A stretch of 64,000 nucleotides of DNA, taken from Clostridiales bacterium (GTDB taxonomy: Bacteria > Bacillota > Sulfobacillia > CADDZV01). A program made the translations under genes and the position numbers. The notes beneath the pieces were generated by a model. It searched no databases. It had not been told where the DNA came from and was given only the letters and a program-made list of their open reading frames with translations. Below, piece after piece: positions 1 to 64,000 of this stretch. How positions within the stretch are numbered: the stretch's first letter is position 1; every line of letters begins with the position of its first letter. Location of the stretch: assembly GCA_902812875.1 (NCBI GenBank), contig CADDZV010000006.1:1-64000 (forward strand), given 5' to 3'.

Positions 1-1
1 C

Positions 2-490
2 ATGAAGATCGTGGACGACGGGCCATTGTGCGGCTGCGGCCGGCACGGCTGCCTCGAGGCCCTGGCGGGTGGCCTGGCCATCCGCGCGCGGGCCGTCCGC
101 CTGCTGCAAGAACGTCCGGACCTGGCCGCCCGGTCGTCGCTTGGTGCGGACTGCGACGTCAAGGCCATTTTCGACGCTGCCCGTGCCGGCGATCCACTGG
201 CCGAAGAGGTGGTGGCGGCAACAGCGCGGTACATCGGCATCGCCGTCGCCAACATCATCAACATCCTCGACCCGGAGGTGGTCGTCCTGGCAGGTAGCAT
301 CGCCAGTGCCGGGGAGGTGCTCCTGGCCCCCGTACGGCAGGAAGCCGCCCGGGGGACCATGGGCGGCCCGCGGACATACGTACACATCGTGCCGGCTCTT
401 TTGGGACCGGAGGCCGGGGTCGTTGGGGCCGCCTTGCTGGCCAGCGCGCCGGCACGTGTTTTTAATCATTCCATAATGCATGGCGGCTAG
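2..490 (+). CDS. ROK-family sugar kinase, C-terminal part (5' end outside window)
   Basis: This is the last 162 residues or so of a ROK protein (glucokinase or N-acetylhexosamine kinase type). The frame is open to the window edge, so the ATG at base 2 is probably internal. The fragment begins just before the ROK zinc site, seen as CGCGRHGCLE, and ends with the usual GVVGAALLA helix. The N-terminal phosphate-binding loop and catalytic Asp lie upstream, so substrate specificity cannot be judged. ROK kinases phosphorylate sugars in the cytoplasm; those of Firmicutes are mostly glucokinases. The next gene starts about 40 bases downstream on the same strand. Confidence 0.85.
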   Translation: MKIVDDGPLCGCGRHGCLEALAGGLAIRARAVRLLQERPDLAARSSLGADCDVKAIFDAARAGDPLAEEVVAATARYIGIAVANIINILDPEVVVLAGSIASAGEVLLAPVRQEAARGTMGGPRTYVHIVPALLGPEAGVVGAALLASAPARVFNHSIMHGG

Positions 491-531
491 CATGGTGGCG
501 TCCTGATTTTCACGCCGGGAAGGTGATTGAT

Positions 532-1422
532 ATGCCCGCTTTGCGGGTGCGCTTTTGGCTTTTGGTGTTGCTTTCTTTTCTGGTGCTGCCGCTCCGGTGC
601 GATGGTGCGTCGGCTTCCGTCGGGCCGCTGGACGACGGCGTAGCCGTGCTCGAGTATCACGACGTCAACCCCCACCAGCGCGAGCAGCCGGGGATTATCC
701 ACCCCCAGGATCTGCAGCGGGAAATCGAAATCCTCAAAGCGCGCGGCTACACCTTTCTTTCTGCCGACCAGTTTCATGCCTATCTGCAAGGGCGGTTTTT
801 GCTACGCGGGCGCGGCGTGCTCATGACTTTTGATGACGGCTATGAGGGCGTTTACACGTATGCCTTTCCCATCCTGAAAGCGGAGCATGTGCCGGCCTTG
901 GTCTTTCCAATCATGAAGTGGTTCCATCCGGGGGCAGGGGAGCCGCCCTACAGCCGGCATCTCACCCGGGAGGAGGCGAGAATAATGCTGGCCTCGGGCC
1001 TGGTCTCGTTCGGCGGGCATTCGTATGACGGGCATGAACCGGTGGTGGTGGCGCCAAACGGCCGCGTCGGCCCGTTCTGGACGAGCCTGGCCTGGCTGCC
1101 GTCGGGACGCCGCGAGACGGTCGCGGAATACGAGGCCCGGCTGGCGAAGGACACTGCCCTGATGACGGAAGAACTGCACGCCATCGGGGTGGCCCAGCCG
1201 GTGGATTTTGCCTGGCCGGGCGGCCATTACTCACTTATGTCCCGTACGATCGTCTCCCACGCCGGCTACCGCTACCTGTACACGGGCATTTTCGGCGTCA
1301 ACCGGCCGGGCCAGAATCCGGCCTTCATCCGCCGTATATATGCGAGCAACCGGCCGGCGGTCCTGATTGTCACGCTCGACCGGGCCTTTGCGGGACACAC
1401 AGCGGTCAAGGTCGCCCGCTGA
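532..1422 (+). CDS. Secreted polysaccharide deacetylase (NodB homology domain)
   Basis: The 296-residue protein begins with a hydrophobic signal peptide of about 25 residues. It then carries the NodB-type metal hydrolase motifs: TFDDGY (Asp101/Asp102), GGHSYDGH (His163 and His168 as zinc ligands) and FAWPGG. The wide H-S-x3-H spacing resembles the PgaB/IcaB branch that deacetylates poly-N-acetylglucosamine. A cell-wall or exopolysaccharide N-deacetylase outside the membrane is the likely role. The ATG is chosen because a GGGAAGG site lies 8 bases upstream; a GTG nine bases earlier would overlap that site. Its 3' end overlaps the convergent next gene by 17 bases. Confidence 0.85.
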   Translation: MPALRVRFWLLVLLSFLVLPLRCDGASASVGPLDDGVAVLEYHDVNPHQREQPGIIHPQDLQREIEILKARGYTFLSADQFHAYLQGRFLLRGRGVLMTFDDGYEGVYTYAFPILKAEHVPALVFPIMKWFHPGAGEPPYSRHLTREEARIMLASGLVSFGGHSYDGHEPVVVAPNGRVGPFWTSLAWLPSGRRETVAEYEARLAKDTALMTEELHAIGVAQPVDFAWPGGHYSLMSRTIVSHAGYRYLYTGIFGVNRPGQNPAFIRRIYASNRPAVLIVTLDRAFAGHTAVKVAR

Positions 1423-3088
1423 CTGCGGCCCAAAATCCGTCATCTTCTTGTCCGAGTCGCCAGACGGCGACGCCTAGAAAGCCGAGCTTTTGTGCCAACG
1501 CCACCCGTGCCTGTACGGCCCGGTCATCTTCGACCCATACCACGTGCTTTTGGCCGTCCGCCGTATACGTGTAGTACGCTTCCTGGTCGGCAGATGACCA
1601 CTGTAATTGGCCGCCGTGGGCCTGAACCAGGGCAGGAATGTCCGTCTCCCGCACCGCCCGGGCCCTGCCCCCGCCGCTCCAGTCGTAGCCGTAGGCAGCG
1701 ATACCGAGCATGATTTTCTGCGGCGGTATCCGGTGCTCGGCATAGTCGGCCACCTGTGCCACCCAACCGTACGACGCGATCGGGCCGGGCGAGGCGGTGG
1801 CCCAGTGCTGGTCGTAGGTCATGATGACCACAAAATCGCACACGCTTCCAATCGCAGCGTAGTCAAACGCACCTCCCCAGCCATCCTGCGGGTCGTCGTA
1901 CGTCTTGGCCGGCAGCGCTGCGGTCACAAGGTACTGCGGCTGCAAGGCCGTGGCCAGGTTGAGCAGAAAGCCGGTGAGCTCATCACGGTCTTCGGGCGGC
2001 ACATTTTCAAAATCGATGTTGACGCCTGCGTACCCCTCGGCTGCCAGTGCATTCCTGATGTTGTTGATGAGCAAGACCTGCTGGGCGGGACTGTTCAAAA
2101 GTGTATGTATCAGGGTGCGGCTGAAGCCGCCAATGTCGTCCATGTAGTTTGACACCACAGCGAGCGGCTTTGCTCCGCTGGCCTGGGCCGCCGGCAGCAG
2201 TTCTGGGGCGGGGTGGCCGAGCAGCAGTCCGTCGCCCGTGATGCTGTAAGCGAAGTTGGCCATGAACGTGACGAGGCCTGGGTGGTTCTGGAGCGACTGC
2301 TCAGAACCGGTGTCGCCTTCGTAGTCGACGGTGGCGTAGCCGAGCAGGGCCACTGCCGCCGGTGGCGGGCCCGGGTCTTTTTCTACCACCGGCGGGGCGG
2401 CACTGGCGGACTGCCGGGCCAGGTTCCAAAACCGCCCGACCAAGGCCGCGGCCTCGGCCCTGGTGAGCACGCTGCTCGGACGGAGGGTGCCGTCCTCGTA
2501 GCCGGTGAGGATCCCGAGGGCGGCGGCCGTGTTCACTGCCGGCCGTGCCCAGGCGTTTACCGTGCCGGCGTCCACGAACGACGGGGGCTGCGATGCCGTA
2601 TCGTTGGACGAGGCGATGACGGGCGCGAATGCCCGCACCAGCATGGTGACGGCGGCCTCGCGCGTGACGCCGTCGTTCGGTCCAAACGTCTTTCCATACC
2701 CGAGGGCGATCCCGCTCTGGCAGGCATCTTTCACGTAACCGTAATACCAGGCACTGGCCGGTACATCAGAAAACCCGGTGCAGTTTTGGCCACTGCCAGC
2801 GGGTGGAGACGGCAGTGCATATCCCAACGACTTTACGGCGGCCAGAACCATCTTGGCCAGTTCAGCCCGCACTACCGGTGCCTCCGGGGCGAAGACGCCA
2901 GCACCGCGTCCGGCCAGCACGCCGGCCTCATACAGCGACGTGATATCGGCAGAAGCCCAGTAGTTATCCGGCACATCACTGAACGATGTGGCGTGGGCTG
3001 CGGGAGAGAGGGCGGCCAATGACCACGTGCATAAAAGCACAGCGATCAGGATCAAACCAAACCGCGGTTTTTGCCTCCACCCTGGCAT
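1406..3088 (-). CDS. S-layer homology / GH18 (YaaH-like) glycosidase
   Basis: The 560-residue exported protein has a signal peptide (residues 1-34) and three SLH repeats at about 34-92, 105-158 and 170-223. A short Pro-rich linker is followed by a glycoside hydrolase 18 domain from about 247 to the end. The catalytic Glu sits in GVNIDFENV (about residue 361), as in spore germination hydrolases of the YaaH/SleL group and in SLH-bearing GH18 enzymes. SLH repeats bind pyruvylated cell-wall polymer, so the enzyme is probably anchored at the surface and cleaves peptidoglycan or chitin-like glycans. The ATG follows a GGAGGG site by 7 bases; an upstream in-frame start lacks one. Confidence 0.88.
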   Translation of the reverse strand: MPGWRQKPRFGLILIAVLLCTWSLAALSPAAHATSFSDVPDNYWASADITSLYEAGVLAGRGAGVFAPEAPVVRAELAKMVLAAVKSLGYALPSPPAGSGQNCTGFSDVPASAWYYGYVKDACQSGIALGYGKTFGPNDGVTREAAVTMLVRAFAPVIASSNDTASQPPSFVDAGTVNAWARPAVNTAAALGILTGYEDGTLRPSSVLTRAEAAALVGRFWNLARQSASAAPPVVEKDPGPPPAAVALLGYATVDYEGDTGSEQSLQNHPGLVTFMANFAYSITGDGLLLGHPAPELLPAAQASGAKPLAVVSNYMDDIGGFSRTLIHTLLNSPAQQVLLINNIRNALAAEGYAGVNIDFENVPPEDRDELTGFLLNLATALQPQYLVTAALPAKTYDDPQDGWGGAFDYAAIGSVCDFVVIMTYDQHWATASPGPIASYGWVAQVADYAEHRIPPQKIMLGIAAYGYDWSGGGRARAVRETDIPALVQAHGGQLQWSSADQEAYYTYTADGQKHVVWVEDDRAVQARVALAQKLGFLGVAVWRLGQEDDGFWAAVSGRP

Positions 3089-3134
3089 TGTGTGCCCTCC
3101 ACACCCGTCGCCGGACGACGTGAATAAACGAAGC

Positions 3135-3157
3135 CACGCCGGACTGTAGCCGGCGTG
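3135..3157 (-). terminator. Possible weak terminator after the CBS-ACT gene
   Basis: On the minus strand an 8-bp perfect stem (CACGCCGG/CCGGCGTG) with a 7-base loop is followed by a broken T tract (GTTTATT). It lies between the CBS-ACT gene and the SLH/GH18 gene, both read leftward, so it could separate their transcripts. The T tract is short, so read-through is likely. Confidence 0.4.
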
Positions 3158-3241
3158 CCTCGTCCCCAAGCAGTTTATTGTTTTTGGTGGCCGGCAGGCG
3201 TTCCTGCCCGCCAGGCGTGGTAATTTATAGCATGATGCTGG

Positions 3242-3901
3242 TCAGGCCAGCATGGCCACCTGCTCTTCTGTGGCCGGTGTGTGCACCACGATGCCCGCCT
3301 GCCGGAGGAGCTGGATCGCCCGTTCCGCCTGCTTCGCCTCCAGGCGCAGGATGACGCGGGCTTGGCCGGCAGCGTTGCGGTAGACCGCCATGTTCAGCGG
3401 GTGTATCTCGCAGTGGGCGAGGCACTCGGTAATCCGCATCAGTTCCTGCACGTCCCCGGAATAGTCGATGGTGAGCCGTTCGGTCGGCCGGGTGGCGCCC
3501 AAAAGCGACAGGAAAGCGTCGAAAATGTCGCTTTCGGTGATGATCCCGACGACCGCATCACCTTCCACCACCGGCAGCCCGCCGATCTTGCGGTCGCGCA
3601 TGATGACCGCCGCCCTTTCGATGGGGGCGTTGGGATCGATGGTGAGGGGATCTTTCGTCATGATCTCCTTCACGGTGATCTTGGGTACCAGGTATGCCAG
3701 TTCCGCCACGCTGAGCGAGGTGACGGGGGACGGGGAAGCCCTGACAATATCGAGCTCGGTGACGATACCCACAAGCCGCCCGCGCGACACCACCGGCAGC
3801 CGGCGGATGTGGCGCTCGCGCAGGATTTTCAGGGCATCCGTCATGGACGTTTCAGGGGTAACAGTAACCACCGGTGTGGACATTACCTCTTTTACCAACA
3901 T
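3242..3901 (-). CDS. CBS-pair plus ACT domain protein, AcuB-like
   Basis: The 219-residue cytoplasmic protein has two CBS domains (about residues 1-60 and 75-132) and a C-terminal ACT-like domain (about 140-210). This is the AcuB layout. CBS pairs usually sense adenine nucleotides and ACT domains bind small metabolites; the partner enzyme is unknown. The two CBS units match well (MSTPVVTV and MTKDPLTI; RRLPVV and GGLPVV). No acuA or acuC is next to it. A GGGAGGG site sits 6 bases before the ATG. Confidence 0.85.
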   Translation of the reverse strand: MLVKEVMSTPVVTVTPETSMTDALKILRERHIRRLPVVSRGRLVGIVTELDIVRASPSPVTSLSVAELAYLVPKITVKEIMTKDPLTIDPNAPIERAAVIMRDRKIGGLPVVEGDAVVGIITESDIFDAFLSLLGATRPTERLTIDYSGDVQELMRITECLAHCEIHPLNMAVYRNAAGQARVILRLEAKQAERAIQLLRQAGIVVHTPATEEQVAMLA

Positions 3902-4073
3902 GGTTTTCCCTCCCGGTAGGATTGTGATCTATTTCACAATCTATGATAGCGGCCTGAAGTCCGTGTGCCATCGGGCGCCGGCCGGATGCCGGTAGCGGCG
4001 GTGGACTAAACTAGATAGTTGGAGCATGAAGCCGTATGACCAACCCGAAAATTCCCGTGGGGGAGGAGCCGGC

Positions 4074-4922
4074 ATGAGGACTGCCTTGGTACTCGGAGGT
4101 GGCGGCGCCCGGGGGTGTGCCCATGTTGGGGTGTTGGCGGTGCTGGAGAAAAACGGCATAGCGGTTGACCTGGTGGTCGGCACCAGCATGGGAGCCTTTG
4201 TGGGGGCCTTGTGGGCTGCCGGCATGCCGCTCGACGAGCTTGGCCGTGTGGTGGCGCGGTTTCCGCGCTATCATCTCCGTCCACGGCGGTCGCGGCCGCG
4301 CGACGTCCTGGAGGCCATGCAGGCGATCATCGGGGAAAACACGTTTGCCTTTCTCCGGCGGCCTTTGGTGGTGGTCGCGACAGACCTCCGCACGGGCCAG
4401 CCGGTCATGATCAAAGACGGGCCGGTGTTCCGGGCGGTGCTTGCTTCCGGGACCATTCCGGGTTTTTCCCGGGCGGTGGCCTGGGACGGCATGCTTTTGG
4501 CCGACGGCGGCATCATCGATTCGGTGCCGGTGTGGGCTGCGTTTGCCAGCGGGGCAGATCGGGTGATCGCGGTCAACGTGAGTTCGGGCATCGACGCCGC
4601 CCCGCTGCGGCGGGCGTACGCGTTGTCGGCCGCCGCCGCCCGCATAGGGGCAGGGATGCCTGCCGGCCTACGAAAGGCTGCGGGGCAGTGGTGGCAGCGG
4701 GTAGAACCGGCCACGTTGGCCCATGCCAGGCGAAGCCTCGCCCTTGCCAAAACTCCCCCGGCGGTGCCAGGCCCGGCGGGACCGGTGGTGCTTTTGAAGC
4801 CTGCCGTAGAGGGTGTGCACTGGTACGAGTACCGGCGGGCCCCGGAGTGCATCCGTTTGGGTGCGGAAGCGGCCGAGAAGGCCTTGCCGGACATACGGGC
4901 CATGTTGGCGTTGTCCGTCTGA
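4074..4922 (+). CDS. Patatin-like phospholipase, RssA/YlbK type
   Basis: The 282-residue serine hydrolase has the full patatin set: the oxyanion-hole segment GGGGARG near residue 8, the nucleophile elbow GTSMGA, and the catalytic-dyad Asp in DGGIIDSVP. Proteins of this size (RssA, YlbK) are cytoplasmic or loosely membrane-bound acyl hydrolases with poorly known substrates. No signal peptide is present. The ATG at the start of MRTALVLGG is chosen because a GGGAGGAG site lies 5 bases before it. An upstream ATG would add 16 residues ahead of the first strand and has no site. It stands alone on the plus strand and ends at a hairpin. Confidence 0.86.
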   Translation: MRTALVLGGGGARGCAHVGVLAVLEKNGIAVDLVVGTSMGAFVGALWAAGMPLDELGRVVARFPRYHLRPRRSRPRDVLEAMQAIIGENTFAFLRRPLVVVATDLRTGQPVMIKDGPVFRAVLASGTIPGFSRAVAWDGMLLADGGIIDSVPVWAAFASGADRVIAVNVSSGIDAAPLRRAYALSAAAARIGAGMPAGLRKAAGQWWQRVEPATLAHARRSLALAKTPPAVPGPAGPVVLLKPAVEGVHWYEYRRAPECIRLGAEAAEKALPDIRAMLALSV

Positions 4923-4934
4923 GGGCACAAAAAA

Positions 4935-4961
4935 GCCCTGCGGCCGCAATCGCCGCAGGGC
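4935..4961 (-). terminator. Intrinsic terminator for the coat-like gene
   Basis: A perfect 10-bp stem (GCCCTGCGGC with GCCGCAGGGC) encloses a 7-base loop. Read on the minus strand it is followed by TTTTTTG, so it ends the leftward coat-like gene. It could also weakly stop the rightward patatin gene, but there the hairpin is not followed by a T run. Confidence 0.75.
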
Positions 4962-4980
4962 GTATTCATTCTGACATTAC

Positions 4981-5691
4981 CTATTGGGCATAAAGCCCCG
5001 TCTGCTGGCGCATGGCCTCCTGCTGCACCTGGTTCATGACATGCGGGCTTGCCGCCGGCACCTGATACCACCCGCGGCTCTGCATGAACTTGAACATGTC
5101 GTAAGCCATATCGAGGTGTTCGCGTGACAAGGTGGCCAGGCTCTGCCGCAGGGTCGGCGAAGTGGCTTCGGTGGCGGCCGTGATGGTCTTGACGGCCGCC
5201 TGCTTGCAGTCGTTCAGGCAGTCGGTCGCAATGGTGCGGTCCGACAGTTTTTGGCCCATACCGGCACCGCTGGCCTCGCCGCCGCCGTAATACGCCGTAC
5301 CTTGCCCAGCTCCGTAACCCTGGGTGCCGCCGTAACCCGCCGTGCCGCCGGCCTGGTAACCGGTGCTGCCGTAGCCGCCGCCATAACCTGGGGTGGAGGC
5401 GAAGGTCTGCCCCTGGCCCCAGCTGGCTTGGGCGGTGCCTTGTCCCGCCGTGCCCCATGGCTGGGAGCCGGCGCCCGCCGACTGCCAGGCCGCACCGGCA
5501 CCGCTTTGCTGAACGTGGTTGATCATTTCCTGCTGCCCGCGGATATGCCGCTTTTGGTGGTCACTCAGGATCTGCCTGAGGGCCGGGTCCTGCACTTGGC
5601 TGGCATATGTTCCCAATTTTTCGATGGTGACGCTATTTGCCTGGATGAGCTCGTGCAGATCCAGGGCTTCCCGTTCGGTCAACTGTGGCAC
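4981..5691 (-). CDS. CotF-like spore coat protein split by a Gly/Tyr/Gln-rich insert
   Basis: The 236-residue protein has two helical segments like the ferritin-like CotF/YhcQ fold: residues 1-64 (TEREALDLHELI onward) and about 150-236. They are separated by roughly 85 residues of low complexity rich in Gly, Gln, Ala, Ser and Tyr, with GYGG and GQG repeats. Coat F proteins are spore coat or spore-associated. The Tyr-rich insert could serve cross-linking or self-assembly; that is inference. Translation probably starts at GTG, 9 bases after TGGGAGG. It is followed by an intrinsic terminator and looks monocistronic. Confidence 0.72.
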   Translation of the reverse strand: MPQLTEREALDLHELIQANSVTIEKLGTYASQVQDPALRQILSDHQKRHIRGQQEMINHVQQSGAGAAWQSAGAGSQPWGTAGQGTAQASWGQGQTFASTPGYGGGYGSTGYQAGGTAGYGGTQGYGAGQGTAYYGGGEASGAGMGQKLSDRTIATDCLNDCKQAAVKTITAATEATSPTLRQSLATLSREHLDMAYDMFKFMQSRGWYQVPAASPHVMNQVQQEAMRQQTGLYAQ

Positions 5692-5791
5692 GCTCGGAAC
5701 CTCCCATGACCAAAGTTTTTACTGCCATAGTTTGAGCGGGAGTCCAAGCTTGTATGCTGGCATTTTGCGGCAACACAAAAGCCGGCTGCCC

Positions 5792-6634
5792 TCAACTCAC
5801 CGAGCGATAGTAGTCACGCCAGATCACACGGTATACCCGCAGATGCCTGGGAAGCGACCGCAGCCCCGGGAGGAACGGCCAGAAAAGGCCGACCAGCATG
5901 GCCACTCCCAAAACCATGGCCACGTGCAGGTCGGCGTTGTCATCGTTTTTAAAGATGGTGTTGTACATGGCCGAGACCGGCGTAAGCCACCAGGCACCGG
6001 GATAGTGCGGGTTCTCCTCGTGGATCATGCCCCACTGCACGTCAAGCATGTTGCGTGCCTGGGCCATGTCGTCGAGCACGCCTGAGTCCCCCAGGAACAA
6101 GAGGCTTTCGGTGGAGATGTCGCTTGGTGTGGTGTCGAGCCAGCCCTGGGCGGCGATTTGCCTGAGTTGTTCCAGCATGGCCGGTACCGGCCCGTAGTCG
6201 CCGGCTGCCACCTGCACCTTTCCGCCCACCACGGTGGCATTGGCCAGCGCGTCGCTGTAATTCTTGTTCCAGGCCGCTCTCTGGTCGTCCGTCGCCGCGA
6301 GGTACTGATCGAGGGCGGAGTGGTCAAGACTGGCGTTGGCAGCGTAGAACCGCTGCAAAGGCTCGATCACATAGGTCTTGGCCGTGTCGAAGGTATAGGG
6401 CGGCCCATATTGTGCCGTGTCGCTGGTGGCTGCCAGCTGCGATTCGGCATCGCTGATGAAAGCCACCGGATCGTTCTGCGCCAGCTGGGCGATGCTCACT
6501 GGTGCCACATACGGGGCGTGGAATATGGCCGCTGCCAGCAGGATCACAAGCACGATGGCCGTGGAGATGAGGGCGGTCCGTGTGTGGTCGGTGGGAACCT
6601 GTTCATATCCCTGGTATTTGTCGTCGGTACTCAA
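5792..6634 (-). CDS. Two-helix membrane protein paired with cytochrome b
   Basis: The 280-residue protein has a short cytoplasmic N-terminus, a membrane helix at about residues 22-42, a roughly 185-residue soluble domain probably outside the membrane, a second helix at about 233-255 and a basic tail (RVYRVIWRDYYRS). It follows the cytochrome b gene by 12 bases and takes the place where a PetD or QcrC subunit is usually encoded, but I see no quinone-site PEWY motif and no CxxCH haem site. It is probably a structural or electron-transfer partner of that cytochrome. The start is TTG, 8 bases after AGGAGG. Confidence 0.6.
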   Translation of the reverse strand: MSTDDKYQGYEQVPTDHTRTALISTAIVLVILLAAAIFHAPYVAPVSIAQLAQNDPVAFISDAESQLAATSDTAQYGPPYTFDTAKTYVIEPLQRFYAANASLDHSALDQYLAATDDQRAAWNKNYSDALANATVVGGKVQVAAGDYGPVPAMLEQLRQIAAQGWLDTTPSDISTESLLFLGDSGVLDDMAQARNMLDVQWGMIHEENPHYPGAWWLTPVSAMYNTIFKNDDNADLHVAMVLGVAMLVGLFWPFLPGLRSLPRHLRVYRVIWRDYYRSVS

Positions 6635-6646
6635 AGCGGTCGCCTC

Positions 6647-7237
6647 CTAATATGGCCTGGCCACGCCGTGCAGCCGCACCAGAATGAAATGGACGGCCAT
6701 GAGAGCGATCATGACCAGGGGAATGGCCGCGGTATGAAGGGCAAAAACAAGCTGGTAGTTCAGCACGTTCACCAAACCGCCGATGTGGGCAGCATTGAGA
6801 AGATCTTTGGCTTCAAACGCGTGCCACTGGGCCGACCAGTCGGCCCGGGTAATGTACCCCATGAGGCCGGTAATGATGGCCATGATCATCAAGAGTACTC
6901 CCGTCATCCACGTGAACTCGCGGGGTTTGCGATAGGCACCGGTGAAAAAGACCCGCAAAAAGTGCAGAAGCAAAAACAGCATGAACGCCTGGGCGGACCA
7001 GAAATGCACGGCATGAACGTAGTGTCCCCAGGCACTGGTATGTACCCAGTCCATGCCGGCAGCTACCATCCACACGCCGCTTGCCACCAGAAGAAAAAAG
7101 GCAAGCAGGGTGAATCCTCCGAGCCCGTACCAAAGAGTATTGGCGTAGCGTGGGATCGTCTTGGGCACAGCGTCCAGAAGCGGCAGGCGTTTTTCCAGCG
7201 TTTCGTCCGGTGTGGCTCCGTTTTTGGACAAGTTCAT
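6647..7237 (-). CDS. Cytochrome b, b6-like N-terminal four-helix subunit
   Basis: The 196-residue integral membrane protein aligns with the four-helix haem-binding core of cytochrome b6. Both helix pairs of His ligands are visible: HFWSAQ...LLLHF and ALHTAA...AVHF, together with the conserved RKPREFTW loop. It should hold two b haems and exchange electrons with quinone. The position of the Cys that binds the extra haem c in b6 and Bacillus QcrB (FYCLGG) is Gly here (WYGLGG). No Rieske or c-type cytochrome gene is close by. A GGGAGGG site almost touches the ATG, so the TTG two codons later (7231) may be the true start. Confidence 0.85.
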   Translation of the reverse strand: MNLSKNGATPDETLEKRLPLLDAVPKTIPRYANTLWYGLGGFTLLAFFLLVASGVWMVAAGMDWVHTSAWGHYVHAVHFWSAQAFMLFLLLHFLRVFFTGAYRKPREFTWMTGVLLMIMAIITGLMGYITRADWSAQWHAFEAKDLLNAAHIGGLVNVLNYQLVFALHTAAIPLVMIALMAVHFILVRLHGVARPY

Positions 7238-7299
7238 CCCTCCCTTGGGCAGGTTGAGGCCTGTAGATACGCCTCTGGTTTCAAGCCTAGGGAGGGCGG

Positions 7300-7316
7300 T
7301 TTAAGAAGTCCTTAAG
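7300..7316 (-). promoter_or_regulatory. Putative response-regulator direct repeat upstream of the cytochrome b operon
   Basis: On the minus strand the sequence reads CTTAAG-gactt-CTTAAA: two similar hexamers 11 bases apart, the spacing typical of OmpR/PhoB-family tandem sites. It lies about 65 bases before the cytochrome b start, in an otherwise GC-rich gap. The two-component genes lie immediately upstream on the same strand. A TATCTA element further down could be the -10; no good -35 is visible, as expected of an activated promoter. This is inferred from spacing only. Confidence 0.4.
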
Positions 7317-7333
7317 TTTTCAGAGGGTGGCCA

Positions 7334-16242: not shown

Positions 16243-18084
16243 ATGTGTGGCATTGTCGGGTACGTAGGTTTCCGCCCTGCCCTGCCGGTGCTGTTGGACG
16301 GGCTGGAGCGGCTTGAATATCGCGGTTACGATTCGGCCGGCGTGGCAGTATCTGGTCCTGCCGGCCTGGAAGTGGTGAAGACGGCCGGCCGCCTCGGGCG
16401 CCTGGCCGAAAAGGTGGACGCGGCGGGGCGTGGCAGGGCGCTGGTCGCGGCCACCACCGGCATCGGGCATACCCGCTGGGCGACCCACGGTGCTCCGACC
16501 GACGGGAACGCCCACCCCCATACCGGTTGCGATTCGCAGTTTGCAGTCGTCCATAACGGCATCATTGAAAACCACGCCGAGCTGCGGGCGGAGCTGGAAA
16601 GCCGTGGTCACGTGTTTCATTCCGATACAGACACGGAGGTCGTCCCCCACCTGCTCGAAGAGGAGTACCGCGGCGACCTCGCGGCGGCCGTGCGGGCAGT
16701 GATGCCGCGCCTGCGCGGGTCCTTTGCCTTGGCAGTACTGGCTGCCGCGGATCCGGAGACCGTGGTGGCGGTGCGCCAGGAGAGCCCGCTTGTGGTCGGG
16801 ATCGGCAAGGACGAGAATATCCTGGCCTCCGACATTCCGGCTCTTCTACCGTACACGCGGGACGTCATCATCCTTCACGACGGGGAAGTCGCCGTCATCC
16901 GCCGCGAGGGGGTGGTGGTTACCGACGCCGGGGGCCGGCCGATCGAACGCACTCCTGCCACGGTGCCGTGGGACCCGCAGCAGGCCGGGAAAGCCGGTTT
17001 CGAGCATTTTATGGCCAAGGAGATTCACGAGCAACCAAAAGCCCTGCGTGACACCATCGCAGGTCGCATCAGCGGTGATGGCACGGCCGAGCTTGGCGAA
17101 ATCGGTCTTCAGCCTGAAGAGGCAGCCCGCCTGTCCAAGGTTTTCATGGTGGCCTGCGGGACGGCCGCCAACGCCGGCCAGGTCGGACGTGTACTGGTCG
17201 AAAAATTGGCAGGCATACCGGTTGAGGTGGACATTGCCTCGGAGTTCCGCTATCGCGATCCCATCGTGCCTCCAAATTCCCTGTGTGTGGTCATAAGCCA
17301 GTCGGGCGAGACCGCCGACACCCTGGCCGGGTTGAAGGAAGCCCGCCGCCGCGGCGCCCGCATCCTGGCCATCACCAACGTGATGGGCTCTTCGGTGGCC
17401 CGCGAGGCGGACGACGTCCTTTACACGTGGGCAGGGCCGGAAATTGCCGTGGCTTCCACCAAGGCATACACCACGCAGGTGATGCTGCTTTCGCTCCTGG
17501 CGGTGTGGCTCGGGCAGGCCCGCGGCACCCTTGCGAGCGACCAGGCGCGCACCCTGGTGGCACAGTTGCGGGCCCTGCCGCAGCAGGTGGAGATGGTGCT
17601 CTCGCAGGACGCTGCCATCCGCGGCCTGGCCGACCGGCTGGCTGCCCATGAGGACGTGTTTTTCATCGGTCGCGGGATAGATTACGCCGTGGCCGTGGAA
17701 GGACAGCTCAAGCTCAAGGAAATCTCGTACATCCACGCGGAGGCCTACCCGGCTGGCGAGCTGAAGCATGGCACCCTGGCCCTCATCACGGACGGTGTAC
17801 CTGTGATTGCCCTCGTCACCCAGCCTGACCTACGCGACAAGATGCTCAGCAACATCGCGGAAGTGAAAGCACGGGGGGCATGGGTGATCGCCATCGCCCA
17901 GCAGGAAGACGACGAGGTCGCTACACACGCGGACGACGTGATCTGGATCCCGCGGACTAACCCCCTTCTGACGGCGGTACCGGCGGTAGTGCCGCTTCAG
18001 CTTTTGGCGTACCACGCGGCGGTCAAACGTGGGTGCGATGTCGACAAACCGCGTAACCTGGCGAAGAGCGTGACAGTGGAATAG
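16243..18084 (+). CDS. glmS: Glutamine-fructose-6-phosphate aminotransferase (isomerizing)
   Basis: The 613-residue enzyme makes glucosamine-6-phosphate from fructose-6-phosphate and glutamine. It has an N-terminal class II glutaminase domain, with the Cys nucleophile right after Met (MCGIVGYVG), and two SIS sugar-isomerase domains (SQSGETADT). It ends with the expected KPRNLAKSVTVE. The start must be the ATG before CGIV because that Cys becomes the N-terminal nucleophile; GGAGGAG lies 9 bases upstream. It sits behind the self-cleaving glmS ribozyme. Confidence 0.96.
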   Translation: MCGIVGYVGFRPALPVLLDGLERLEYRGYDSAGVAVSGPAGLEVVKTAGRLGRLAEKVDAAGRGRALVAATTGIGHTRWATHGAPTDGNAHPHTGCDSQFAVVHNGIIENHAELRAELESRGHVFHSDTDTEVVPHLLEEEYRGDLAAAVRAVMPRLRGSFALAVLAAADPETVVAVRQESPLVVGIGKDENILASDIPALLPYTRDVIILHDGEVAVIRREGVVVTDAGGRPIERTPATVPWDPQQAGKAGFEHFMAKEIHEQPKALRDTIAGRISGDGTAELGEIGLQPEEAARLSKVFMVACGTAANAGQVGRVLVEKLAGIPVEVDIASEFRYRDPIVPPNSLCVVISQSGETADTLAGLKEARRRGARILAITNVMGSSVAREADDVLYTWAGPEIAVASTKAYTTQVMLLSLLAVWLGQARGTLASDQARTLVAQLRALPQQVEMVLSQDAAIRGLADRLAAHEDVFFIGRGIDYAVAVEGQLKLKEISYIHAEAYPAGELKHGTLALITDGVPVIALVTQPDLRDKMLSNIAEVKARGAWVIAIAQQEDDEVATHADDVIWIPRTNPLLTAVPAVVPLQLLAYHAAVKRGCDVDKPRNLAKSVTVE

Positions 18085-18093
18085 GCTCGGTGG

Positions 18094-18669
18094 TCAGTCG
18101 CGGCCCATCAGCCGCAAGGTGACCACGCCGGCGGCAATGCTGAGGACGAGGGCAGCCACCCCTTCCCACACGTGTCCGGACAAAAGGTGCCGGGCCAGGG
18201 GGGCAAAGCGCCAGCCGAGGTATTGCCACAAAAGGCAATAGCTAAACGATCCCAGTGCCCCGAAGAATACAAAGGCGGGCAGGCGCACCCGCATCGCTCC
18301 TGCACCCATGAGGGCGGCCGGACGGATAAACCCGATCCAGCGGGCCGCAAAGGTGGTAAAACCGCCGAAGCGGCGCAGCCAAGGCTCCGCCCGTTCCAGG
18401 GCGGCCCGGTTCACCCCCAGCAGGCGGGCCAGTGGTGAGCCGCGGCGGATGCTGCTGCCCGTCAGCCAGCCGGCGGCATACGCCACGAGGCTGCCGGTCA
18501 CGTTGCCGGCCACAGCAGCAAGCACGCTGCCCCAGAACGAGACCAGTCCCAGGGAAATATAGTGGCCACTTCCAAGCGACAAAAGCTCGGCCGGCACCGG
18601 TAGGCTGGTGCCTTCCAAGGCATACCCCAGAAAAAGCGCCAGATATGTAAGCTTAGGCGGAACCGTCAC
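18094..18669 (-). CDS. DedA family membrane protein
   Basis: The 191-residue protein matches the DedA/SNARE-associated family: an early acidic-Pro segment (EGTSLPVPAELL), the F-x3-R-W/IGFIRP signature and four to five hydrophobic segments. DedA proteins are thought to move lipids such as undecaprenyl phosphate or phosphatidylethanolamine across the membrane. Its GTG start overlaps the stop of the phosphatidylserine decarboxylase-like gene (GTGA), which fits a shared lipid role. It converges on glmS with a 9-base gap. Confidence 0.85.
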   Translation of the reverse strand: MTVPPKLTYLALFLGYALEGTSLPVPAELLSLGSGHYISLGLVSFWGSVLAAVAGNVTGSLVAYAAGWLTGSSIRRGSPLARLLGVNRAALERAEPWLRRFGGFTTFAARWIGFIRPAALMGAGAMRVRLPAFVFFGALGSFSYCLLWQYLGWRFAPLARHLLSGHVWEGVAALVLSIAAGVVTLRLMGRD

Positions 18670-19388
18670 TGCTTTCCTCCGGTGCGATTCTCATGGCCGG
18701 ATGCCGGCGTTCTGGCGACGATGGTTTTTGCCCCGTACACCTGTGTCCCCGGCTTCACCGTGATGGTGAAACTGGCGGGCAAAAAAAGGTCCACCTGCGA
18801 CCCGCGACTGATGAAGGAAAGTTTTTGTCCAGCCTTCACCCGGTCGCCTGGCTGTACGAAAGTGCGGATCTTGTTCACGAAAAGATCGGCAATTTCCACC
18901 AGCCACAGATCCCCGAACGCGGTGGACAGGCGAATGGTCAGCCGTTCATTTTCGAGATGAAAGCGCTTGTGCATGAGATCAACCGCCCGCCGTACCCACG
19001 TGAGGCGGATGTACTCCCACAGGTCTACCATGGGCCAGTTCTTTTTCCCCTGGTGGTAGACCATGTGGTCGATCTGCCCGTCGGCCGGCGCGTAGACGTA
19101 GTGCACATCAAGCGGCGACATGTATATGCCCACGAGCCATCCCTCGCGAGGACCGGCCTGTGCCCAGGTGATCTCCGGAATGCGGATCGGCCGGCCGAGC
19201 TTGGTGGCGGTGACCTGGCCGTCGTATACCGGCCGGACGTAGATGACCTTGCCGTCCACCGGCGATACGACGGCTTCCGGGTCGGCGGGCGGCGTGCGTA
19301 CAGGGTCGCGGAAAAACCATACCCAACGAAGGTAGGCATACGCCCCTGCCGCAATTGCCACTGCCACTACTGCCAGTTTCAGTGCCAT
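18666..19388 (-). CDS. Phosphatidylserine decarboxylase-like pyruvoyl enzyme
   Basis: The 240-residue protein has an N-terminal membrane helix, the WFFRDPVRTPP start of the family, the VSPVDGKV and SPLDVHYVYAP motifs, and the self-processing site GS in FISRGSQVD. There the Ser would become the pyruvoyl group. It lacks the LGST form of large Psd enzymes and looks like the short archaetidylserine/phosphatidylserine decarboxylase class. Product would be an ethanolamine lipid. The ATG is 10 bases after GAAGG and overlaps the upstream gene's end. Note that a pssA partner is not in this window. Confidence 0.82.
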   Translation of the reverse strand: MALKLAVVAVAIAAGAYAYLRWVWFFRDPVRTPPADPEAVVSPVDGKVIYVRPVYDGQVTATKLGRPIRIPEITWAQAGPREGWLVGIYMSPLDVHYVYAPADGQIDHMVYHQGKKNWPMVDLWEYIRLTWVRRAVDLMHKRFHLENERLTIRLSTAFGDLWLVEIADLFVNKIRTFVQPGDRVKAGQKLSFISRGSQVDLFLPASFTITVKPGTQVYGAKTIVARTPASGHENRTGGKQ

Positions 19389-20437
19389 TCTTTCCACGCC
19401 TTCCACACGGTATATGGCATGCGGGGCAGGTAATAGCCGAGCACGCCGGCGGTCGCCGCCAGGGCCAGCGGCAGCCGTTTGCCATTCCAGGGCGGGGCAT
19501 GCGCGGAACGGCGGTAAGCGTCGTCGAGTTCCTGGTACGTCGGCAAAAGGCCAGACTCGCCGAGGCGGGCAGCTGTGCGATCGGCCGGGGTGGCTCGCAC
19601 CCAGGCCGGGTCGAACCCGGCCAGCTCGTGCAGTTCTGCCACCAGACGGCCGAGGCTCGTGCCACGGCCGGGCGAGCGGTCATCCTGGGCACCGAGGCGG
19701 TCGCCCGCTACCATCCTCGCCAGGCGTTCCCGCTGGCGGTTGTATTCGCCGCGCAAGATGGCCGGGTCCATCGTGTCGGCCGGCACGCGTCCCCGGTCAA
19801 GACGAAGGAGTTCTTCCAGCGAACGCAGGACTCTTGTGATATGCACAAGATCGGGTGACGGGTCGAAAACGCGGATTTCGAGGGTGCCAAGACGCCGCGA
19901 GAAGATCATGTCCTGGAATCGGTAGGTCGGGTCTTGGCGTAGGGGTCCGATGGCGAAAGAGTTTGCCCAGCGATAGGACTGGCCGAAGCGACGCCCGCCG
20001 GCATACGGGGCATGGGCGAGGGCCAGGGCGTACACCGGCAGGTAACGGCACAGGCGGAGGTAGGCCATTTCACGATCGATGTTGCTCATGTGGATGTGCA
20101 ACCCGGAGGTGTCGGTCGGCTGGGCACGGGTGGGCAGGTTGCCGATGGGGCAGACAAACCCTTCGCACACCGTCGCCAAGTCGCGGCGCCGGGCCGCCAG
20201 GTCTTGCAAAAGGGCGCTGATAGAGTCGTGCTGGCCGGTGGACAGCTCCACCCCGCTTACGATTCCGTAGCGCATGTCGCGGCCGCGGGTGAAATTGGAC
20301 GCAGAATGGGTGTAGTACCAGCCCGGGTTGTTCCACAAGAGCCGGGCAAGGTAATACAGCGAACGGCCAGTGGGGCGGTCCGGCTCGAGGATGAAAACCT
20401 CTTCTTCAAGGCCGTAGACGGGGTGGCTTTTGCCCAT
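19379..20437 (-). CDS. Carboxylate-amine ligase of the GCS2 (YbdK) family
   Basis: The 352-residue protein has the hallmarks of the glutamate-cysteine ligase 2 family: GLEEEVF near the N-terminus, the HIHMSN metal-binding strand and the LEIRVFDP segment. Such enzymes join an amino group to a carboxylate using ATP. The substrate here is unknown. The C-terminus has a hydrophobic stretch (LALAATAGVLGYYL), unusual for a soluble ligase. The ATG has no ribosome binding site, and a TAAAAT box lies only 7 bases before it, so the mRNA may be leaderless. It leads a three-gene operon with the decarboxylase-like enzyme and DedA. Confidence 0.75.
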   Translation of the reverse strand: MGKSHPVYGLEEEVFILEPDRPTGRSLYYLARLLWNNPGWYYTHSASNFTRGRDMRYGIVSGVELSTGQHDSISALLQDLAARRRDLATVCEGFVCPIGNLPTRAQPTDTSGLHIHMSNIDREMAYLRLCRYLPVYALALAHAPYAGGRRFGQSYRWANSFAIGPLRQDPTYRFQDMIFSRRLGTLEIRVFDPSPDLVHITRVLRSLEELLRLDRGRVPADTMDPAILRGEYNRQRERLARMVAGDRLGAQDDRSPGRGTSLGRLVAELHELAGFDPAWVRATPADRTAARLGESGLLPTYQELDDAYRRSAHAPPWNGKRLPLALAATAGVLGYYLPRMPYTVWKAWKEWH

Positions 20438-20515
20438 GTCATTATTTTATCTTGTTTGCAGACGAATGGCGGCTTGCACGAGGGAACAAGAACCGGGCCG
20501 GCGAAGGATCACGAC

Positions 20516-20935
20516 ATGAACGTCATCGGCATTGGCATCGACATCGTGGAAATCGAGCGGCTGCAAGCGGCCTTGGAACGGCGGCCGCGGCTTGGAACGC
20601 GGCTATTTACCGCGGCGGAGCTCGCATCTGCCGGCGGTCCCGGGCATCGCCTCCCGCGGCTTGCAGCTCGCTTTGCGGCCAAGGAAGCCCTGTTGAAGGC
20701 GTTGGGGACCGGGCTCCGCGGTGTCCGGTGGCAGGACGCCGAGGTGGTGTCGGATGCCCTCGGCCGGCCATCTTTTCGGCTGCGGGGCCGGCTGCAATCG
20801 CTGGCTGGCCGGCTTGGGGTGACGGAACTCCACCTGACGATGAGCCACAGCCGGGGGTACGCGGTGGCCGCGGTGGTGGCTGTTGGCGAGGACAAACCTG
20901 TGGAGGCGGACAAAGACTGCGGGGGGTTGACATGA
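20516..20935 (+). CDS. acpS: Holo-[acyl-carrier-protein] synthase
   Basis: The 139-residue enzyme transfers 4'-phosphopantetheine from CoA to acyl carrier protein. Family motifs are clear: GIGIDIVEIERL at the start with the Mg-binding Asp, and RFAAKEALLKALG. An AAGGA site lies 7 bases before the ATG. The stop overlaps the next ATG (ATGA). Pairing of acpS with nnrD and alr is common in Firmicutes. Confidence 0.95.
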   Translation: MNVIGIGIDIVEIERLQAALERRPRLGTRLFTAAELASAGGPGHRLPRLAARFAAKEALLKALGTGLRGVRWQDAEVVSDALGRPSFRLRGRLQSLAGRLGVTELHLTMSHSRGYAVAAVVAVGEDKPVEADKDCGGLT

Positions 20936-22569
20936 GGATTCTTACTGCCAGCCAGTCGAAGGCCCTGGATGCGGCGGCGGAGCGAGATGGGCACCCCATG
21001 GCAGCCCTGATGGAGGCCGCCGGGCTGCGGGTGGCCCAGGCGGCCCGCCAGCTTTTGGGCGGACTTGATGGCCGCCGGGTGGTGGTGGTCTGCGGCCGCG
21101 GCAATAACGGCGGCGACGGGTTGGTGGCCGCGCGCTACTTTGCTAACGGCGGTGCGCGGGTGGAGATATTCCTGGCCGCGCAGCCTGACAGCATCACGGG
21201 GCTTCCGGCGGTGTACCTAAAGTCGGCGGTGCGCGCGGGCTGTGTTGTGCATGCCCTCCCCACAGCCGGGCAGGACGAAGACGCTCCGGCTGCCTGGCTT
21301 GCCGGCCTGGCAGAGGCTTGTGGCCAGGCCGCGCTGGTCGTGGACGCGCTTTTGGGCGTCGGCCTGCACGGGCCGCCGCGAGGCATCGTGGCGGACGCTA
21401 TCAGGGTGATTTCGCAGGCCAGCTGCCCTGTGCTCGCGGTGGACGTGGCTTCCGGGCTGGACGCCGACACCGGCCAGGCACCCGGGGTGGCCGTAAAGGC
21501 CACGGCCACCGTTACCATGAGTTTTGCCAAGCCTGGACATCTCACCGGGCGGGGCCGAGATCTCGGCGGCCAGCTTTATATCGGCGATATTGGTTTTCCG
21601 GCCGGGGCCGTCGGAGAGCTTGGCGGTCCCTACCTCGTGGCCCCCGAGGCGAACGACATTGCCGGCATGCTCCCTGCCCGGCCTTACTATTCCAACAAGG
21701 GTACCTATGGCCACCTTCTGGTGGTAGGAGGGTCCACGGGGTTTATCGGGGCAGCTGCCCTGGCGGCAAGGGGCGGCCTGCGAAGCGGTACCGGGCTTGT
21801 CACGGTGGCCTGCCCGGCTCAGGCCCAGCCCAGCCTGGCAGCCAAGCTCACCGAGGCCATGACGTGGCCCCTGCCGGACGGGGACGGCAGGCTCAACGCG
21901 GCGGCGGCACAGGAACTTCTCGCGGGCCAGGGTAGGTTCACCGCCCTGGCGGTGGGTCCCGGCCTTGGGCGCGGCAGCGATGTGACGTCATTTGTTAAGT
22001 TGTTGCTCGAACAAGAGCCACAGCTAGGAAAACCGCTCGTGATCGACGCGGACGGGCTCAACGCCCTGGCCGAACTCATCGCGGCCAGCGATTGGCCCGG
22101 TAAAAAAGTACCGGCCGACAGCGAACCCCGGATCATCATCACTCCTCATCCGGGTGAGCTTTCGCGACTGATGGGCAAAAGTGTCCCCGAAATCGAATCT
22201 GATCGTATCGCCGCGGCGATGGCGGCGGCACAAACCTGGCATGTGATCGTGCTGCTCAAGGGAACCGGCACCGTGGTAGCCGACCCGCGCGGCCGCGCCG
22301 CCATAATTCCCACCGGCGGGCCTTACCTCGCCACGGGCGGCACCGGCGATGTTCTGTGTGGCCTGATCGGCGGGCTTTGTGCCCAGGGGGTACCGGTGTG
22401 GGAGGCGGCGGTGGCCGGGGCGTTCCTGCACGGTCTTGCCGCCGACCTTTTGGCGGAAAGCCTTGGCCACACGGGGCTCCTGGCCGGCGAGGTGGCCGAC
22501 GCCATTCCCCGGGCCCGCCGGGCGGTAGAGAACGGCCGGGTGGTGCTGCCGTGGCGCTTTCTGTCCTGA
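20932..22569 (+). CDS. nnrD: Bifunctional NAD(P)HX epimerase / ADP-dependent dehydratase
   Basis: The 545-residue protein repairs hydrated NAD(P)H. Residues 1-215 form the YjeF_N epimerase domain (CGRGNNGGDG, DALLGVGL, DVASGLDADTG). Residues about 225-540 form the ribokinase-like dehydratase domain (NKGTYGHLLVVGGS, ITPHPGELSRL, TGGTGDVLCG). The fusion is the standard bacterial form. Its ATG overlaps the acpS stop, and alr follows by 19 bases. Confidence 0.95.
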   Translation: MRILTASQSKALDAAAERDGHPMAALMEAAGLRVAQAARQLLGGLDGRRVVVVCGRGNNGGDGLVAARYFANGGARVEIFLAAQPDSITGLPAVYLKSAVRAGCVVHALPTAGQDEDAPAAWLAGLAEACGQAALVVDALLGVGLHGPPRGIVADAIRVISQASCPVLAVDVASGLDADTGQAPGVAVKATATVTMSFAKPGHLTGRGRDLGGQLYIGDIGFPAGAVGELGGPYLVAPEANDIAGMLPARPYYSNKGTYGHLLVVGGSTGFIGAAALAARGGLRSGTGLVTVACPAQAQPSLAAKLTEAMTWPLPDGDGRLNAAAAQELLAGQGRFTALAVGPGLGRGSDVTSFVKLLLEQEPQLGKPLVIDADGLNALAELIAASDWPGKKVPADSEPRIIITPHPGELSRLMGKSVPEIESDRIAAAMAAAQTWHVIVLLKGTGTVVADPRGRAAIIPTGGPYLATGGTGDVLCGLIGGLCAQGVPVWEAAVAGAFLHGLAADLLAESLGHTGLLAGEVADAIPRARRAVENGRVVLPWRFLS

Positions 22570-22588
22570 GCGTTTGGGGGGAGGTTTT

Positions 22589-23707
22589 GTGCCGGCATCA
22601 GAACACCGTCCGACGCGGGCGGAGATAGATCTTGACGCCATCAGACACAACGTGGCCAACATTGCGGCTCTTTTGACCGGCGGCAAAGGCCTTATGGCCG
22701 TCGTCAAGGCTAACGGGTACGGACACGGCGCCGTGCCGGTGGCCAGGGCCGCCCTGCAGGCCGGTGCCACCGAGCTCGGCGTGGCTACCGTCGACGAGGC
22801 TGCCGAGCTGCGGCAGGCAGGCATCACTGCCCCTGTGCTGGTGCTCGGGCCAGCCACCCCGCCCGCGATGCGTTTGGCACGGGACCTGGGCGTACGGGTG
22901 ACCGTCCACAGCCTGGAATCGGCGCGCGCCGCCCGGGACATTGACGGGCTCCGCGTGCACTTGAAGGTCGACACCGGCATGGGACGGCTTGGCTTTCCGG
23001 CTACGGGCGAGGGGATTCGCAGCCTGGCGGACGCGAAAAGGCTTCTTGGTGATGCGGCCGAAGGAATTTTCACCCACCTTTCGGACGCTGACAACCAGGA
23101 CCAGGGTTATACGCTGGCCCAGCTGGACCGCTTCGACGGCGTGCTGAAGGAACTGGGCGGCCGGGGCTTCGAGTTCCGCTGTGTCCATGCCGCCAACAGT
23201 GCAGCCACCCTGGCCCTGCCGCGGGCACACTACGACCTCGTGCGACCGGGTCTGGCTATCTACGGGCTTTATCCGGCCCCCTGGCAAAAAGCACTGTGCG
23301 AACTCCGTCCGGCCCTTTCCTTGAAGACCGCCATCGACGGCATCAAAGAGCTGCCTTCTGGCTGGGGCATTTCCTATGGCCACACCGTGGTCCTGCAAAG
23401 CCCCCGCCGGGTGGGGGTACTGCCGGCCGGTTATGCCGACGGTGTACGGCGCGGCCTCAGTGGGCGGCTGGGGGTACTGGTAGGCGGCCGGCGCGTGCGG
23501 GTGCTTGGCCGGGTCTGCATGGACCAGATGGTGGTTGATCTGCAAGACGTGGCCAGTGCCCGGCCGGGTGACGAGGCCGTGCTTTTGGGCTGCCAGGGGA
23601 ACGAGTGCGTCACCGCCGATGAGTGGGCAGACCTCACAGGCACGATCAGCTATGAAATCGTCACTGGCATCTCGGCCCGCGTGCCGCGTGTCTACTTGAA
23701 CCCCTGA
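22589..23707 (+). CDS. alr: Alanine racemase
   Basis: The 372-residue PLP enzyme makes D-alanine for peptidoglycan. The Schiff-base Lys lies in AVVKANGYGHG near residue 40. The catalytic Tyr region is GISYGHT, and the RVCMDQ loop is present. The GTG start is taken because the GGGGGGAGG site ends 4 bases before it; an earlier TTG would put that site inside the gene. It is the third gene of acpS-nnrD-alr. Confidence 0.93.
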   Translation: MPASEHRPTRAEIDLDAIRHNVANIAALLTGGKGLMAVVKANGYGHGAVPVARAALQAGATELGVATVDEAAELRQAGITAPVLVLGPATPPAMRLARDLGVRVTVHSLESARAARDIDGLRVHLKVDTGMGRLGFPATGEGIRSLADAKRLLGDAAEGIFTHLSDADNQDQGYTLAQLDRFDGVLKELGGRGFEFRCVHAANSAATLALPRAHYDLVRPGLAIYGLYPAPWQKALCELRPALSLKTAIDGIKELPSGWGISYGHTVVLQSPRRVGVLPAGYADGVRRGLSGRLGVLVGGRRVRVLGRVCMDQMVVDLQDVASARPGDEAVLLGCQGNECVTADEWADLTGTISYEIVTGISARVPRVYLNP

Positions 23708-23851
23708 CGATCCGGGACCGTTGCCGGGAGCGGGCGTGGCAGAAGGAGATACGTGACTACCCGCAAACACTTATAGACATACCCCCGGAGCAGGCGCGGC
23801 CGCATCCGGGTGAGGAGGCGTTGCGCCCACACGGGGTCAAGGAGGCTTTTC

Positions 23852-24589
23852 ATGCGTCCGCTCATTGGCATCACTGCAAACCTAGAGCTTGGCGAAAAAC
23901 AGGTACGGCTTAGTCAGGATTACATCCAGGGCGTCGAACATGCCGGTGGACTTCCCTACGTTCTTCCCCCGTTCGATTCGTCTGATACCCTGGACGACGT
24001 GCTTTTTTACATCGATGGATTGCTTCTCACCGGAGGCGTGGATATCGACCCGCAGCTTTTCGGCCAGGCACCGGTATGGCAAATGGGTACCATAAACCCG
24101 GAACGCGACCGGGTAGAGCTCTACCTGACCCGAAAGGCGCTGGACCGCGGTCTGCCGGTGTTCGGCATCTGCCGCGGGGTGCAGGTACTGGCGGTGGCGG
24201 CGGGCGGCACGCTTTTCCAGGATCTGAGGTCGGAAAAGCCGTCATCGCTCAAGCACACACAGGACGCACCACGCTCCTATGCCACCCACCCGGTGACGGT
24301 GGTGGCGGGCTCGCAGGTGGCCGCCATGCTCGGGAGCGTCTCAGTGGAGGTCAACACCTTCCACCACCAGGCGGTGCGCGATGTGCCGCCGGGGTTCGTG
24401 GTCAGTGCCATGGCCCCGGACGGCGTCATCGAGGCGATCGAGGACGAGCGCACAGTGCAGGGCGGTCCGTTCGCCGTCGGTGTTCAGTGGCACCCTGAGG
24501 GCCTGTGGCAGGTAATGCCCGAGCATGCCCGCCTTTTCCAGGGTTTTGTGCAGGCGGCAGCTGCCTACCAGTCGCTCAAGGTGCACTGA
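23852..24589 (+). CDS. Class I glutamine amidotransferase-like hydrolase (PuuD/YvdE type)
   Basis: The 245-residue protein carries the triad Cys in FGICRGVQV and His-x-Glu in GVQWHPEG. It belongs to the gamma-glutamyl-gamma-aminobutyrate hydrolase-like group. These cut gamma-glutamyl amides; in a peptidoglycan context some act on gamma-D-Glu peptides. Substrate is unproven. The ATG follows AAGGAGG by 6 bases. It precedes a D-aminopeptidase, suggesting peptide or amino-acid salvage. Confidence 0.83.
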   Translation: MRPLIGITANLELGEKQVRLSQDYIQGVEHAGGLPYVLPPFDSSDTLDDVLFYIDGLLLTGGVDIDPQLFGQAPVWQMGTINPERDRVELYLTRKALDRGLPVFGICRGVQVLAVAAGGTLFQDLRSEKPSSLKHTQDAPRSYATHPVTVVAGSQVAAMLGSVSVEVNTFHHQAVRDVPPGFVVSAMAPDGVIEAIEDERTVQGGPFAVGVQWHPEGLWQVMPEHARLFQGFVQAAAAYQSLKVH

Positions 24590-24632
24590 CGCCTCCGGTC
24601 TCCGACTCACTAGCGCAAAGGAGGATGGGAAC

Positions 24633-25451
24633 ATGCGTGTGTTCATCTCCTGTGACCTGGAAGGGATCACCGGCGTAGTGCACACCGACCAGACCCACAA
24701 TGACGGCCGCGGTTACCCCCGCGCCCAGGAGCTCATGACGGCGGAGGTCAATGCCGCGGTGGCTGGTGCCTTTGACGGCGGTGCCACCGAGGTGGTCGTG
24801 AACGATTCCCACGGCAGCATGCGGAACATCCTGATCGAGCGTCTCGATCCGCGGGCAAGCCTGATCAGCGGCAGCGGCAAGCCGCTTTCCATGATGCAGG
24901 GGATCGACGGCTCTTTTGCAGCCGCCCTGTTCATCGGCTACCACGCCCGTGCCGGCACGGCAGGCGTGATCAGCCACACCTACTCGGGGGTGGTCCAGCG
25001 GCTTGTGATCAACGGCCGCGAGGTGGGGGAGACCGGCATGAACGCTGGCATCGCCGGGTATTTCGGGGTGCCGGTCACCATGGTGTCAGGCGACAGCGAA
25101 CTCGTGAGCGAGGCCCGTGCCCTTTTGGGTCCGCAGCTGCAAGCGGTGGAGGTCAAAAAGCCGCAGGGCCGTTACGCCGCCTGGAACCTGCCGCTCGCCG
25201 AGGCCCATGCCCGCATCCGGGCCGCCGCCAAACTGGCCGTGGAGCAGGCGGGCCGGGTACCGCCTTATCGGGTGCCGTCTCCGGTCACGTTCGCGGTGAC
25301 CTTCACGCACGCGGGCATGGCAGACCTGGCGGCCGCCATTCCCAGTGCCGAACGCCCATCGCCGGTCACGGTTTCCTTTACACACGAAGATTACCTGGTG
25401 GCCTTCGGTGCCTTCCGGGCCATGGTCACCCTGGCGGGGCAGTCTGGCTGA
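24633..25451 (+). CDS. D-aminopeptidase, DppA/M55 family
   Basis: The 272-residue zinc peptidase starts with MRVFISCDLEGITG, whose Asp8 and Glu10 bind zinc. Further ligands are His in NDSHGSM and in GYHARAG. DppA-type enzymes release D-Ala from D-Ala-containing dipeptides and assemble as decameric rings. Its place after alr and the amidotransferase fits recycling of wall-derived D-amino acids. AAAGGAGG lies 8 bases before the ATG; surE follows after 2 bases. Confidence 0.92.
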   Translation: MRVFISCDLEGITGVVHTDQTHNDGRGYPRAQELMTAEVNAAVAGAFDGGATEVVVNDSHGSMRNILIERLDPRASLISGSGKPLSMMQGIDGSFAAALFIGYHARAGTAGVISHTYSGVVQRLVINGREVGETGMNAGIAGYFGVPVTMVSGDSELVSEARALLGPQLQAVEVKKPQGRYAAWNLPLAEAHARIRAAAKLAVEQAGRVPPYRVPSPVTFAVTFTHAGMADLAAAIPSAERPSPVTVSFTHEDYLVAFGAFRAMVTLAGQSG

Positions 25452-25453
25452 CC

Positions 25454-26266
25454 ATGATCATGCTCACGAACGACGACGGCATCAACGCCGACGGTCTCGC
25501 GGCCCTGCGCGAGGCATTCGCGGCCGCTACCAAGACGGCACAAGGCCCGCTTTCCGGGCAGAAAATCGTCGTGGTGGCGCCGGACAGCGAGCGCAGTGCC
25601 TGCGGGCATTCGCTCACGTGGCTGGTGCCGCTGCACGTCGACGACGTGAGTTTCCCCCACAGCGATGTGCCGGGGGTGGCCGTCACCGGCACGCCGGTGG
25701 ACTGCGTGAAGTTGGCCGTGCGTATGCTGTCTCCGCGAAAGATCGATCTCGTGGTAGCAGGCGTCAATCGCGGTCCCAATCTCGGCACCGACATCTTTTA
25801 TTCCGGCACGGTCTCTGGTGCCATCGAGGCGGCGATCTTGGGTGTGCCGGCCATCGCTGTAAGCCTGGGGGCACTTGAGAGCCCCGACTACACGGCCGCC
25901 GCCCGCTTTGCCGCCTACCTGGCCGGGGAGGTGCTGGCCCGGGGCCTGCCAGCCGGCACCCTGCTCAACGTCAACGTACCGGCCATGCCGGCGGAGGAAA
26001 TGGCCGGTGTCGCCGTCACCCGGCTGGGAGTCCACCGCTGGGAAGACACGTACGTCAAGAGGCAGGACCCACGCGGCCGCACCTACTACTGGCTCACCGG
26101 CCATGCCCTCGACGAGCGCGAAGCCCCTGGCACGGATGTGCAGGCCCTGCGGGACAACCTCATTTCGGTGACACCTATTCACCTAGATCTCACGGCGCAC
26201 GATTTCCTGCCGCAGCTGGAAAGCTGGGGCTTATCGGATTGGGGTGGTGCACATGCGAAAGTCTGA
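25454..26266 (+). CDS. surE: 5'/3'-nucleotidase SurE
   Basis: The 270-residue phosphatase has the SurE metal motif TNDDGI at the N-terminus, VVAPDSERSACGHS, and YSGTVSGA. It dephosphorylates nucleoside monophosphates and is often linked to stationary-phase survival. The gene begins 2 bases after the D-aminopeptidase stop and overlaps the next gene by 14 bases, so it is part of that operon. Confidence 0.94.
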   Translation: MIMLTNDDGINADGLAALREAFAAATKTAQGPLSGQKIVVVAPDSERSACGHSLTWLVPLHVDDVSFPHSDVPGVAVTGTPVDCVKLAVRMLSPRKIDLVVAGVNRGPNLGTDIFYSGTVSGAIEAAILGVPAIAVSLGALESPDYTAAARFAAYLAGEVLARGLPAGTLLNVNVPAMPAEEMAGVAVTRLGVHRWEDTYVKRQDPRGRTYYWLTGHALDEREAPGTDVQALRDNLISVTPIHLDLTAHDFLPQLESWGLSDWGGAHAKV

Positions 26267-26759
26267 CACACGCCCTGGCACCAAAGCTGGCGGTCCGTTC
26301 GGACTTCTGCCTCGCTACGGCCAGCCGCTGTATGCATGGAGCTACCACCATCTGGCGGCCCGCGTGGAGACGACCACCTATCTTCTTTGGGGCCTTGGCC
26401 TTGTGCTCTTGCTCGTGCTTTGGACGACCAGATCGGTCATGTGGCTGGTTGGCGCTGCCTTGTTCTTTTTCGTCACCCTCGGGGGTTATTTTCTCCCCTA
26501 CACCTACACACTCACAGACCGGGGTGTCGTGGTCCAAAGCCTCATCCACCGCGACTTCATCCCATGGACACGCGTAAAGTCGTTCACCGTTTACCCCGAC
26601 GGTCTGCAGCTTTCCTTCAGCCCTGCCAACTTGCGGGGGGCACTCATCAGGGGCGCGTTCCTGTTCTGGGGAGAGACACAAAACGAGGCCGTGGAGATCG
26701 TGCGCCAGCACGTGCCGGTGGAGATTCCGGCGTCCGAACTTTCCCGCCGCCGCAAATAG
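26253..26759 (+). CDS. Small membrane protein with a PH/YcxB-like cytoplasmic domain
   Basis: The protein of about 168 residues has two adjacent membrane helices (residues about 45-63 and 68-84) followed by a beta-rich C-terminal domain starting YTLTDRGVVVQ. This is the pattern of bacterial PH-like (YcxB/DUF5673-type) proteins. Function is unknown. Two GTG codons just upstream are alternative starts; the ATG has GGGGTGG 5 bases before it. It ends the surE operon. Confidence 0.65.
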   Translation: MRKSDTRPGTKAGGPFGLLPRYGQPLYAWSYHHLAARVETTTYLLWGLGLVLLLVLWTTRSVMWLVGAALFFFVTLGGYFLPYTYTLTDRGVVVQSLIHRDFIPWTRVKSFTVYPDGLQLSFSPANLRGALIRGAFLFWGETQNEAVEIVRQHVPVEIPASELSRRRK

Positions 26760-26887
26760 CCGTGCGACGGCAAAACATTCCTGCTTGTCATCTACCGAAC
26801 TTTAGACCAGCCAGAAGGATTTTTGGCGGCTTCGCAGAATACCCGTTTTCCAAAGCACCTTGTCAGCCGGATATCAATTTTCCACCG

Positions 26888-26919
26888 GCCGGATGAGCTC
26901 CCGGGAAGCTCCGTCCGGC
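26888..26919 (+). promoter_or_regulatory. Hairpin in the leader of the four-gene membrane operon
   Basis: The 205-base gap before the membrane operon holds a strong interrupted hairpin: GCCGGA with TCCGGC, then GAGCT with AGCTC, around a 7-base loop. It has no T tract, so it is not a terminator. It ends 27 bases before the ribosome binding site and could stabilise the 5' end of an abundant mRNA. No known riboswitch core (B12 box, T-box, SAM, TPP) was recognised, and no clear promoter hexamers. Confidence 0.45.
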
Positions 26920-26964
26920 GGGCGGAAATGGCAATTAAACCTGAGCAAGGAGGTGAAAAAGCAC

Positions 26965-27789
26965 ATGCTAGGTTTGCTTCTTGCCGCAGACGAGCCGGCA
27001 CCCGTACTGGGAATCTTCTGGGCAGACGCCACGGTGGCAGCGTTCGTAGCCACGGTTCTCTTCGCGCTGATGGTATGGTACCTCATTGCTCGTGCCCGTT
27101 CGGGTCTGAAGATCCCGGAGGTCCGCAAGCTGCCCGGCCTGGATGCCTTTGACGAGGCCATCGGCCGTGCTACCGAAATGGGCCGTCCGGTGCACTACTC
27201 GCCAGGTATCTCGGCTGTGAGCTCCACCCAGACCATCGCGTCCTTTGGCATTCTCGGCCACGTGGCCAAACTGTGCGCCAAGTATGACACGCGGCTCATC
27301 CAGACCAACGCCGACATCACTACTTACGGCGTCGCCGAGGAAGTCATTCGCCAGGCCTACCTGGAGGCTGGTCGTCCGGACGCGTTCAACGCAGAAGACG
27401 TTCGGTTCCTGTCTGACTGGCAGTTCGGTTACGCTTCTGGCGTCCTTGGTATCTTCCAGCGTGAGAAACCGGCTGCCAACATCTGCATCGGGGCGTTCTG
27501 GGCCGAGGCCCTGCTCTTCATGGAGGCCGGTGTCAACCAGGGCATGATCCAGGTGGCCGGTACGGCGAACAACGCCCAGCTGCCGTTCTTCGTGGCGACG
27601 GCTGACTACGCCCTCATCGCCGAGGAGATCTACGCTGCGTCGGCCTACCTTTCCAAGGAGCCCGTCATGCTGGGCACTGTGGTGGCCGAGGACTGGGCAC
27701 GTATCATCGTGTTCGCTCTGATCATCGTCGGCACCATCCTTTCCTTCTTCCAGCAGAAGAACTGGCTGGGTGGCATTCTCAAGAAGTAG
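26965..27789 (+). CDS. DUF6754-like membrane protein, first gene of the membrane operon
   Basis: The 274-residue protein has a membrane helix at about 16-38, a roughly 200-residue soluble domain (conserved-looking SPGISAVSSTQTIASFGILG near residue 75), and a C-terminal helix at about 243-262. I recall this domain as DUF6754, of unknown function; this was not verified. AAGGAGGTG sits 9 bases upstream. Arg CGT and Gly GGT codons are more frequent than in neighbours, a sign of high expression. Three further membrane proteins follow at 42, 49 and 33 bases, each with an equally strong site, implying a four-subunit membrane complex. Confidence 0.75.
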   Translation: MLGLLLAADEPAPVLGIFWADATVAAFVATVLFALMVWYLIARARSGLKIPEVRKLPGLDAFDEAIGRATEMGRPVHYSPGISAVSSTQTIASFGILGHVAKLCAKYDTRLIQTNADITTYGVAEEVIRQAYLEAGRPDAFNAEDVRFLSDWQFGYASGVLGIFQREKPAANICIGAFWAEALLFMEAGVNQGMIQVAGTANNAQLPFFVATADYALIAEEIYAASAYLSKEPVMLGTVVAEDWARIIVFALIIVGTILSFFQQKNWLGGILKK

Positions 27790-27831
27790 CTTTACTCGGG
27801 CACAATCCCGGAGCAAAGGAGGTGTCCATAT

Positions 27832-28455
27832 ATGCGTAAGGAAGTGCCCATGATCATCACCGCCCTTTCTGCACTGGCGGCCGTGTTCGGTAACTTCTTC
27901 TGGCTCGGCCACCACTGGGGCGTGATGGACCTCCTCGACAACTGGTTCAACCGCAGTTTTGCCTTCGCTGCCCTGATCGGCGTGATCAACCTTAGCATCA
28001 TCCACATCAACGCCATCCGGCGGCGCAAGGAGAACTGGGTGTACAGCCTGATCCTGCTCATCGCGATGTACGGCTACGCCATCCTGGGCTTGATCCAGAC
28101 GACGGACGGGCCGCAGGCCAGCTGGATTTACAATAACGTGCTGACGCCGCTCGACTCGACGGTGTTCGCCTTGCTGGCCTTCTACATCACGTCCGCCTCG
28201 TACCGTGCCTTCCGGGCCCGGACCGTGGAAGCCACGGTGCTCCTGGTGACGGCCATCGTCGTGATGCTGGGTGTGGCGCCGATCGGTGCGGTGCTATTCA
28301 CCGATAAGATCAGCTCGCTTGCCCAGTGGCTTCTGAACTACGCGAACGCTGGCACGTACCGGGCCTTCAGCATTGCCGGTTCGCTCGGTGCCATGGCTAC
28401 CGCTCTGCGGATTACGCTTGGTCTTGAGCGTGCCCACCTGGGCGGCGCGCAATAA
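27832..28455 (+). CDS. Polytopic membrane protein, membrane operon gene 2
   Basis: The 207-residue protein has five to six predicted membrane helices and short loops, with a basic cytoplasmic turn (INAIRRRKENW). I do not recognise a named family. AAAGGAGGTG lies 8 bases before the ATG. It sits between the DUF6754-like gene and an anchored-domain gene, and is probably the channel-like or structural core of the same complex. No catalytic residues stand out. Confidence 0.65.
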   Translation: MRKEVPMIITALSALAAVFGNFFWLGHHWGVMDLLDNWFNRSFAFAALIGVINLSIIHINAIRRRKENWVYSLILLIAMYGYAILGLIQTTDGPQASWIYNNVLTPLDSTVFALLAFYITSASYRAFRARTVEATVLLVTAIVVMLGVAPIGAVLFTDKISSLAQWLLNYANAGTYRAFSIAGSLGAMATALRITLGLERAHLGGAQ

Positions 28456-28504
28456 CAATGTTCGCTCGCTTGGTTGACACCTGGCGGGAAGGAGGTGCAA
28501 ACGC

Positions 28505-29332
28505 ATGGAAGCTCTTATGAATATTGACCGCCGGTGGCTGTTCCTGGTTGTCTTTGTAATCGTCTTTGGTATTCTGATCCATCCCATCGGGCTGCCGATC
28601 GTAATTGGGCCTGATGCCCAAAAGGCCTATGACTACGTCCAGGGTCTGCCAGCCGGCTCGGTTGTGTGGCTCGGCATCGAGTTCAACCAGTCGTCCAAAG
28701 GCGAGCTTCTGCCCATGGTGCTCGCCGTGGCCAACCAGCTGTTCAAGAATAACGACAAGATCGTGGTCAGCGGCATGTGGCAGTACGGCACGGAGCTCGT
28801 GCAGCCGTACATCGAGAACATTGCACAGAAGTACGGCAAGCAGTACGGGGTCGACTGGATCAACCTCGGGTGGCGGCCGGGCAATGCCACGTTCTTGCAC
28901 CAGGCCACCCAGGACCTGAACGCCGCCTGCGCTGGTGTGGATCACACGGGTCAGCCGCTATCTTCGTTCCCGATTATGCAGTCGGTGAAGGCCCTGACGC
29001 CTGATTACTTCAAGCTGGCCATTGTGTTCGACGCCGGTACGCCGGGTCTGCCCGATGCCTACATCCCGATCGTGTACGAGCCGTTGCACCTGCCGCTTCT
29101 GGACGGCACGATTCAGATGTCCGTGCAGGAGAACAAGAACTACCTGCAGGCCGGCCAGATCGTGGCTATGATCCCCGGTTCCGCAGGGGCGGCTCAGTAT
29201 GAGAAGCTGGTCGGCGTTCCGGGCCAGGCTCTGGCCTCCCAGGACCCGCTGTCCTTGGGTGCCTTGTTCGTGACGTTGCTCGTTATTCTGGGCAACATCG
29301 GTTACTTCGCAACCCGTGGTAAGAAGGCTTAG
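28505..29332 (+). CDS. Membrane-anchored domain protein, membrane operon gene 3
   Basis: The 275-residue protein mirrors gene 1: a membrane helix at about 10-28, a domain of about 210 residues, and a second helix near 250-268 followed by RGKKA. The domain has alternating helix and strand (GSVVWLGIEF, DKIVVSGMWQYG, FKLAIVFDAG), suggesting a Rossmann-like or TPM-like fold; no family name is assigned. AAGGAGGTG lies 9 bases before the start. Confidence 0.65.
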   Translation: MEALMNIDRRWLFLVVFVIVFGILIHPIGLPIVIGPDAQKAYDYVQGLPAGSVVWLGIEFNQSSKGELLPMVLAVANQLFKNNDKIVVSGMWQYGTELVQPYIENIAQKYGKQYGVDWINLGWRPGNATFLHQATQDLNAACAGVDHTGQPLSSFPIMQSVKALTPDYFKLAIVFDAGTPGLPDAYIPIVYEPLHLPLLDGTIQMSVQENKNYLQAGQIVAMIPGSAGAAQYEKLVGVPGQALASQDPLSLGALFVTLLVILGNIGYFATRGKKA

Positions 29333-29365
29333 TGTGCCAGGCCCAATGTAAGGAGGTGAAAAACA

Positions 29366-29968
29366 ATGCAGGGTTTTGACTGGGGCACCTTCGTAGGCGT
29401 TCTCTTCACCATCGCGGTGTGGACCTACCTCTACAAGGAGAACCCCATCTGGCGTGTTGCTGAGCACATCTACATCGGCCTGGCCACGGCATGGTCGATA
29501 GGCTACTACTTCTACTCCTATGTCAAGCCTACGATCATGGACGACATTCTGACCAAGCACAACTGGCTGTACATCGTGCCGGTCATCCTGGGGCTGATGA
29601 TGTACCTGCGGTACTTCCCGTCGGTCGCCTGGCTGGCACGTTACCCGATGTCGTTCTGGGTAGGCTACGGTGCTGGGTACGGCCTGGCGTTCAGCTTTGC
29701 CCCGATGCTGACGTGGATTGCTCAGACGTTCGTCAAACTTAACAGCTTCAACAACATCGTGTTGTGGCTGGCCGTCGTGACGGGTCTCATGTACTTCTTC
29801 TTCACCGTGAACCGGGAGAATGCGGTGGTGAAGTACGGTGCCCTTGTGGGTCGTTACTTCATCATGGTCGGCCTGGGTGCCGCGTTCGGAAACACGGTGC
29901 TGTACCGCTACAACCTGTTCATCGACCGTGCCCGGTATGTACTCGGGTTCTTGCATCTGATCAAGTGA
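29366..29968 (+). CDS. Polytopic membrane protein, membrane operon gene 4
   Basis: The 200-residue protein has about six membrane helices. It contains EHIYIGLATAWS and WVGYGAGYGLAF segments and is rich in aromatic residues. It has no recognised family. TAAGGAGGTG lies 8 bases before the ATG, and an intrinsic terminator follows 36 bases after the stop. This closes the operon and makes the four genes one transcription unit. Confidence 0.65.
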   Translation: MQGFDWGTFVGVLFTIAVWTYLYKENPIWRVAEHIYIGLATAWSIGYYFYSYVKPTIMDDILTKHNWLYIVPVILGLMMYLRYFPSVAWLARYPMSFWVGYGAGYGLAFSFAPMLTWIAQTFVKLNSFNNIVLWLAVVTGLMYFFFTVNRENAVVKYGALVGRYFIMVGLGAAFGNTVLYRYNLFIDRARYVLGFLHLIK

Positions 29969-30004
29969 ACGCATAACCGGGTGCAGTTTCGCGAGGGAGA
30001 AACG

Positions 30005-30035
30005 GCAGGGGCCCGCTCCCGGGGCGGGTCCCTGC
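30005..30035 (+). terminator. Intrinsic terminator of the membrane operon
   Basis: A 12-bp stem with one G-T pair (GCAGGGGCCCGC with GCGGGTCCCTGC) and a 7-base loop is followed by TTGTAGTTTT. It separates the four membrane genes from the ATPase operon, which therefore needs its own promoter. An AT-rich island at about 30112-30135 stands out in the GC-rich gap and may hold it. Confidence 0.75.
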
Positions 30036-30210
30036 TTGTAGTTTTCCGGAGCAGCCGTTTTGACGGTTGTAATTATTGGCTGTGACCGGCGCCAGGAAAA
30101 GTAGGGTGCATGATCTAATAAAATTAAGATACATTTGCGGCCCGTACGGATAATTGCCAGGATGTGAGTTCATCCAGGGTCTCCTCGGGTCGTGCAAAGG
30201 AGGAGGTCTT

Positions 30211-32145
30211 GTGGCCGTATCTGCTGAGAAGCCAAAGCCGGAGTCCATACTGGCCACGGATGTCGGCAGCACCACCACCAAGGCGATTCTCATCGAGAAA
30301 CGCGGTGACGAGTATCGTCTGATCACCCGTGGCGAGATGCCAACGACCGTAGAGGCCCCGTGGGACAACGTCATGATTGGGGTGCGGAAGGCCGTTCGGC
30401 GTGTTTCCGAGCTTATCGAGCGGCCGTTGCTCGATGAGAGCGGCCATCTGATCAGGCCCAAGCAAGGCAACCGCGGCGTGGACATGTACGTGTCGACCAG
30501 TTCCGCGGGCGGCGGCCTACAGATGATGGTGGGCGGGCTCGTTTCCGCCATTAGTGCCACGAGTGCCCACCGGGCGGCGTTGGGCGCCGGGGCGGTGGTA
30601 CTCGACGTGATTGCCGTGGATGACGGCCGGTCCACGTCCGAGCAGATCACCCGTATTTCTGAGCTGCGGCCGGATATCGTCTTGATTTCGGGCGGCGTGG
30701 ACGGCGGGTCGGTGACGTATCTGGCCGCCCTTACCGAGACGGTCATGGAGGCCAACCCGCAGCCGCGGTTCGGCATGACCTACAAGCTTCCGTTTATCTA
30801 CGCCGGCAACAAAGACGCGGCGGACATGATCCAGGATATGGCTTCCAAGCAATTTGCGGTACATGTGGTGGACAACCTGCGGCCATCGCATGACGTAGAG
30901 AATCTTGGCCCTGCCCGGCAGGCGATTCACGACATTTTTATGAACCACGTTATGGCCCAGGCACCCGGCTACCACGAGCTCATGGAGTGGGTGGACACGC
31001 AGATCATGCCCACGCCGGGAGCAGTCGGCAGCCTGATCGCCCTGATGGCCAAACAGTATGGCATCAACATTATAGGCGTGGACATTGGCGGGGCCACCAC
31101 GGACGTTTTCTCCGATTTTGGCGGCACGTTTACACGTACGGTATCTGCCAACCTGGGCATGAGTTATAGCATTACAAACGTTTTGGAAGAGGCCGGGTTC
31201 GAGAACATACGGCGTTGGGTGCCGTTTGGCATCGACGAAGAGAGCTTCTCCAACTGGATCAGCAACAAAATGGTCCGGCCTACAACTATTCCGCAGACGT
31301 GGTACCACCTTATGCTGGAGCAGGCCCTGGCTCGCGAGGCCCTGCGGCTTTCGTTCGAACATCACAAGAGCCTGGCCCGCAAGGTCGAGAAGACCGAAGA
31401 CTCCATGGCCATGCGCACGCGGACGGAGCTTTTCGCCTCTTCCAAGGGTGTCGAGGTCATCGACATGATGAAACTCCACATGCTGGTGGGCTCCGGCGGT
31501 GTATTGTCCCACGCGCCGCGCCGGTCGCAGGCCGCCCTGATGCTCATGGACTCCTTCCAGCCGCAGGGCGTCACCGAACTTACCGTAGACAGCATTTTCA
31601 TGATGCCGCACCTCGGTGTGCTTGGCTCTGTGTATCCGGACATCGCGGCGGAGGTTTTCGACAAGGACTGCCTGGTGCGGCTGGGCACCCTCATCGCCCC
31701 GGCTGGCCGGAGCAAGGAGGGACGGCCGGTTGCCACTGTCCATGTGAGCAGAGCAAACGGCACCAGTGAGGACGTTACTGTCCGCTACGGCGAGATCGTG
31801 CGGCTGCCGCTCGGCGTAGGCGAAACCGCCCACGCGACCGTCACGCCGGACGGGGCGTTTGACATGGGGGCCGGCAAGGGCAAGAAAGTGGACGTTGAGT
31901 TGCACGGCGGGCTCGTTGGCATCATCATCGACGGCCGTGGCCGGCCGATTGAAATCCCCACGGATGAGGCCAAGCGGGTCGAGCGGGTAGCCCAGTGGAT
32001 TCATGCCATGGAAGCCTACCCCGACGACGTAGTGCAGAAGTACATCAACCAGTACGCCGCCAAACCGGCGCCGGCGGCGTCCAAGTCTGAGCGGAACGGG
32101 GGGCAGGAACGTGGCGGTCTCTTTAACCGGCTACTCAAACGCTAG
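30211..32145 (+). CDS. MutL/GlmL-type ASKHA ATPase, copy 1
   Basis: The 644-residue protein has the actin/Hsp70 (ASKHA) ATPase signature: phosphate-1 loop DVGSTTTKA (Asp17, residues 17-25) and phosphate-2 loop VDIGGATTD (about 290-298), plus GSGGVLSHAP. Databases call this family 'glutamate mutase L', but no mutase gene is in this window. A C-terminal tail (GGLFNRLLKR) looks like an amphipathic membrane-targeting helix as in FtsA. The GTG start has AAAGGAGGAGG upstream. Its end overlaps the next gene by 35 bases. Probable role: nucleotide-driven assembly or remodelling of the membrane complex encoded just upstream (inference). Confidence 0.8.
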   Translation: MAVSAEKPKPESILATDVGSTTTKAILIEKRGDEYRLITRGEMPTTVEAPWDNVMIGVRKAVRRVSELIERPLLDESGHLIRPKQGNRGVDMYVSTSSAGGGLQMMVGGLVSAISATSAHRAALGAGAVVLDVIAVDDGRSTSEQITRISELRPDIVLISGGVDGGSVTYLAALTETVMEANPQPRFGMTYKLPFIYAGNKDAADMIQDMASKQFAVHVVDNLRPSHDVENLGPARQAIHDIFMNHVMAQAPGYHELMEWVDTQIMPTPGAVGSLIALMAKQYGINIIGVDIGGATTDVFSDFGGTFTRTVSANLGMSYSITNVLEEAGFENIRRWVPFGIDEESFSNWISNKMVRPTTIPQTWYHLMLEQALAREALRLSFEHHKSLARKVEKTEDSMAMRTRTELFASSKGVEVIDMMKLHMLVGSGGVLSHAPRRSQAALMLMDSFQPQGVTELTVDSIFMMPHLGVLGSVYPDIAAEVFDKDCLVRLGTLIAPAGRSKEGRPVATVHVSRANGTSEDVTVRYGEIVRLPLGVGETAHATVTPDGAFDMGAGKGKKVDVELHGGLVGIIIDGRGRPIEIPTDEAKRVERVAQWIHAMEAYPDDVVQKYINQYAAKPAPAASKSERNGGQERGGLFNRLLKR

Positions 32146-33469
32146 ATATCCCATCACCTATATACGCAAGACACGGCGGCTGCCCTTACCGGGCGAGGTG
32201 CTGGCCAAGGTTGGGGACCGGGTCAGCCCCGACACGGTGGTGGCCCGCATCAACCTTCGCCCGGGCATCCCGTGGGTACTGCCGGTAGCCCGCATGATCG
32301 GTATCGAACCGCAGGACTTGCCGTCGGCCATGCTCAAAAAAGTTGGCGACACGGTCAAAACCAAGGAAGTCATCGCCCGGTCCAGCGAGAAAGGCCTATA
32401 CGGGCGGAAGGAGTATACGTCGCCTACCGATGGCATCATCGAAGAGATCTCGGCCCGTTCCGGACGGGTGACCATCCGCGAGGTGTTTGGCAAGGAGGAG
32501 CCGCCGGTCAAGGTAGACGTGGCCTTCGAGCTCGGCTGCAGCCCGCGGGATGTGCCGAAGAACATGCTGGTCAAGGTCGGGCAGGAGGTCAAAAAAGGCG
32601 CCATGCTGGCCAAAAAAGGCGAAATGCAGGCCTTCATGACCAAGACCTGCCTCGCCCCGATCACCGGTGTCGTCACGGAGATCGACGAAAAGACTGGCTA
32701 CGTCACCATTTCCCGGCCGTTCAAGGAAGTGGTCGCCAAGGCCTACCTCGATGGCTACGTCTCCGAGGTCATCCCCGAGCGCGGCGTGGTGGTGGAGACC
32801 AAAGGCATTCGCATTACAGGTATTTTCGGCCTTGGGCGGGAGACCCATGGCGAACTCAAGGTACTGGTCTCGTCACCCGACGACGTACTGGAGGCCAGCA
32901 TGATTGACCAGTCGCTGGCGGGCAAGGTGATCGTGGGCGGTTCTTTTGCCACCAACGAGGCCCTGAGCAAGGCCCTGGAGGTGGGTGTGAAAGGCGTCAT
33001 CACTGGCACAGCCTCGTACCTGAACCTGGTGAAGTCCCTTGGGGTGCGTCTCGGGGTCGGCATTACCGGCCAGGAGGACATCCCCATCACGGTAATCCTC
33101 ATGGAAGGCTTCGGTAAGCTGGACATGCATGCCGACGCCTTCAACGCCCTGAAATTTCTCGACGGCTACCCGGTGTCCATCAACGGGGCCACGCAGATCC
33201 GGGCGGGTGCCATCCGGCCCGAGATCATCGCGTCCTTCCCGGATTACGACGGGCCGGTGAGCGAAGCGCGGGTCATCGACGAGGAACTGGCTCTTGGGCA
33301 GCGGGTGCGTGTGATCAACGAACCGTATTTTGGGGCACATGGCACGGTCATCGGCCTGCCGCGTCTGCCGCAGCGCATCGAGACCGAGGCGGAGGTGCCG
33401 GTGGTGGAGCTCGAGCTCGACAGCGGGGAACGGGTCGTGGTGCCGCGGCCGAACGTGGAGGTCTTCTAG
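32111..33469 (+). CDS. Barrel-sandwich (lipoyl-like) repeat and KOW-like protein, copy 1
   Basis: The 452-residue protein contains three copies of the lipoyl-fold hairpin motif (VLAKVGDRV, MLKKVGDTV, MLVKVGQEV at about residues 30, 74 and 152). A 78-residue module is tandemly duplicated (about 56-126 and 134-204). The middle region has ITGQEDIPIT...EGFG. The C-terminus (about 390-452) resembles a KOW/SH3 barrel. No lipoyl- or biotinyl-Lys motif is present, so the folds are probably structural. It overlaps the ATPase gene and always follows one in this window, so the two likely bind each other. Confidence 0.7.
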   Translation: MAVSLTGYSNARYPITYIRKTRRLPLPGEVLAKVGDRVSPDTVVARINLRPGIPWVLPVARMIGIEPQDLPSAMLKKVGDTVKTKEVIARSSEKGLYGRKEYTSPTDGIIEEISARSGRVTIREVFGKEEPPVKVDVAFELGCSPRDVPKNMLVKVGQEVKKGAMLAKKGEMQAFMTKTCLAPITGVVTEIDEKTGYVTISRPFKEVVAKAYLDGYVSEVIPERGVVVETKGIRITGIFGLGRETHGELKVLVSSPDDVLEASMIDQSLAGKVIVGGSFATNEALSKALEVGVKGVITGTASYLNLVKSLGVRLGVGITGQEDIPITVILMEGFGKLDMHADAFNALKFLDGYPVSINGATQIRAGAIRPEIIASFPDYDGPVSEARVIDEELALGQRVRVINEPYFGAHGTVIGLPRLPQRIETEAEVPVVELELDSGERVVVPRPNVEVF

Positions 33470-33493
33470 GCCGGCATTCGGAGGTGTTGTCGT

Positions 33494-33877
33494 ATGATTT
33501 TTGAGGTTTCCCCGGAGCGGCGTGACTACATCATCAACCGCGTGGCAGAAGAAGTCGTCAAGCGGCATCTGGAAGTGCCTATGATGATGTTTGTGGAGAT
33601 GCACAAGCCCATCGCCAACATTGCTGGACAGGGTGCCCACTATTTTGCTCCGTTCGCCGGGGCCCTCCTGGGGAACGACCTCCTGGATGAAGTCGGCTTC
33701 ATTCTGGAAGACAAGCAAAACCTCGACCGTCTTCTCGAACGCATGGAGATCCTGACCGCCGAGCGGGACGAGAAAGAACGCCTGGAACGTCAGCAGGCCC
33801 AGCTGGTGGAAGAGCTGGCCGATGGTGCCAAGACACCGTCGCGCGGGCCATGGTGGGCGTTCTGGCGCCGGCGGTAG
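33494..33877 (+). CDS. Small coiled-coil protein with Trp-rich basic C-terminal tail
   Basis: The 127-residue protein has helices at the N-terminus (RRDYIINRVAEEVVKRHLE), a charged coiled-coil at about 75-108 and a tail ending GPWWAFWRRR. The tail looks like an interfacial membrane anchor. No family is recognised. It lies between the first and second ATPase pairs, 24 bases after one gene and 28 before the next, so it belongs to the same transcript and may link the ATPases to the membrane. Confidence 0.6.
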   Translation: MIFEVSPERRDYIINRVAEEVVKRHLEVPMMMFVEMHKPIANIAGQGAHYFAPFAGALLGNDLLDEVGFILEDKQNLDRLLERMEILTAERDEKERLERQQAQLVEELADGAKTPSRGPWWAFWRRR

Positions 33878-33905
33878 GTCGTGTTTTTGAGGAGGTAATT
33901 AGCCT

Positions 33906-35774
33906 TTGCCGGAGGAGACAGTAAAGACATACAAATTGGACCGGGAGATCAACTCCGTCCTCGCGACTGACTGCGGCAGCACCACCACCAAGGCTATTCT
34001 CATCGAAAAGGTTAACGGCGAATACCGCCTGGTGGTGCGGGGCGAAGCCCCCACCACGGTGGAGGCCCCGTTCGAGGACGTCACCATGGGTGCTCGCAAT
34101 GCTATCCGCGAGGTGGAGGAACTCACTGGCCGGCGGCTTCTGGACGAGAACGGTGTGATTACACCGCGCCAGCCGGATGGCAGCGGCGTGGACATCTACC
34201 TGTCGACCAGTTCTGCTGGCGGCGGGCTGCAGATGATGGTGGCGGGCGTGATCAAGATCATGACCGCCGAATCGGCCGAGCGGGCCGCCCTCGGCGCCGG
34301 TGCCATCGTCATGGACACCATCTCCATCGACGACGGCCGGAAGCCATTCGAAAAGATCCAGCGCATCCGCCATTTGCGGCCGGACATGATCCTTTTGTCC
34401 GGTGGTATCGACGGCGGTACCATCACGCACGTGGTGCAGATCGCCGAACTAATCGCGGCGGCCGAGCCCAAGCCCCGTCTTGGTATTGGGTTCAAGCTGC
34501 CTATCATCTATGCGGGCAACGCCGACGCCCGCAGCCACATGGAAAAGATCCTCGGTGAGAAGACCGACCTGCGGGTGGTGGACAACATCCGGCCGGTGCT
34601 GGAGAAGGAGAACCTCGGGCCAGCCCGGGAGGAGATCCACCGCCTGTTCATGGAGCACGTTATGGCTCAGGCGCCCGGTTACAACAAACTCATGAAGTGG
34701 ACGCCGGTGCCCATCATGCCGACGCCCGGTGCGGTAGGTCTTCTAATGCAGCAGGCCGCCCGCACCTTCGACCTCAGCCTGGTGGGGGTGGACATCGGCG
34801 GGGCGACCACCGACGTGTTCTCGGTTTTCGGCGCCAACCACGAATTCTTCAACCGCACCGTGTCAGCCAACCTTGGCATGTCCTACAGCATCTGCAACGT
34901 GCTCCTGGAGGCCGGGGTGGCGAACATCAGGCGGTGGATACCGTTCGACATCGACGAGGCGGATCTGCGGAACCGCATCCGGAACAAGATGATCCGTCCC
35001 ACCACCATCCCCCAGACCATGGAGGAATTGATCATCGAGCAGGCTTTGGCCCGCGAGGCCCTGCGGCTTGCGTTCGAGCACCACAAGAGCCTGGCGGTGG
35101 GGCTGCGCGGGGTGCAGCGCACGATCGACGTGTCCCGTACGTTTGCGGACCAGCAGGTGTCGGCGGGTACCCTCGTCGATCTGATGGAGCTCGGGATGCT
35201 GGTGGGCTCTGGCGGTGTGCTTTCGCACGCTCCCCGGCGGGTGCAGTCCGCCCTCATGATGCTTGATGCCTTTGTGCCGGAAGGGTTCACGCGGCTTACG
35301 GTGGACAGCATCTTCATGATGCCCCAGCTCGGCGTGCTGTCCACGGTGCACCCGGAAGCGGCCACCCAGGTGTTCGACCGCGACTGCCTCATCCGCCTGG
35401 GCGAGGCCCTGGCACCGGTGGGACCGGGCCGCGATGGCCAGGACGCCGTCACGGTGACGATGACCCCCTCGCAAGGAAAGCCGGTGACGGTGACTGTCCC
35501 GTTCGGTTCCATGGCTCTTCTGCCGTTGCCGGAGGGTACCACGGCTGAGGTCGAGGCCAAGCCGCACCAGGGCCTTGACGTCGGCGGCGGACGCGGCCGC
35601 ACTGTGAAACGCACCATCGAAGGCGGTGTGGTGGGCTTTATCATCGACGCCCGCGGCCGGCAGCCGTTTGTGCTTCCGGATGATACCAAAGAGCGGAACC
35701 GCAAGCTGATCGAGTGGTTGCGGGCCCTGGACGTATACCCGGCGGAATATCTCGACCAGCTGGCCAAGGCTTAG
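33906..35774 (+). CDS. MutL/GlmL-type ASKHA ATPase, copy 2
   Basis: The 622-residue paralogue of the first ATPase keeps both nucleotide loops (DCGSTTTKA at 22-30; VDIGGATTD at about 295-303), the SVSANLGMSYSI-like region and GSGGVLSHAPRR. It lacks the basic amphipathic tail of copy 1 and ends in QLAKA. The start is TTG, 10 bases after GGAGG. Two intact but different copies in one operon suggest a heteromeric ATPase. Function as a mutase reactivase is not supported by context. Confidence 0.8.
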   Translation: MPEETVKTYKLDREINSVLATDCGSTTTKAILIEKVNGEYRLVVRGEAPTTVEAPFEDVTMGARNAIREVEELTGRRLLDENGVITPRQPDGSGVDIYLSTSSAGGGLQMMVAGVIKIMTAESAERAALGAGAIVMDTISIDDGRKPFEKIQRIRHLRPDMILLSGGIDGGTITHVVQIAELIAAAEPKPRLGIGFKLPIIYAGNADARSHMEKILGEKTDLRVVDNIRPVLEKENLGPAREEIHRLFMEHVMAQAPGYNKLMKWTPVPIMPTPGAVGLLMQQAARTFDLSLVGVDIGGATTDVFSVFGANHEFFNRTVSANLGMSYSICNVLLEAGVANIRRWIPFDIDEADLRNRIRNKMIRPTTIPQTMEELIIEQALAREALRLAFEHHKSLAVGLRGVQRTIDVSRTFADQQVSAGTLVDLMELGMLVGSGGVLSHAPRRVQSALMMLDAFVPEGFTRLTVDSIFMMPQLGVLSTVHPEAATQVFDRDCLIRLGEALAPVGPGRDGQDAVTVTMTPSQGKPVTVTVPFGSMALLPLPEGTTAEVEAKPHQGLDVGGGRGRTVKRTIEGGVVGFIIDARGRQPFVLPDDTKERNRKLIEWLRALDVYPAEYLDQLAKA

Positions 35775-35790
35775 GAGGCGACAGGTTCAG

Positions 35791-36915
35791 GTGGCCAACG
35801 CATATACCCCCGGTTTGAAGGTTACAGAACAGGCAACGGTCCGCAAGACTCGCCGCCTGCCGATTTTGGGCGAGGTGCTGGTGCAGCCGGGTCAGGAGGT
35901 CCGGCCGGACGACGTGGTGGCCCGGGCCAGTCTTCCCGGCAATCCCCAAACCGTCAACTTGGCGGCCCTGCTCGGGGTGGGCGAGCCGCAGGACGTCGTG
36001 CATTATCTACTCAAAAAGCCTGGCGACCCGGTCAAAAAGGGCGAGGTCATCGCCCGTACGTCGGGTCTTTTTGGACTGTTTAAAAAAGAGGTGACGTCTC
36101 CCATTGACGGCACCATCGAGATGGTGAGTACCGTGACCGGCCAGGCCGTGCTGCGGGAGCCCCCGATCCCGGTGGAGGTTACGGCCTACATCAAAGGTAA
36201 GGTGGTCGACGTCATCCCGCGCGAGGGTGCGATCATCGAGACGACCGGGGCCTTCATCCAGGGCATCTTCGGCGTCGGTGGCGAGCGCCGCGGCATCATC
36301 GATGTGGCGGTCTCGTCCCCAGACGACATCCTCGATGCCCCGGCCATCGGGCCGCAGCACAAGGGTAAGGTGGTCGTCGGCGGATCCCTCATGACCGGTG
36401 CCGCGATCAAGAAGGCGGCCCAGGTGGGTGCGAGTGCTCTCGTGGCGGGCGGGATCATCGACACCGACTTGGTGGAATTCCTCGGTCACGATATCGGCGT
36501 GGCAATTACCGGCCACGAGGACGTCCCGCTTACCCTGATGATTACCGAGGGCTTCGGGCGTATCCGCATGGCCCAACGGACGTTCGACCTGTTCCGGCAG
36601 CTGGCCGGCGAGGAATGCTCGATCAACGGTGCGACACAGATCCGGGCCGGTGTGATGCGGCCGGAGGTGATCGTGCCCGGGCACAAGCCGTCTGGGCTCG
36701 TGGCACAACAGAACCTGCAGGAGGGACTGGCTCCCGGGATGCCGGTGCGCATCATCCGTGAGCCGTATTTTGGGCTTCTGGCGGAAGTGGTCGACCTGCC
36801 GCCGGAGCTCCAGGTCATCGAGACGGAAGCCAAAGTGCGTATATTGCACGCTCGTCTGCAGGACGGCCGGGTAGTGACCATCCCGCGCGCCAACGTGGAG
36901 ATTATCGAAAGCTGA
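35791..36915 (+). CDS. Barrel-sandwich (lipoyl-like) and KOW-like protein, copy 2
   Basis: The 374-residue paralogue of the copy 1 partner has two hairpin motifs (VLVQPGQEV and LLKKPGDPV) instead of three; it is shorter by exactly one 78-residue module. The [10 protein letters not shown]...EGFG block and the C-terminal KOW-like end ([16 protein letters not shown]) are retained. No modification Lys is seen. GTG start behind TAGGAGGCG; it follows the second ATPase by 16 bases. Confidence 0.7.
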
Positions 36916-36929
36916 TTGGGGGGGCAGAC

Positions 36930-38087
36930 ATGCTGGCGATTGTGAACGGTCGGGTGTTCCCCGTGACCAGCGCGCCCATCGAGGACGGGGTCGTGCTCGT
37001 GGACCGGGGCAAGATCCTGGCGGTGGGCCGGGACGTGAGCATTCCCGCCGGTGCCCAGGTGATTGATGCCGCTGGCAAGTATGTGCTGCCGGGATTTGTT
37101 GATGCCCACACCCACCTGGGGGTGCACGAGGAAGGGGTCGGCTGGGAAGGCAGCGACGGCAACGAAGCCACCGATCCGGTGACCCCGCACCTGCGTGCCA
37201 TCGACGGATTCAACCCTGCCGATCAGGGTCTGCGGGACGCGGTCGCAGGCGGCATCACCACCGTGTGGGTGACACCGGGCAGCGCCAACGTGATCGGTGG
37301 GCTCGGGTTCACGGTGAAAACCGCTGGCACCACGGCCGACGCCATGGTGGTCAAAAACCCCTCCGGTCTGAAGGCGGCCTTTGGCGAAAACCCCAAGCGG
37401 GTCTACACGGAGCGGAAGACCGTGCCTACGACGCGCATGGGCGTGGCCGGGGTGTTGCGTGAGGCACTGCTCAAGGCCCAGACCTACATGGCAAAGCAGG
37501 CCCGGTACAAGGACGACCCCGACAAGGCCCCGGACCGCGACCTCAAGATGGAGGCGATCGCGTTGGTGCTCCGCGGCGAGTTGCCGCTCCGCACCCATGC
37601 CCACCGGGCCGATGACATCCTCACGGCCCTGCGGATCGCCAAGGAATTTGGAATCAAAATCACCATCGAACACGGTACGGAAGGACATCTCATCGCTGGC
37701 ATCCTGGCGGCCGAGCATGTGCCTGTAAACGTGGGGCCCTCGTTCTCCACGCGGCGCAAGGTGGAGCTGCGGGAGCGCTCGTTCAAGACGCCTGCCGTGC
37801 TCGCAAAGGCGGGCGTCAAGGTGAGCCTTATTACCGACCACCCAGTCATGCCGATCCAGCTGTTGCCGCTGGCGGCGGGCGTGGCGGTGCGTGAGGGCCT
37901 CAGCGAGGAAGAAGCCCTGCGGGCCATTACCATCAACCCGGCCGCAGTGTGCGGGGTCGAAGATCGCGTCGGTTCGCTCGAACCGGGCAAGGACGCGGAC
38001 GTAGTAATCTGGGACGGGCACCCGTTCGACACCAGGTCGCGGGTGCTGTACACCATCATTAATGGCGAGATCGCGTATCAAGCCTGA
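36930..38087 (+). CDS. Amidohydrolase (imidazolonepropionase/dihydroorotase-like)
   Basis: The 385-residue metal hydrolase has the complete ligand set: DAHTHLG (HxH), [15 protein letters not shown] and the catalytic Asp in ITDHPVMP. It ends with the family's [14 protein letters not shown] segment. Cyclic amide or imide hydrolysis is expected, but the substrate is unknown. It begins 14 bases after the second barrel-sandwich gene, so it is co-transcribed with the ATPase system. Whether this is functional or accidental cannot be told here. Confidence 0.85.
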
Positions 38088-38100
38088 CGGGGGCGAGGAC

Positions 38101-39072
38101 GTGGCGGGGCGTGAGACTGACCGGCAGACGGTGATGCAGCTTTTGAATGACCGCCTCGTCCTCGAGCGCGTCAAGCTGGACGCTCTTTTTCCTGTCGCCC
38201 TGGGGGTCCGCCCGGCGGCCGTACTGATGATCCCGGCCGACCTGCCGGACGGACAAGACCTTGGGCGGCTGGTGGACCAGCGCTTTTCGCAGCGGTATTA
38301 CGTGGGCACCGACCCGGCGGTCCCCTGGCCGGCGAGCCTTGGGCGGCGGCTGCGGGATGCCGGGTTGCGTGCCATCACGAGCCCGGTGGCGTTCAAGATG
38401 CGTATCCTGTCTGAGGTTTTCCAGGACGAGCTGTCCGGGTTCGACTCCTACCTTGCGTTGTTCCGCTGGGCACGGCGACTCGGGCTTGACACGTACGAGA
38501 TGGACGTGCGGCCGACAATCCGGGAACTCTACTTTTACCAGGATCCGGCCGTGCTTCCCCGGCTGCAAGCCCTTGCCAGCCGCCGACGGGAGATCCGGCG
38601 CCACCACGGGGTGATCCGGCAGAACGGGGTGAACACCTTCACCCCATTTCCGGAGGATTTTATGCAGGATTTCGTAAGCATGGCGGGTACGGTACTGGGT
38701 TACCCGCGCTGCTGTGTGGAAGCCGCGGCCAGCGAGCGAGCATCCAACGTGGCCCCGCTTGAGATCCGTTCGGCCCGCCAGATTGCCGCTCTGCGGGCAG
38801 CCGGCCAAGAACCCGACCCCTACGCCTTTTTCGTGGCAGGCTTTGTGCCGTGCCATCCGCGGTGCGAAGCCGCCGCAGCGGTGGGGCACCAGCTGGAAGC
38901 GTCGCTGGCTGGCCTCGATCCCCGGCTGGGGGACCTTTACACCAGAGGGCTAGCCAAAAACCTCGAACAGGTGTCGCGTTTTCCCGAGCTCATCCGCGAG
39001 CAGGAAGAAAGAATGCGCGAGCGGCTGGAGGCGGGGCTCGCCCAGATCGCGGGCGATGACCAGGCGGGGTGA
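38101..39072 (+). CDS. DUF483-like protein with paired Cys motifs
   Basis: The 323-residue protein has no clear catalytic domain. Its C-terminal half has LGYPRCCVEAA and, about 50 residues on, FVPCHPRCEAA, a pattern I associate with the uncharacterised DUF483 family. The four Cys could bind a metal or an iron-sulfur cluster. The last 40 residues are a charged helix. GTG is chosen as start (GCGAGG just upstream); an ATG 39 bases earlier overlaps the amidohydrolase end. It lies 13 bases after that gene and 6 before the glycosylase. Confidence 0.6.
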   Translation: MAGRETDRQTVMQLLNDRLVLERVKLDALFPVALGVRPAAVLMIPADLPDGQDLGRLVDQRFSQRYYVGTDPAVPWPASLGRRLRDAGLRAITSPVAFKMRILSEVFQDELSGFDSYLALFRWARRLGLDTYEMDVRPTIRELYFYQDPAVLPRLQALASRRREIRRHHGVIRQNGVNTFTPFPEDFMQDFVSMAGTVLGYPRCCVEAAASERASNVAPLEIRSARQIAALRAAGQEPDPYAFFVAGFVPCHPRCEAAAAVGHQLEASLAGLDPRLGDLYTRGLAKNLEQVSRFPELIREQEERMRERLEAGLAQIAGDDQAG

Positions 39073-39078
39073 GGGGAT

Positions 39079-39930
39079 TTGCACGACAACGCACCCGCAG
39101 ATGTGCACGAGCAAACCTTTCCCTTTTTCGAAGAGAGTAGCCCACAAACGGAGCCTTCTCTCACCTCCGATGCCGCTGCCGGCGGCCCGGCGGTGGTGCA
39201 GCTGGAGCTTTTCGGCATGACCACGGGCCCCATTGCTGACACCGCCTCTCCCAAACCCGCCTGGGCCGATTTTATACGTGAGCCACCAGGCAAAAAGTCA
39301 CCGTCCACGGTGCCGTCGCCGGCCGGGAGGCCCGCTGCCCGTTTTGCGGCGGTGGGTTCACTGGACGAGCTGCGTGTGCTGGCGCAAAACTGCCGGGCGT
39401 GTCCCCTGCGGGACGGCTGCCGCGGTGTGGTGTTTGGCGAGGGCGGTCCGGCCGCCAAGCTCATGCTGATCGGGGAGGGGCCCGGGGCCGTCGAAGACGA
39501 GCTCGGGCGGCCATTTGTGGGCCCGGCCGGCCAGCTTTTGAACCGCATTCTCTCGGCAGCTGGTTTTGAGAGAGAAGAGGTCTACATCACGAACGTGGTC
39601 ATGTGCCGCCCACCCGACAACCGGGTGCCGGCCCCCGCCGAGGTGGAGGCGTGTTTTCCTTTCTTGGCCCGCAAAATCGAACTCATACACCCGGAAGTGA
39701 TCGTCAGCCTGGGGGCGACCTCGCTGCAGGCCCTGCTGGGGACGAACGCCAGGATCACGCGGCTGCGGGGAAAATGGCTGGAGTACCGCGGGATCGCCTT
39801 AATGCCCACTTTCCACCCGGCTGCCCTGCTCCGCGATCCGGCGAAAAAGCGGCCGGTCTGGGAGGACTTCCAGGCCGTGGCCGCCAGGCTCGGACGTCGT
39901 CCCGCTTCTTTGTCGTCTACACCAGGCTAG
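39079..39930 (+). CDS. Family 4 uracil-DNA glycosylase with N-terminal extension
   Basis: The 283-residue enzyme removes uracil from DNA. The catalytic domain starts near residue 93. It has the family 4 iron-sulfur Cys pattern (CRAC, then MC...EAC around RPPDNRVP) and the uracil pocket motif GEGPGAVEDELGRPFVG, with MPTFHPA near the end. The first 90 residues are a disordered extension containing QLELF (residues 41-45), a strong match to the bacterial sliding-clamp binding motif. The start is TTG after GAGGGG. Thermophiles commonly carry this family. It converges with the next gene, overlapping 4 bases. Confidence 0.9.
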   Translation: MHDNAPADVHEQTFPFFEESSPQTEPSLTSDAAAGGPAVVQLELFGMTTGPIADTASPKPAWADFIREPPGKKSPSTVPSPAGRPAARFAAVGSLDELRVLAQNCRACPLRDGCRGVVFGEGGPAAKLMLIGEGPGAVEDELGRPFVGPAGQLLNRILSAAGFEREEVYITNVVMCRPPDNRVPAPAEVEACFPFLARKIELIHPEVIVSLGATSLQALLGTNARITRLRGKWLEYRGIALMPTFHPAALLRDPAKKRPVWEDFQAVAARLGRRPASLSSTPG

Positions 39931-40913
39931 TATCCTGCCTGCACATCCACCACGTTCAGGAGCGGCTCGCCCTGGATGTAACGCTGGAGATTGCGCAAGA
40001 AAAGATCCAGGTTTCGTTTCTGGCTGTGCGGAGTCGAGGCGGACATGTGCGGGCTGATGAGCACGTTTGGCAGCTCCCACAGCGGGTGATCGGCTGGCAG
40101 TGGTTCCTCCACGAAAACATCCAAGCCAGCGCCGGCGATGGTGTGCTGCCGGAGTGCTTCCACGAGATCGGCTTCCACCACCGTGCCGCCGCGCCCAATG
40201 TTGATGAAATAGGCCGTGGGTTTCATGAGCGCAAAACGCTCGCGGTGCAAAAAGCCTTGGGTGGCAGGCGTTAATGGCAAGGCCATGACCAGGAAGTCGG
40301 CCTCCCTGATCACCGGAGAGGGATCGTCGCCGCAATATACATAGTCGGCATCACCGTCTGGTCCCGGGGTGCCGCGGCGGCGGAACGCGAGCACGCGCAT
40401 GCCCAAAGCCCGCGCCTTGTGGGCCACTTCCCGGCCGATGCCACCGAAGCCCAGGATGCCCATCGTTTGCCCGGCCACTTCGTCGGCCGGCAGCCATTGC
40501 CACTGGTGGCGTTCCTGCTGCTGGTAAAGCGCGGGCAACCGGCGGGCGAAGGCCATGACCATGGCGATGACGTGTTCAGCGATCGGTGGTGCATGTACGC
40601 CGGCGCCATTGGTCAGGACCACTGGAAGCGTTCCGATCCCGGCCTCCAGCAGGTTTTCCACGCCCGCCATGCCGGTGTGGATCCAGCGCAGGTTGGGCAT
40701 CCTGGCCAAGAGGGAGACGTCGAGGCGGGGTACGGGCAAAAGATAGACCACCTCGGCGGCGCCGACTTCGGGCCGGGCGGTGTCTTCGGCCGTGCAAGCC
40801 GCAAGCTCGATCTGGCAGTCCGGACATACTTCTTTGATGGCCTGCAGCATGGGCTCCGGATGGGCGGGGACTTTTTCGCCCAAGATTGCAATGCGAGGGG
40901 CATGCGTGGTCAT
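39927..40913 (-). CDS. D-2-hydroxyacid dehydrogenase family protein
   Basis: The 328-residue NAD(P) enzyme has the Rossmann motif GFGGIGREV and the catalytic trio Arg (NIGRGG), Glu (FVEEPLP) and His (ISPHMSA). This matches the 2-hydroxyacid dehydrogenase/phosphoglycerate dehydrogenase-like superfamily; GhrA- or SerA-like activity cannot be separated by reading. Start is uncertain between two ATGs six bases apart. It is a lone minus-strand gene between plus-strand operons. Confidence 0.85.
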   Translation of the reverse strand: MTTHAPRIAILGEKVPAHPEPMLQAIKEVCPDCQIELAACTAEDTARPEVGAAEVVYLLPVPRLDVSLLARMPNLRWIHTGMAGVENLLEAGIGTLPVVLTNGAGVHAPPIAEHVIAMVMAFARRLPALYQQQERHQWQWLPADEVAGQTMGILGFGGIGREVAHKARALGMRVLAFRRRGTPGPDGDADYVYCGDDPSPVIREADFLVMALPLTPATQGFLHRERFALMKPTAYFINIGRGGTVVEADLVEALRQHTIAGAGLDVFVEEPLPADHPLWELPNVLISPHMSASTPHSQKRNLDLFLRNLQRYIQGEPLLNVVDVQAGY

Positions 40914-41078
40914 GCACATCACCTGTCCAGCAGAACGGTCCCAAAGCCGTTGTTGTAGTATTTGTTTGTATACACTGAGTTTCCACAGCCTGCGGCCGCG
41001 TTCCTGCCGGCGGGAGGCGAAGGAACGCACACAAACAGAAAGAATAGTAAGTAGGCAGCCATGAAGGGAAGGTTCCGG

Positions 41079-41585
41079 TTGAGCGTCCTATGTACGGTTA
41101 CCACCGACAGTGCCCAAAAGACTTTTGCATTTGGCCAAGCCCTGGCGGCTTTTCTCCGGCCGGGCGGGATTGTGGCCCTCACCGGGCCGCTTGGGGCCGG
41201 AAAGACCACCCTGGCCCAGGGAATCCTGAGCGGGCTCGGTCTTGAGCGACCGGCCGCGAGCCCCACATTCACGATCATCAACCGCTACCGTCTCCCGCAC
41301 GGCGTTTGTTATCACATCGACGCCTACCGTTTGGACGGCATAGGAGCGTTCTTCGACATCGGCGGCGACGAAGCCGTGAGCGGCCAGGCACCGGCAGTGG
41401 TGGAATGGGCAGACCGCATCCGTGATGCCTTGCCCGCGGATGCCCTGTGGATTGACATCCAGTATGTTCCCGGGCGGCCGGAGGCCCGGCAACTCGTGGC
41501 GAGCGGGCCGGCCGAGCGTTGGGGACGGATCGGGGAATTGGTCTTGGCGGCGGCCGGTCCCTGTCAGGCGGTGGCACCATGCTAG
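41079..41585 (+). CDS. tsaE: tRNA t6A biosynthesis ATPase TsaE
   Basis: The protein of about 168 residues has the P-loop GPLGAGKTTLAQG, SPTFTIINRY and HIDAYRLD motifs of TsaE, the ATPase that cycles the TsaB-TsaD complex in t6A37 formation on tRNAs reading ANN codons. A TTG start has AAGGGAAGG 6 bases upstream and is preferred; an ATG 18 bases earlier is an alternative. The stop overlaps the tsaB ATG. Confidence 0.93.
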   Translation: MSVLCTVTTDSAQKTFAFGQALAAFLRPGGIVALTGPLGAGKTTLAQGILSGLGLERPAASPTFTIINRYRLPHGVCYHIDAYRLDGIGAFFDIGGDEAVSGQAPAVVEWADRIRDALPADALWIDIQYVPGRPEARQLVASGPAERWGRIGELVLAAAGPCQAVAPC

Positions 41586-42340
41586 TGCTCGGGCTGGAAG
41601 GCGGGGCCGGCATGGTGGGAGTGGCTTTGGCCCAGGATGGCAGCCTCCTGGCGGAGGTCAACCTGCGGCAGCCGCAGTCGCAAAGCGAGCTTGTCATCCC
41701 GCTCGTCGACGAAGTGCTCAAGCTCGCCGGGGTGCGGGGTGAAGACCTGGACGCCCTGGCGGTTGACATCGGACCGGGGACTTACACCGGCATCCGGGTG
41801 GGAATTGCCACGGCCCAGGGGCTGGCGGCCGCCTGGCAAAAACCCGTGGCGGGTGTGCAAAGCCTCGCGGTGCTGGCGGCCCAGGCCTGTCCCGGCGGGG
41901 GCCGGGCCTGTGTACTTTTACCGGCCCGCAACCGCACCGTTACGGCGGCACTGGTGACGGTGACGGCATGGCCGCAAGTGGCGGCAGCGTGTGTGTGGGG
42001 ACCGGCCATGCTGGCCATAGACGATTTTCTGCCCGTGCTGGCCAGTTTTGCCGGTGAGCCGCCTCTTTTAGTCACCGGTCCGGGTGTGGACCAGCACCGG
42101 GAGCTTTTGATGCCGCGGCAAGACGGTCGATCCGGGGCTTTTCCCGGGTGGGTGATAGCCGCGGACCGGCTGCCGCGGGCGGGCATGGTGGCTATTCTGG
42201 GCGAGGCGTCGATGCGCCGCGGTGAAGGCGGCGAGCCCTGGCAGGTGCAGCCGGTATACGCCAAAGAATACGCGCCGCCTCATCGCAACAACGTCCCGGA
42301 AAGCCCGTCCGGGCATGAACGTGCGAAGAAGGTGCCCTGA
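41579..42340 (+). CDS. tsaB: tRNA t6A biosynthesis protein TsaB
   Basis: The 253-residue ASKHA-fold scaffold of the t6A synthase has the family N-terminus (MLVLGLEGG) and DIGPGTYTGIRVG. TsaB dimerises with TsaD and lacks catalysis. The ATG overlaps the tsaE stop by 7 bases. The N-terminal motif varies from the usual DTS/DTA, with Glu in the Asp position. Confidence 0.92.
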   Translation: MLVLGLEGGAGMVGVALAQDGSLLAEVNLRQPQSQSELVIPLVDEVLKLAGVRGEDLDALAVDIGPGTYTGIRVGIATAQGLAAAWQKPVAGVQSLAVLAAQACPGGGRACVLLPARNRTVTAALVTVTAWPQVAAACVWGPAMLAIDDFLPVLASFAGEPPLLVTGPGVDQHRELLMPRQDGRSGAFPGWVIAADRLPRAGMVAILGEASMRRGEGGEPWQVQPVYAKEYAPPHRNNVPESPSGHERAKKVP

Positions 42341-42859
42341 TTGAGTGCACAGCCCGAAAAGCCAAACCTCGAAGATCTGGCTTTGGTGCCCATGGGGACC
42401 GAGCATCTGGACGAAGTGATGGAAATCGAGCGCTTGTCTTTTCCCACCCCGTGGTCGCGCGGAGCCTACCAGCGGGAAATCCTGGATAACTCCTATGCCA
42501 GGTACATCGTGGCTCTGCTCGGGGGGCGGGTGGTCGGATATGCCGGCATGTGGGTACTGATGGACGAGGCCCATGTCACCAACATTGCCGTCCATCCGGA
42601 CTACCGGCACCTTGGCATCGGCGAACGCATCCTGCGGGAGCTCATCCGGCGGGCCTATGCAGCCGGAGCGGACAAGATGACGCTCGAAGTGCGGGTGTCA
42701 AACGTGGTGGCGCAAAACCTGTACAAAAAGCTTGGTTTTGCGTTCCGGGGCATCCGCCGCGGCTATTACACCGATACGCACGAAGACGCCATGATCATGT
42801 GGCGGAACGGCCTTGGCGAGGACAAAAACCTGGCCCAGGAGGGTCGGGCAGAGTCATGA
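42341..42859 (+). CDS. rimI: Ribosomal protein S18 alanine N-acetyltransferase (RimI)
   Basis: The 172-residue GNAT enzyme has the acetyl-CoA loop RHLGIGER, the NIAVHPDY strand and NLYKKLGF, as in RimI. It starts at TTG immediately after the tsaB stop; its end overlaps the tsaD ATG. The tsaE-tsaB-rimI-tsaD order is standard in Firmicutes. Confidence 0.9.
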   Translation: MSAQPEKPNLEDLALVPMGTEHLDEVMEIERLSFPTPWSRGAYQREILDNSYARYIVALLGGRVVGYAGMWVLMDEAHVTNIAVHPDYRHLGIGERILRELIRRAYAAGADKMTLEVRVSNVVAQNLYKKLGFAFRGIRRGYYTDTHEDAMIMWRNGLGEDKNLAQEGRAES

Positions 42860-43902
42860 CGGCGGGTGGCCTTTGCCTGGCGATCGAAACCTCGTGCGAC
42901 GAGACTGCCTGCGCCGTGGTGGCGGACGGCAGCACGGTCGTGGCGAACCTAGTTTCGTCGCAGACCGCCATCCATCGTGAGTTCGGCGGCGTGGTGCCCG
43001 AGCTCGCTTCCCGCCAGCACCTGCGAGTCCTGGCTGGTCTGGTCGACGAGGCCATGCGGAAAAGCCGTCTTCGGTTTTCGGATCTCGGATGCATTGCGGT
43101 CACAGTCGGGCCGGGGTTGATCGGAGCTTTGCTGGTGGGAGTTTCCTATGCCAAAGCTCTTGGATACGCGGCGAAGCTGCCGGTGGTGCCGGTCAACCAC
43201 ATCACCGGTCACATCTACGCCAATTTTCTCGGCGGCTGGCAGCCGGAATTCCCGGCCCTGTGCCTGGTCGTTTCCGGCGGGCACACATCGCTTGTGCTCA
43301 TGTCCGGCGATGGCCGGCTGACCGAGATCGGCCGTACCCGCGACGATGCCGCCGGCGAGGCCTTCGACAAAGTGGCCCGTGTGCTGGGGCTTGCGTACCC
43401 GGGAGGACCCGCCCTCGAGCGGCTGGCAGCTTCCGGCCGGGGAGACGCGGTCGCCTTGCCGCGGGCACGGCTCGAACCCGGTTCTTTCGATTTCTCTTTC
43501 AGCGGCTTGAAGACGGCCGTCCTGTACCTGGTCCGTGGTTCGCCGCAAAACCAGTCGCTCAGTGCCGGCGGTGCGTACCTGTCCCCGGCGGACATTGCTG
43601 CCAGCTTCCAGGCCGCCGTGGTGGACATGCTGGTAGACCGGACGGTGGCGGCTGCCAGGCATTTTGGTGTCCGGCAGGTGTGGCTGGCAGGCGGAGTAGC
43701 AGCCAACCGCCACCTCCGGAAGCAACTGGGTATGGCCTTGCATCAGGAGGGAATTGGCCTGCACGCACCGCCGCCGGAGTTTTGTACCGACAATGCCGCC
43801 ATGATTGGCGTAGCCGGGTATATGGCCTGGCAGCGGGGCGTACGGGCGGGCTGGAATTTCACTGCTGTGGCAGACCTCGCAGTGGGAGAAGAAGTCTCGT
43901 GA
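42856..43902 (+). CDS. tsaD: tRNA N6-threonylcarbamoyladenosine transferase TsaD
   Basis: The 348-residue ASKHA enzyme transfers threonylcarbamoyl to A37 of tRNA. Its motifs are IETSCDETACAVV at the start, the metal-binding HITGH-x3-N, VSGGHTSLVL and AGGVAANRHLR. The ATG overlaps the rimI stop (ATGA). tsaC, needed upstream in the pathway, is not in the window. Confidence 0.95.
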   Translation: MTAGGLCLAIETSCDETACAVVADGSTVVANLVSSQTAIHREFGGVVPELASRQHLRVLAGLVDEAMRKSRLRFSDLGCIAVTVGPGLIGALLVGVSYAKALGYAAKLPVVPVNHITGHIYANFLGGWQPEFPALCLVVSGGHTSLVLMSGDGRLTEIGRTRDDAAGEAFDKVARVLGLAYPGGPALERLAASGRGDAVALPRARLEPGSFDFSFSGLKTAVLYLVRGSPQNQSLSAGGAYLSPADIAASFQAAVVDMLVDRTVAAARHFGVRQVWLAGGVAANRHLRKQLGMALHQEGIGLHAPPPEFCTDNAAMIGVAGYMAWQRGVRAGWNFTAVADLAVGEEVS

Positions 43903-43937
43903 CGGCGTCCTGCCGGCGGTGAGGGGGAGGGACTTTA

Positions 43938-44633
43938 GTGGAAGAGCCGATCCTGCGGGCTGTCTCGGTAACCCGCGCCTACCACCTGGGAGAAACGATC
44001 TATGCTGTGCACGATGTCAGCCTTGCCATTGACCGCGGCGAGTTTGTGCTGGTCACGGGACCTTCCGGGAGCGGCAAAACGACGCTTCTGCACCTTTTGG
44101 CCGGCCTTGACCGTCCCATGTCGGGTGATGTCATTCTGGACGGCACGCGGTACAGCCGGCTCAGCGAGAACGGCTTGGCCAAGCTCCGCCGGGAGAAAAT
44201 CGGCTTTGTATTCCAGTTTTTCAACCTAATTCCTCATCTAACGGCGCTGGAGAATGTCGTGCTGCCGCTGCGGCTGGCCGGCATGTCGCCGGCCCAGGCC
44301 AGGGAGCGGGCGCGGTCGGTCTTGGAAACCGTGGGCCTCGGTCATCGCATCAACCACCTGCCGGGGCAGCTTTCCGGCGGCGAACAGCAGCGGGTGGCCG
44401 TGGCCCGGGCCCTGGCACCGCGGCCGGCGGTGGTCCTGGCCGACGAGCCGACCGGAAACCTTGACAGCAACGCGGGTCTGGCTTTGGCCGGCCTTTTCCG
44501 CAAGGTCAACCAGGAACAGGGCCAGACCTTTGTGGTGGTGTCCCACGACCCGCGCCTGGAGGAATTTGCTGACCGCGTGGTAGTCATGGGCGACGGGCGT
44601 ATACAGGACGTGCGGGTGAGAGGGGGGCGGTAG
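43938..44633 (+). CDS. ABC transporter ATPase, LolD/MacB type
   Basis: The 231-residue ATPase has Walker A GPSGSGKTT, signature LSGGEQQR, Walker B VVLADEPTGNLD and switch His VVSHDPR. The TGNLD ending marks the MacB/LolD/FtsE class that works with FtsX-type permeases, which follow. These are usually mechanotransmission or efflux systems. Start GTG with GGGGGAGGGA upstream. Confidence 0.9.
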   Translation: MEEPILRAVSVTRAYHLGETIYAVHDVSLAIDRGEFVLVTGPSGSGKTTLLHLLAGLDRPMSGDVILDGTRYSRLSENGLAKLRREKIGFVFQFFNLIPHLTALENVVLPLRLAGMSPAQARERARSVLETVGLGHRINHLPGQLSGGEQQRVAVARALAPRPAVVLADEPTGNLDSNAGLALAGLFRKVNQEQGQTFVVVSHDPRLEEFADRVVVMGDGRIQDVRVRGGR

Positions 44634-44634
44634 C

Positions 44635-46095
44635 TTGTTTATCGACCTCGGCATCCGCAATGCCTGGCGGAACCGCCAAAAAAGCCTTCTCATCATCATC
44701 AGCATGGCGGTGGCAAGCCTCATGCTGGGCTCGGCCCTGTCGCTCAGCCATGGCTACCCGGCCAACATCGACCTTGTGCAGCGGGGGTTCATGGGCGGGG
44801 ATGTGGCCGTGTACGCCCCGCGGTTTGCCATCAGCCAGTCAGATCTGGCGACAAACTTCGCCTATGCCCGCCTGCCGGCCGACGATCTTTCCGCCCTGGG
44901 AGATCTCGACCCCGAGCTCTACCAGGAAGGTTTTCTGACCGTGCCTGGCGAAGGCCAGGGCTATATGCCGCTTGTGGAAACGGCCGACCGCCTGTCTACC
45001 AGCCGCTATGTGCGCGCGGTCTACCCGTATTACATCCTTCCGGGCTTTCTGAGCGACAATGACGGCTCCGGCACCCTGGCCCCCCTGCGGGGGAGGAATC
45101 CTTTCCTGGACCGGGTGTACTTCCACTACCAGGATACGGTGGTCGCAGGCCGTTATCTTGATACCACTGACGAGGGCCAGATGGTGGCGGTGGTGGACTT
45201 GGGCCGCGAACGTCAGGGACTGCCGCTGCCGGCCGTCGGCAACCTTGTCGCGGTGCGGGTGCCTGCGATCAGGACCGATGCCTCTGGCCAGATCTACTAC
45301 GACTACTCGGCCAGCCGAGTTTTCACGTTCCAGGTCATCGGCCAGATTTCGATGGCCACCAGGCAGTATTCCTACGGTTCGGGACGCGACACCCGCTCGG
45401 TGCAGCTGTATTGGAACACACCGCAGATCATGATCCCGAGTTCTACCTGGCAACAGATCTACTACGAGATGTCCGGCGGGCAGCGGGTCACCGCGGTCCC
45501 GGAGATGGGAGTGATCCTGGGTGACCTCAGCCAGGCCAACGATGTCGCCGCGGACCTGCAGGCCAGGCTGCCCGCCCATACGGTGGTGGCGGTGCCGGCC
45601 CACATTGCGGTAGCCGCCAGCCGCGGCTTGCCGGAGCCCCTCACCGCGATTCCACCGGAATACCGGCCGACCACGGCCCCCAAATGGCAGCTCGGGATTC
45701 CGGTGGACATGACCAGCATGATCATGCTCGTCGTGTATCTCACGGCCGGGTTACTGGCCGCCACCAACATGCTGGCGCTTTTGACCCGGCGGCGGCAGGA
45801 GATGGGCATCCTGCGGGCACTGGGAGCGACTGCCGCCGAGGTGGTGCTGATGATCGAAACCGAGGTGGCCACCCTGTCCATTCTGGGCGTGGTGATCGGT
45901 TTCGGCTTCGTACGTCTTGTGGCCATTTCCACTTTAGTCTCAAACCAGGTGTCCTTTGCCGGCATCGTGACCAATACCCTGGCCGATCTCGGCCGGGTGG
46001 TCGGGGTGACAGTGGCCTGTGCCTTGGTCTTCGGATTGTTCCCGGCTTTGCGGGCCGTGCACATGAGGCCGGTGGAGGTGCTGCGGCGTGAATAG
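44635..46095 (+). CDS. FtsX-domain ABC permease, large subunit
   Basis: The 486-residue protein has an N-terminal membrane helix (about 17-40), a long extracytoplasmic domain to about 355 and three C-terminal helices with the FtsX-fold turn (RRRQEMGILRALGAT). This is the MacB/LolC layout. It starts at TTG 2 bases after the ATPase stop and overlaps the next permease by 8 bases. Confidence 0.85.
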   Translation: MFIDLGIRNAWRNRQKSLLIIISMAVASLMLGSALSLSHGYPANIDLVQRGFMGGDVAVYAPRFAISQSDLATNFAYARLPADDLSALGDLDPELYQEGFLTVPGEGQGYMPLVETADRLSTSRYVRAVYPYYILPGFLSDNDGSGTLAPLRGRNPFLDRVYFHYQDTVVAGRYLDTTDEGQMVAVVDLGRERQGLPLPAVGNLVAVRVPAIRTDASGQIYYDYSASRVFTFQVIGQISMATRQYSYGSGRDTRSVQLYWNTPQIMIPSSTWQQIYYEMSGGQRVTAVPEMGVILGDLSQANDVAADLQARLPAHTVVAVPAHIAVAASRGLPEPLTAIPPEYRPTTAPKWQLGIPVDMTSMIMLVVYLTAGLLAATNMLALLTRRRQEMGILRALGATAAEVVLMIETEVATLSILGVVIGFGFVRLVAISTLVSNQVSFAGIVTNTLADLGRVVGVTVACALVFGLFPALRAVHMRPVEVLRRE

Positions 46096-47272
46096 GCCAC
46101 AACCAAAAGCACGTGGCATGGGTTTTGCGGAGGCTTTGGCTAGCACGTTTTTCCTGGCATGGAAAAATCTGCAACATTTCTGGCTGCAGAACCTGTTGTT
46201 GGCAGGGCTCCTCGGGGTTACCCTGGCCGGGTATGTACTCTTTTCCTTCTATATGGGCACGGGCGGCGTAAAGGGGCCGCCGGCCTTCCCGGACACCGGC
46301 TTGGGGAGCACGTATGTGGCCGTCCTGCCGGCGCCGCAAAAGCTGGCCAACCTGCGGAAATCCTTGGCCGAGACCACGGCGGCTGCGGACGTGCCCTCAC
46401 TCGAATGCGGGGTATACAGCGAAATCTACACAAACCTGGGTGAGCTGCCGGTACTGGGTGTGACCGCCCAGAGCGGGCTGTGGGGCCGGCTCGGCGTGAC
46501 GGCGCCACCGGCGGGCAGTGTGCTCGTGCCTGCGGATTTGGCCGCACGGGCGGGCGTGTCGCAAGGCAGCGTGCTGACTATCGTCAACGTGGCAAGCGGG
46601 CAAAGCCAAACCTTAAGTGTGGCGGGCGTCTTCCAGCCGCCCATTGGCCTGCTCGATGCCGTGCTCAGCACGAATGACGCGGCGGCCAACGGCGGGAATG
46701 TTGTCCTGGGGTTCATGGCGAGCGGGGCGGTCCGGTCCGGCGCCGCCAAGGCCTGGCTTGAATCGCTGCCGCCGGTGGTCTTGCAGGGACCCGACTTCCT
46801 GTCCACGCTGTGGGACCGGCTGCGGGCCCAGGTCACCGCTCCCGGCGCCACGGTGGTCACCATGATCTTCCTGTTCGCAGCTCTGGGGGTCATGTCCGTG
46901 CTTTTCCTGTCGTTCCTTGACCGTCGCCCGGAGCTCGCGATCCTGAAAACTGTGGGGGTAGAGAGCGTCCAGATTACGGCCATGTTCGTGTGGGAAGTCC
47001 TGGTGGCTGCCCTCGGCGGGGCCGTGCTGGGAGCGTTTCTGGTAGCCGCCGGCCGGGGAGTGCTCGGCTGGCTCGGTACCCCGCTTGCTCACGGGGCCGG
47101 GCAGCTCGGGCCGGCGTTCTTGCGTGGCCTTTTGGGCCTGTTGGCGTTTACAGCGGTGGGGGCGGCGCTGCCAGTGGCGCTGGCACGGGCTGCCACCGTC
47201 ACCGAGCTTATGAGCGATGGCGGGATCTATCTGATCCGGCGACGCGTAGCGGCCTGGCGTAAGCCGGTGTGA
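46088..47272 (+). CDS. FtsX-domain ABC permease, second subunit
   Basis: The 394-residue protein has the same plan as its neighbour with a smaller extracytoplasmic domain. Helices lie near 30-50 and at the C-terminus, where RRPELAILKTVGVES marks the FtsX domain. It starts with GTG overlapping the previous stop. The third ATPase-like gene begins 29 bases downstream, so these transporters and the third ATPase pair may share a transcript. Confidence 0.82.
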   Translation: MNRPQPKARGMGFAEALASTFFLAWKNLQHFWLQNLLLAGLLGVTLAGYVLFSFYMGTGGVKGPPAFPDTGLGSTYVAVLPAPQKLANLRKSLAETTAAADVPSLECGVYSEIYTNLGELPVLGVTAQSGLWGRLGVTAPPAGSVLVPADLAARAGVSQGSVLTIVNVASGQSQTLSVAGVFQPPIGLLDAVLSTNDAAANGGNVVLGFMASGAVRSGAAKAWLESLPPVVLQGPDFLSTLWDRLRAQVTAPGATVVTMIFLFAALGVMSVLFLSFLDRRPELAILKTVGVESVQITAMFVWEVLVAALGGAVLGAFLVAAGRGVLGWLGTPLAHGAGQLGPAFLRGLLGLLAFTAVGAALPVALARAATVTELMSDGGIYLIRRRVAAWRKPV

Positions 47273-47301
47273 TGCCACGGACCGGCAAAGGAGGGTCGAC
47301 A

Positions 47302-49029
47302 GTGACTCCAACCAACGATGAGATTGTGATCGTGCAGGCGGGAACCGCCATGTCGGCGGCGGGACTTTACCGTCTAGGAGACGGTACTGTGAAGGTAGTG
47401 GCACGCGTCGAGGCAGCCTGGGCCAGCCCGGCGGAACTTTTGGAGCGTCTTGGCCGGGCAGCCGGCCGGGAGCTTGGTCCCGGCGTGCCCGTCGTCACCC
47501 TGTCACAGGAGCCGTGGCCAGTGCTCGTGGCGGGTGTGGCCCGCGGCATCACGGCGGAATCGGTGTACAAGGCTGTGCAGGACGCCGGCTTGGCCGGCTC
47601 CGACATCCTTTCCGTCGATGACCGGCGCATGGACCACGAGAAGGTGGCGGCCATCCGCCGGGCGCCCAAAGGTGCAGTGGTGCTCGGTGGGGGCGTCGAT
47701 GCCGGACTTTTGGAATTTGGCCAGGGGCAGCAGGTGACCGATATGGCTGGGCTTTTGGCCCGCGGCCTGTCGCCGGGTGCGGTGCCGGTGGTTTACGCAG
47801 GGAGCCGCGAGGCCTTGCCGGGGGTGCAAGATGTCCTGGAAGGCCACACGCTCATCCTGGCCGAAAACCCCCGGCCGGTGCTGGAAGAGGAGAACCTGGA
47901 AGGGCTCATCAAGGTGCTCATGGATGTGTACCGGCAGGCTGCCGGTCCCGCCGTATGGCCGTGGGGCTTGGCCTTCCGCCGCGGCCTCGCCCGCGTGCAA
48001 GCCGCGCTCGGGGACAACGTGATCGCCGTAGGCCTGCACGGGACGGCCGCCGAGGTGGCGTCGGTGGTCGATGGCCAGGCCCACCGTACCGGTTACCAGG
48101 AAGACTGGCCCGAGCCACGGCGGATGGCGTCGCGCACTCTTCCCTGGGACGCCGTGGCACCGTGGCTGCCGTGGCAAGCCTCGGACCAGGATGAAAACGT
48201 CCTCGAGAATTTCCGCCTCCGGCCAGCCACGGTGGCCATGGAACCGCGGGAGCTGTTCGTGCGGTACGCGTATCATCGCGCACTGCTCGGCCGGGCCCTG
48301 GCCGAGCACCAGGAAATGGTAGCCACCCTGCGGGGGCTCAAAAAGGCCCGTACCATCGCGGACGTTTTTGCGGACCGCCAGACCACCGGCGGCGTAACGC
48401 TGGTGGACATGAAAAGAATCAAGACAATCATTGCCGCGGGGCCGTCCTGGCGGGAGTATGACCTTCCCGCGCTCGCCTTGGCCCTCGTGGACGGCCTGCA
48501 GCCGGTAGGGCTTACCGGTCTTCTGTGGGACAAGGACGACCTCATCGTGGCGGCCGGGGTGGCGGATATCGGGTGGCTCCAAAAGGTGGCATCCTCTGCC
48601 GGCGGCGATGGCGCGGCAGGGCTGGTGGCACTGGGAGCCGTTGCCGCCGTCACTGGCCGCAGCGGTGCGGGGCTGGGGCACGTCCTCGGCCGGGTGGAAT
48701 GGAGCACCGGCAGCGAGCACTTCCAGGAGCCCATCCAGGCCGGGGTGGTGCGCCGCTTCTCCCTTCCCGCGGGGCAGTGGCACGTGAACGTCGTCCCGGC
48801 ACGCGGGGTGGACGCGGGGGCCGGACCCGGCCAGCCCGTGTCGGATATGGTACCCGGCGGGCCGGTCGGCCTCATCGTCGACGGCCGCAGCCGCCCGGTA
48901 CGGGCGCACACGGGCAGAGACCCGGAGACTTGGCGCCAGGTGGCCCGGTGGTACGAGGGTGTCGGGGCGCTGCCCGCTGGTCTTGCGGTGGCGGGCCGCC
49001 AGGCACAGGGAAAAGTGGGGGTGAAGTAG
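47302..49029 (+). CDS. Degenerate MutL/GlmL paralogue, copy 3 (probable pseudo-ATPase)
   Basis: The 575-residue protein is clearly related to the two ATPases: NPRPVLEEENLEGL, LSVDDRRMDHEKVAAIRR, FADRQTTGGVTLVDM and VGLIVDGRSRPV all have counterparts. Both nucleotide loops are lost: the first reads VQAGTAMSAAG in place of DxGSTTTKA, and the second GLHGTAAEVAS in place of VDIGGATTD, so the catalytic Asp residues are gone. A non-catalytic subunit or scaffold is likely. The GTG with AAAGGAGGG 6 bases upstream is chosen over a longer in-frame start. Confidence 0.72.
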   Translation: MTPTNDEIVIVQAGTAMSAAGLYRLGDGTVKVVARVEAAWASPAELLERLGRAAGRELGPGVPVVTLSQEPWPVLVAGVARGITAESVYKAVQDAGLAGSDILSVDDRRMDHEKVAAIRRAPKGAVVLGGGVDAGLLEFGQGQQVTDMAGLLARGLSPGAVPVVYAGSREALPGVQDVLEGHTLILAENPRPVLEEENLEGLIKVLMDVYRQAAGPAVWPWGLAFRRGLARVQAALGDNVIAVGLHGTAAEVASVVDGQAHRTGYQEDWPEPRRMASRTLPWDAVAPWLPWQASDQDENVLENFRLRPATVAMEPRELFVRYAYHRALLGRALAEHQEMVATLRGLKKARTIADVFADRQTTGGVTLVDMKRIKTIIAAGPSWREYDLPALALALVDGLQPVGLTGLLWDKDDLIVAAGVADIGWLQKVASSAGGDGAAGLVALGAVAAVTGRSGAGLGHVLGRVEWSTGSEHFQEPIQAGVVRRFSLPAGQWHVNVVPARGVDAGAGPGQPVSDMVPGGPVGLIVDGRSRPVRAHTGRDPETWRQVARWYEGVGALPAGLAVAGRQAQGKVGVK

Positions 49030-50217
49030 ATGCCGGCGTTTGCAGCCTACAGTCTGAAGGCAGCCAAAAACGCGCGGGTACTGGTTACGCGTCCGTTCCC
49101 GGACGGCGGCGACCCGGCGGTGCGCCCTGGCGATGCCGTGAGCCCGCGCACCCTGATCGGCCATGCCAATACCGAGCAGGCCTTGTGCGTGGTCAGGCTT
49201 GAGACTGACAACAAACAAGTCCAGGCCATGATCATGAAAAATGCCGGCGATCACGTGCACAAGGGCGAGATGATTGCCTACCACACCTACCTTTTCGGGC
49301 TTGGATACCGGGAATATGTCTCGCCCGTGGACGGTACCATCGCAAGTCTGGACGAGGAATGGGGTTTTGTCACCATCCGCGAAGACCCGCGGCCGTACTA
49401 CGCGTTTGTGTCCGGCGTCGTGCGCGCGGCCGACCAGAGCGGCGTCCTCATCGAAGCGGCCGGCGGTTTCGTCTCCGGTTCCGCCGCGGCCGGCGGGGCC
49501 GCCTGGGGAGAAGCGTTCGTGGTGCCGTGGCACGGCGACGATCCCATGGAAGTGGCGGACCTGCCGCAAAGCCTGGTGGGCAAGGTTGTGATCGCTCCCA
49601 CCTGGGTCGACGAGAGCGGCCTGGACGCCCTTTTCCGCCGCGGGGCGCGCGGCCTGGTCACGGGCGGTATGGACGCCCGCATTTTCCGCTCTTTGACCGC
49701 CGCCTTGGCCGGGCTCACATGGGACGAGTACCGCGCGCGGTACTACCATCCGGAGTTCGAGGCGGGCGAGGACTTCCATTACGCGGCAGGCGATGAGGTG
49801 GGCCTTACCGTAGTGCTGACAGAAGGATTCGGACACCTGCCGATGCGCGAAGAAGCCCGCGCCGTGCTGGTGCCGGTGGACGGCGAACCCGTGTATCTGA
49901 GCGGGGCCGGCCTATGCCCGTTTGTGGTGGCCTGCACAGCGTGTCCCCCGGAATCCGAGGAGGTGCGGGATGAAAAGACGCTGATCCATACAGCCGGCTG
50001 TGCCCATGCCCGGCGGCCGGACGGGTTTGCCTGGCAGCCCGGACAGCGACTGCGGCTTCTGGCCGGCCCGGACTTCGGCCAGGGCGGGGTGTTCGTGGCT
50101 GGTGGCCACACATTTGACCTGCCCGGCGGGGGCAGCACGGAGACCGCCTTGGTACGCCTGGACAGCGGGCAGGAAGTGGTGGTGCCGCTCAGCGACATCG
50201 AGCCCTTGACCGGATAG
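49030..50217 (+). CDS. Barrel-sandwich (lipoyl-like) protein, copy 3, with Cys cluster
   Basis: The 395-residue protein starts directly after the pseudo-ATPase stop. It keeps two hairpin motifs (AVRPGDAV, IMKNAGDHV), SPVDGTI, GKVVIAP...LVTGG and the TEGFGHLPM block seen in the other two partners. Where those read [10 protein letters not shown], this copy has Cys296, Cys302, Cys305 and Cys324 plus His326, which could bind metal. The C-terminal end again looks KOW-like. The pairing with the degenerate ATPase repeats the arrangement of the other two loci. Confidence 0.7.
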   Translation: MPAFAAYSLKAAKNARVLVTRPFPDGGDPAVRPGDAVSPRTLIGHANTEQALCVVRLETDNKQVQAMIMKNAGDHVHKGEMIAYHTYLFGLGYREYVSPVDGTIASLDEEWGFVTIREDPRPYYAFVSGVVRAADQSGVLIEAAGGFVSGSAAAGGAAWGEAFVVPWHGDDPMEVADLPQSLVGKVVIAPTWVDESGLDALFRRGARGLVTGGMDARIFRSLTAALAGLTWDEYRARYYHPEFEAGEDFHYAAGDEVGLTVVLTEGFGHLPMREEARAVLVPVDGEPVYLSGAGLCPFVVACTACPPESEEVRDEKTLIHTAGCAHARRPDGFAWQPGQRLRLLAGPDFGQGGVFVAGGHTFDLPGGGSTETALVRLDSGQEVVVPLSDIEPLTG

Positions 50218-50233
50218 GTTGGCGATCCGGCGG

Positions 50234-50449
50234 CTAGCGGCGGCCGGCCAGGAACAGCTCGACCTTGTGGCACTGCGGGCAGACGAATACTTCCATGGGA
50301 AGCATGCCCTCGCCGAGCTCCGCCCACTCCCCAAACAAAAGCTTCCAGCCGCCGGTTGTCCCGCCCACGCGGAACTGCTCAATGCCCTGCGACTCCATGG
50401 TAGCCCCGCAGTGGCTGCATTTCACGCTGCCGGTGCCGTCGCGTTGCAT
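50234..50449 (-). CDS. Small zinc-ribbon protein
   Basis: The 71-residue protein has CSHCG near residue 10 and CPQCH near residue 58, a classic two-knuckle zinc ribbon, with RVGGTTGGWK between. AGGAGG lies 7 bases before the ATG, overlapping the end of the E1-like gene upstream. Small proteins of this shape are nucleic-acid or protein adaptors; function is unknown. Confidence 0.72.
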   Translation of the reverse strand: MQRDGTGSVKCSHCGATMESQGIEQFRVGGTTGGWKLLFGEWAELGEGMLPMEVFVCPQCHKVELFLAGRR

Positions 50450-50451
50450 GT

Positions 50452-51237
50452 TCAGTCCTCCTGTGCAAGGCCCGGACTGGTTCCGCCTCCGCAGGTAGGG
50501 CAGTCGGGCCGTGGGTCGATCTTGGCGGAATACGTCACCCAGGTCCTGGCGTCGATTACCAAAAGTCGTCCCAGCAGCGTCCCTTCGAGACCGGTGACGA
50601 TCTTCATGGCCTCGATGGCCTGCATGGCGCCCACGATGCCTGGCAGGGGCGAGATTACGCCCAGGTCGGCGCACGTTGGCAAGTCATCCGTGGGCGGCTG
50701 CGGATAAAGACAGCGGTAGCAACCGTGACCGGGTGCGAATACCGCTACCTGTCCGGTAAACCGCATCACGCTTCCGTGCACAAGCGGGATGTCGGCCTGC
50801 ATGGCAGCATCGTTCAGCACGTAACGGGCATCCAGCCGGTCGGTACCGTCGATGACAACGTCGTAGCCGTCCACGATGCGGGTGACGTTGCTCGGGGTCA
50901 CGAATTCGTCATACGTAACGACATTCACTGCCGGGTTTTGGACCCGAAGCCGCGCGGCCGCTACTTCCGTCTTGTGCCGGCCGGCATCGGCCTCCGTGTA
51001 AAGCACCTGCCGCGGCAGGTTACTCGGGTCCACCGTGTCGCCATCGGCCAGGCCGACCGTGCCAACGCCGGCGGCCGCCAGGTACTGGCAGGCGGCCGCT
51101 CCCAGGCCACCCACACCTACCACCAGCACCTTGGCCCGAGCCAGTTTTGCCTGGCCGGCGGGGCCGATCTCCGGCAGGATGAAGTGTCGTTCATACCGCC
51201 GCATCTCGGCGGCGGTGAAGCTCCGGGGCGTACCCAC
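50452..51237 (-). CDS. MoeB/ThiF/HesA-family adenylyltransferase (E1-like)
   Basis: The 261-residue enzyme has the nucleotide loop [13 protein letters not shown], the [14 protein letters not shown] motif and the zinc Cys pairs CYRC and CPTC. It would adenylate the C-terminus of a ThiS- or MoaD-like carrier. No carrier, moa or thi gene is nearby, so the pathway is open. It lacks the rhodanese domain of longer MoeB-like enzymes. The GTG start follows GAGGAGGAC. Confidence 0.88.
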
Positions 51238-51331
51238 GTTTTGTCCTCCTCGGGCAGGGTTGGCATCTTCAGGCTACTTCTTTGTGACGCATCCTGTCCA
51301 CAGTTTTTATCCCGCAATTTCGCCATGGCGC

Positions 51332-51361
51332 TTGACAGGAAAAACCGCCCCTCACTACAAT
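51332..51361 (+). promoter_or_regulatory. Sigma-A promoter of clpE
   Basis: A perfect -35 TTGACA and a TACAAT -10 are separated by 18 bases. Transcription should start near 51368, the first base of the CtsR box. It is the clearest promoter in the window. Confidence 0.8.
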
Positions 51362-51367
51362 GAAGAA

Positions 51368-51384
51368 GGTCAAAGAAAGTCAAA
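51368..51384 (+). promoter_or_regulatory. CtsR operator
   Basis: GGTCAAA-GAA-AGTCAAA is an exact match to the CtsR heptad repeat (RGTCAAA-NAN-RGTCAAA). It lies at the predicted start site, so bound CtsR would block clpE transcription until heat or protein stress. The ctsR gene itself is outside the window. Confidence 0.87.
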
Positions 51385-51424
51385 GTCAGATGGCAGGATT
51401 GCGTACAAGGAGGTGCACGAACCT

Positions 51425-53704
<2,280 letters not shown>

Positions 53705-53741
53705 TGGCAGCAGGTATGGATCGATTGGCTGTCTAAACTTT

Positions 53742-53769
53742 AGGCCAGGAAGGAAACCCTTCCTGGCCT
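53742..53769 (+). terminator. Intrinsic terminator of clpE
   Basis: A perfect 12-bp stem (AGGCCAGGAAGG with CCTTCCTGGCCT), a four-base AAAC loop and a TTTTCTTTTT tract form the strongest terminator in the window. It closes the clpE transcript. Confidence 0.92.
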
Positions 53770-53817
53770 TTTCTTTTTGTCCGTCTGCGCATCTTTGAGA
53801 GAGGCGGTGCGGCCAAG

Positions 53818-54549
53818 TTGCGCGAGTGGTTCGTCATCGTATCGATTATCCTCATCGCGGTGCTGGGAGCGATCTGGATGCCGCTCGACCGTAAAATGGC
53901 CCGGCAGCTGCAGAAAATGCGGCTTGCTCCGCCCCCCGGCACGCCTGGGGTGCGCACCTATGCCTGGGAGGAAAAGATTCAGGCCTACCGGCGGCGGGTG
54001 ATCATAAACTCGTCGTTTCTCGTGGCGATTACCCTGATCATCATCTTTGGCATTGGCTGGCCGTCGGTGTACTTCAACCGGCAGACTGTGCTCACGTATA
54101 CGCCGCCACAGGCGAGGCCGGCGCCGGCGGGGGCGGCGTGGCAGTACGCGTTTACGGGCGAAGTGGGGCTTGGGTTTGTACCGGGCACTGACACCGCCAT
54201 CGTGGTGAATACCCAGGTACACTTCGTGCACATCTATTTCATCAGTGCGGCCGGGCAGATGTGGCAGGCGGAGCTGCCGCAGGATTCCTACCCGGCGATC
54301 ACCGCGGTGGCGGACGGCAGCGGCACGCTCGTCGGCGTAAGCAGCGGCCCGCAGTCGTTTACCCTGCGGCTAGGTTCAGACGAGCAGGTGACTGGCGAAC
54401 AGGCGGGCCTCCCGTCGGGAGGAAGCCCGGTGTCCATAAGCTTCAATGGTGAGGCGGCCGGTGAGCACCTGCGATGCCAGGCGACGTACCGGTCCGGTTT
54501 CTGGGTGGGATCGCTTGGCAACACCTTGGTCACGGCCGTGCCAAAATAA
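53818..54549 (+). CDS. Membrane protein with two helices and an extracytoplasmic beta domain
   Basis: The 243-residue protein has helices at about 4-22 and 62-80, a basic cytoplasmic loop between them and a 155-residue C-terminal part rich in strands, probably outside. No family is recognised. The start is TTG after a GAGAGGCGG site. It stands alone after the clpE terminator. The tail contains weak repeats of about 30 residues (VGLGFVPGTDTAIVV; GTLVGVSSGP) that could be propeller-like blades. Confidence 0.55.
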   Translation: MREWFVIVSIILIAVLGAIWMPLDRKMARQLQKMRLAPPPGTPGVRTYAWEEKIQAYRRRVIINSSFLVAITLIIIFGIGWPSVYFNRQTVLTYTPPQARPAPAGAAWQYAFTGEVGLGFVPGTDTAIVVNTQVHFVHIYFISAAGQMWQAELPQDSYPAITAVADGSGTLVGVSSGPQSFTLRLGSDEQVTGEQAGLPSGGSPVSISFNGEAAGEHLRCQATYRSGFWVGSLGNTLVTAVPK

Positions 54550-54684
54550 CCGCGTATAATTCTGCCAGCCGGCGGGCATGCCTATAAACGCCCGTGGCAC
54601 GCTGATCACGCCCCGGCCGTCGGTGGACGGGCCCGGCAGCACGATCAGAAGCCGCGGGCTTTTTATCGTGAGGGGCGCAGGCGC

Positions 54685-55101
54685 GTGTCAGCTCTGGCGG
54701 CGGCCAGGCGGGATCCTGGCATCAAGGGCAGGCAAAGCGGGCGGCCAGCCTGGTGGCGGCTGGCCGTACTCGGGCTTGGGGCCGGTTTTGCCAATGGCTT
54801 TCTTGGTACCGGCGGCGGCAGTCTGATCGTCCCCCTGTTGGTCTTCTGGCTCCGCACACCGGAACGGCCTGCCCACGGTTCTGCCCTGCCCGCGGTGATG
54901 CTTACGTCGGTGGTATCGGCCGTGGTGTACATGCGCCATGCCTTCGTGAACTGGGACTTGAGCCTGAAAGTAGCCCTGGGTGGGATGGTGGGGGCCTACA
55001 TCGGGGCGAAACTCACGCAGCGGCTGCACCCGCTTTTACTCCGCCGCATTTTCGCCTTCTTCATGCTGGTGGCGGCTGTGCGCATGCTGTGGGGGAGATG
55101 A
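54685..55101 (+). CDS. TauE/SafE-family half-transporter, first gene
   Basis: The 138-residue membrane protein has one TauE/SafE repeat, with the diagnostic GAGFANGFLGTGGGSLIVPLL and about four helices. Full-length members have two such repeats in one chain. Here the second repeat is a separate gene 4 bases on, so the pair may work as a heterodimer exporting sulfite, sulfonates or similar anions. GTG start; a short hairpin-rich stretch of 135 bases precedes it. Confidence 0.75.
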   Translation: MSALAAARRDPGIKGRQSGRPAWWRLAVLGLGAGFANGFLGTGGGSLIVPLLVFWLRTPERPAHGSALPAVMLTSVVSAVVYMRHAFVNWDLSLKVALGGMVGAYIGAKLTQRLHPLLLRRIFAFFMLVAAVRMLWGR

Positions 55102-55105
55102 GCAC

Positions 55106-55498
55106 ATGTGGGTGATCGTCGCGGCCGCCGCCACCGGTATCCTGAGCGGCATGGCCGTAGGCGGCGGGTCTTTGCTGGTACCGGTGCTGGTCTACCTTTT
55201 CGGGGTTCCCCAGCACCAGGCCCAGGGAGTGACCCTCGTGAGCTTTGTGCCGGTGGCGGCGGTGGCGGTGTACGCGCACTGGCGAAGCCGCAACATCATC
55301 TGGGGCATCTCTGCCGGCATCCTCCTCGGGAGCCTGGCCGGGGCAGTGGCGGGAGCGACGCTGGCCGCGGTAACCAAGGCCGCCGTGCTGCGGCGGGTGT
55401 TTGGCCTCTACCTGGCCGGCATGGGCCTGTATGCCTTTTTCCAGCGTGATGAGCCCGCTAGTGCACAGGGGCAAGGAAAAGGCCAATCAGATAGGTGA
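55106..55498 (+). CDS. TauE/SafE-family half-transporter, second gene
   Basis: The 130-residue partner has the matching repeat (GILSGMAVGGGSLLVPVLVYL) and about four helices. GGGGGAG lies 8 bases before the ATG. It overlaps the convergent iron transporter gene by 41 bases at its 3' end. Two half-genes with opposite topology potential are typical of split members of this family. Confidence 0.75.
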   Translation: MWVIVAAAATGILSGMAVGGGSLLVPVLVYLFGVPQHQAQGVTLVSFVPVAAVAVYAHWRSRNIIWGISAGILLGSLAGAVAGATLAAVTKAAVLRRVFGLYLAGMGLYAFFQRDEPASAQGQGKGQSDR

Positions 55499-56612
55499 TG
55501 GTGGCTTCTGCCACTCCGATGACGGTCATCTCCATACCGCTGGCGAGCCAGGACCGGCCCGTGATGATGGTCTTGGCGGCACCCACCGCAAAATGTGCGA
55601 GGGTGCTGATGATGGCGGAGGCGACGATCGCTGGTACACCCTGGGTGAAGAGAAACGGGATGACGGGTATGAGTGCCCCCACCGCTGTCGACACGACCGA
55701 CGAAACCGCGGCCCGGATGGGATTGGGGAAGTTGGCCTCCGAAAGCCCAAGCTCGTGATGGGCAAGCGTTTTCAGTAGTTGCTCCGGATTTTGTGCCATG
55801 CGCTCGGCGAGGAGGCCGGCTTCCTGCTCGCTAAGTCCGGAAAGCTCATAGAACAGTTCCAGCTCTTGTTTTTCTTCCTCGGGGTCTTGGGAAATCTCGT
55901 CGCGCTCGCGGGCCAGCTCTGCTTCGTAAATCTCGCGTTCCGACTTGGCTGCCAGGTAGGCGCCGGAGCCCATCGACAAGGCGCTGGCCAAAAGCCCTGC
56001 CATGCCGGCGACCACCACGACGTGCCCACCGCCGGAGTAACCGGCCATGCCCGAGACAATGCCGAACACCGCCCCCAAACCGTCGTTGACCCCGTAAATG
56101 GCATCGCCTACCCAGCCGCTGCCGGTGCGGTGCCACCGTTCGCGGCCTTGCAGGGCCGCGAGGGCGTGCTCCGGCCCGGCCTCGCGCAAAAGCGAACGGA
56201 TGACCGACGAATGGGCTTTCTCCTCCAGGCGCACCCGCCCGAGTACCTCCCGGGCGTCCCTGCCGAGGATACCAGCCTGGGCACCGTAGCGGGCGGCATC
56301 CTTGTGTTCGGCCATCTCCACCTGCCGCAGCGCCGCCGTTGTACCGGCCAGTTGCCAAAGGCGCGTCCGCAAGCGGCTGAAAAAGCTGCTTGGCTCGTCC
56401 GGCAACGGTTCTCCCAGGGAAGCCAGCTGGGCGGCCCACTTGGAGGCATGTTCTTCCTCGGCGGCCGCCAGCTTGAGAAGCACGCCACGGCGCCGGGCAT
56501 CGGTCTCAGCTTCCGCCAGGGCTCGGTAAAGACGCGCCCCGTCCCGTTCCCGCCGCCAGTTGGCCTTCAAGGTACGTACAAGTTCGTCACGATTTGCCGC
56601 TTGGTCAGTCAT
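55458..56612 (-). CDS. Ferritin-like/VIT1 fusion iron or manganese transporter
   Basis: The 384-residue protein joins an N-terminal rubrerythrin/ferritin-like domain (residues 1-140; paired E-x-x-H motifs AEEEHA and LEEKAHS) to a VIT1/CCC1 transport domain from about 165 (DAIYGVNDGLGAVFGIV, with the MGSGAYLA turn). The ferritin part may sense or oxidise Fe(II) and the membrane part exports it, as in MbfA-type proteins. It is the last minus-strand gene before the transporter operon upstream of it. Confidence 0.88.
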   Translation of the reverse strand: MTDQAANRDELVRTLKANWRRERDGARLYRALAEAETDARRRGVLLKLAAAEEEHASKWAAQLASLGEPLPDEPSSFFSRLRTRLWQLAGTTAALRQVEMAEHKDAARYGAQAGILGRDAREVLGRVRLEEKAHSSVIRSLLREAGPEHALAALQGRERWHRTGSGWVGDAIYGVNDGLGAVFGIVSGMAGYSGGGHVVVVAGMAGLLASALSMGSGAYLAAKSEREIYEAELARERDEISQDPEEEKQELELFYELSGLSEQEAGLLAERMAQNPEQLLKTLAHHELGLSEANFPNPIRAAVSSVVSTAVGALIPVIPFLFTQGVPAIVASAIISTLAHFAVGAAKTIITGRSWLASGMEMTVIGVAEATITYLIGLFLAPVH

Positions 56613-56628
56613 CTTGGAAAGCCTCGCC

Positions 56629-57582
56629 TTACCCTGCCTTTAGCCGCGGGTCCAGGGCATCCCGCAGGCCGTCGCCCAAAAGGTTCAGGGCCAGTACGGT
56701 CACGGTGATCGCAAAGCCCGGGAAAAACACTGCCCACGGGGCGGAGATGATGTAGTTCCGCGAGCGGCTGAGCATGGCTCCCCATTCCGGCTGCGGTAGC
56801 TGGGCGCCGAGACCCAGGAAGCCAAGGGCCGCTGCCTCCAGAATCGCCTCGGAGATGCCAAGCGTGGCCCGCACGATAATCGGTGCCAGCACGTTCGGGA
56901 GTATATGCCTGCGGATGATCCGGCCGGTGGGTACCCCGAGGGCCCGGGCCGACTCCACGTATTCCTGCTCCCGCACTGCCAGCACCGAGCCGCGCACGAT
57001 GCGGGCGTAGCTTGGAATCTCCACGATGCCGATGGCGATCATGGCCTTGTTGAGGCCATGGCCAAGCATGACCATGAGGGCCAGGGCCAAAAGTATGGAA
57101 GGAAACGCCAAAAGCACGTCCATGATCCGCATGATCACGTCATCGAGCGGCCCACCGTAATAACCGGCCACTGCTCCCAGGATCGTCCCCAGTATAAGGG
57201 CGATGCTCACTGCCACGAATCCCACTTCCAGGGATAGGCGGGCGCCGAAGATGACCCGCGAGAGGATGTCCCGGCCGAGCTCGTCCGTGCCCATGAGATG
57301 CGACCAGCTGGGGCGCTGCAGCACCGCCCGCAGGTCACCCTGGATGGGGCTATAGGGGGCAAACACCGGTGCAAACACTGCCACTACCACAATGAATGCG
57401 AGAAGGTACAGGCCGGCCATGGCGGCCCGGTTTCGTTTGAGTCTTTTCCACACCTCGCCTAGCTGCAGGTCGGCGGCCGTCTTGCGGAGGACGGCACCGA
57501 TCCGGCGGAATAAAGCCGGGACGGCGCGGCCGGCGCCTCGCTGGCGTTTTGATGCCGGGATGGGAGAAAAATCCTCGCTCAT
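56629..57582 (-). CDS. Peptide/nickel ABC permease, DppC type
   Basis: The 317-residue permease has an N-terminal cytoplasmic arm, the OppC_N region, and the EAA loop with EYVESARALGVPTGRIIRRHILPN. It has six helices and ends DALDPRLKAG, typical of DppC/OppC. AAAGGAG precedes the ATG. It follows the DppB gene by 11 bases. No ATPase genes (DppD/DppF) are visible here, so they lie elsewhere. Confidence 0.92.
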   Translation of the reverse strand: MSEDFSPIPASKRQRGAGRAVPALFRRIGAVLRKTAADLQLGEVWKRLKRNRAAMAGLYLLAFIVVVAVFAPVFAPYSPIQGDLRAVLQRPSWSHLMGTDELGRDILSRVIFGARLSLEVGFVAVSIALILGTILGAVAGYYGGPLDDVIMRIMDVLLAFPSILLALALMVMLGHGLNKAMIAIGIVEIPSYARIVRGSVLAVREQEYVESARALGVPTGRIIRRHILPNVLAPIIVRATLGISEAILEAAALGFLGLGAQLPQPEWGAMLSRSRNYIISAPWAVFFPGFAITVTVLALNLLGDGLRDALDPRLKAG

Positions 57583-57593
57583 ACGTGGCTCCT

Positions 57594-58595
57594 TTAACTG
57601 TAGCGAATACGCGGATCCAGGAACGCGTACACGATGTCTACCACCAGGTTGACGACCACGAACACGGTGGCCACCAGCAACACTGTTCCCTGGATCAGTG
57701 GAATATCCGAGTTCTGCACAGCGGAAACGGCGAGGCTGCCGATCCCCGGCCAGGAGAACACCGTCTCCGTAAGCACCGCCCCACCGAGGAGATAGCCGAA
57801 CTGCAACCCCACGACCGTGACCACGGGAATCATGGCGTTTTTCAGGGCATGCCGAAAGATCACACGGCGTTCGGGCACGCCCTTCGCCCTGGCCGTGCGG
57901 ATGTAGTCCTGCCGCACGACCTCCAGCATGCTGGAACGCGTCATCCGGGCGATTAGGCCGGTTGAATAGGCCGCCAGGGCCGTAGCCGGCAGGATGATGT
58001 GCCGCACGGCATCGCGGAAGGCGGGCCAGTTGTGCGTGACGGCCGCTTCGATGATGTAAAAGCCGGTGCGGAAATGGTAGCCGGCCTCCAGAGTGATGCG
58101 CCCGTCCACCGGCAGCCAGTGCAGATACACGGCGAACAGCTCGATCAGCATGAGCCCGAGCCAGAAAATAGGCATGGAAACGCCCAGCAGGGCTCCCACC
58201 ATGGCCAGATGGTCAATGACGGTGTATTGGCGGATGGCGGAAACAATGCCGGCCAAAATCCCCACCACGGACGCGATAAGAATGGCGGCCAGCGTAAGTT
58301 CGATCGTGTGCGGGAACCGGCGGCCGATTTCGTAGGTGACCGGAGCCCGCGTAAGATACGACCGCCCGAGATCGCCATGTAAGGCTTTCCACAGGAAGTC
58401 GCCGTACTGCACCCACACCGGGCGATCGAGGCCAAGCTCGTGTCGCAGGGCCGCCATCTGGGCCGGGGTGGCATGCTGCCCCAGGATGATCCCGGTGGGG
58501 TCAGGGATGACCTGCATTACCAGAAACACTGCCAGTGTGACACCCAGGAGCACCGGCACCAGCATCAGAAGTCTGCGGATGATATATGAGACCAT
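57594..58595 (-). CDS. Peptide/nickel ABC permease, DppB type
   Basis: The 333-residue permease starts MVSYIIRRLLMLVPVLLGVT as expected for DppB/OppB. The EAA loop reads DYIRTARAKGVPERRVIFRHALKN and it ends FLDPRIRYS. AAGGAG lies 7 bases before the ATG chosen; a longer frame upstream has no site. It pairs with DppC and the upstream binding protein. Confidence 0.92.
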   Translation of the reverse strand: MVSYIIRRLLMLVPVLLGVTLAVFLVMQVIPDPTGIILGQHATPAQMAALRHELGLDRPVWVQYGDFLWKALHGDLGRSYLTRAPVTYEIGRRFPHTIELTLAAILIASVVGILAGIVSAIRQYTVIDHLAMVGALLGVSMPIFWLGLMLIELFAVYLHWLPVDGRITLEAGYHFRTGFYIIEAAVTHNWPAFRDAVRHIILPATALAAYSTGLIARMTRSSMLEVVRQDYIRTARAKGVPERRVIFRHALKNAMIPVVTVVGLQFGYLLGGAVLTETVFSWPGIGSLAVSAVQNSDIPLIQGTVLLVATVFVVVNLVVDIVYAFLDPRIRYS

Positions 58596-58680
58596 GGGTA
58601 TGCTCCTTGTGGGCTTGGCCGCCTGCCGGCGGGGAGGGGCGCCGGGTTCCCCTCCCCGCAACAGCCGGAGTTCGCCGCTT

Positions 58681-60264
58681 CTACTTGGGCACTTTGTATC
58701 CGGCTTCCGCCAAGAGCTTCTTGGCCTCGGCCGGGTTGTACTCGTACGGTTTCAGGTTCGGGTCGTATCCGAGCATGCCCGGCGGCAGGGGACCGTTGGC
58801 CACTACCGCGATGCCCTTGTACAGGCTGTCCACGATGGCCTGCCGGTCGATGGCCATGCTCACCGCCTGGCGCACCTTGGGATTGTCAAACGGCGGCCGG
58901 TCCACCCGGAAGGCCAGGTAGTTGATGTTCATGCCGGGGCCGGACAGGAAGTTGATGTCCGGGCTGTTCTTCAGGCTGTCGACATCGGCCGGATCGATAC
59001 CGTCGATGATATCCACCGAGCCGGCCAGCAGTTCCTGGGCCCGCACCGTGTTGTCCTTGGTCACCTTGAAGATGACCTCGTCAACCTTGGGTTTGCCGTC
59101 CCAGTAGTTCGGATTGGCCTTCAGCACGATCTGCTGGTCTGGATCCCACTTTTCGAAGATGAACGGGCCGGTGCCAACCGGATGGCGCCCGAAATCAGCC
59201 CCGTACTTCTTGAGGGCTGTCGGGCTGACGATCGGCGCGGCCGGGCCCATGGCCAGGTTGAGCAGGAACGGAGCGTTCGGCTCCTTCAGCGTGATCTTGA
59301 CCGTGTAGTCGTCGACCTTCTCCACCTTGTCCACGTCGCCGAAGGTGAACGAGGCGTACGGCATGTCGGCGGTGGCGTTCTGTCCCACCTGGCGGCCGAT
59401 GCTGGCCACGACGGCGTCGGCGTTAAAGGGCGTGCCGTCGTGGAATTTCACGCCCTTGCGGAGGTGGAAGGTATAGACAAGCCCGTCGTCAGAAATCTGC
59501 CAGTCCGTGGCCAGGGCCGGCTTGATCTTGGTGGTGCCGGGCTCGAACGTGACGAGGGTGTCGTAAATGTTTTCGATGACCTTGGCGGATTCACCATCGT
59601 CGATCAGAGCCGGGTCCAGGGACAGGGAATCAGCCCCGCGGGCGTAAACCAGCACCTTCTGCTGGCCGGCGGGGACCTCCTTGTCAACGTTGTGCAAAAA
59701 GATGGACCCGGTGGGATACAGCACAAACCCGGTAACGTTCTTCCGGGTGGCGACCATGTCATTGGCGTGGCTGATGAACACCCAGGGGGCGTCCTGCACG
59801 ATGAGCTGGTCTGCCTGCTTGTACAGTTGGTCGCGCTTTTGCGGATCGGATTCCTTCTGGGCCTGGGTCAGAAGATCATCGACCTGGGGGTTCTTGTACC
59901 CCATGGCATTGAGGGCCCCGATCTGGCTGGAATGGAAATGGACGTAAAGGAAGTTGTCGGGGTCGCCGTTGTCGCCTATCCAGCCGAACAGGTACATTTG
60001 GCCGTTGCCTTTGCTCAGGATCTCGTCCTTGTACTCCGTCCAGCCGAACTGGTGGATGTTGACGACCGCGCCGAGGTTCTGCTGCAGCTGCTGCTGGATG
60101 GCCTCGGCCAGCTTGTCGCCTGCCGGGTTATAGGGCCGGGGGTTTGTGTAGGTGTAGAAATCGATGGTCAGCGGCTGTTTCTGGGTGCATCCGGCCAGGG
60201 CGAAGGCCCCCACTACCATCGCCACCAGCAGGATGATCGCTGCCACACGCTTTTGGAACTCCAC
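58681..60264 (-). CDS. Circularly permuted peptide-binding lipoprotein (SBP family 5)
   Basis: The 527-residue protein has a lipoprotein signal (LAGC, Cys26). The order of its family 5 binding domains is swapped. Residues 32-196 match the usual C-terminal part (YTYTNPRPYNPAG, GWIGDNGDPDNFLY, YKNPQVDDLL, DAPWVFISH). Residues 203-527 match the usual N-terminal part (LVYARGADSLSLDPAL, LRKGVKFHDGTPF, VGTGPFIFEKW), and the end LLAEAGYKVPK would normally lead straight into residue 32. Length equals a normal DppA. GTG start 7 bases after GGGAGGGTG. It should bind peptides for the DppBC pair. Confidence 0.85.
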   Translation of the reverse strand: MEFQKRVAAIILLVAMVVGAFALAGCTQKQPLTIDFYTYTNPRPYNPAGDKLAEAIQQQLQQNLGAVVNIHQFGWTEYKDEILSKGNGQMYLFGWIGDNGDPDNFLYVHFHSSQIGALNAMGYKNPQVDDLLTQAQKESDPQKRDQLYKQADQLIVQDAPWVFISHANDMVATRKNVTGFVLYPTGSIFLHNVDKEVPAGQQKVLVYARGADSLSLDPALIDDGESAKVIENIYDTLVTFEPGTTKIKPALATDWQISDDGLVYTFHLRKGVKFHDGTPFNADAVVASIGRQVGQNATADMPYASFTFGDVDKVEKVDDYTVKITLKEPNAPFLLNLAMGPAAPIVSPTALKKYGADFGRHPVGTGPFIFEKWDPDQQIVLKANPNYWDGKPKVDEVIFKVTKDNTVRAQELLAGSVDIIDGIDPADVDSLKNSPDINFLSGPGMNINYLAFRVDRPPFDNPKVRQAVSMAIDRQAIVDSLYKGIAVVANGPLPPGMLGYDPNLKPYEYNPAEAKKLLAEAGYKVPK

Positions 60265-60287
60265 TGGCTTTCACCCTCCCTCCGTGA

Positions 60288-60377
60288 AATGGTCATGACC
60301 GCGGCACACGGTCCGGGGCCAGGCGTAGGCCCGGCGGCACCTGGCCCGCAGGGGCCATGCCCGCTGTAATGGTCATG
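60288..60377. promoter_or_regulatory. Repeated AATGGTCATG element in the divergent control region
   Basis: AATGGTCATG occurs at 60288-60297 and 60368-60377, 80 bases apart, in the gap between the divergent binding-protein gene and guaB. The first copy is part of a perfect palindrome, GGTCATGACC. Such spaced repeats suggest a looping regulator site, but the protein is unknown. Confidence 0.35.
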
Positions 60378-60437
60378 TGGTATTCGTCTGCGGCCATGGC
60401 TATTCCTTCCTCAGAACGCTGCCGCGGACGGCCTGGC

Positions 60438-60466
60438 GGTACAAGCCTGGCGGGTGGTGGTATACT
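60438..60466 (+). promoter_or_regulatory. Probable extended -10 promoter of guaB
   Basis: TG-G-TATACT at 60458-60466 is an extended -10; the -35 position (GGTACA) matches only ACA. Transcription would start near 60473, giving a leader of about 25 bases. Confidence 0.4.
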
Positions 60467-60473
60467 GAAATGA

Positions 60474-62752
<2,279 letters not shown>

Positions 62753-62786
62753 GGATTAGTTATTTGCGGAAAAAGGGTGGGAATCC

Positions 62787-63995
62787 TTGATCAGCATGCC
62801 GCCGGTGCTTGCCCGCGTCGAAGTCGTTGACCGTTTCGATACTGCCGAAAGTCTGCTTGCAGAAATCCAGGACGATAGTGGTGGCCATGCGGCCGCCGGG
62901 GCCCGTGCCCTGGGAGGATTTGTGCTCCGGCTGGACGGCTTGGCGCCGGAGGAGGTGCGGTGGTTTGCTGGCCTTGGGCCGCATCCGGCCGTCATAACCG
63001 GCTATGGCCCGCTCGGGCCGGCCTGCCTGGCCGGCGGGCCGCCCAGCCTGCTGACAGAAATCTGCCAGGGGTTTCTGCAGAACCTGTCCGGCGAGCGCCT
63101 TGCGGCCTGGCAGGATGTCCTGGGCCCACCCATGGAATTTCTTGCGGGGAAACGACCGCGGTACTGGCAGATCCGCGATCGCGTCTTGTCCATGCAGAAT
63201 CGGACGCTCGTGATGGGGATCCTCAACGTCACGCCGGACTCGTTCTCGGACGGCGGGCGCTACCTTGATCCCGCCGCTGCCGTCGACCACGCCCTTGAGC
63301 TGGCCGCGGCCGGGGCAGACATCATCGACGTCGGGGCGGAATCCACCCGCCCGGGTGCGGTGCCGGTGGACGCCGGGGAGGAGTGGCGGCGGCTCGAGCC
63401 TGTGCTTGAGCGGTTGGTACCTAAACTTGGTGTGCCCATCAGCGTTGACACCTACAAGGCCGAGATAGCCCGGCGGGCCTTGGAGCTTGGGGTGCAGATC
63501 ATCAACGATGTGAGCGGCCTCGGCGATCCTGCCATGGCGTCCACGGTGGCCAATGCCGGGGCCGGGCTTGTGATCATGCATAATGCCGAGAAGGCACAAT
63601 ACCAAGACCTTGTCACCGAGGTGGCGTGGTTTTTACGCAACCGGCTTGCGGCCGCGCGCCGGGCCGGCATACCGGACGAGTTTGTGGTGTGTGACCCGGG
63701 GCTCGGGTTCGGGAAGAACGCCCGGCACAACTTCGTACTCATGAAACGGCTTCCGGCCATTGTCAGTCTTGGCCGGCCTGTGCTCGTGGGACCGTCGCGG
63801 AAACGCATGATCGGTCAGGTGTTGGGTACCGGCCCGCAGGAGCGGCTCGAGGGCACCATGGCCCTGGCCGCCCTGTCGGCCTGGATGGGGGCGGGCATTG
63901 TGCGGGTGCACGATGTGGCGGCTATCGTCCGTGTGACCCGCATGATCGATGCAGTACAGGACCCGACCTGGGGGGTGGCGCCAGATGGCGGCTGA
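62787..63995 (+). CDS. folP: Dihydropteroate synthase with N-terminal extension
   Basis: The 402-residue protein condenses pterin pyrophosphate with p-aminobenzoate in folate synthesis. The enzyme core starts near residue 140 with MGILNVTPDSFSDGG, followed by DVGAESTRPGA and CDPGLGFGK. About 135 residues precede the core, longer than the usual 270-280-residue enzyme, as in some clostridial forms; the extension contains no motif I recognise. Start TTG, with ATG three codons on as alternative. Confidence 0.92.
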   Translation: MISMPPVLARVEVVDRFDTAESLLAEIQDDSGGHAAAGARALGGFVLRLDGLAPEEVRWFAGLGPHPAVITGYGPLGPACLAGGPPSLLTEICQGFLQNLSGERLAAWQDVLGPPMEFLAGKRPRYWQIRDRVLSMQNRTLVMGILNVTPDSFSDGGRYLDPAAAVDHALELAAAGADIIDVGAESTRPGAVPVDAGEEWRRLEPVLERLVPKLGVPISVDTYKAEIARRALELGVQIINDVSGLGDPAMASTVANAGAGLVIMHNAEKAQYQDLVTEVAWFLRNRLAAARRAGIPDEFVVCDPGLGFGKNARHNFVLMKRLPAIVSLGRPVLVGPSRKRMIGQVLGTGPQERLEGTMALAALSAWMGAGIVRVHDVAAIVRVTRMIDAVQDPTWGVAPDGG

Positions 63996-64000
63996 TATCA
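63985..64000 (+). CDS. Possible start of the next gene (cut by window end)
   Basis: An ATG behind GGGGGGTGG overlaps the folP stop by 11 bases and stays open to the window edge (MAADI). A further folate gene such as folB or folK would be usual here, but five codons cannot show it. Confidence 0.3.

Follow-up and report, generated by a model that had tools for sequence, protein, structure and literature searches.

An order-conserved four-gene membrane unit with signs of high expression and a candidate MutL-type ATPase partner in bacteria

The MutL/GlmL family consists of accessory proteins of B12-dependent mutases, and GlmL-type proteins are thought to assemble, activate or reset their mutases through ATP cycles. 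Two MutL/GlmL-like ASKHA ATPases are encoded on the forward strand of the window, the whole 64,000-nucleotide stretch of DNA that was analysed, at 30211..32145 (mutL1) and 33906..35774. Both match the Pfam family PF13941 (402.2 and 429.5 bits, cut-off 27), and the family possesses ASKHA motifs here: among 28 long MutL ORFs, phosphate-1 was found in 28, phosphate-2 in 26 and the adenosine pattern in 18. However, the window ATPases fell below the NCBIfam cut-offs for GlmL, Or-4 and glmL_fam, with 219.9 and 226.8 bits against 475 for the GlmL of glutamate mutase (NF040745), and their genes sit beside membrane genes. Each is followed on the same strand by a gene for a barrel-sandwich hybrid (BSH) protein (bsh1, 32111..33469; BSH protein 2, 35791..36915), and between bsh1 and the second ATPase lies sm7 (33494..33877, forward strand), encoding a small conserved protein present in 21 of 101 related loci. 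BSH protein 1 resembles RnfC and NqrA in its N-terminal barrel-sandwich domain, which is of the RnfC_N type (PF13375, 29.4 bits, cut-off 25.6), whereas it is far under the full-length cut-offs of RnfC, RsxC, PrdC and NqrA; against RnfC (TIGR01945) it scored 18.3 bits with a cut-off of 245.95, and just the N-terminal barrel domain matched. Genes were called with our own simple script instead of a standard caller, and the calls include a few spurious ORFs, such as one at 32396-32848 on the minus strand that was taken instead of the BSH gene.

The membrane genes beside the first ATPase are the four consecutive ORFs of the original prediction, all of which are present on the forward strand: gene 1 (g1, 26965..27789), gene 2 (g2, 27832..28455), gene 3 (g3, 28505..29332) and gene 4 (g4, 29366..29968). 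On the 5' side of g1, a further small membrane protein, p9 (26244..26759, forward strand), has homologues in 11 of the 101 related loci. The product of g1 passes the Pfam family DUF6754 (PF20539) over residues 23-265 with 306.9 bits against a cut-off of 27, and no Pfam or NCBIfam family was found above cut-off for g2, g3 or g4. A match of g2 to the N-terminal part of nucleoside transporters (22 bits, cut-off 27) was common to just 1 of 35 members and was rejected.

The four genes form one unit with a kept order. In 94 of the 96 distinct g1 copies with downstream room, g1 was followed by g2, g3 and g4, the exceptions being two loci (L071 and L131); one duplicate g1 and 25 copies with less than 3.5 kb downstream were left out of this count. 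The pairwise distance matrices of g1-g4 correlate at 0.70-0.85, while the largest value in 200 permutations was 0.148. A GTDB scan confirmed at least 572 relatives, of which the best 80 were kept, and related loci come from a dozen or more phyla. The set is found in Symbiobacterium, in a MAG named S. thermophilum.

All four genes were claimed to carry near-identical, very strong ribosome-binding sites (RBSs), and these are real. They read AAGGAGGTGA for g1 (26947..26956), AAAGGAGGTG for g2 (27815..27824), AAGGAGGTG for g3 (28489..28497) and again AAGGAGGTGA for g4 (29350..29359), all on the forward strand. Among 242 genes called on the window and on 12 further stretches of this genome, only 12 possess a match of at least 9 nt, and these four are among them. 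The claimed spacing of 8-9 bases was slightly off: the distances from the end of AAGGAGGTG to the ATG are 9, 7, 7 and 7 bases for g1 to g4. Assuming independence at the frequency of the remaining genes (8/238), the chance of four successive RBSs of at least 9 nt is approximately 1e-6 per position. Sites of this length recur in relatives, in 29/121 g1, 21/113 g2, 29/112 g3 and 21/110 g4 genes, compared with 1/31 mutL and 1/30 bsh genes of the ATPase module; for all families alike, the best site among the possible starts was chosen.

Codon usage points the same way. In g1-g4, CGT accounts for 15 of 34 Arg codons and GGT for 31 of 81 Gly codons, compared with 682/5054 and 1019/6200 in a background of 196 genes and 62/321 and 59/299 in 19 ribosomal-protein genes. 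CGT and GGT together make up 0.35-0.49 of the Arg and Gly codons in g1-g4, the highest share of all credible genes, exceeding the ribosomal proteins as well as GroEL (0.18) and RpoC (0.17), the two controls found by motif in L167; EF-Tu, EF-G, RpoB, S12 and L7/L12, sought there by motif as extra controls, were not found. The top of this ranking also holds a few short ORFs without an RBS, which were taken as spurious. The preference for these codons over the neighbouring genes was borne out: mutL1 and bsh1 are ordinary (36th and 56th percentile), and g1-g4 stand well above them and above the background. A codon adaptation index (CAI) against ribosomal proteins, the check proposed for high expression, gave a mixed result. 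The values for g1-g4 were high (0.717, 0.771, 0.749 and 0.761, the 88th, 99th, 98th and 99th percentile of the 196 background genes, a set without ORFs shorter than 300 nt, the 19 ribosomal genes and overlaps with the ten target genes). However, the CAI discriminates poorly in this genome because the ribosomal proteins scarcely exceed the background (leave-one-out mean of 0.676 against 0.664), and we therefore relied on the RBSs and the CGT/GGT preference instead. The same weak ribosomal signature implies weak codon selection and would favour the view that both signs reflect local composition or chance rather than expression. We consider that view very improbable, given that the adjacent mutL1 and bsh1 have ordinary CGT and GGT usage and shorter RBSs and that strong RBSs are also seen in the g1-g4 of relatives. 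Taken together, the RBSs, the codons and the recurrence of the strong sites in relatives support the prediction that g1-g4 are highly expressed, as far as can be read from sequence.

Between g4 and the ATPase gene there is a terminator-like hairpin of 15 pairs (30004..30036, forward strand), which we counted in favour of the explanation preferred below. The 71-base region folded around it reached -40.3 kcal/mol (z -3.2), with an imperfect T-run. A terminator scan returned 3 sites against 2.9 expected from shuffles, and the hairpin is therefore to be judged by its own strength. A stricter hairpin-plus-T search, which missed the window's own hairpin, gave a candidate in one (L052) of 11 loci with mutL close behind g4. 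No Rfam match was found over 26700-30300, a scan for Sigma-70-type promoters found none, and nine proteins searched against the PADLOC anti-phage defence models at E 0.01 gave no match.

The folds and topology of the four proteins were predicted. The models of g1 and g3 are confident (mean pLDDT of 91.6 and 95.3) and present the proposed helix-domain-helix plan. In both, a Rossmann-like domain lies between transmembrane helices, and its six strands and flanking helices come in an identical order; no sequence similarity was detected between the two proteins. By positive charges, they are predicted to lie on opposite membrane faces, with the soluble domain of g1 in the cytoplasm and that of g3 outside. 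The polytopic nature of g2 and g4 is likewise borne out by prediction, with approximately 6 helices in g2, whose N and C termini would both be inside by charge, and 6-7 in g4. Thus, of the suggested two matched pairs, g1 and g3 do share a plan, but g2 and g4 show no detectable relationship. Sequence comparison with solved structures gave a best E of only 0.85, and Foldseek searches of g1 and g3 against the PDB returned no match below E 0.001. Because there is no close solved relative, ligand binding by the two Rossmann domains is a guess.

Both domains match the Sir2 and CODH epsilon folds. For g1, the alignments were with Sir2 (1ma3_A, Z 11.2, 3.8 A, 144 residues), transhydrogenase domain III (9l76_A, Z 9.8, rmsd 3.2, 136 residues; 1d4o, Z 9.6) and CODH epsilon (3cf4_G, Z 9.3), and for g3 with CODH epsilon (9c0q_C, Z 9.1, 3.1 A, 141 residues) and Sir2 (1yc2_D, Z 8.3). 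Such middling Z values are common for this fold, and no sequence relationship of g1 or g3 to these families was found. The likeness to domain III, together with the RnfC_N domain of the partner BSH protein, could suggest a pyridine-nucleotide-linked ion pump comparable to transhydrogenase or Rnf/Nqr, in which NAD(P) is bound by the domains of g1 and g3 and ions are moved by g2 and g4. We regard such a pump as highly unlikely. Sir2 outscores domain III and many unrelated Rossmann folds score alike; hhalign gave a probability of 0.6% for g1 against one PntB sequence; and g1-g4 matched no redox family in Pfam or NCBIfam, the Rnf/Nqr membrane subunits included. PNTB was also sought in this genome with no match. 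In addition, the one nearly invariant Cys in g1-g4, at g1 alignment position 213, is missing from the window's own g1.

A different task is suggested by loci from other phyla. N-terminal extensions, read stop to stop, are present on 69 of 122 g1 ORFs; they look extracytoplasmic and were weakly FN3-like in 7 of 10 tested, none above cut-off, which fits the opposite orientation of g1 and g3. In some candidate-phyla loci, genes for a TonB-receptor-like protein (cluster in 8/101) and a PorV/UPF0164-like barrel (cluster in 9/101) come after the cassette. The complex might then be an envelope-spanning scaffold or energiser that anchors or drives cell-surface machinery, acting with outer-membrane proteins in two-membrane bacteria. 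However, the TonB and PorV loci are few and probably mutually related, and the PorV match is under the family cut-off. Moreover, the window lineage probably belongs to the Bacillota, most of which have no outer membrane, and its g1 has no such extension. We therefore consider this role unlikely.

The link to the ATPase module is seen in co-occurrence. In one draw of 299 genomes, BSH proteins occurred in 23 of 25 genomes with DUF6754 and in 1 of the 274 others (G009); the two DUF6754 genomes without BSH are one that is 78% complete (G019) and one with a divergent DUF6754 (G095). Other observations speak against the link. The mutL gene is near g1-g4 in 25 and bsh in 27 of 101 loci, and most loci are without both. 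Copy numbers do not match, with about 7 BSH genes and 1 DUF6754 copy in G281 and about 5 BSH genes and 7 DUF6754 copies in G233. MutL-BSH pairs also occur elsewhere, and MutL-BSH might instead serve several membrane systems in a general way, its link to g1-g4 being one of many and g1-g4 working largely alone. A third MutL-BSH pair in the window adjoins genes for an ABC ATPase and for two permeases of the FtsX-like kind, an arrangement resembled in G233 (L151), and several other pairs stand without obvious membrane partners. The near-perfect co-occurrence, which includes non-adjacent cases, argues against this alternative, and we judge it rather unlikely, if the most serious of those considered here.

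Our preferred explanation, which we would put at about an even chance of being correct, is that g1-g4 form one abundant, obligate, four-subunit membrane complex, with a MutL-type ATPase serving it on the cytosolic side; the weak codon signature of the ribosomal proteins and the want of a close solved relative for the two Rossmann domains were counted against it. The gene unit and its order, the co-occurrence and the signs of expression were observed; the assembly into one complex, the action of the ATPase on it and its task are what we infer. The complex would be made in large, roughly equal amounts, with subunits 2 and 4 as the core embedded in the membrane. Subunits 1 and 3 would each bring a Rossmann-like domain on two helices, the former in the cytoplasm and the latter outside. 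The less strongly translated MutL/GlmL-like ATPase, its barrel-sandwich partner and sm7 would work on the complex from the cytoplasmic side, and by analogy with GlmL this module probably assembles, activates or resets it through ATP cycles. The likely task would be transport or sensing across the membrane, in which the Rossmann domains would bind a nucleotide or a cofactor. More tentatively, and with a doubt that outweighs our confidence, the joint reading may be a new kind of two-faced membrane machine of four subunits, in which both membrane faces bear a Rossmann-like domain acting as sensor or catalyst. It would be driven or assembled by a MutL-type ATPase of the actin/Hsp70 fold, abundant in the cell, distributed over many phyla of mostly uncultivated bacteria and sometimes present in 7-8 copies per genome.

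An order-conserved unit that is found in many phyla, reaches 7-8 copies per genome and shows signs of being produced in very large amounts may be a missing piece of basic bacterial physiology, and a common cell machine so far known just as one domain of unknown function may have gone unstudied. In addition, tying MutL/GlmL, the known mutase accessory, to membrane machines would give this family a second, testable role. Symbiobacterium, which includes a cultured species, offers a place for testing the g1-g4 system. In titles and abstract openings, a literature search for DUF6754 gave no match, and the system was not described in the literature on GlmL/ASKHA, PF13941/PF20539, uncultivated families, the Symbiobacterium proteome or WOR-3/operon. 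No known system was found under which the g1-g4 unit could be placed. The window's g1 taken by itself is unremarkable within its existing Pfam family, whereas nothing that our searches found describes g2-g4, their fixed association with g1 or the link to the ATPase.

The four neighbouring membrane genes at 26965-29968 (+), here g1 to g4 or the cassette, were confirmed at the positions first given for them. The match to the 16S tail spans 10, 10, 9 and 10 bases in the ribosome-binding sites of g1, g2, g3 and g4, respectively. Gene calling on the window and on 12 additional stretches from this genome gave 242 genes. Sites of at least 9 bases were present in 12 of them, and g1-g4 account for four of these 12, which bears out the very strong sites of the original prediction. 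CGT and GGT made up 0.485, 0.346, 0.355 and 0.400 of the arginine and glycine codons of g1, g2, g3 and g4, compared with 0.07 to 0.32 across 26 genes called on a ribosomal-protein stretch and 0.18 for GroEL. The codon adaptation index (CAI) relative to ribosomal proteins, proposed earlier as a check, placed the four genes between the 88th and 99th percentiles of a set of 196, so that the low values named beforehand as evidence against high expression were not observed; CAI is a blunt test in this genome because ribosomal proteins average just 0.676 against a background of 0.664. The pattern of ribosome-binding sites and codons is real and beyond chance, and high expression is a reasonable reading of these signs. 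A strong hairpin at 30004-30036, between g4 and the following ATPase gene (30211-32145, +), would fit different expression levels on its two sides; the terminator scan overall revealed no enrichment over shuffles. The highest CAI among background genes (0.801) belonged to a lipoprotein-like protein at 58681-60264 (minus). A 9-base site was also noted on the gene for a ClpB/ClpC-type AAA protein (51425-53704), which has a CxxC in its N-terminus and also includes a UVR/McsA-like stretch.

Family searches identified g1 as DUF6754, and it is strongly conserved (mean column identity 58%, with 33 invariant positions in 56 sequences). For g2, g3 and g4, neither Pfam nor NCBIfam gave a family match above cut-off, and Pfam scans of their relatives (35, 53 and 39 sequences, respectively) gave scattered weak matches at most. 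DUF6754 was found in 25 of 299 genomes sampled from the phylum, with no more than 8 matches per genome, and in none of 14 control genomes; the 25 genomes span 11 families and are hence partly non-independent. A scan of GTDB genomes yielded at least 572 confirmed relatives, of which the best 80 were kept as loci. The record titles of these best 80 include Bacillota (Symbiobacterium and Fermentithermobacillaceae among them), which are the nearest there and make a Bacillota origin of the window probable, as well as WOR-3/Stahlbacteria, Edwardsbacteria, Coatesbacteria, Zixiibacteriota, Latescibacterota, Poribacteria, Cloacimonadota, Fermentibacteria, Eisenbacteria, Sumerlaeota and others. The whole cassette was also seen in a record titled Methanomethylicota archaeon (L109). 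No name for the g1-g4 system was found in a search of the open-licence PMC literature.

With gene families defined by iterated profile search, the order g1-g2-g3-g4 was found across 101 loci, namely the window, 20 genome stretches picked by DUF6754 matches and the 80 GTDB loci. There were 121 distinct g1 copies, 96 of them with at least 3.5 kb of downstream sequence, and in 94 of these 96 g1 was followed by g2-g3-g4. Distances between copies correlate pairwise at 0.70-0.85 among the four proteins. Cassettes are often tandem or inverted, and the unit therefore seems to have been duplicated en bloc. When ribosome-binding sites in related loci were measured as for the window genes, sites of at least 9 bases were found for 29/121 g1, 21/113 g2, 29/112 g3 and 21/110 g4 genes, compared with 1/31 for mutL (MutL/GlmL-like ASKHA ATPases, PF13941) and 1/30 for bsh (barrel-sandwich hybrid proteins, BSH), and the CGT+GGT share of g1-g4 exceeded that of mutL and bsh in 20 of the 27 loci containing both. 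Strong translation of g1-g4 thus recurs, though far from universally, and does not extend to the ATPase genes beside them. Because the four sites are equal and strong, they suggest that the products form a stoichiometric complex.

Downstream of the cassette, the window encodes two MutL/GlmL-like ATPases, both below the GlmL equivalog cut-offs, two BSH proteins and the small conserved protein sm7; on either side of the cassette in the 101 loci, sm7 was found near it in 21, mutL in 25 and bsh in 27. The ASKHA phosphate motifs are kept in 28/28 and 26/28 long MutL ORFs, and our own adenosine pattern is less frequent (18/28). Among the 299 genomes, BSH occurred in 24, DUF6754 in 25 and both in 23; the exceptions were G009, with BSH and no DUF6754, G019 (78% complete), with DUF6754 and no BSH, and G095, with a divergent DUF6754 match and no BSH. 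G009, 98% complete, carries a MutL-BSH pair (L164). Pairs of this kind also exist where there is no cassette, either next to ABC/FtsX genes (window 43938-50217; L151) or on their own, and within a genome the cassette and BSH are present in unequal copy numbers; the pair may therefore be a general module. The window set at 43938-50217 comprises, in order, a LolD/MacB-type ABC ATPase, two FtsX-like permeases, a third MutL-like ATPase and a BSH protein, and L151 holds a similar set. In L147, histidine-kinase-like and response-regulator-like ORFs lie between two MutL-BSH pairs. An ORF directly after the second BSH gene (36930-38087) is a putative amidohydrolase, judging by its start, and similar ORFs lie near further pairs (L154, L162, L163).

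In the window, the cassette is preceded by apparently unrelated metabolic genes. In some candidate phyla, glycine-cleavage genes precede it (a cluster in 8 of 101 loci), and lipoate ligase (6), TonB-receptor-like (8) and PorV-like (9) genes lie downstream; glycine-cleavage P-protein genes flank sm7-mutL-bsh-g1-g4 in L080, L084, L088, L091, L106 and L108, some with lipoate ligase. The gene neighbours do not settle the mode of action.

AlphaFold2 models of g1 and g3 were confident (pLDDT 91.6 and 95.3) and share an identical order of elements: a helix, an alpha/beta domain with six strands and a second helix. Of the two matched pairs originally proposed, g1 with g3 is thus supported, whereas g2 with g4 is not; profile alignment was found neither between g1 and g3 (1.8%) nor between g2 and g4 (0.8%). 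On average, g1 carries 4.65 Lys/Arg per sequence within 15 residues past its first helix, while g3 carries 3.02 ahead of its first helix and 3.29 past its last; the g1 domain is therefore predicted on the cytoplasmic side and the g3 domain outside. At least 118 residues precede the domain in 69 of 122 g1 ORFs read stop to stop, and 7 of 10 extensions tested gave FN3-like matches that stay under the curated cut-off, in agreement with an N-terminus on the outside.

We propose that the polytopic g2 and g4 would form the core of the complex, with g1 and g3 each presenting a Rossmann-like domain, one on each membrane face. Through ATP cycles, the more weakly translated set of MutL, BSH and sm7 would serve to assemble, activate or reset this complex, and the complex may transport or sense some substance.

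Foldseek revealed no close solved structure for the g1 and g3 models, and slower structural alignment placed both among Rossmann-like nucleotide-binding folds. The g1 domain aligned with Sir2 (Z 11.2, 3.8 A, 144 residues), transhydrogenase domain III (Z 9.8) and CODH epsilon (Z 9.3), and the g3 domain with MT0777 (Z 10.5), CODH epsilon (Z 9.1) and Sir2 (Z 8.3).

Follow-up and report, generated by a model that had tools for sequence, protein, structure and literature searches.

One gene in the 64,000-nucleotide stretch of DNA analysed here (the window) raises the question of whether a substrate-binding lipoprotein can be circularly permuted and still serve its transporter. A preliminary description of the locus read the gene as a natural circular permutant which had kept its lipoprotein signal, and both the swapped order of its parts and its LAGC lipobox support that reading. 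The interpretation favoured here, with a probability of roughly 0.8, is that the product of this gene is a DppA-type (family 5, cluster C) lipoprotein, circularly permuted in nature, which still serves a DppBC-type ABC importer. Features of the locus are collected in Table 1.

Table 1. Features of the permuted gene and its operon (window positions; residues refer to the window protein unless DppA is named).
Feature	Position	Strand	Basis
CDS (stop codon included), circularly permuted family 5 (DppA-like) substrate-binding lipoprotein, 527 aa	58681..60264	-	open reading frame
Signal peptide and lipobox LAGC, residues 1-26; C26 is the predicted lipidated cysteine	60187..60264	-	sequence reading
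Residues 32-194 = DppA 344-505, the C-terminal part of normal proteins	59683..60171	-	match to DppA; Pfam profile 276-366
Residues 195-202, linker from old C-terminus to old N-terminus	59659..59682	-	gap between the two DppA matches; similar linkers in L007-L010
Residues 203-523 = DppA 1-340, the N-terminal part of normal proteins; LLAEAGY at the new C-terminus	58696..59658	-	match to DppA; Pfam profile 1-286
R43 codon = DppA R355 (precursor R383), binder of the dipeptide carboxyl group	60136..60138	-	DppA alignment; role from PMC12136057
D98 codon = DppA D408 (precursor D436), binder of the dipeptide amino group	59971..59973	-	DppA alignment; role from PMC12136057
DppB-type permease (start placed at the ATG of MVSYIIRR; the program-made ORF starts at 58661)	57594..58595	-	Pfam BPD_transp_1, E 1.4e-45
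DppC-type permease	56629..57582	-	Pfam BPD_transp_1, E 1.2e-37, and OppC_N

The gene begins with a GTG start codon and its frame is intact, giving an open reading frame of the length of a single protein, as had been stated. The lipobox, identified by eye, occupies residues 23–26, and its G25 and C26 are invariant across group A, which comprises the window protein and its orthologues. With its predicted signal peptide, lipobox and cysteine, the protein would thus qualify as a bacterial lipoprotein. The Pfam family SBP_bac_5 (PF00496) matches it in two stretches of swapped order: profile positions 1–286 match the gene's 3′ part (E 1.4e-103) and positions 276–366 its 5′ part (E 4e-13). Together these reach 386.7 bits against a cut-off of 32.4, which places the protein in family 5 by sequence, while the linear order of that family, with the profile running from position 1 to its end, is absent because the parts are swapped. 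The protein is a permuted variant of family 5 and not a standard member. A phmmer comparison with E. coli DppA (1dpp) likewise gives the two parts in swapped order after the lipobox, separated by a linker of eight residues. The proposal that the terminal LLAEAGY would continue into residue 32 agrees with this comparison, in which the end of the chain reaches DppA 340 and residue 32 corresponds to DppA 344. The parts had also been described as swapped lobes. This is loose wording, as the cut at DppA 341–343 falls within what we take to be the C-lobe; the parts are swapped, and the chain now runs from a C-lobe part through the N-lobe to a second C-lobe part.

The order was further examined by rotating the mature window sequence at every position, in steps of three, against the normal-order protein L060, followed by a fine scan. 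The best rotation starts at residues 198–201 in the coarse scan and 197–201 in the fine scan; rotation as such had been foreseen, albeit at residue 196, which lies just outside this range. The local score against L060 is 1670 for the rotated sequence and 1189 for the unrotated one, and the rotated sequence aligns essentially end to end (65% identity over 491 aligned residues), as had been expected. L061 and L064 give the same rotation point as L060, and a normal-order control requires zero rotation. The swapped order is far beyond chance.

A structure model of the window protein, built from an alignment of 81 sequences made up in part of halves of normal-order proteins and including 29 permuted rows, is confident (mean pLDDT 96.3, pTM 0.92), also in the linker region. 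Such a prediction had been proposed at the outset; the model supersedes an earlier one built from five sequences, which was poor (pLDDT 50). The predicted packing of one half against the other appears to draw mainly on the 29 permuted rows. Foldseek matches of the model include GbpA, DppA and related structures over approximately 324–384 columns with TM 0.5–0.6, the partial coverage being expected of a sequential aligner applied to a permutant; the best PDB match of the protein is a glutathione-binding protein. The confident model and its DppA-type best matches, obtained by sequential alignment, point to the two-lobed cluster C fold. In the alignment with DppA, R43 and D98 fall on R355 and D408 (mature numbering), the residues that hold the two ends of the dipeptide, and their equivalents are kept in all six of the six group A permutants. 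In DppA, charge reversal of these residues abolishes dipeptide binding (PMC12136057). The case for a dipeptide site is argued from the conservation of this pair, which is also found in DppA-type proteins that take other ligands. The NCBIfam DppA equivalog is missed by the window protein (339.6 bits against a cut-off of 1005) and by normal-order L060 (353.7 bits), so that the shortfall is a matter of distance from enterobacterial DppA, not of permutation.

Judged by sequence and model, the window protein most likely functions as a dipeptide-binding protein in its permuted form. In the proposed mechanism, the old ends of the chain were joined by the short linker, and the chain was opened anew in the loop that follows the helix LLxEAGY (DppA 341–343). 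The protein would be exported and then lipidated at C26, so that its lipid tether would enter at the former 341–343 loop and not at the old N-terminus. The permuted chain is predicted to fold into the usual two-lobed flytrap, which would bind a short peptide, most likely a dipeptide, via R43 and D98, and would hand it to DppB and DppC. Both permease genes were said to follow the binding-protein gene, and Pfam finds both. The ATPase could come from a separate DppD–DppF pair that the genome carries on contig C38, where the 9 kb examined contain no binding protein, DppB or DppC. Downstream of DppC, the minus-strand gene at 55458–56612 encodes a VIT1-family protein (Pfam PF01988, residues 169–377) with approximately 165 extra residues before that domain, which are without a Pfam match. 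In the DppB sequence, the motif GQHAT mostly occupies the place of the scoop loop in group A and its near relatives, where E. coli DppB presumably has the pair E41–R42. It is found in permuted and normal systems alike, so the scoop loop does not track permutation.

The preliminary description had also raised the possibility of an assembly error. Tandem normal genes or a misjoin might have collapsed into a seemingly permuted open reading frame, and the source is indeed a draft genome of 88 contigs. Colinear full-length relatives with the same order and cut are nevertheless present in four other, independently assembled genomes of the class (G025, G056, G043 and G023; 58–61% identity), where orthologues had been predicted, and a Symbiobacteriaceae metagenome-assembled genome holds a more distant permuted relative (L059/L134). 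Permuted relatives also occur in single-contig genomes, among the large set here called group B, while in the window itself the frame is intact and the linker is conserved. The gene is real and assembly error is excluded, its residual chance being negligible. It is unlikely that the protein is a true permutant without a transport role, for example a sensor or a decaying gene. In favour of this, the operon contains neither DppD nor DppF, and the window's genome has other, normal-order family 5 proteins. Against it, the close normal-order systems L060 and L065 likewise lack adjacent ATPase genes, a DppD–DppF pair is present elsewhere in the same genome, and use as a binding protein is indicated by the intact frame, the kept DppB–DppC neighbours, the kept ligand residues and the orthologues in several genera. 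DppB and DppC lie 3′ of the permuted gene in every group A genome whose contig is long enough; that of G023 stops before them. DppBC proteins from the permuted systems fall together with those of their nearest normal-order counterparts (L012, L060 and L065) in one supported set (95/91), which indicates the same transporter with binding proteins of different order.

With E. coli DppA and family 5 cluster C (PF00496) the preferred reading, a permuted binding protein of a DppBC importer, shares the sequence of both parts, R355 and D408, the length and the DppB–DppC operon; in contrast to DppA, the window chain runs from DppA 344 round to about DppA 340, with its parts swapped and its lipid tether elsewhere. 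The nearest relative found is L060/L011 (metagenome-assembled genome DBS2-4.bin160), which has the same lipobox type and DppB/DppC neighbours and, at 65% identity after rotation, differs in its normal order. No report of a permuted family 5 or peptide-binding protein was found in the open-access literature, and no PDB chain with this order was found; in the printed alignments the window protein and a group B protein always match as two swapped pieces. The precedent found is Tp0684 (MglB-2) of Treponema pallidum, a naturally permuted, lipidated Type I glucose-binding ABC protein which has been shown to bind its ligand and to change conformation, and whose authors suggested tethering as a cause (PMC4990184). 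Both are lipidated, naturally permuted ABC binding proteins, but Tp0684 belongs to an unrelated family (Type I, cluster B sugar binder), has another cut and has a poorly conserved permuted part. The window protein does not show the Type I sugar-binding fold of the permuted class that includes MglB-2 ('Type Ic/Cluster Bc'): SBP_bac_5 is its only Pfam match, and the Foldseek matches listed are of family 5 type.

Permuted relatives were sought with a junction profile, in which a match must start in the C-part and continue through to the N-part within a single open reading frame. Within the window's class, 34 of 154 genomes have such a match; in a 399-genome sample of the phylum (Bacillota) the number is 27 (25 strong, plus G510 and G171). 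The view that a permuted secreted lipoprotein is unusual therefore needs revision, since these proteins are common in the class and have arisen repeatedly. Among the candidates considered, whose number per genome was capped, none lay above the thresholds in 83 genomes of the Desulfosporosinus class, nor in 299 Pseudomonadota genomes, which were searched without a positive control. Group B is 33–37% identical to the window protein. Group C consists of L169/L176 (G510), in a dppBCDF-type operon, and group D of L230–L234, with mutual identities of 37–63%, and the more distant L174 and L175. Those C-termini that were inspected stop at the helix before the loop (LLxEAGY or equivalent) or slightly past it, with the exception of L175, where the contig ends first. 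One group B gene, L026/L050 (G004:C44), is broken within its first part by an in-frame TAG, which may reflect a pseudogene, a sequencing error or recoding.

The sequences give good support to at least three independent permutations (groups A, B and C), all cut at one loop, as each group is closer to normal-order relatives than to the other groups and AU tests reject the joint groupings. The nearer normal-order relatives are L060 for A (69% and 57% for the two parts), and L170–L173 (approximately 55–58%) and L033 (42% and 53%) for the other two groups. Under the model used, the rejections amount to 166 lnL units for A with B, 159 for A with C and 178 for B with C. Group B as one clade is not rejected (p 0.69), in a tree from which de-duplication had dropped the window row. 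Group D is likely to be a fourth independent set; its branches and that of L045 are long. The cut loop common to all groups would suit a single permuted ancestor with the normal-order relatives as reversions, and yet the same AU rejections and the nearer normal-order relatives make this very improbable. Within group A the history is less clear, and the chance that order changed more than once there, through a second permutation, a reversion or recombination with a normal copy, is put slightly below even. In trees with a window row (entered as L006 or L160) the window groups with normal-order L011/L013 (support 92/91), and with both parts joined a single permuted group A clade is rejected (p 0.015 with six rows, p 0.003 without L134). 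With the parts taken apart, and in the DppBC trees, it is not rejected (p 0.07–0.28), and the window's linker resembles those of L007 and L008–L010. Either a single event with later reversion or recombination, or at least two events, could lie behind the sequences. The non-standard loop of L011 at the cut might have pointed to reversion, but this idea was abandoned because L020, a normal protein less closely related, has a similar loop.

Tandem duplication, which the preliminary description favoured, is a plausible origin of the permutation. Neither N-C-N nor C-N-C intermediate genes were seen, and the flanks of the window gene yielded no significant relic of the old ends. A wider proposal, that Bacillota family 5 lipoproteins were permuted at one loop at least three and probably at least four times, and that this was favoured because a shifted tether alters docking on the permease, is doubtful as a whole, any benefit of the moved lipid tether being conjecture. 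A natural circular permutation can seldom be compared with close orthologues of normal order that occupy the same operon. In this case pairs at approximately 65% identity are available, and together with independent lineages cut at the same loop they make the mechanism of permutation, the tolerance of the fold and any benefit of a shifted tether testable. For annotation, linear profiles score permuted proteins as two fragments.

Some further family 5 proteins depart from these patterns. In the window's own genome, the normal-order L004 (G000:C4:17463-18479) is long-branched and clusters with the permuted proteins of group B; neither DppB nor DppC was matched in its vicinity. The divergent permuted proteins L174 and L175 (G171) are 61% identical, and within the stretch examined each is adjoined by a molybdopterin oxidoreductase-like gene in place of DppBC. 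L045 (5270–7234, G001:C50), a permuted family 5 protein that stands alone, lacks a lipobox and has a hydrophobic segment past its new C-terminus, so it may be anchored from the other end. Approximately 7 kb beyond it, the same contig carries a normal-order set of binding protein, DppB and DppC.
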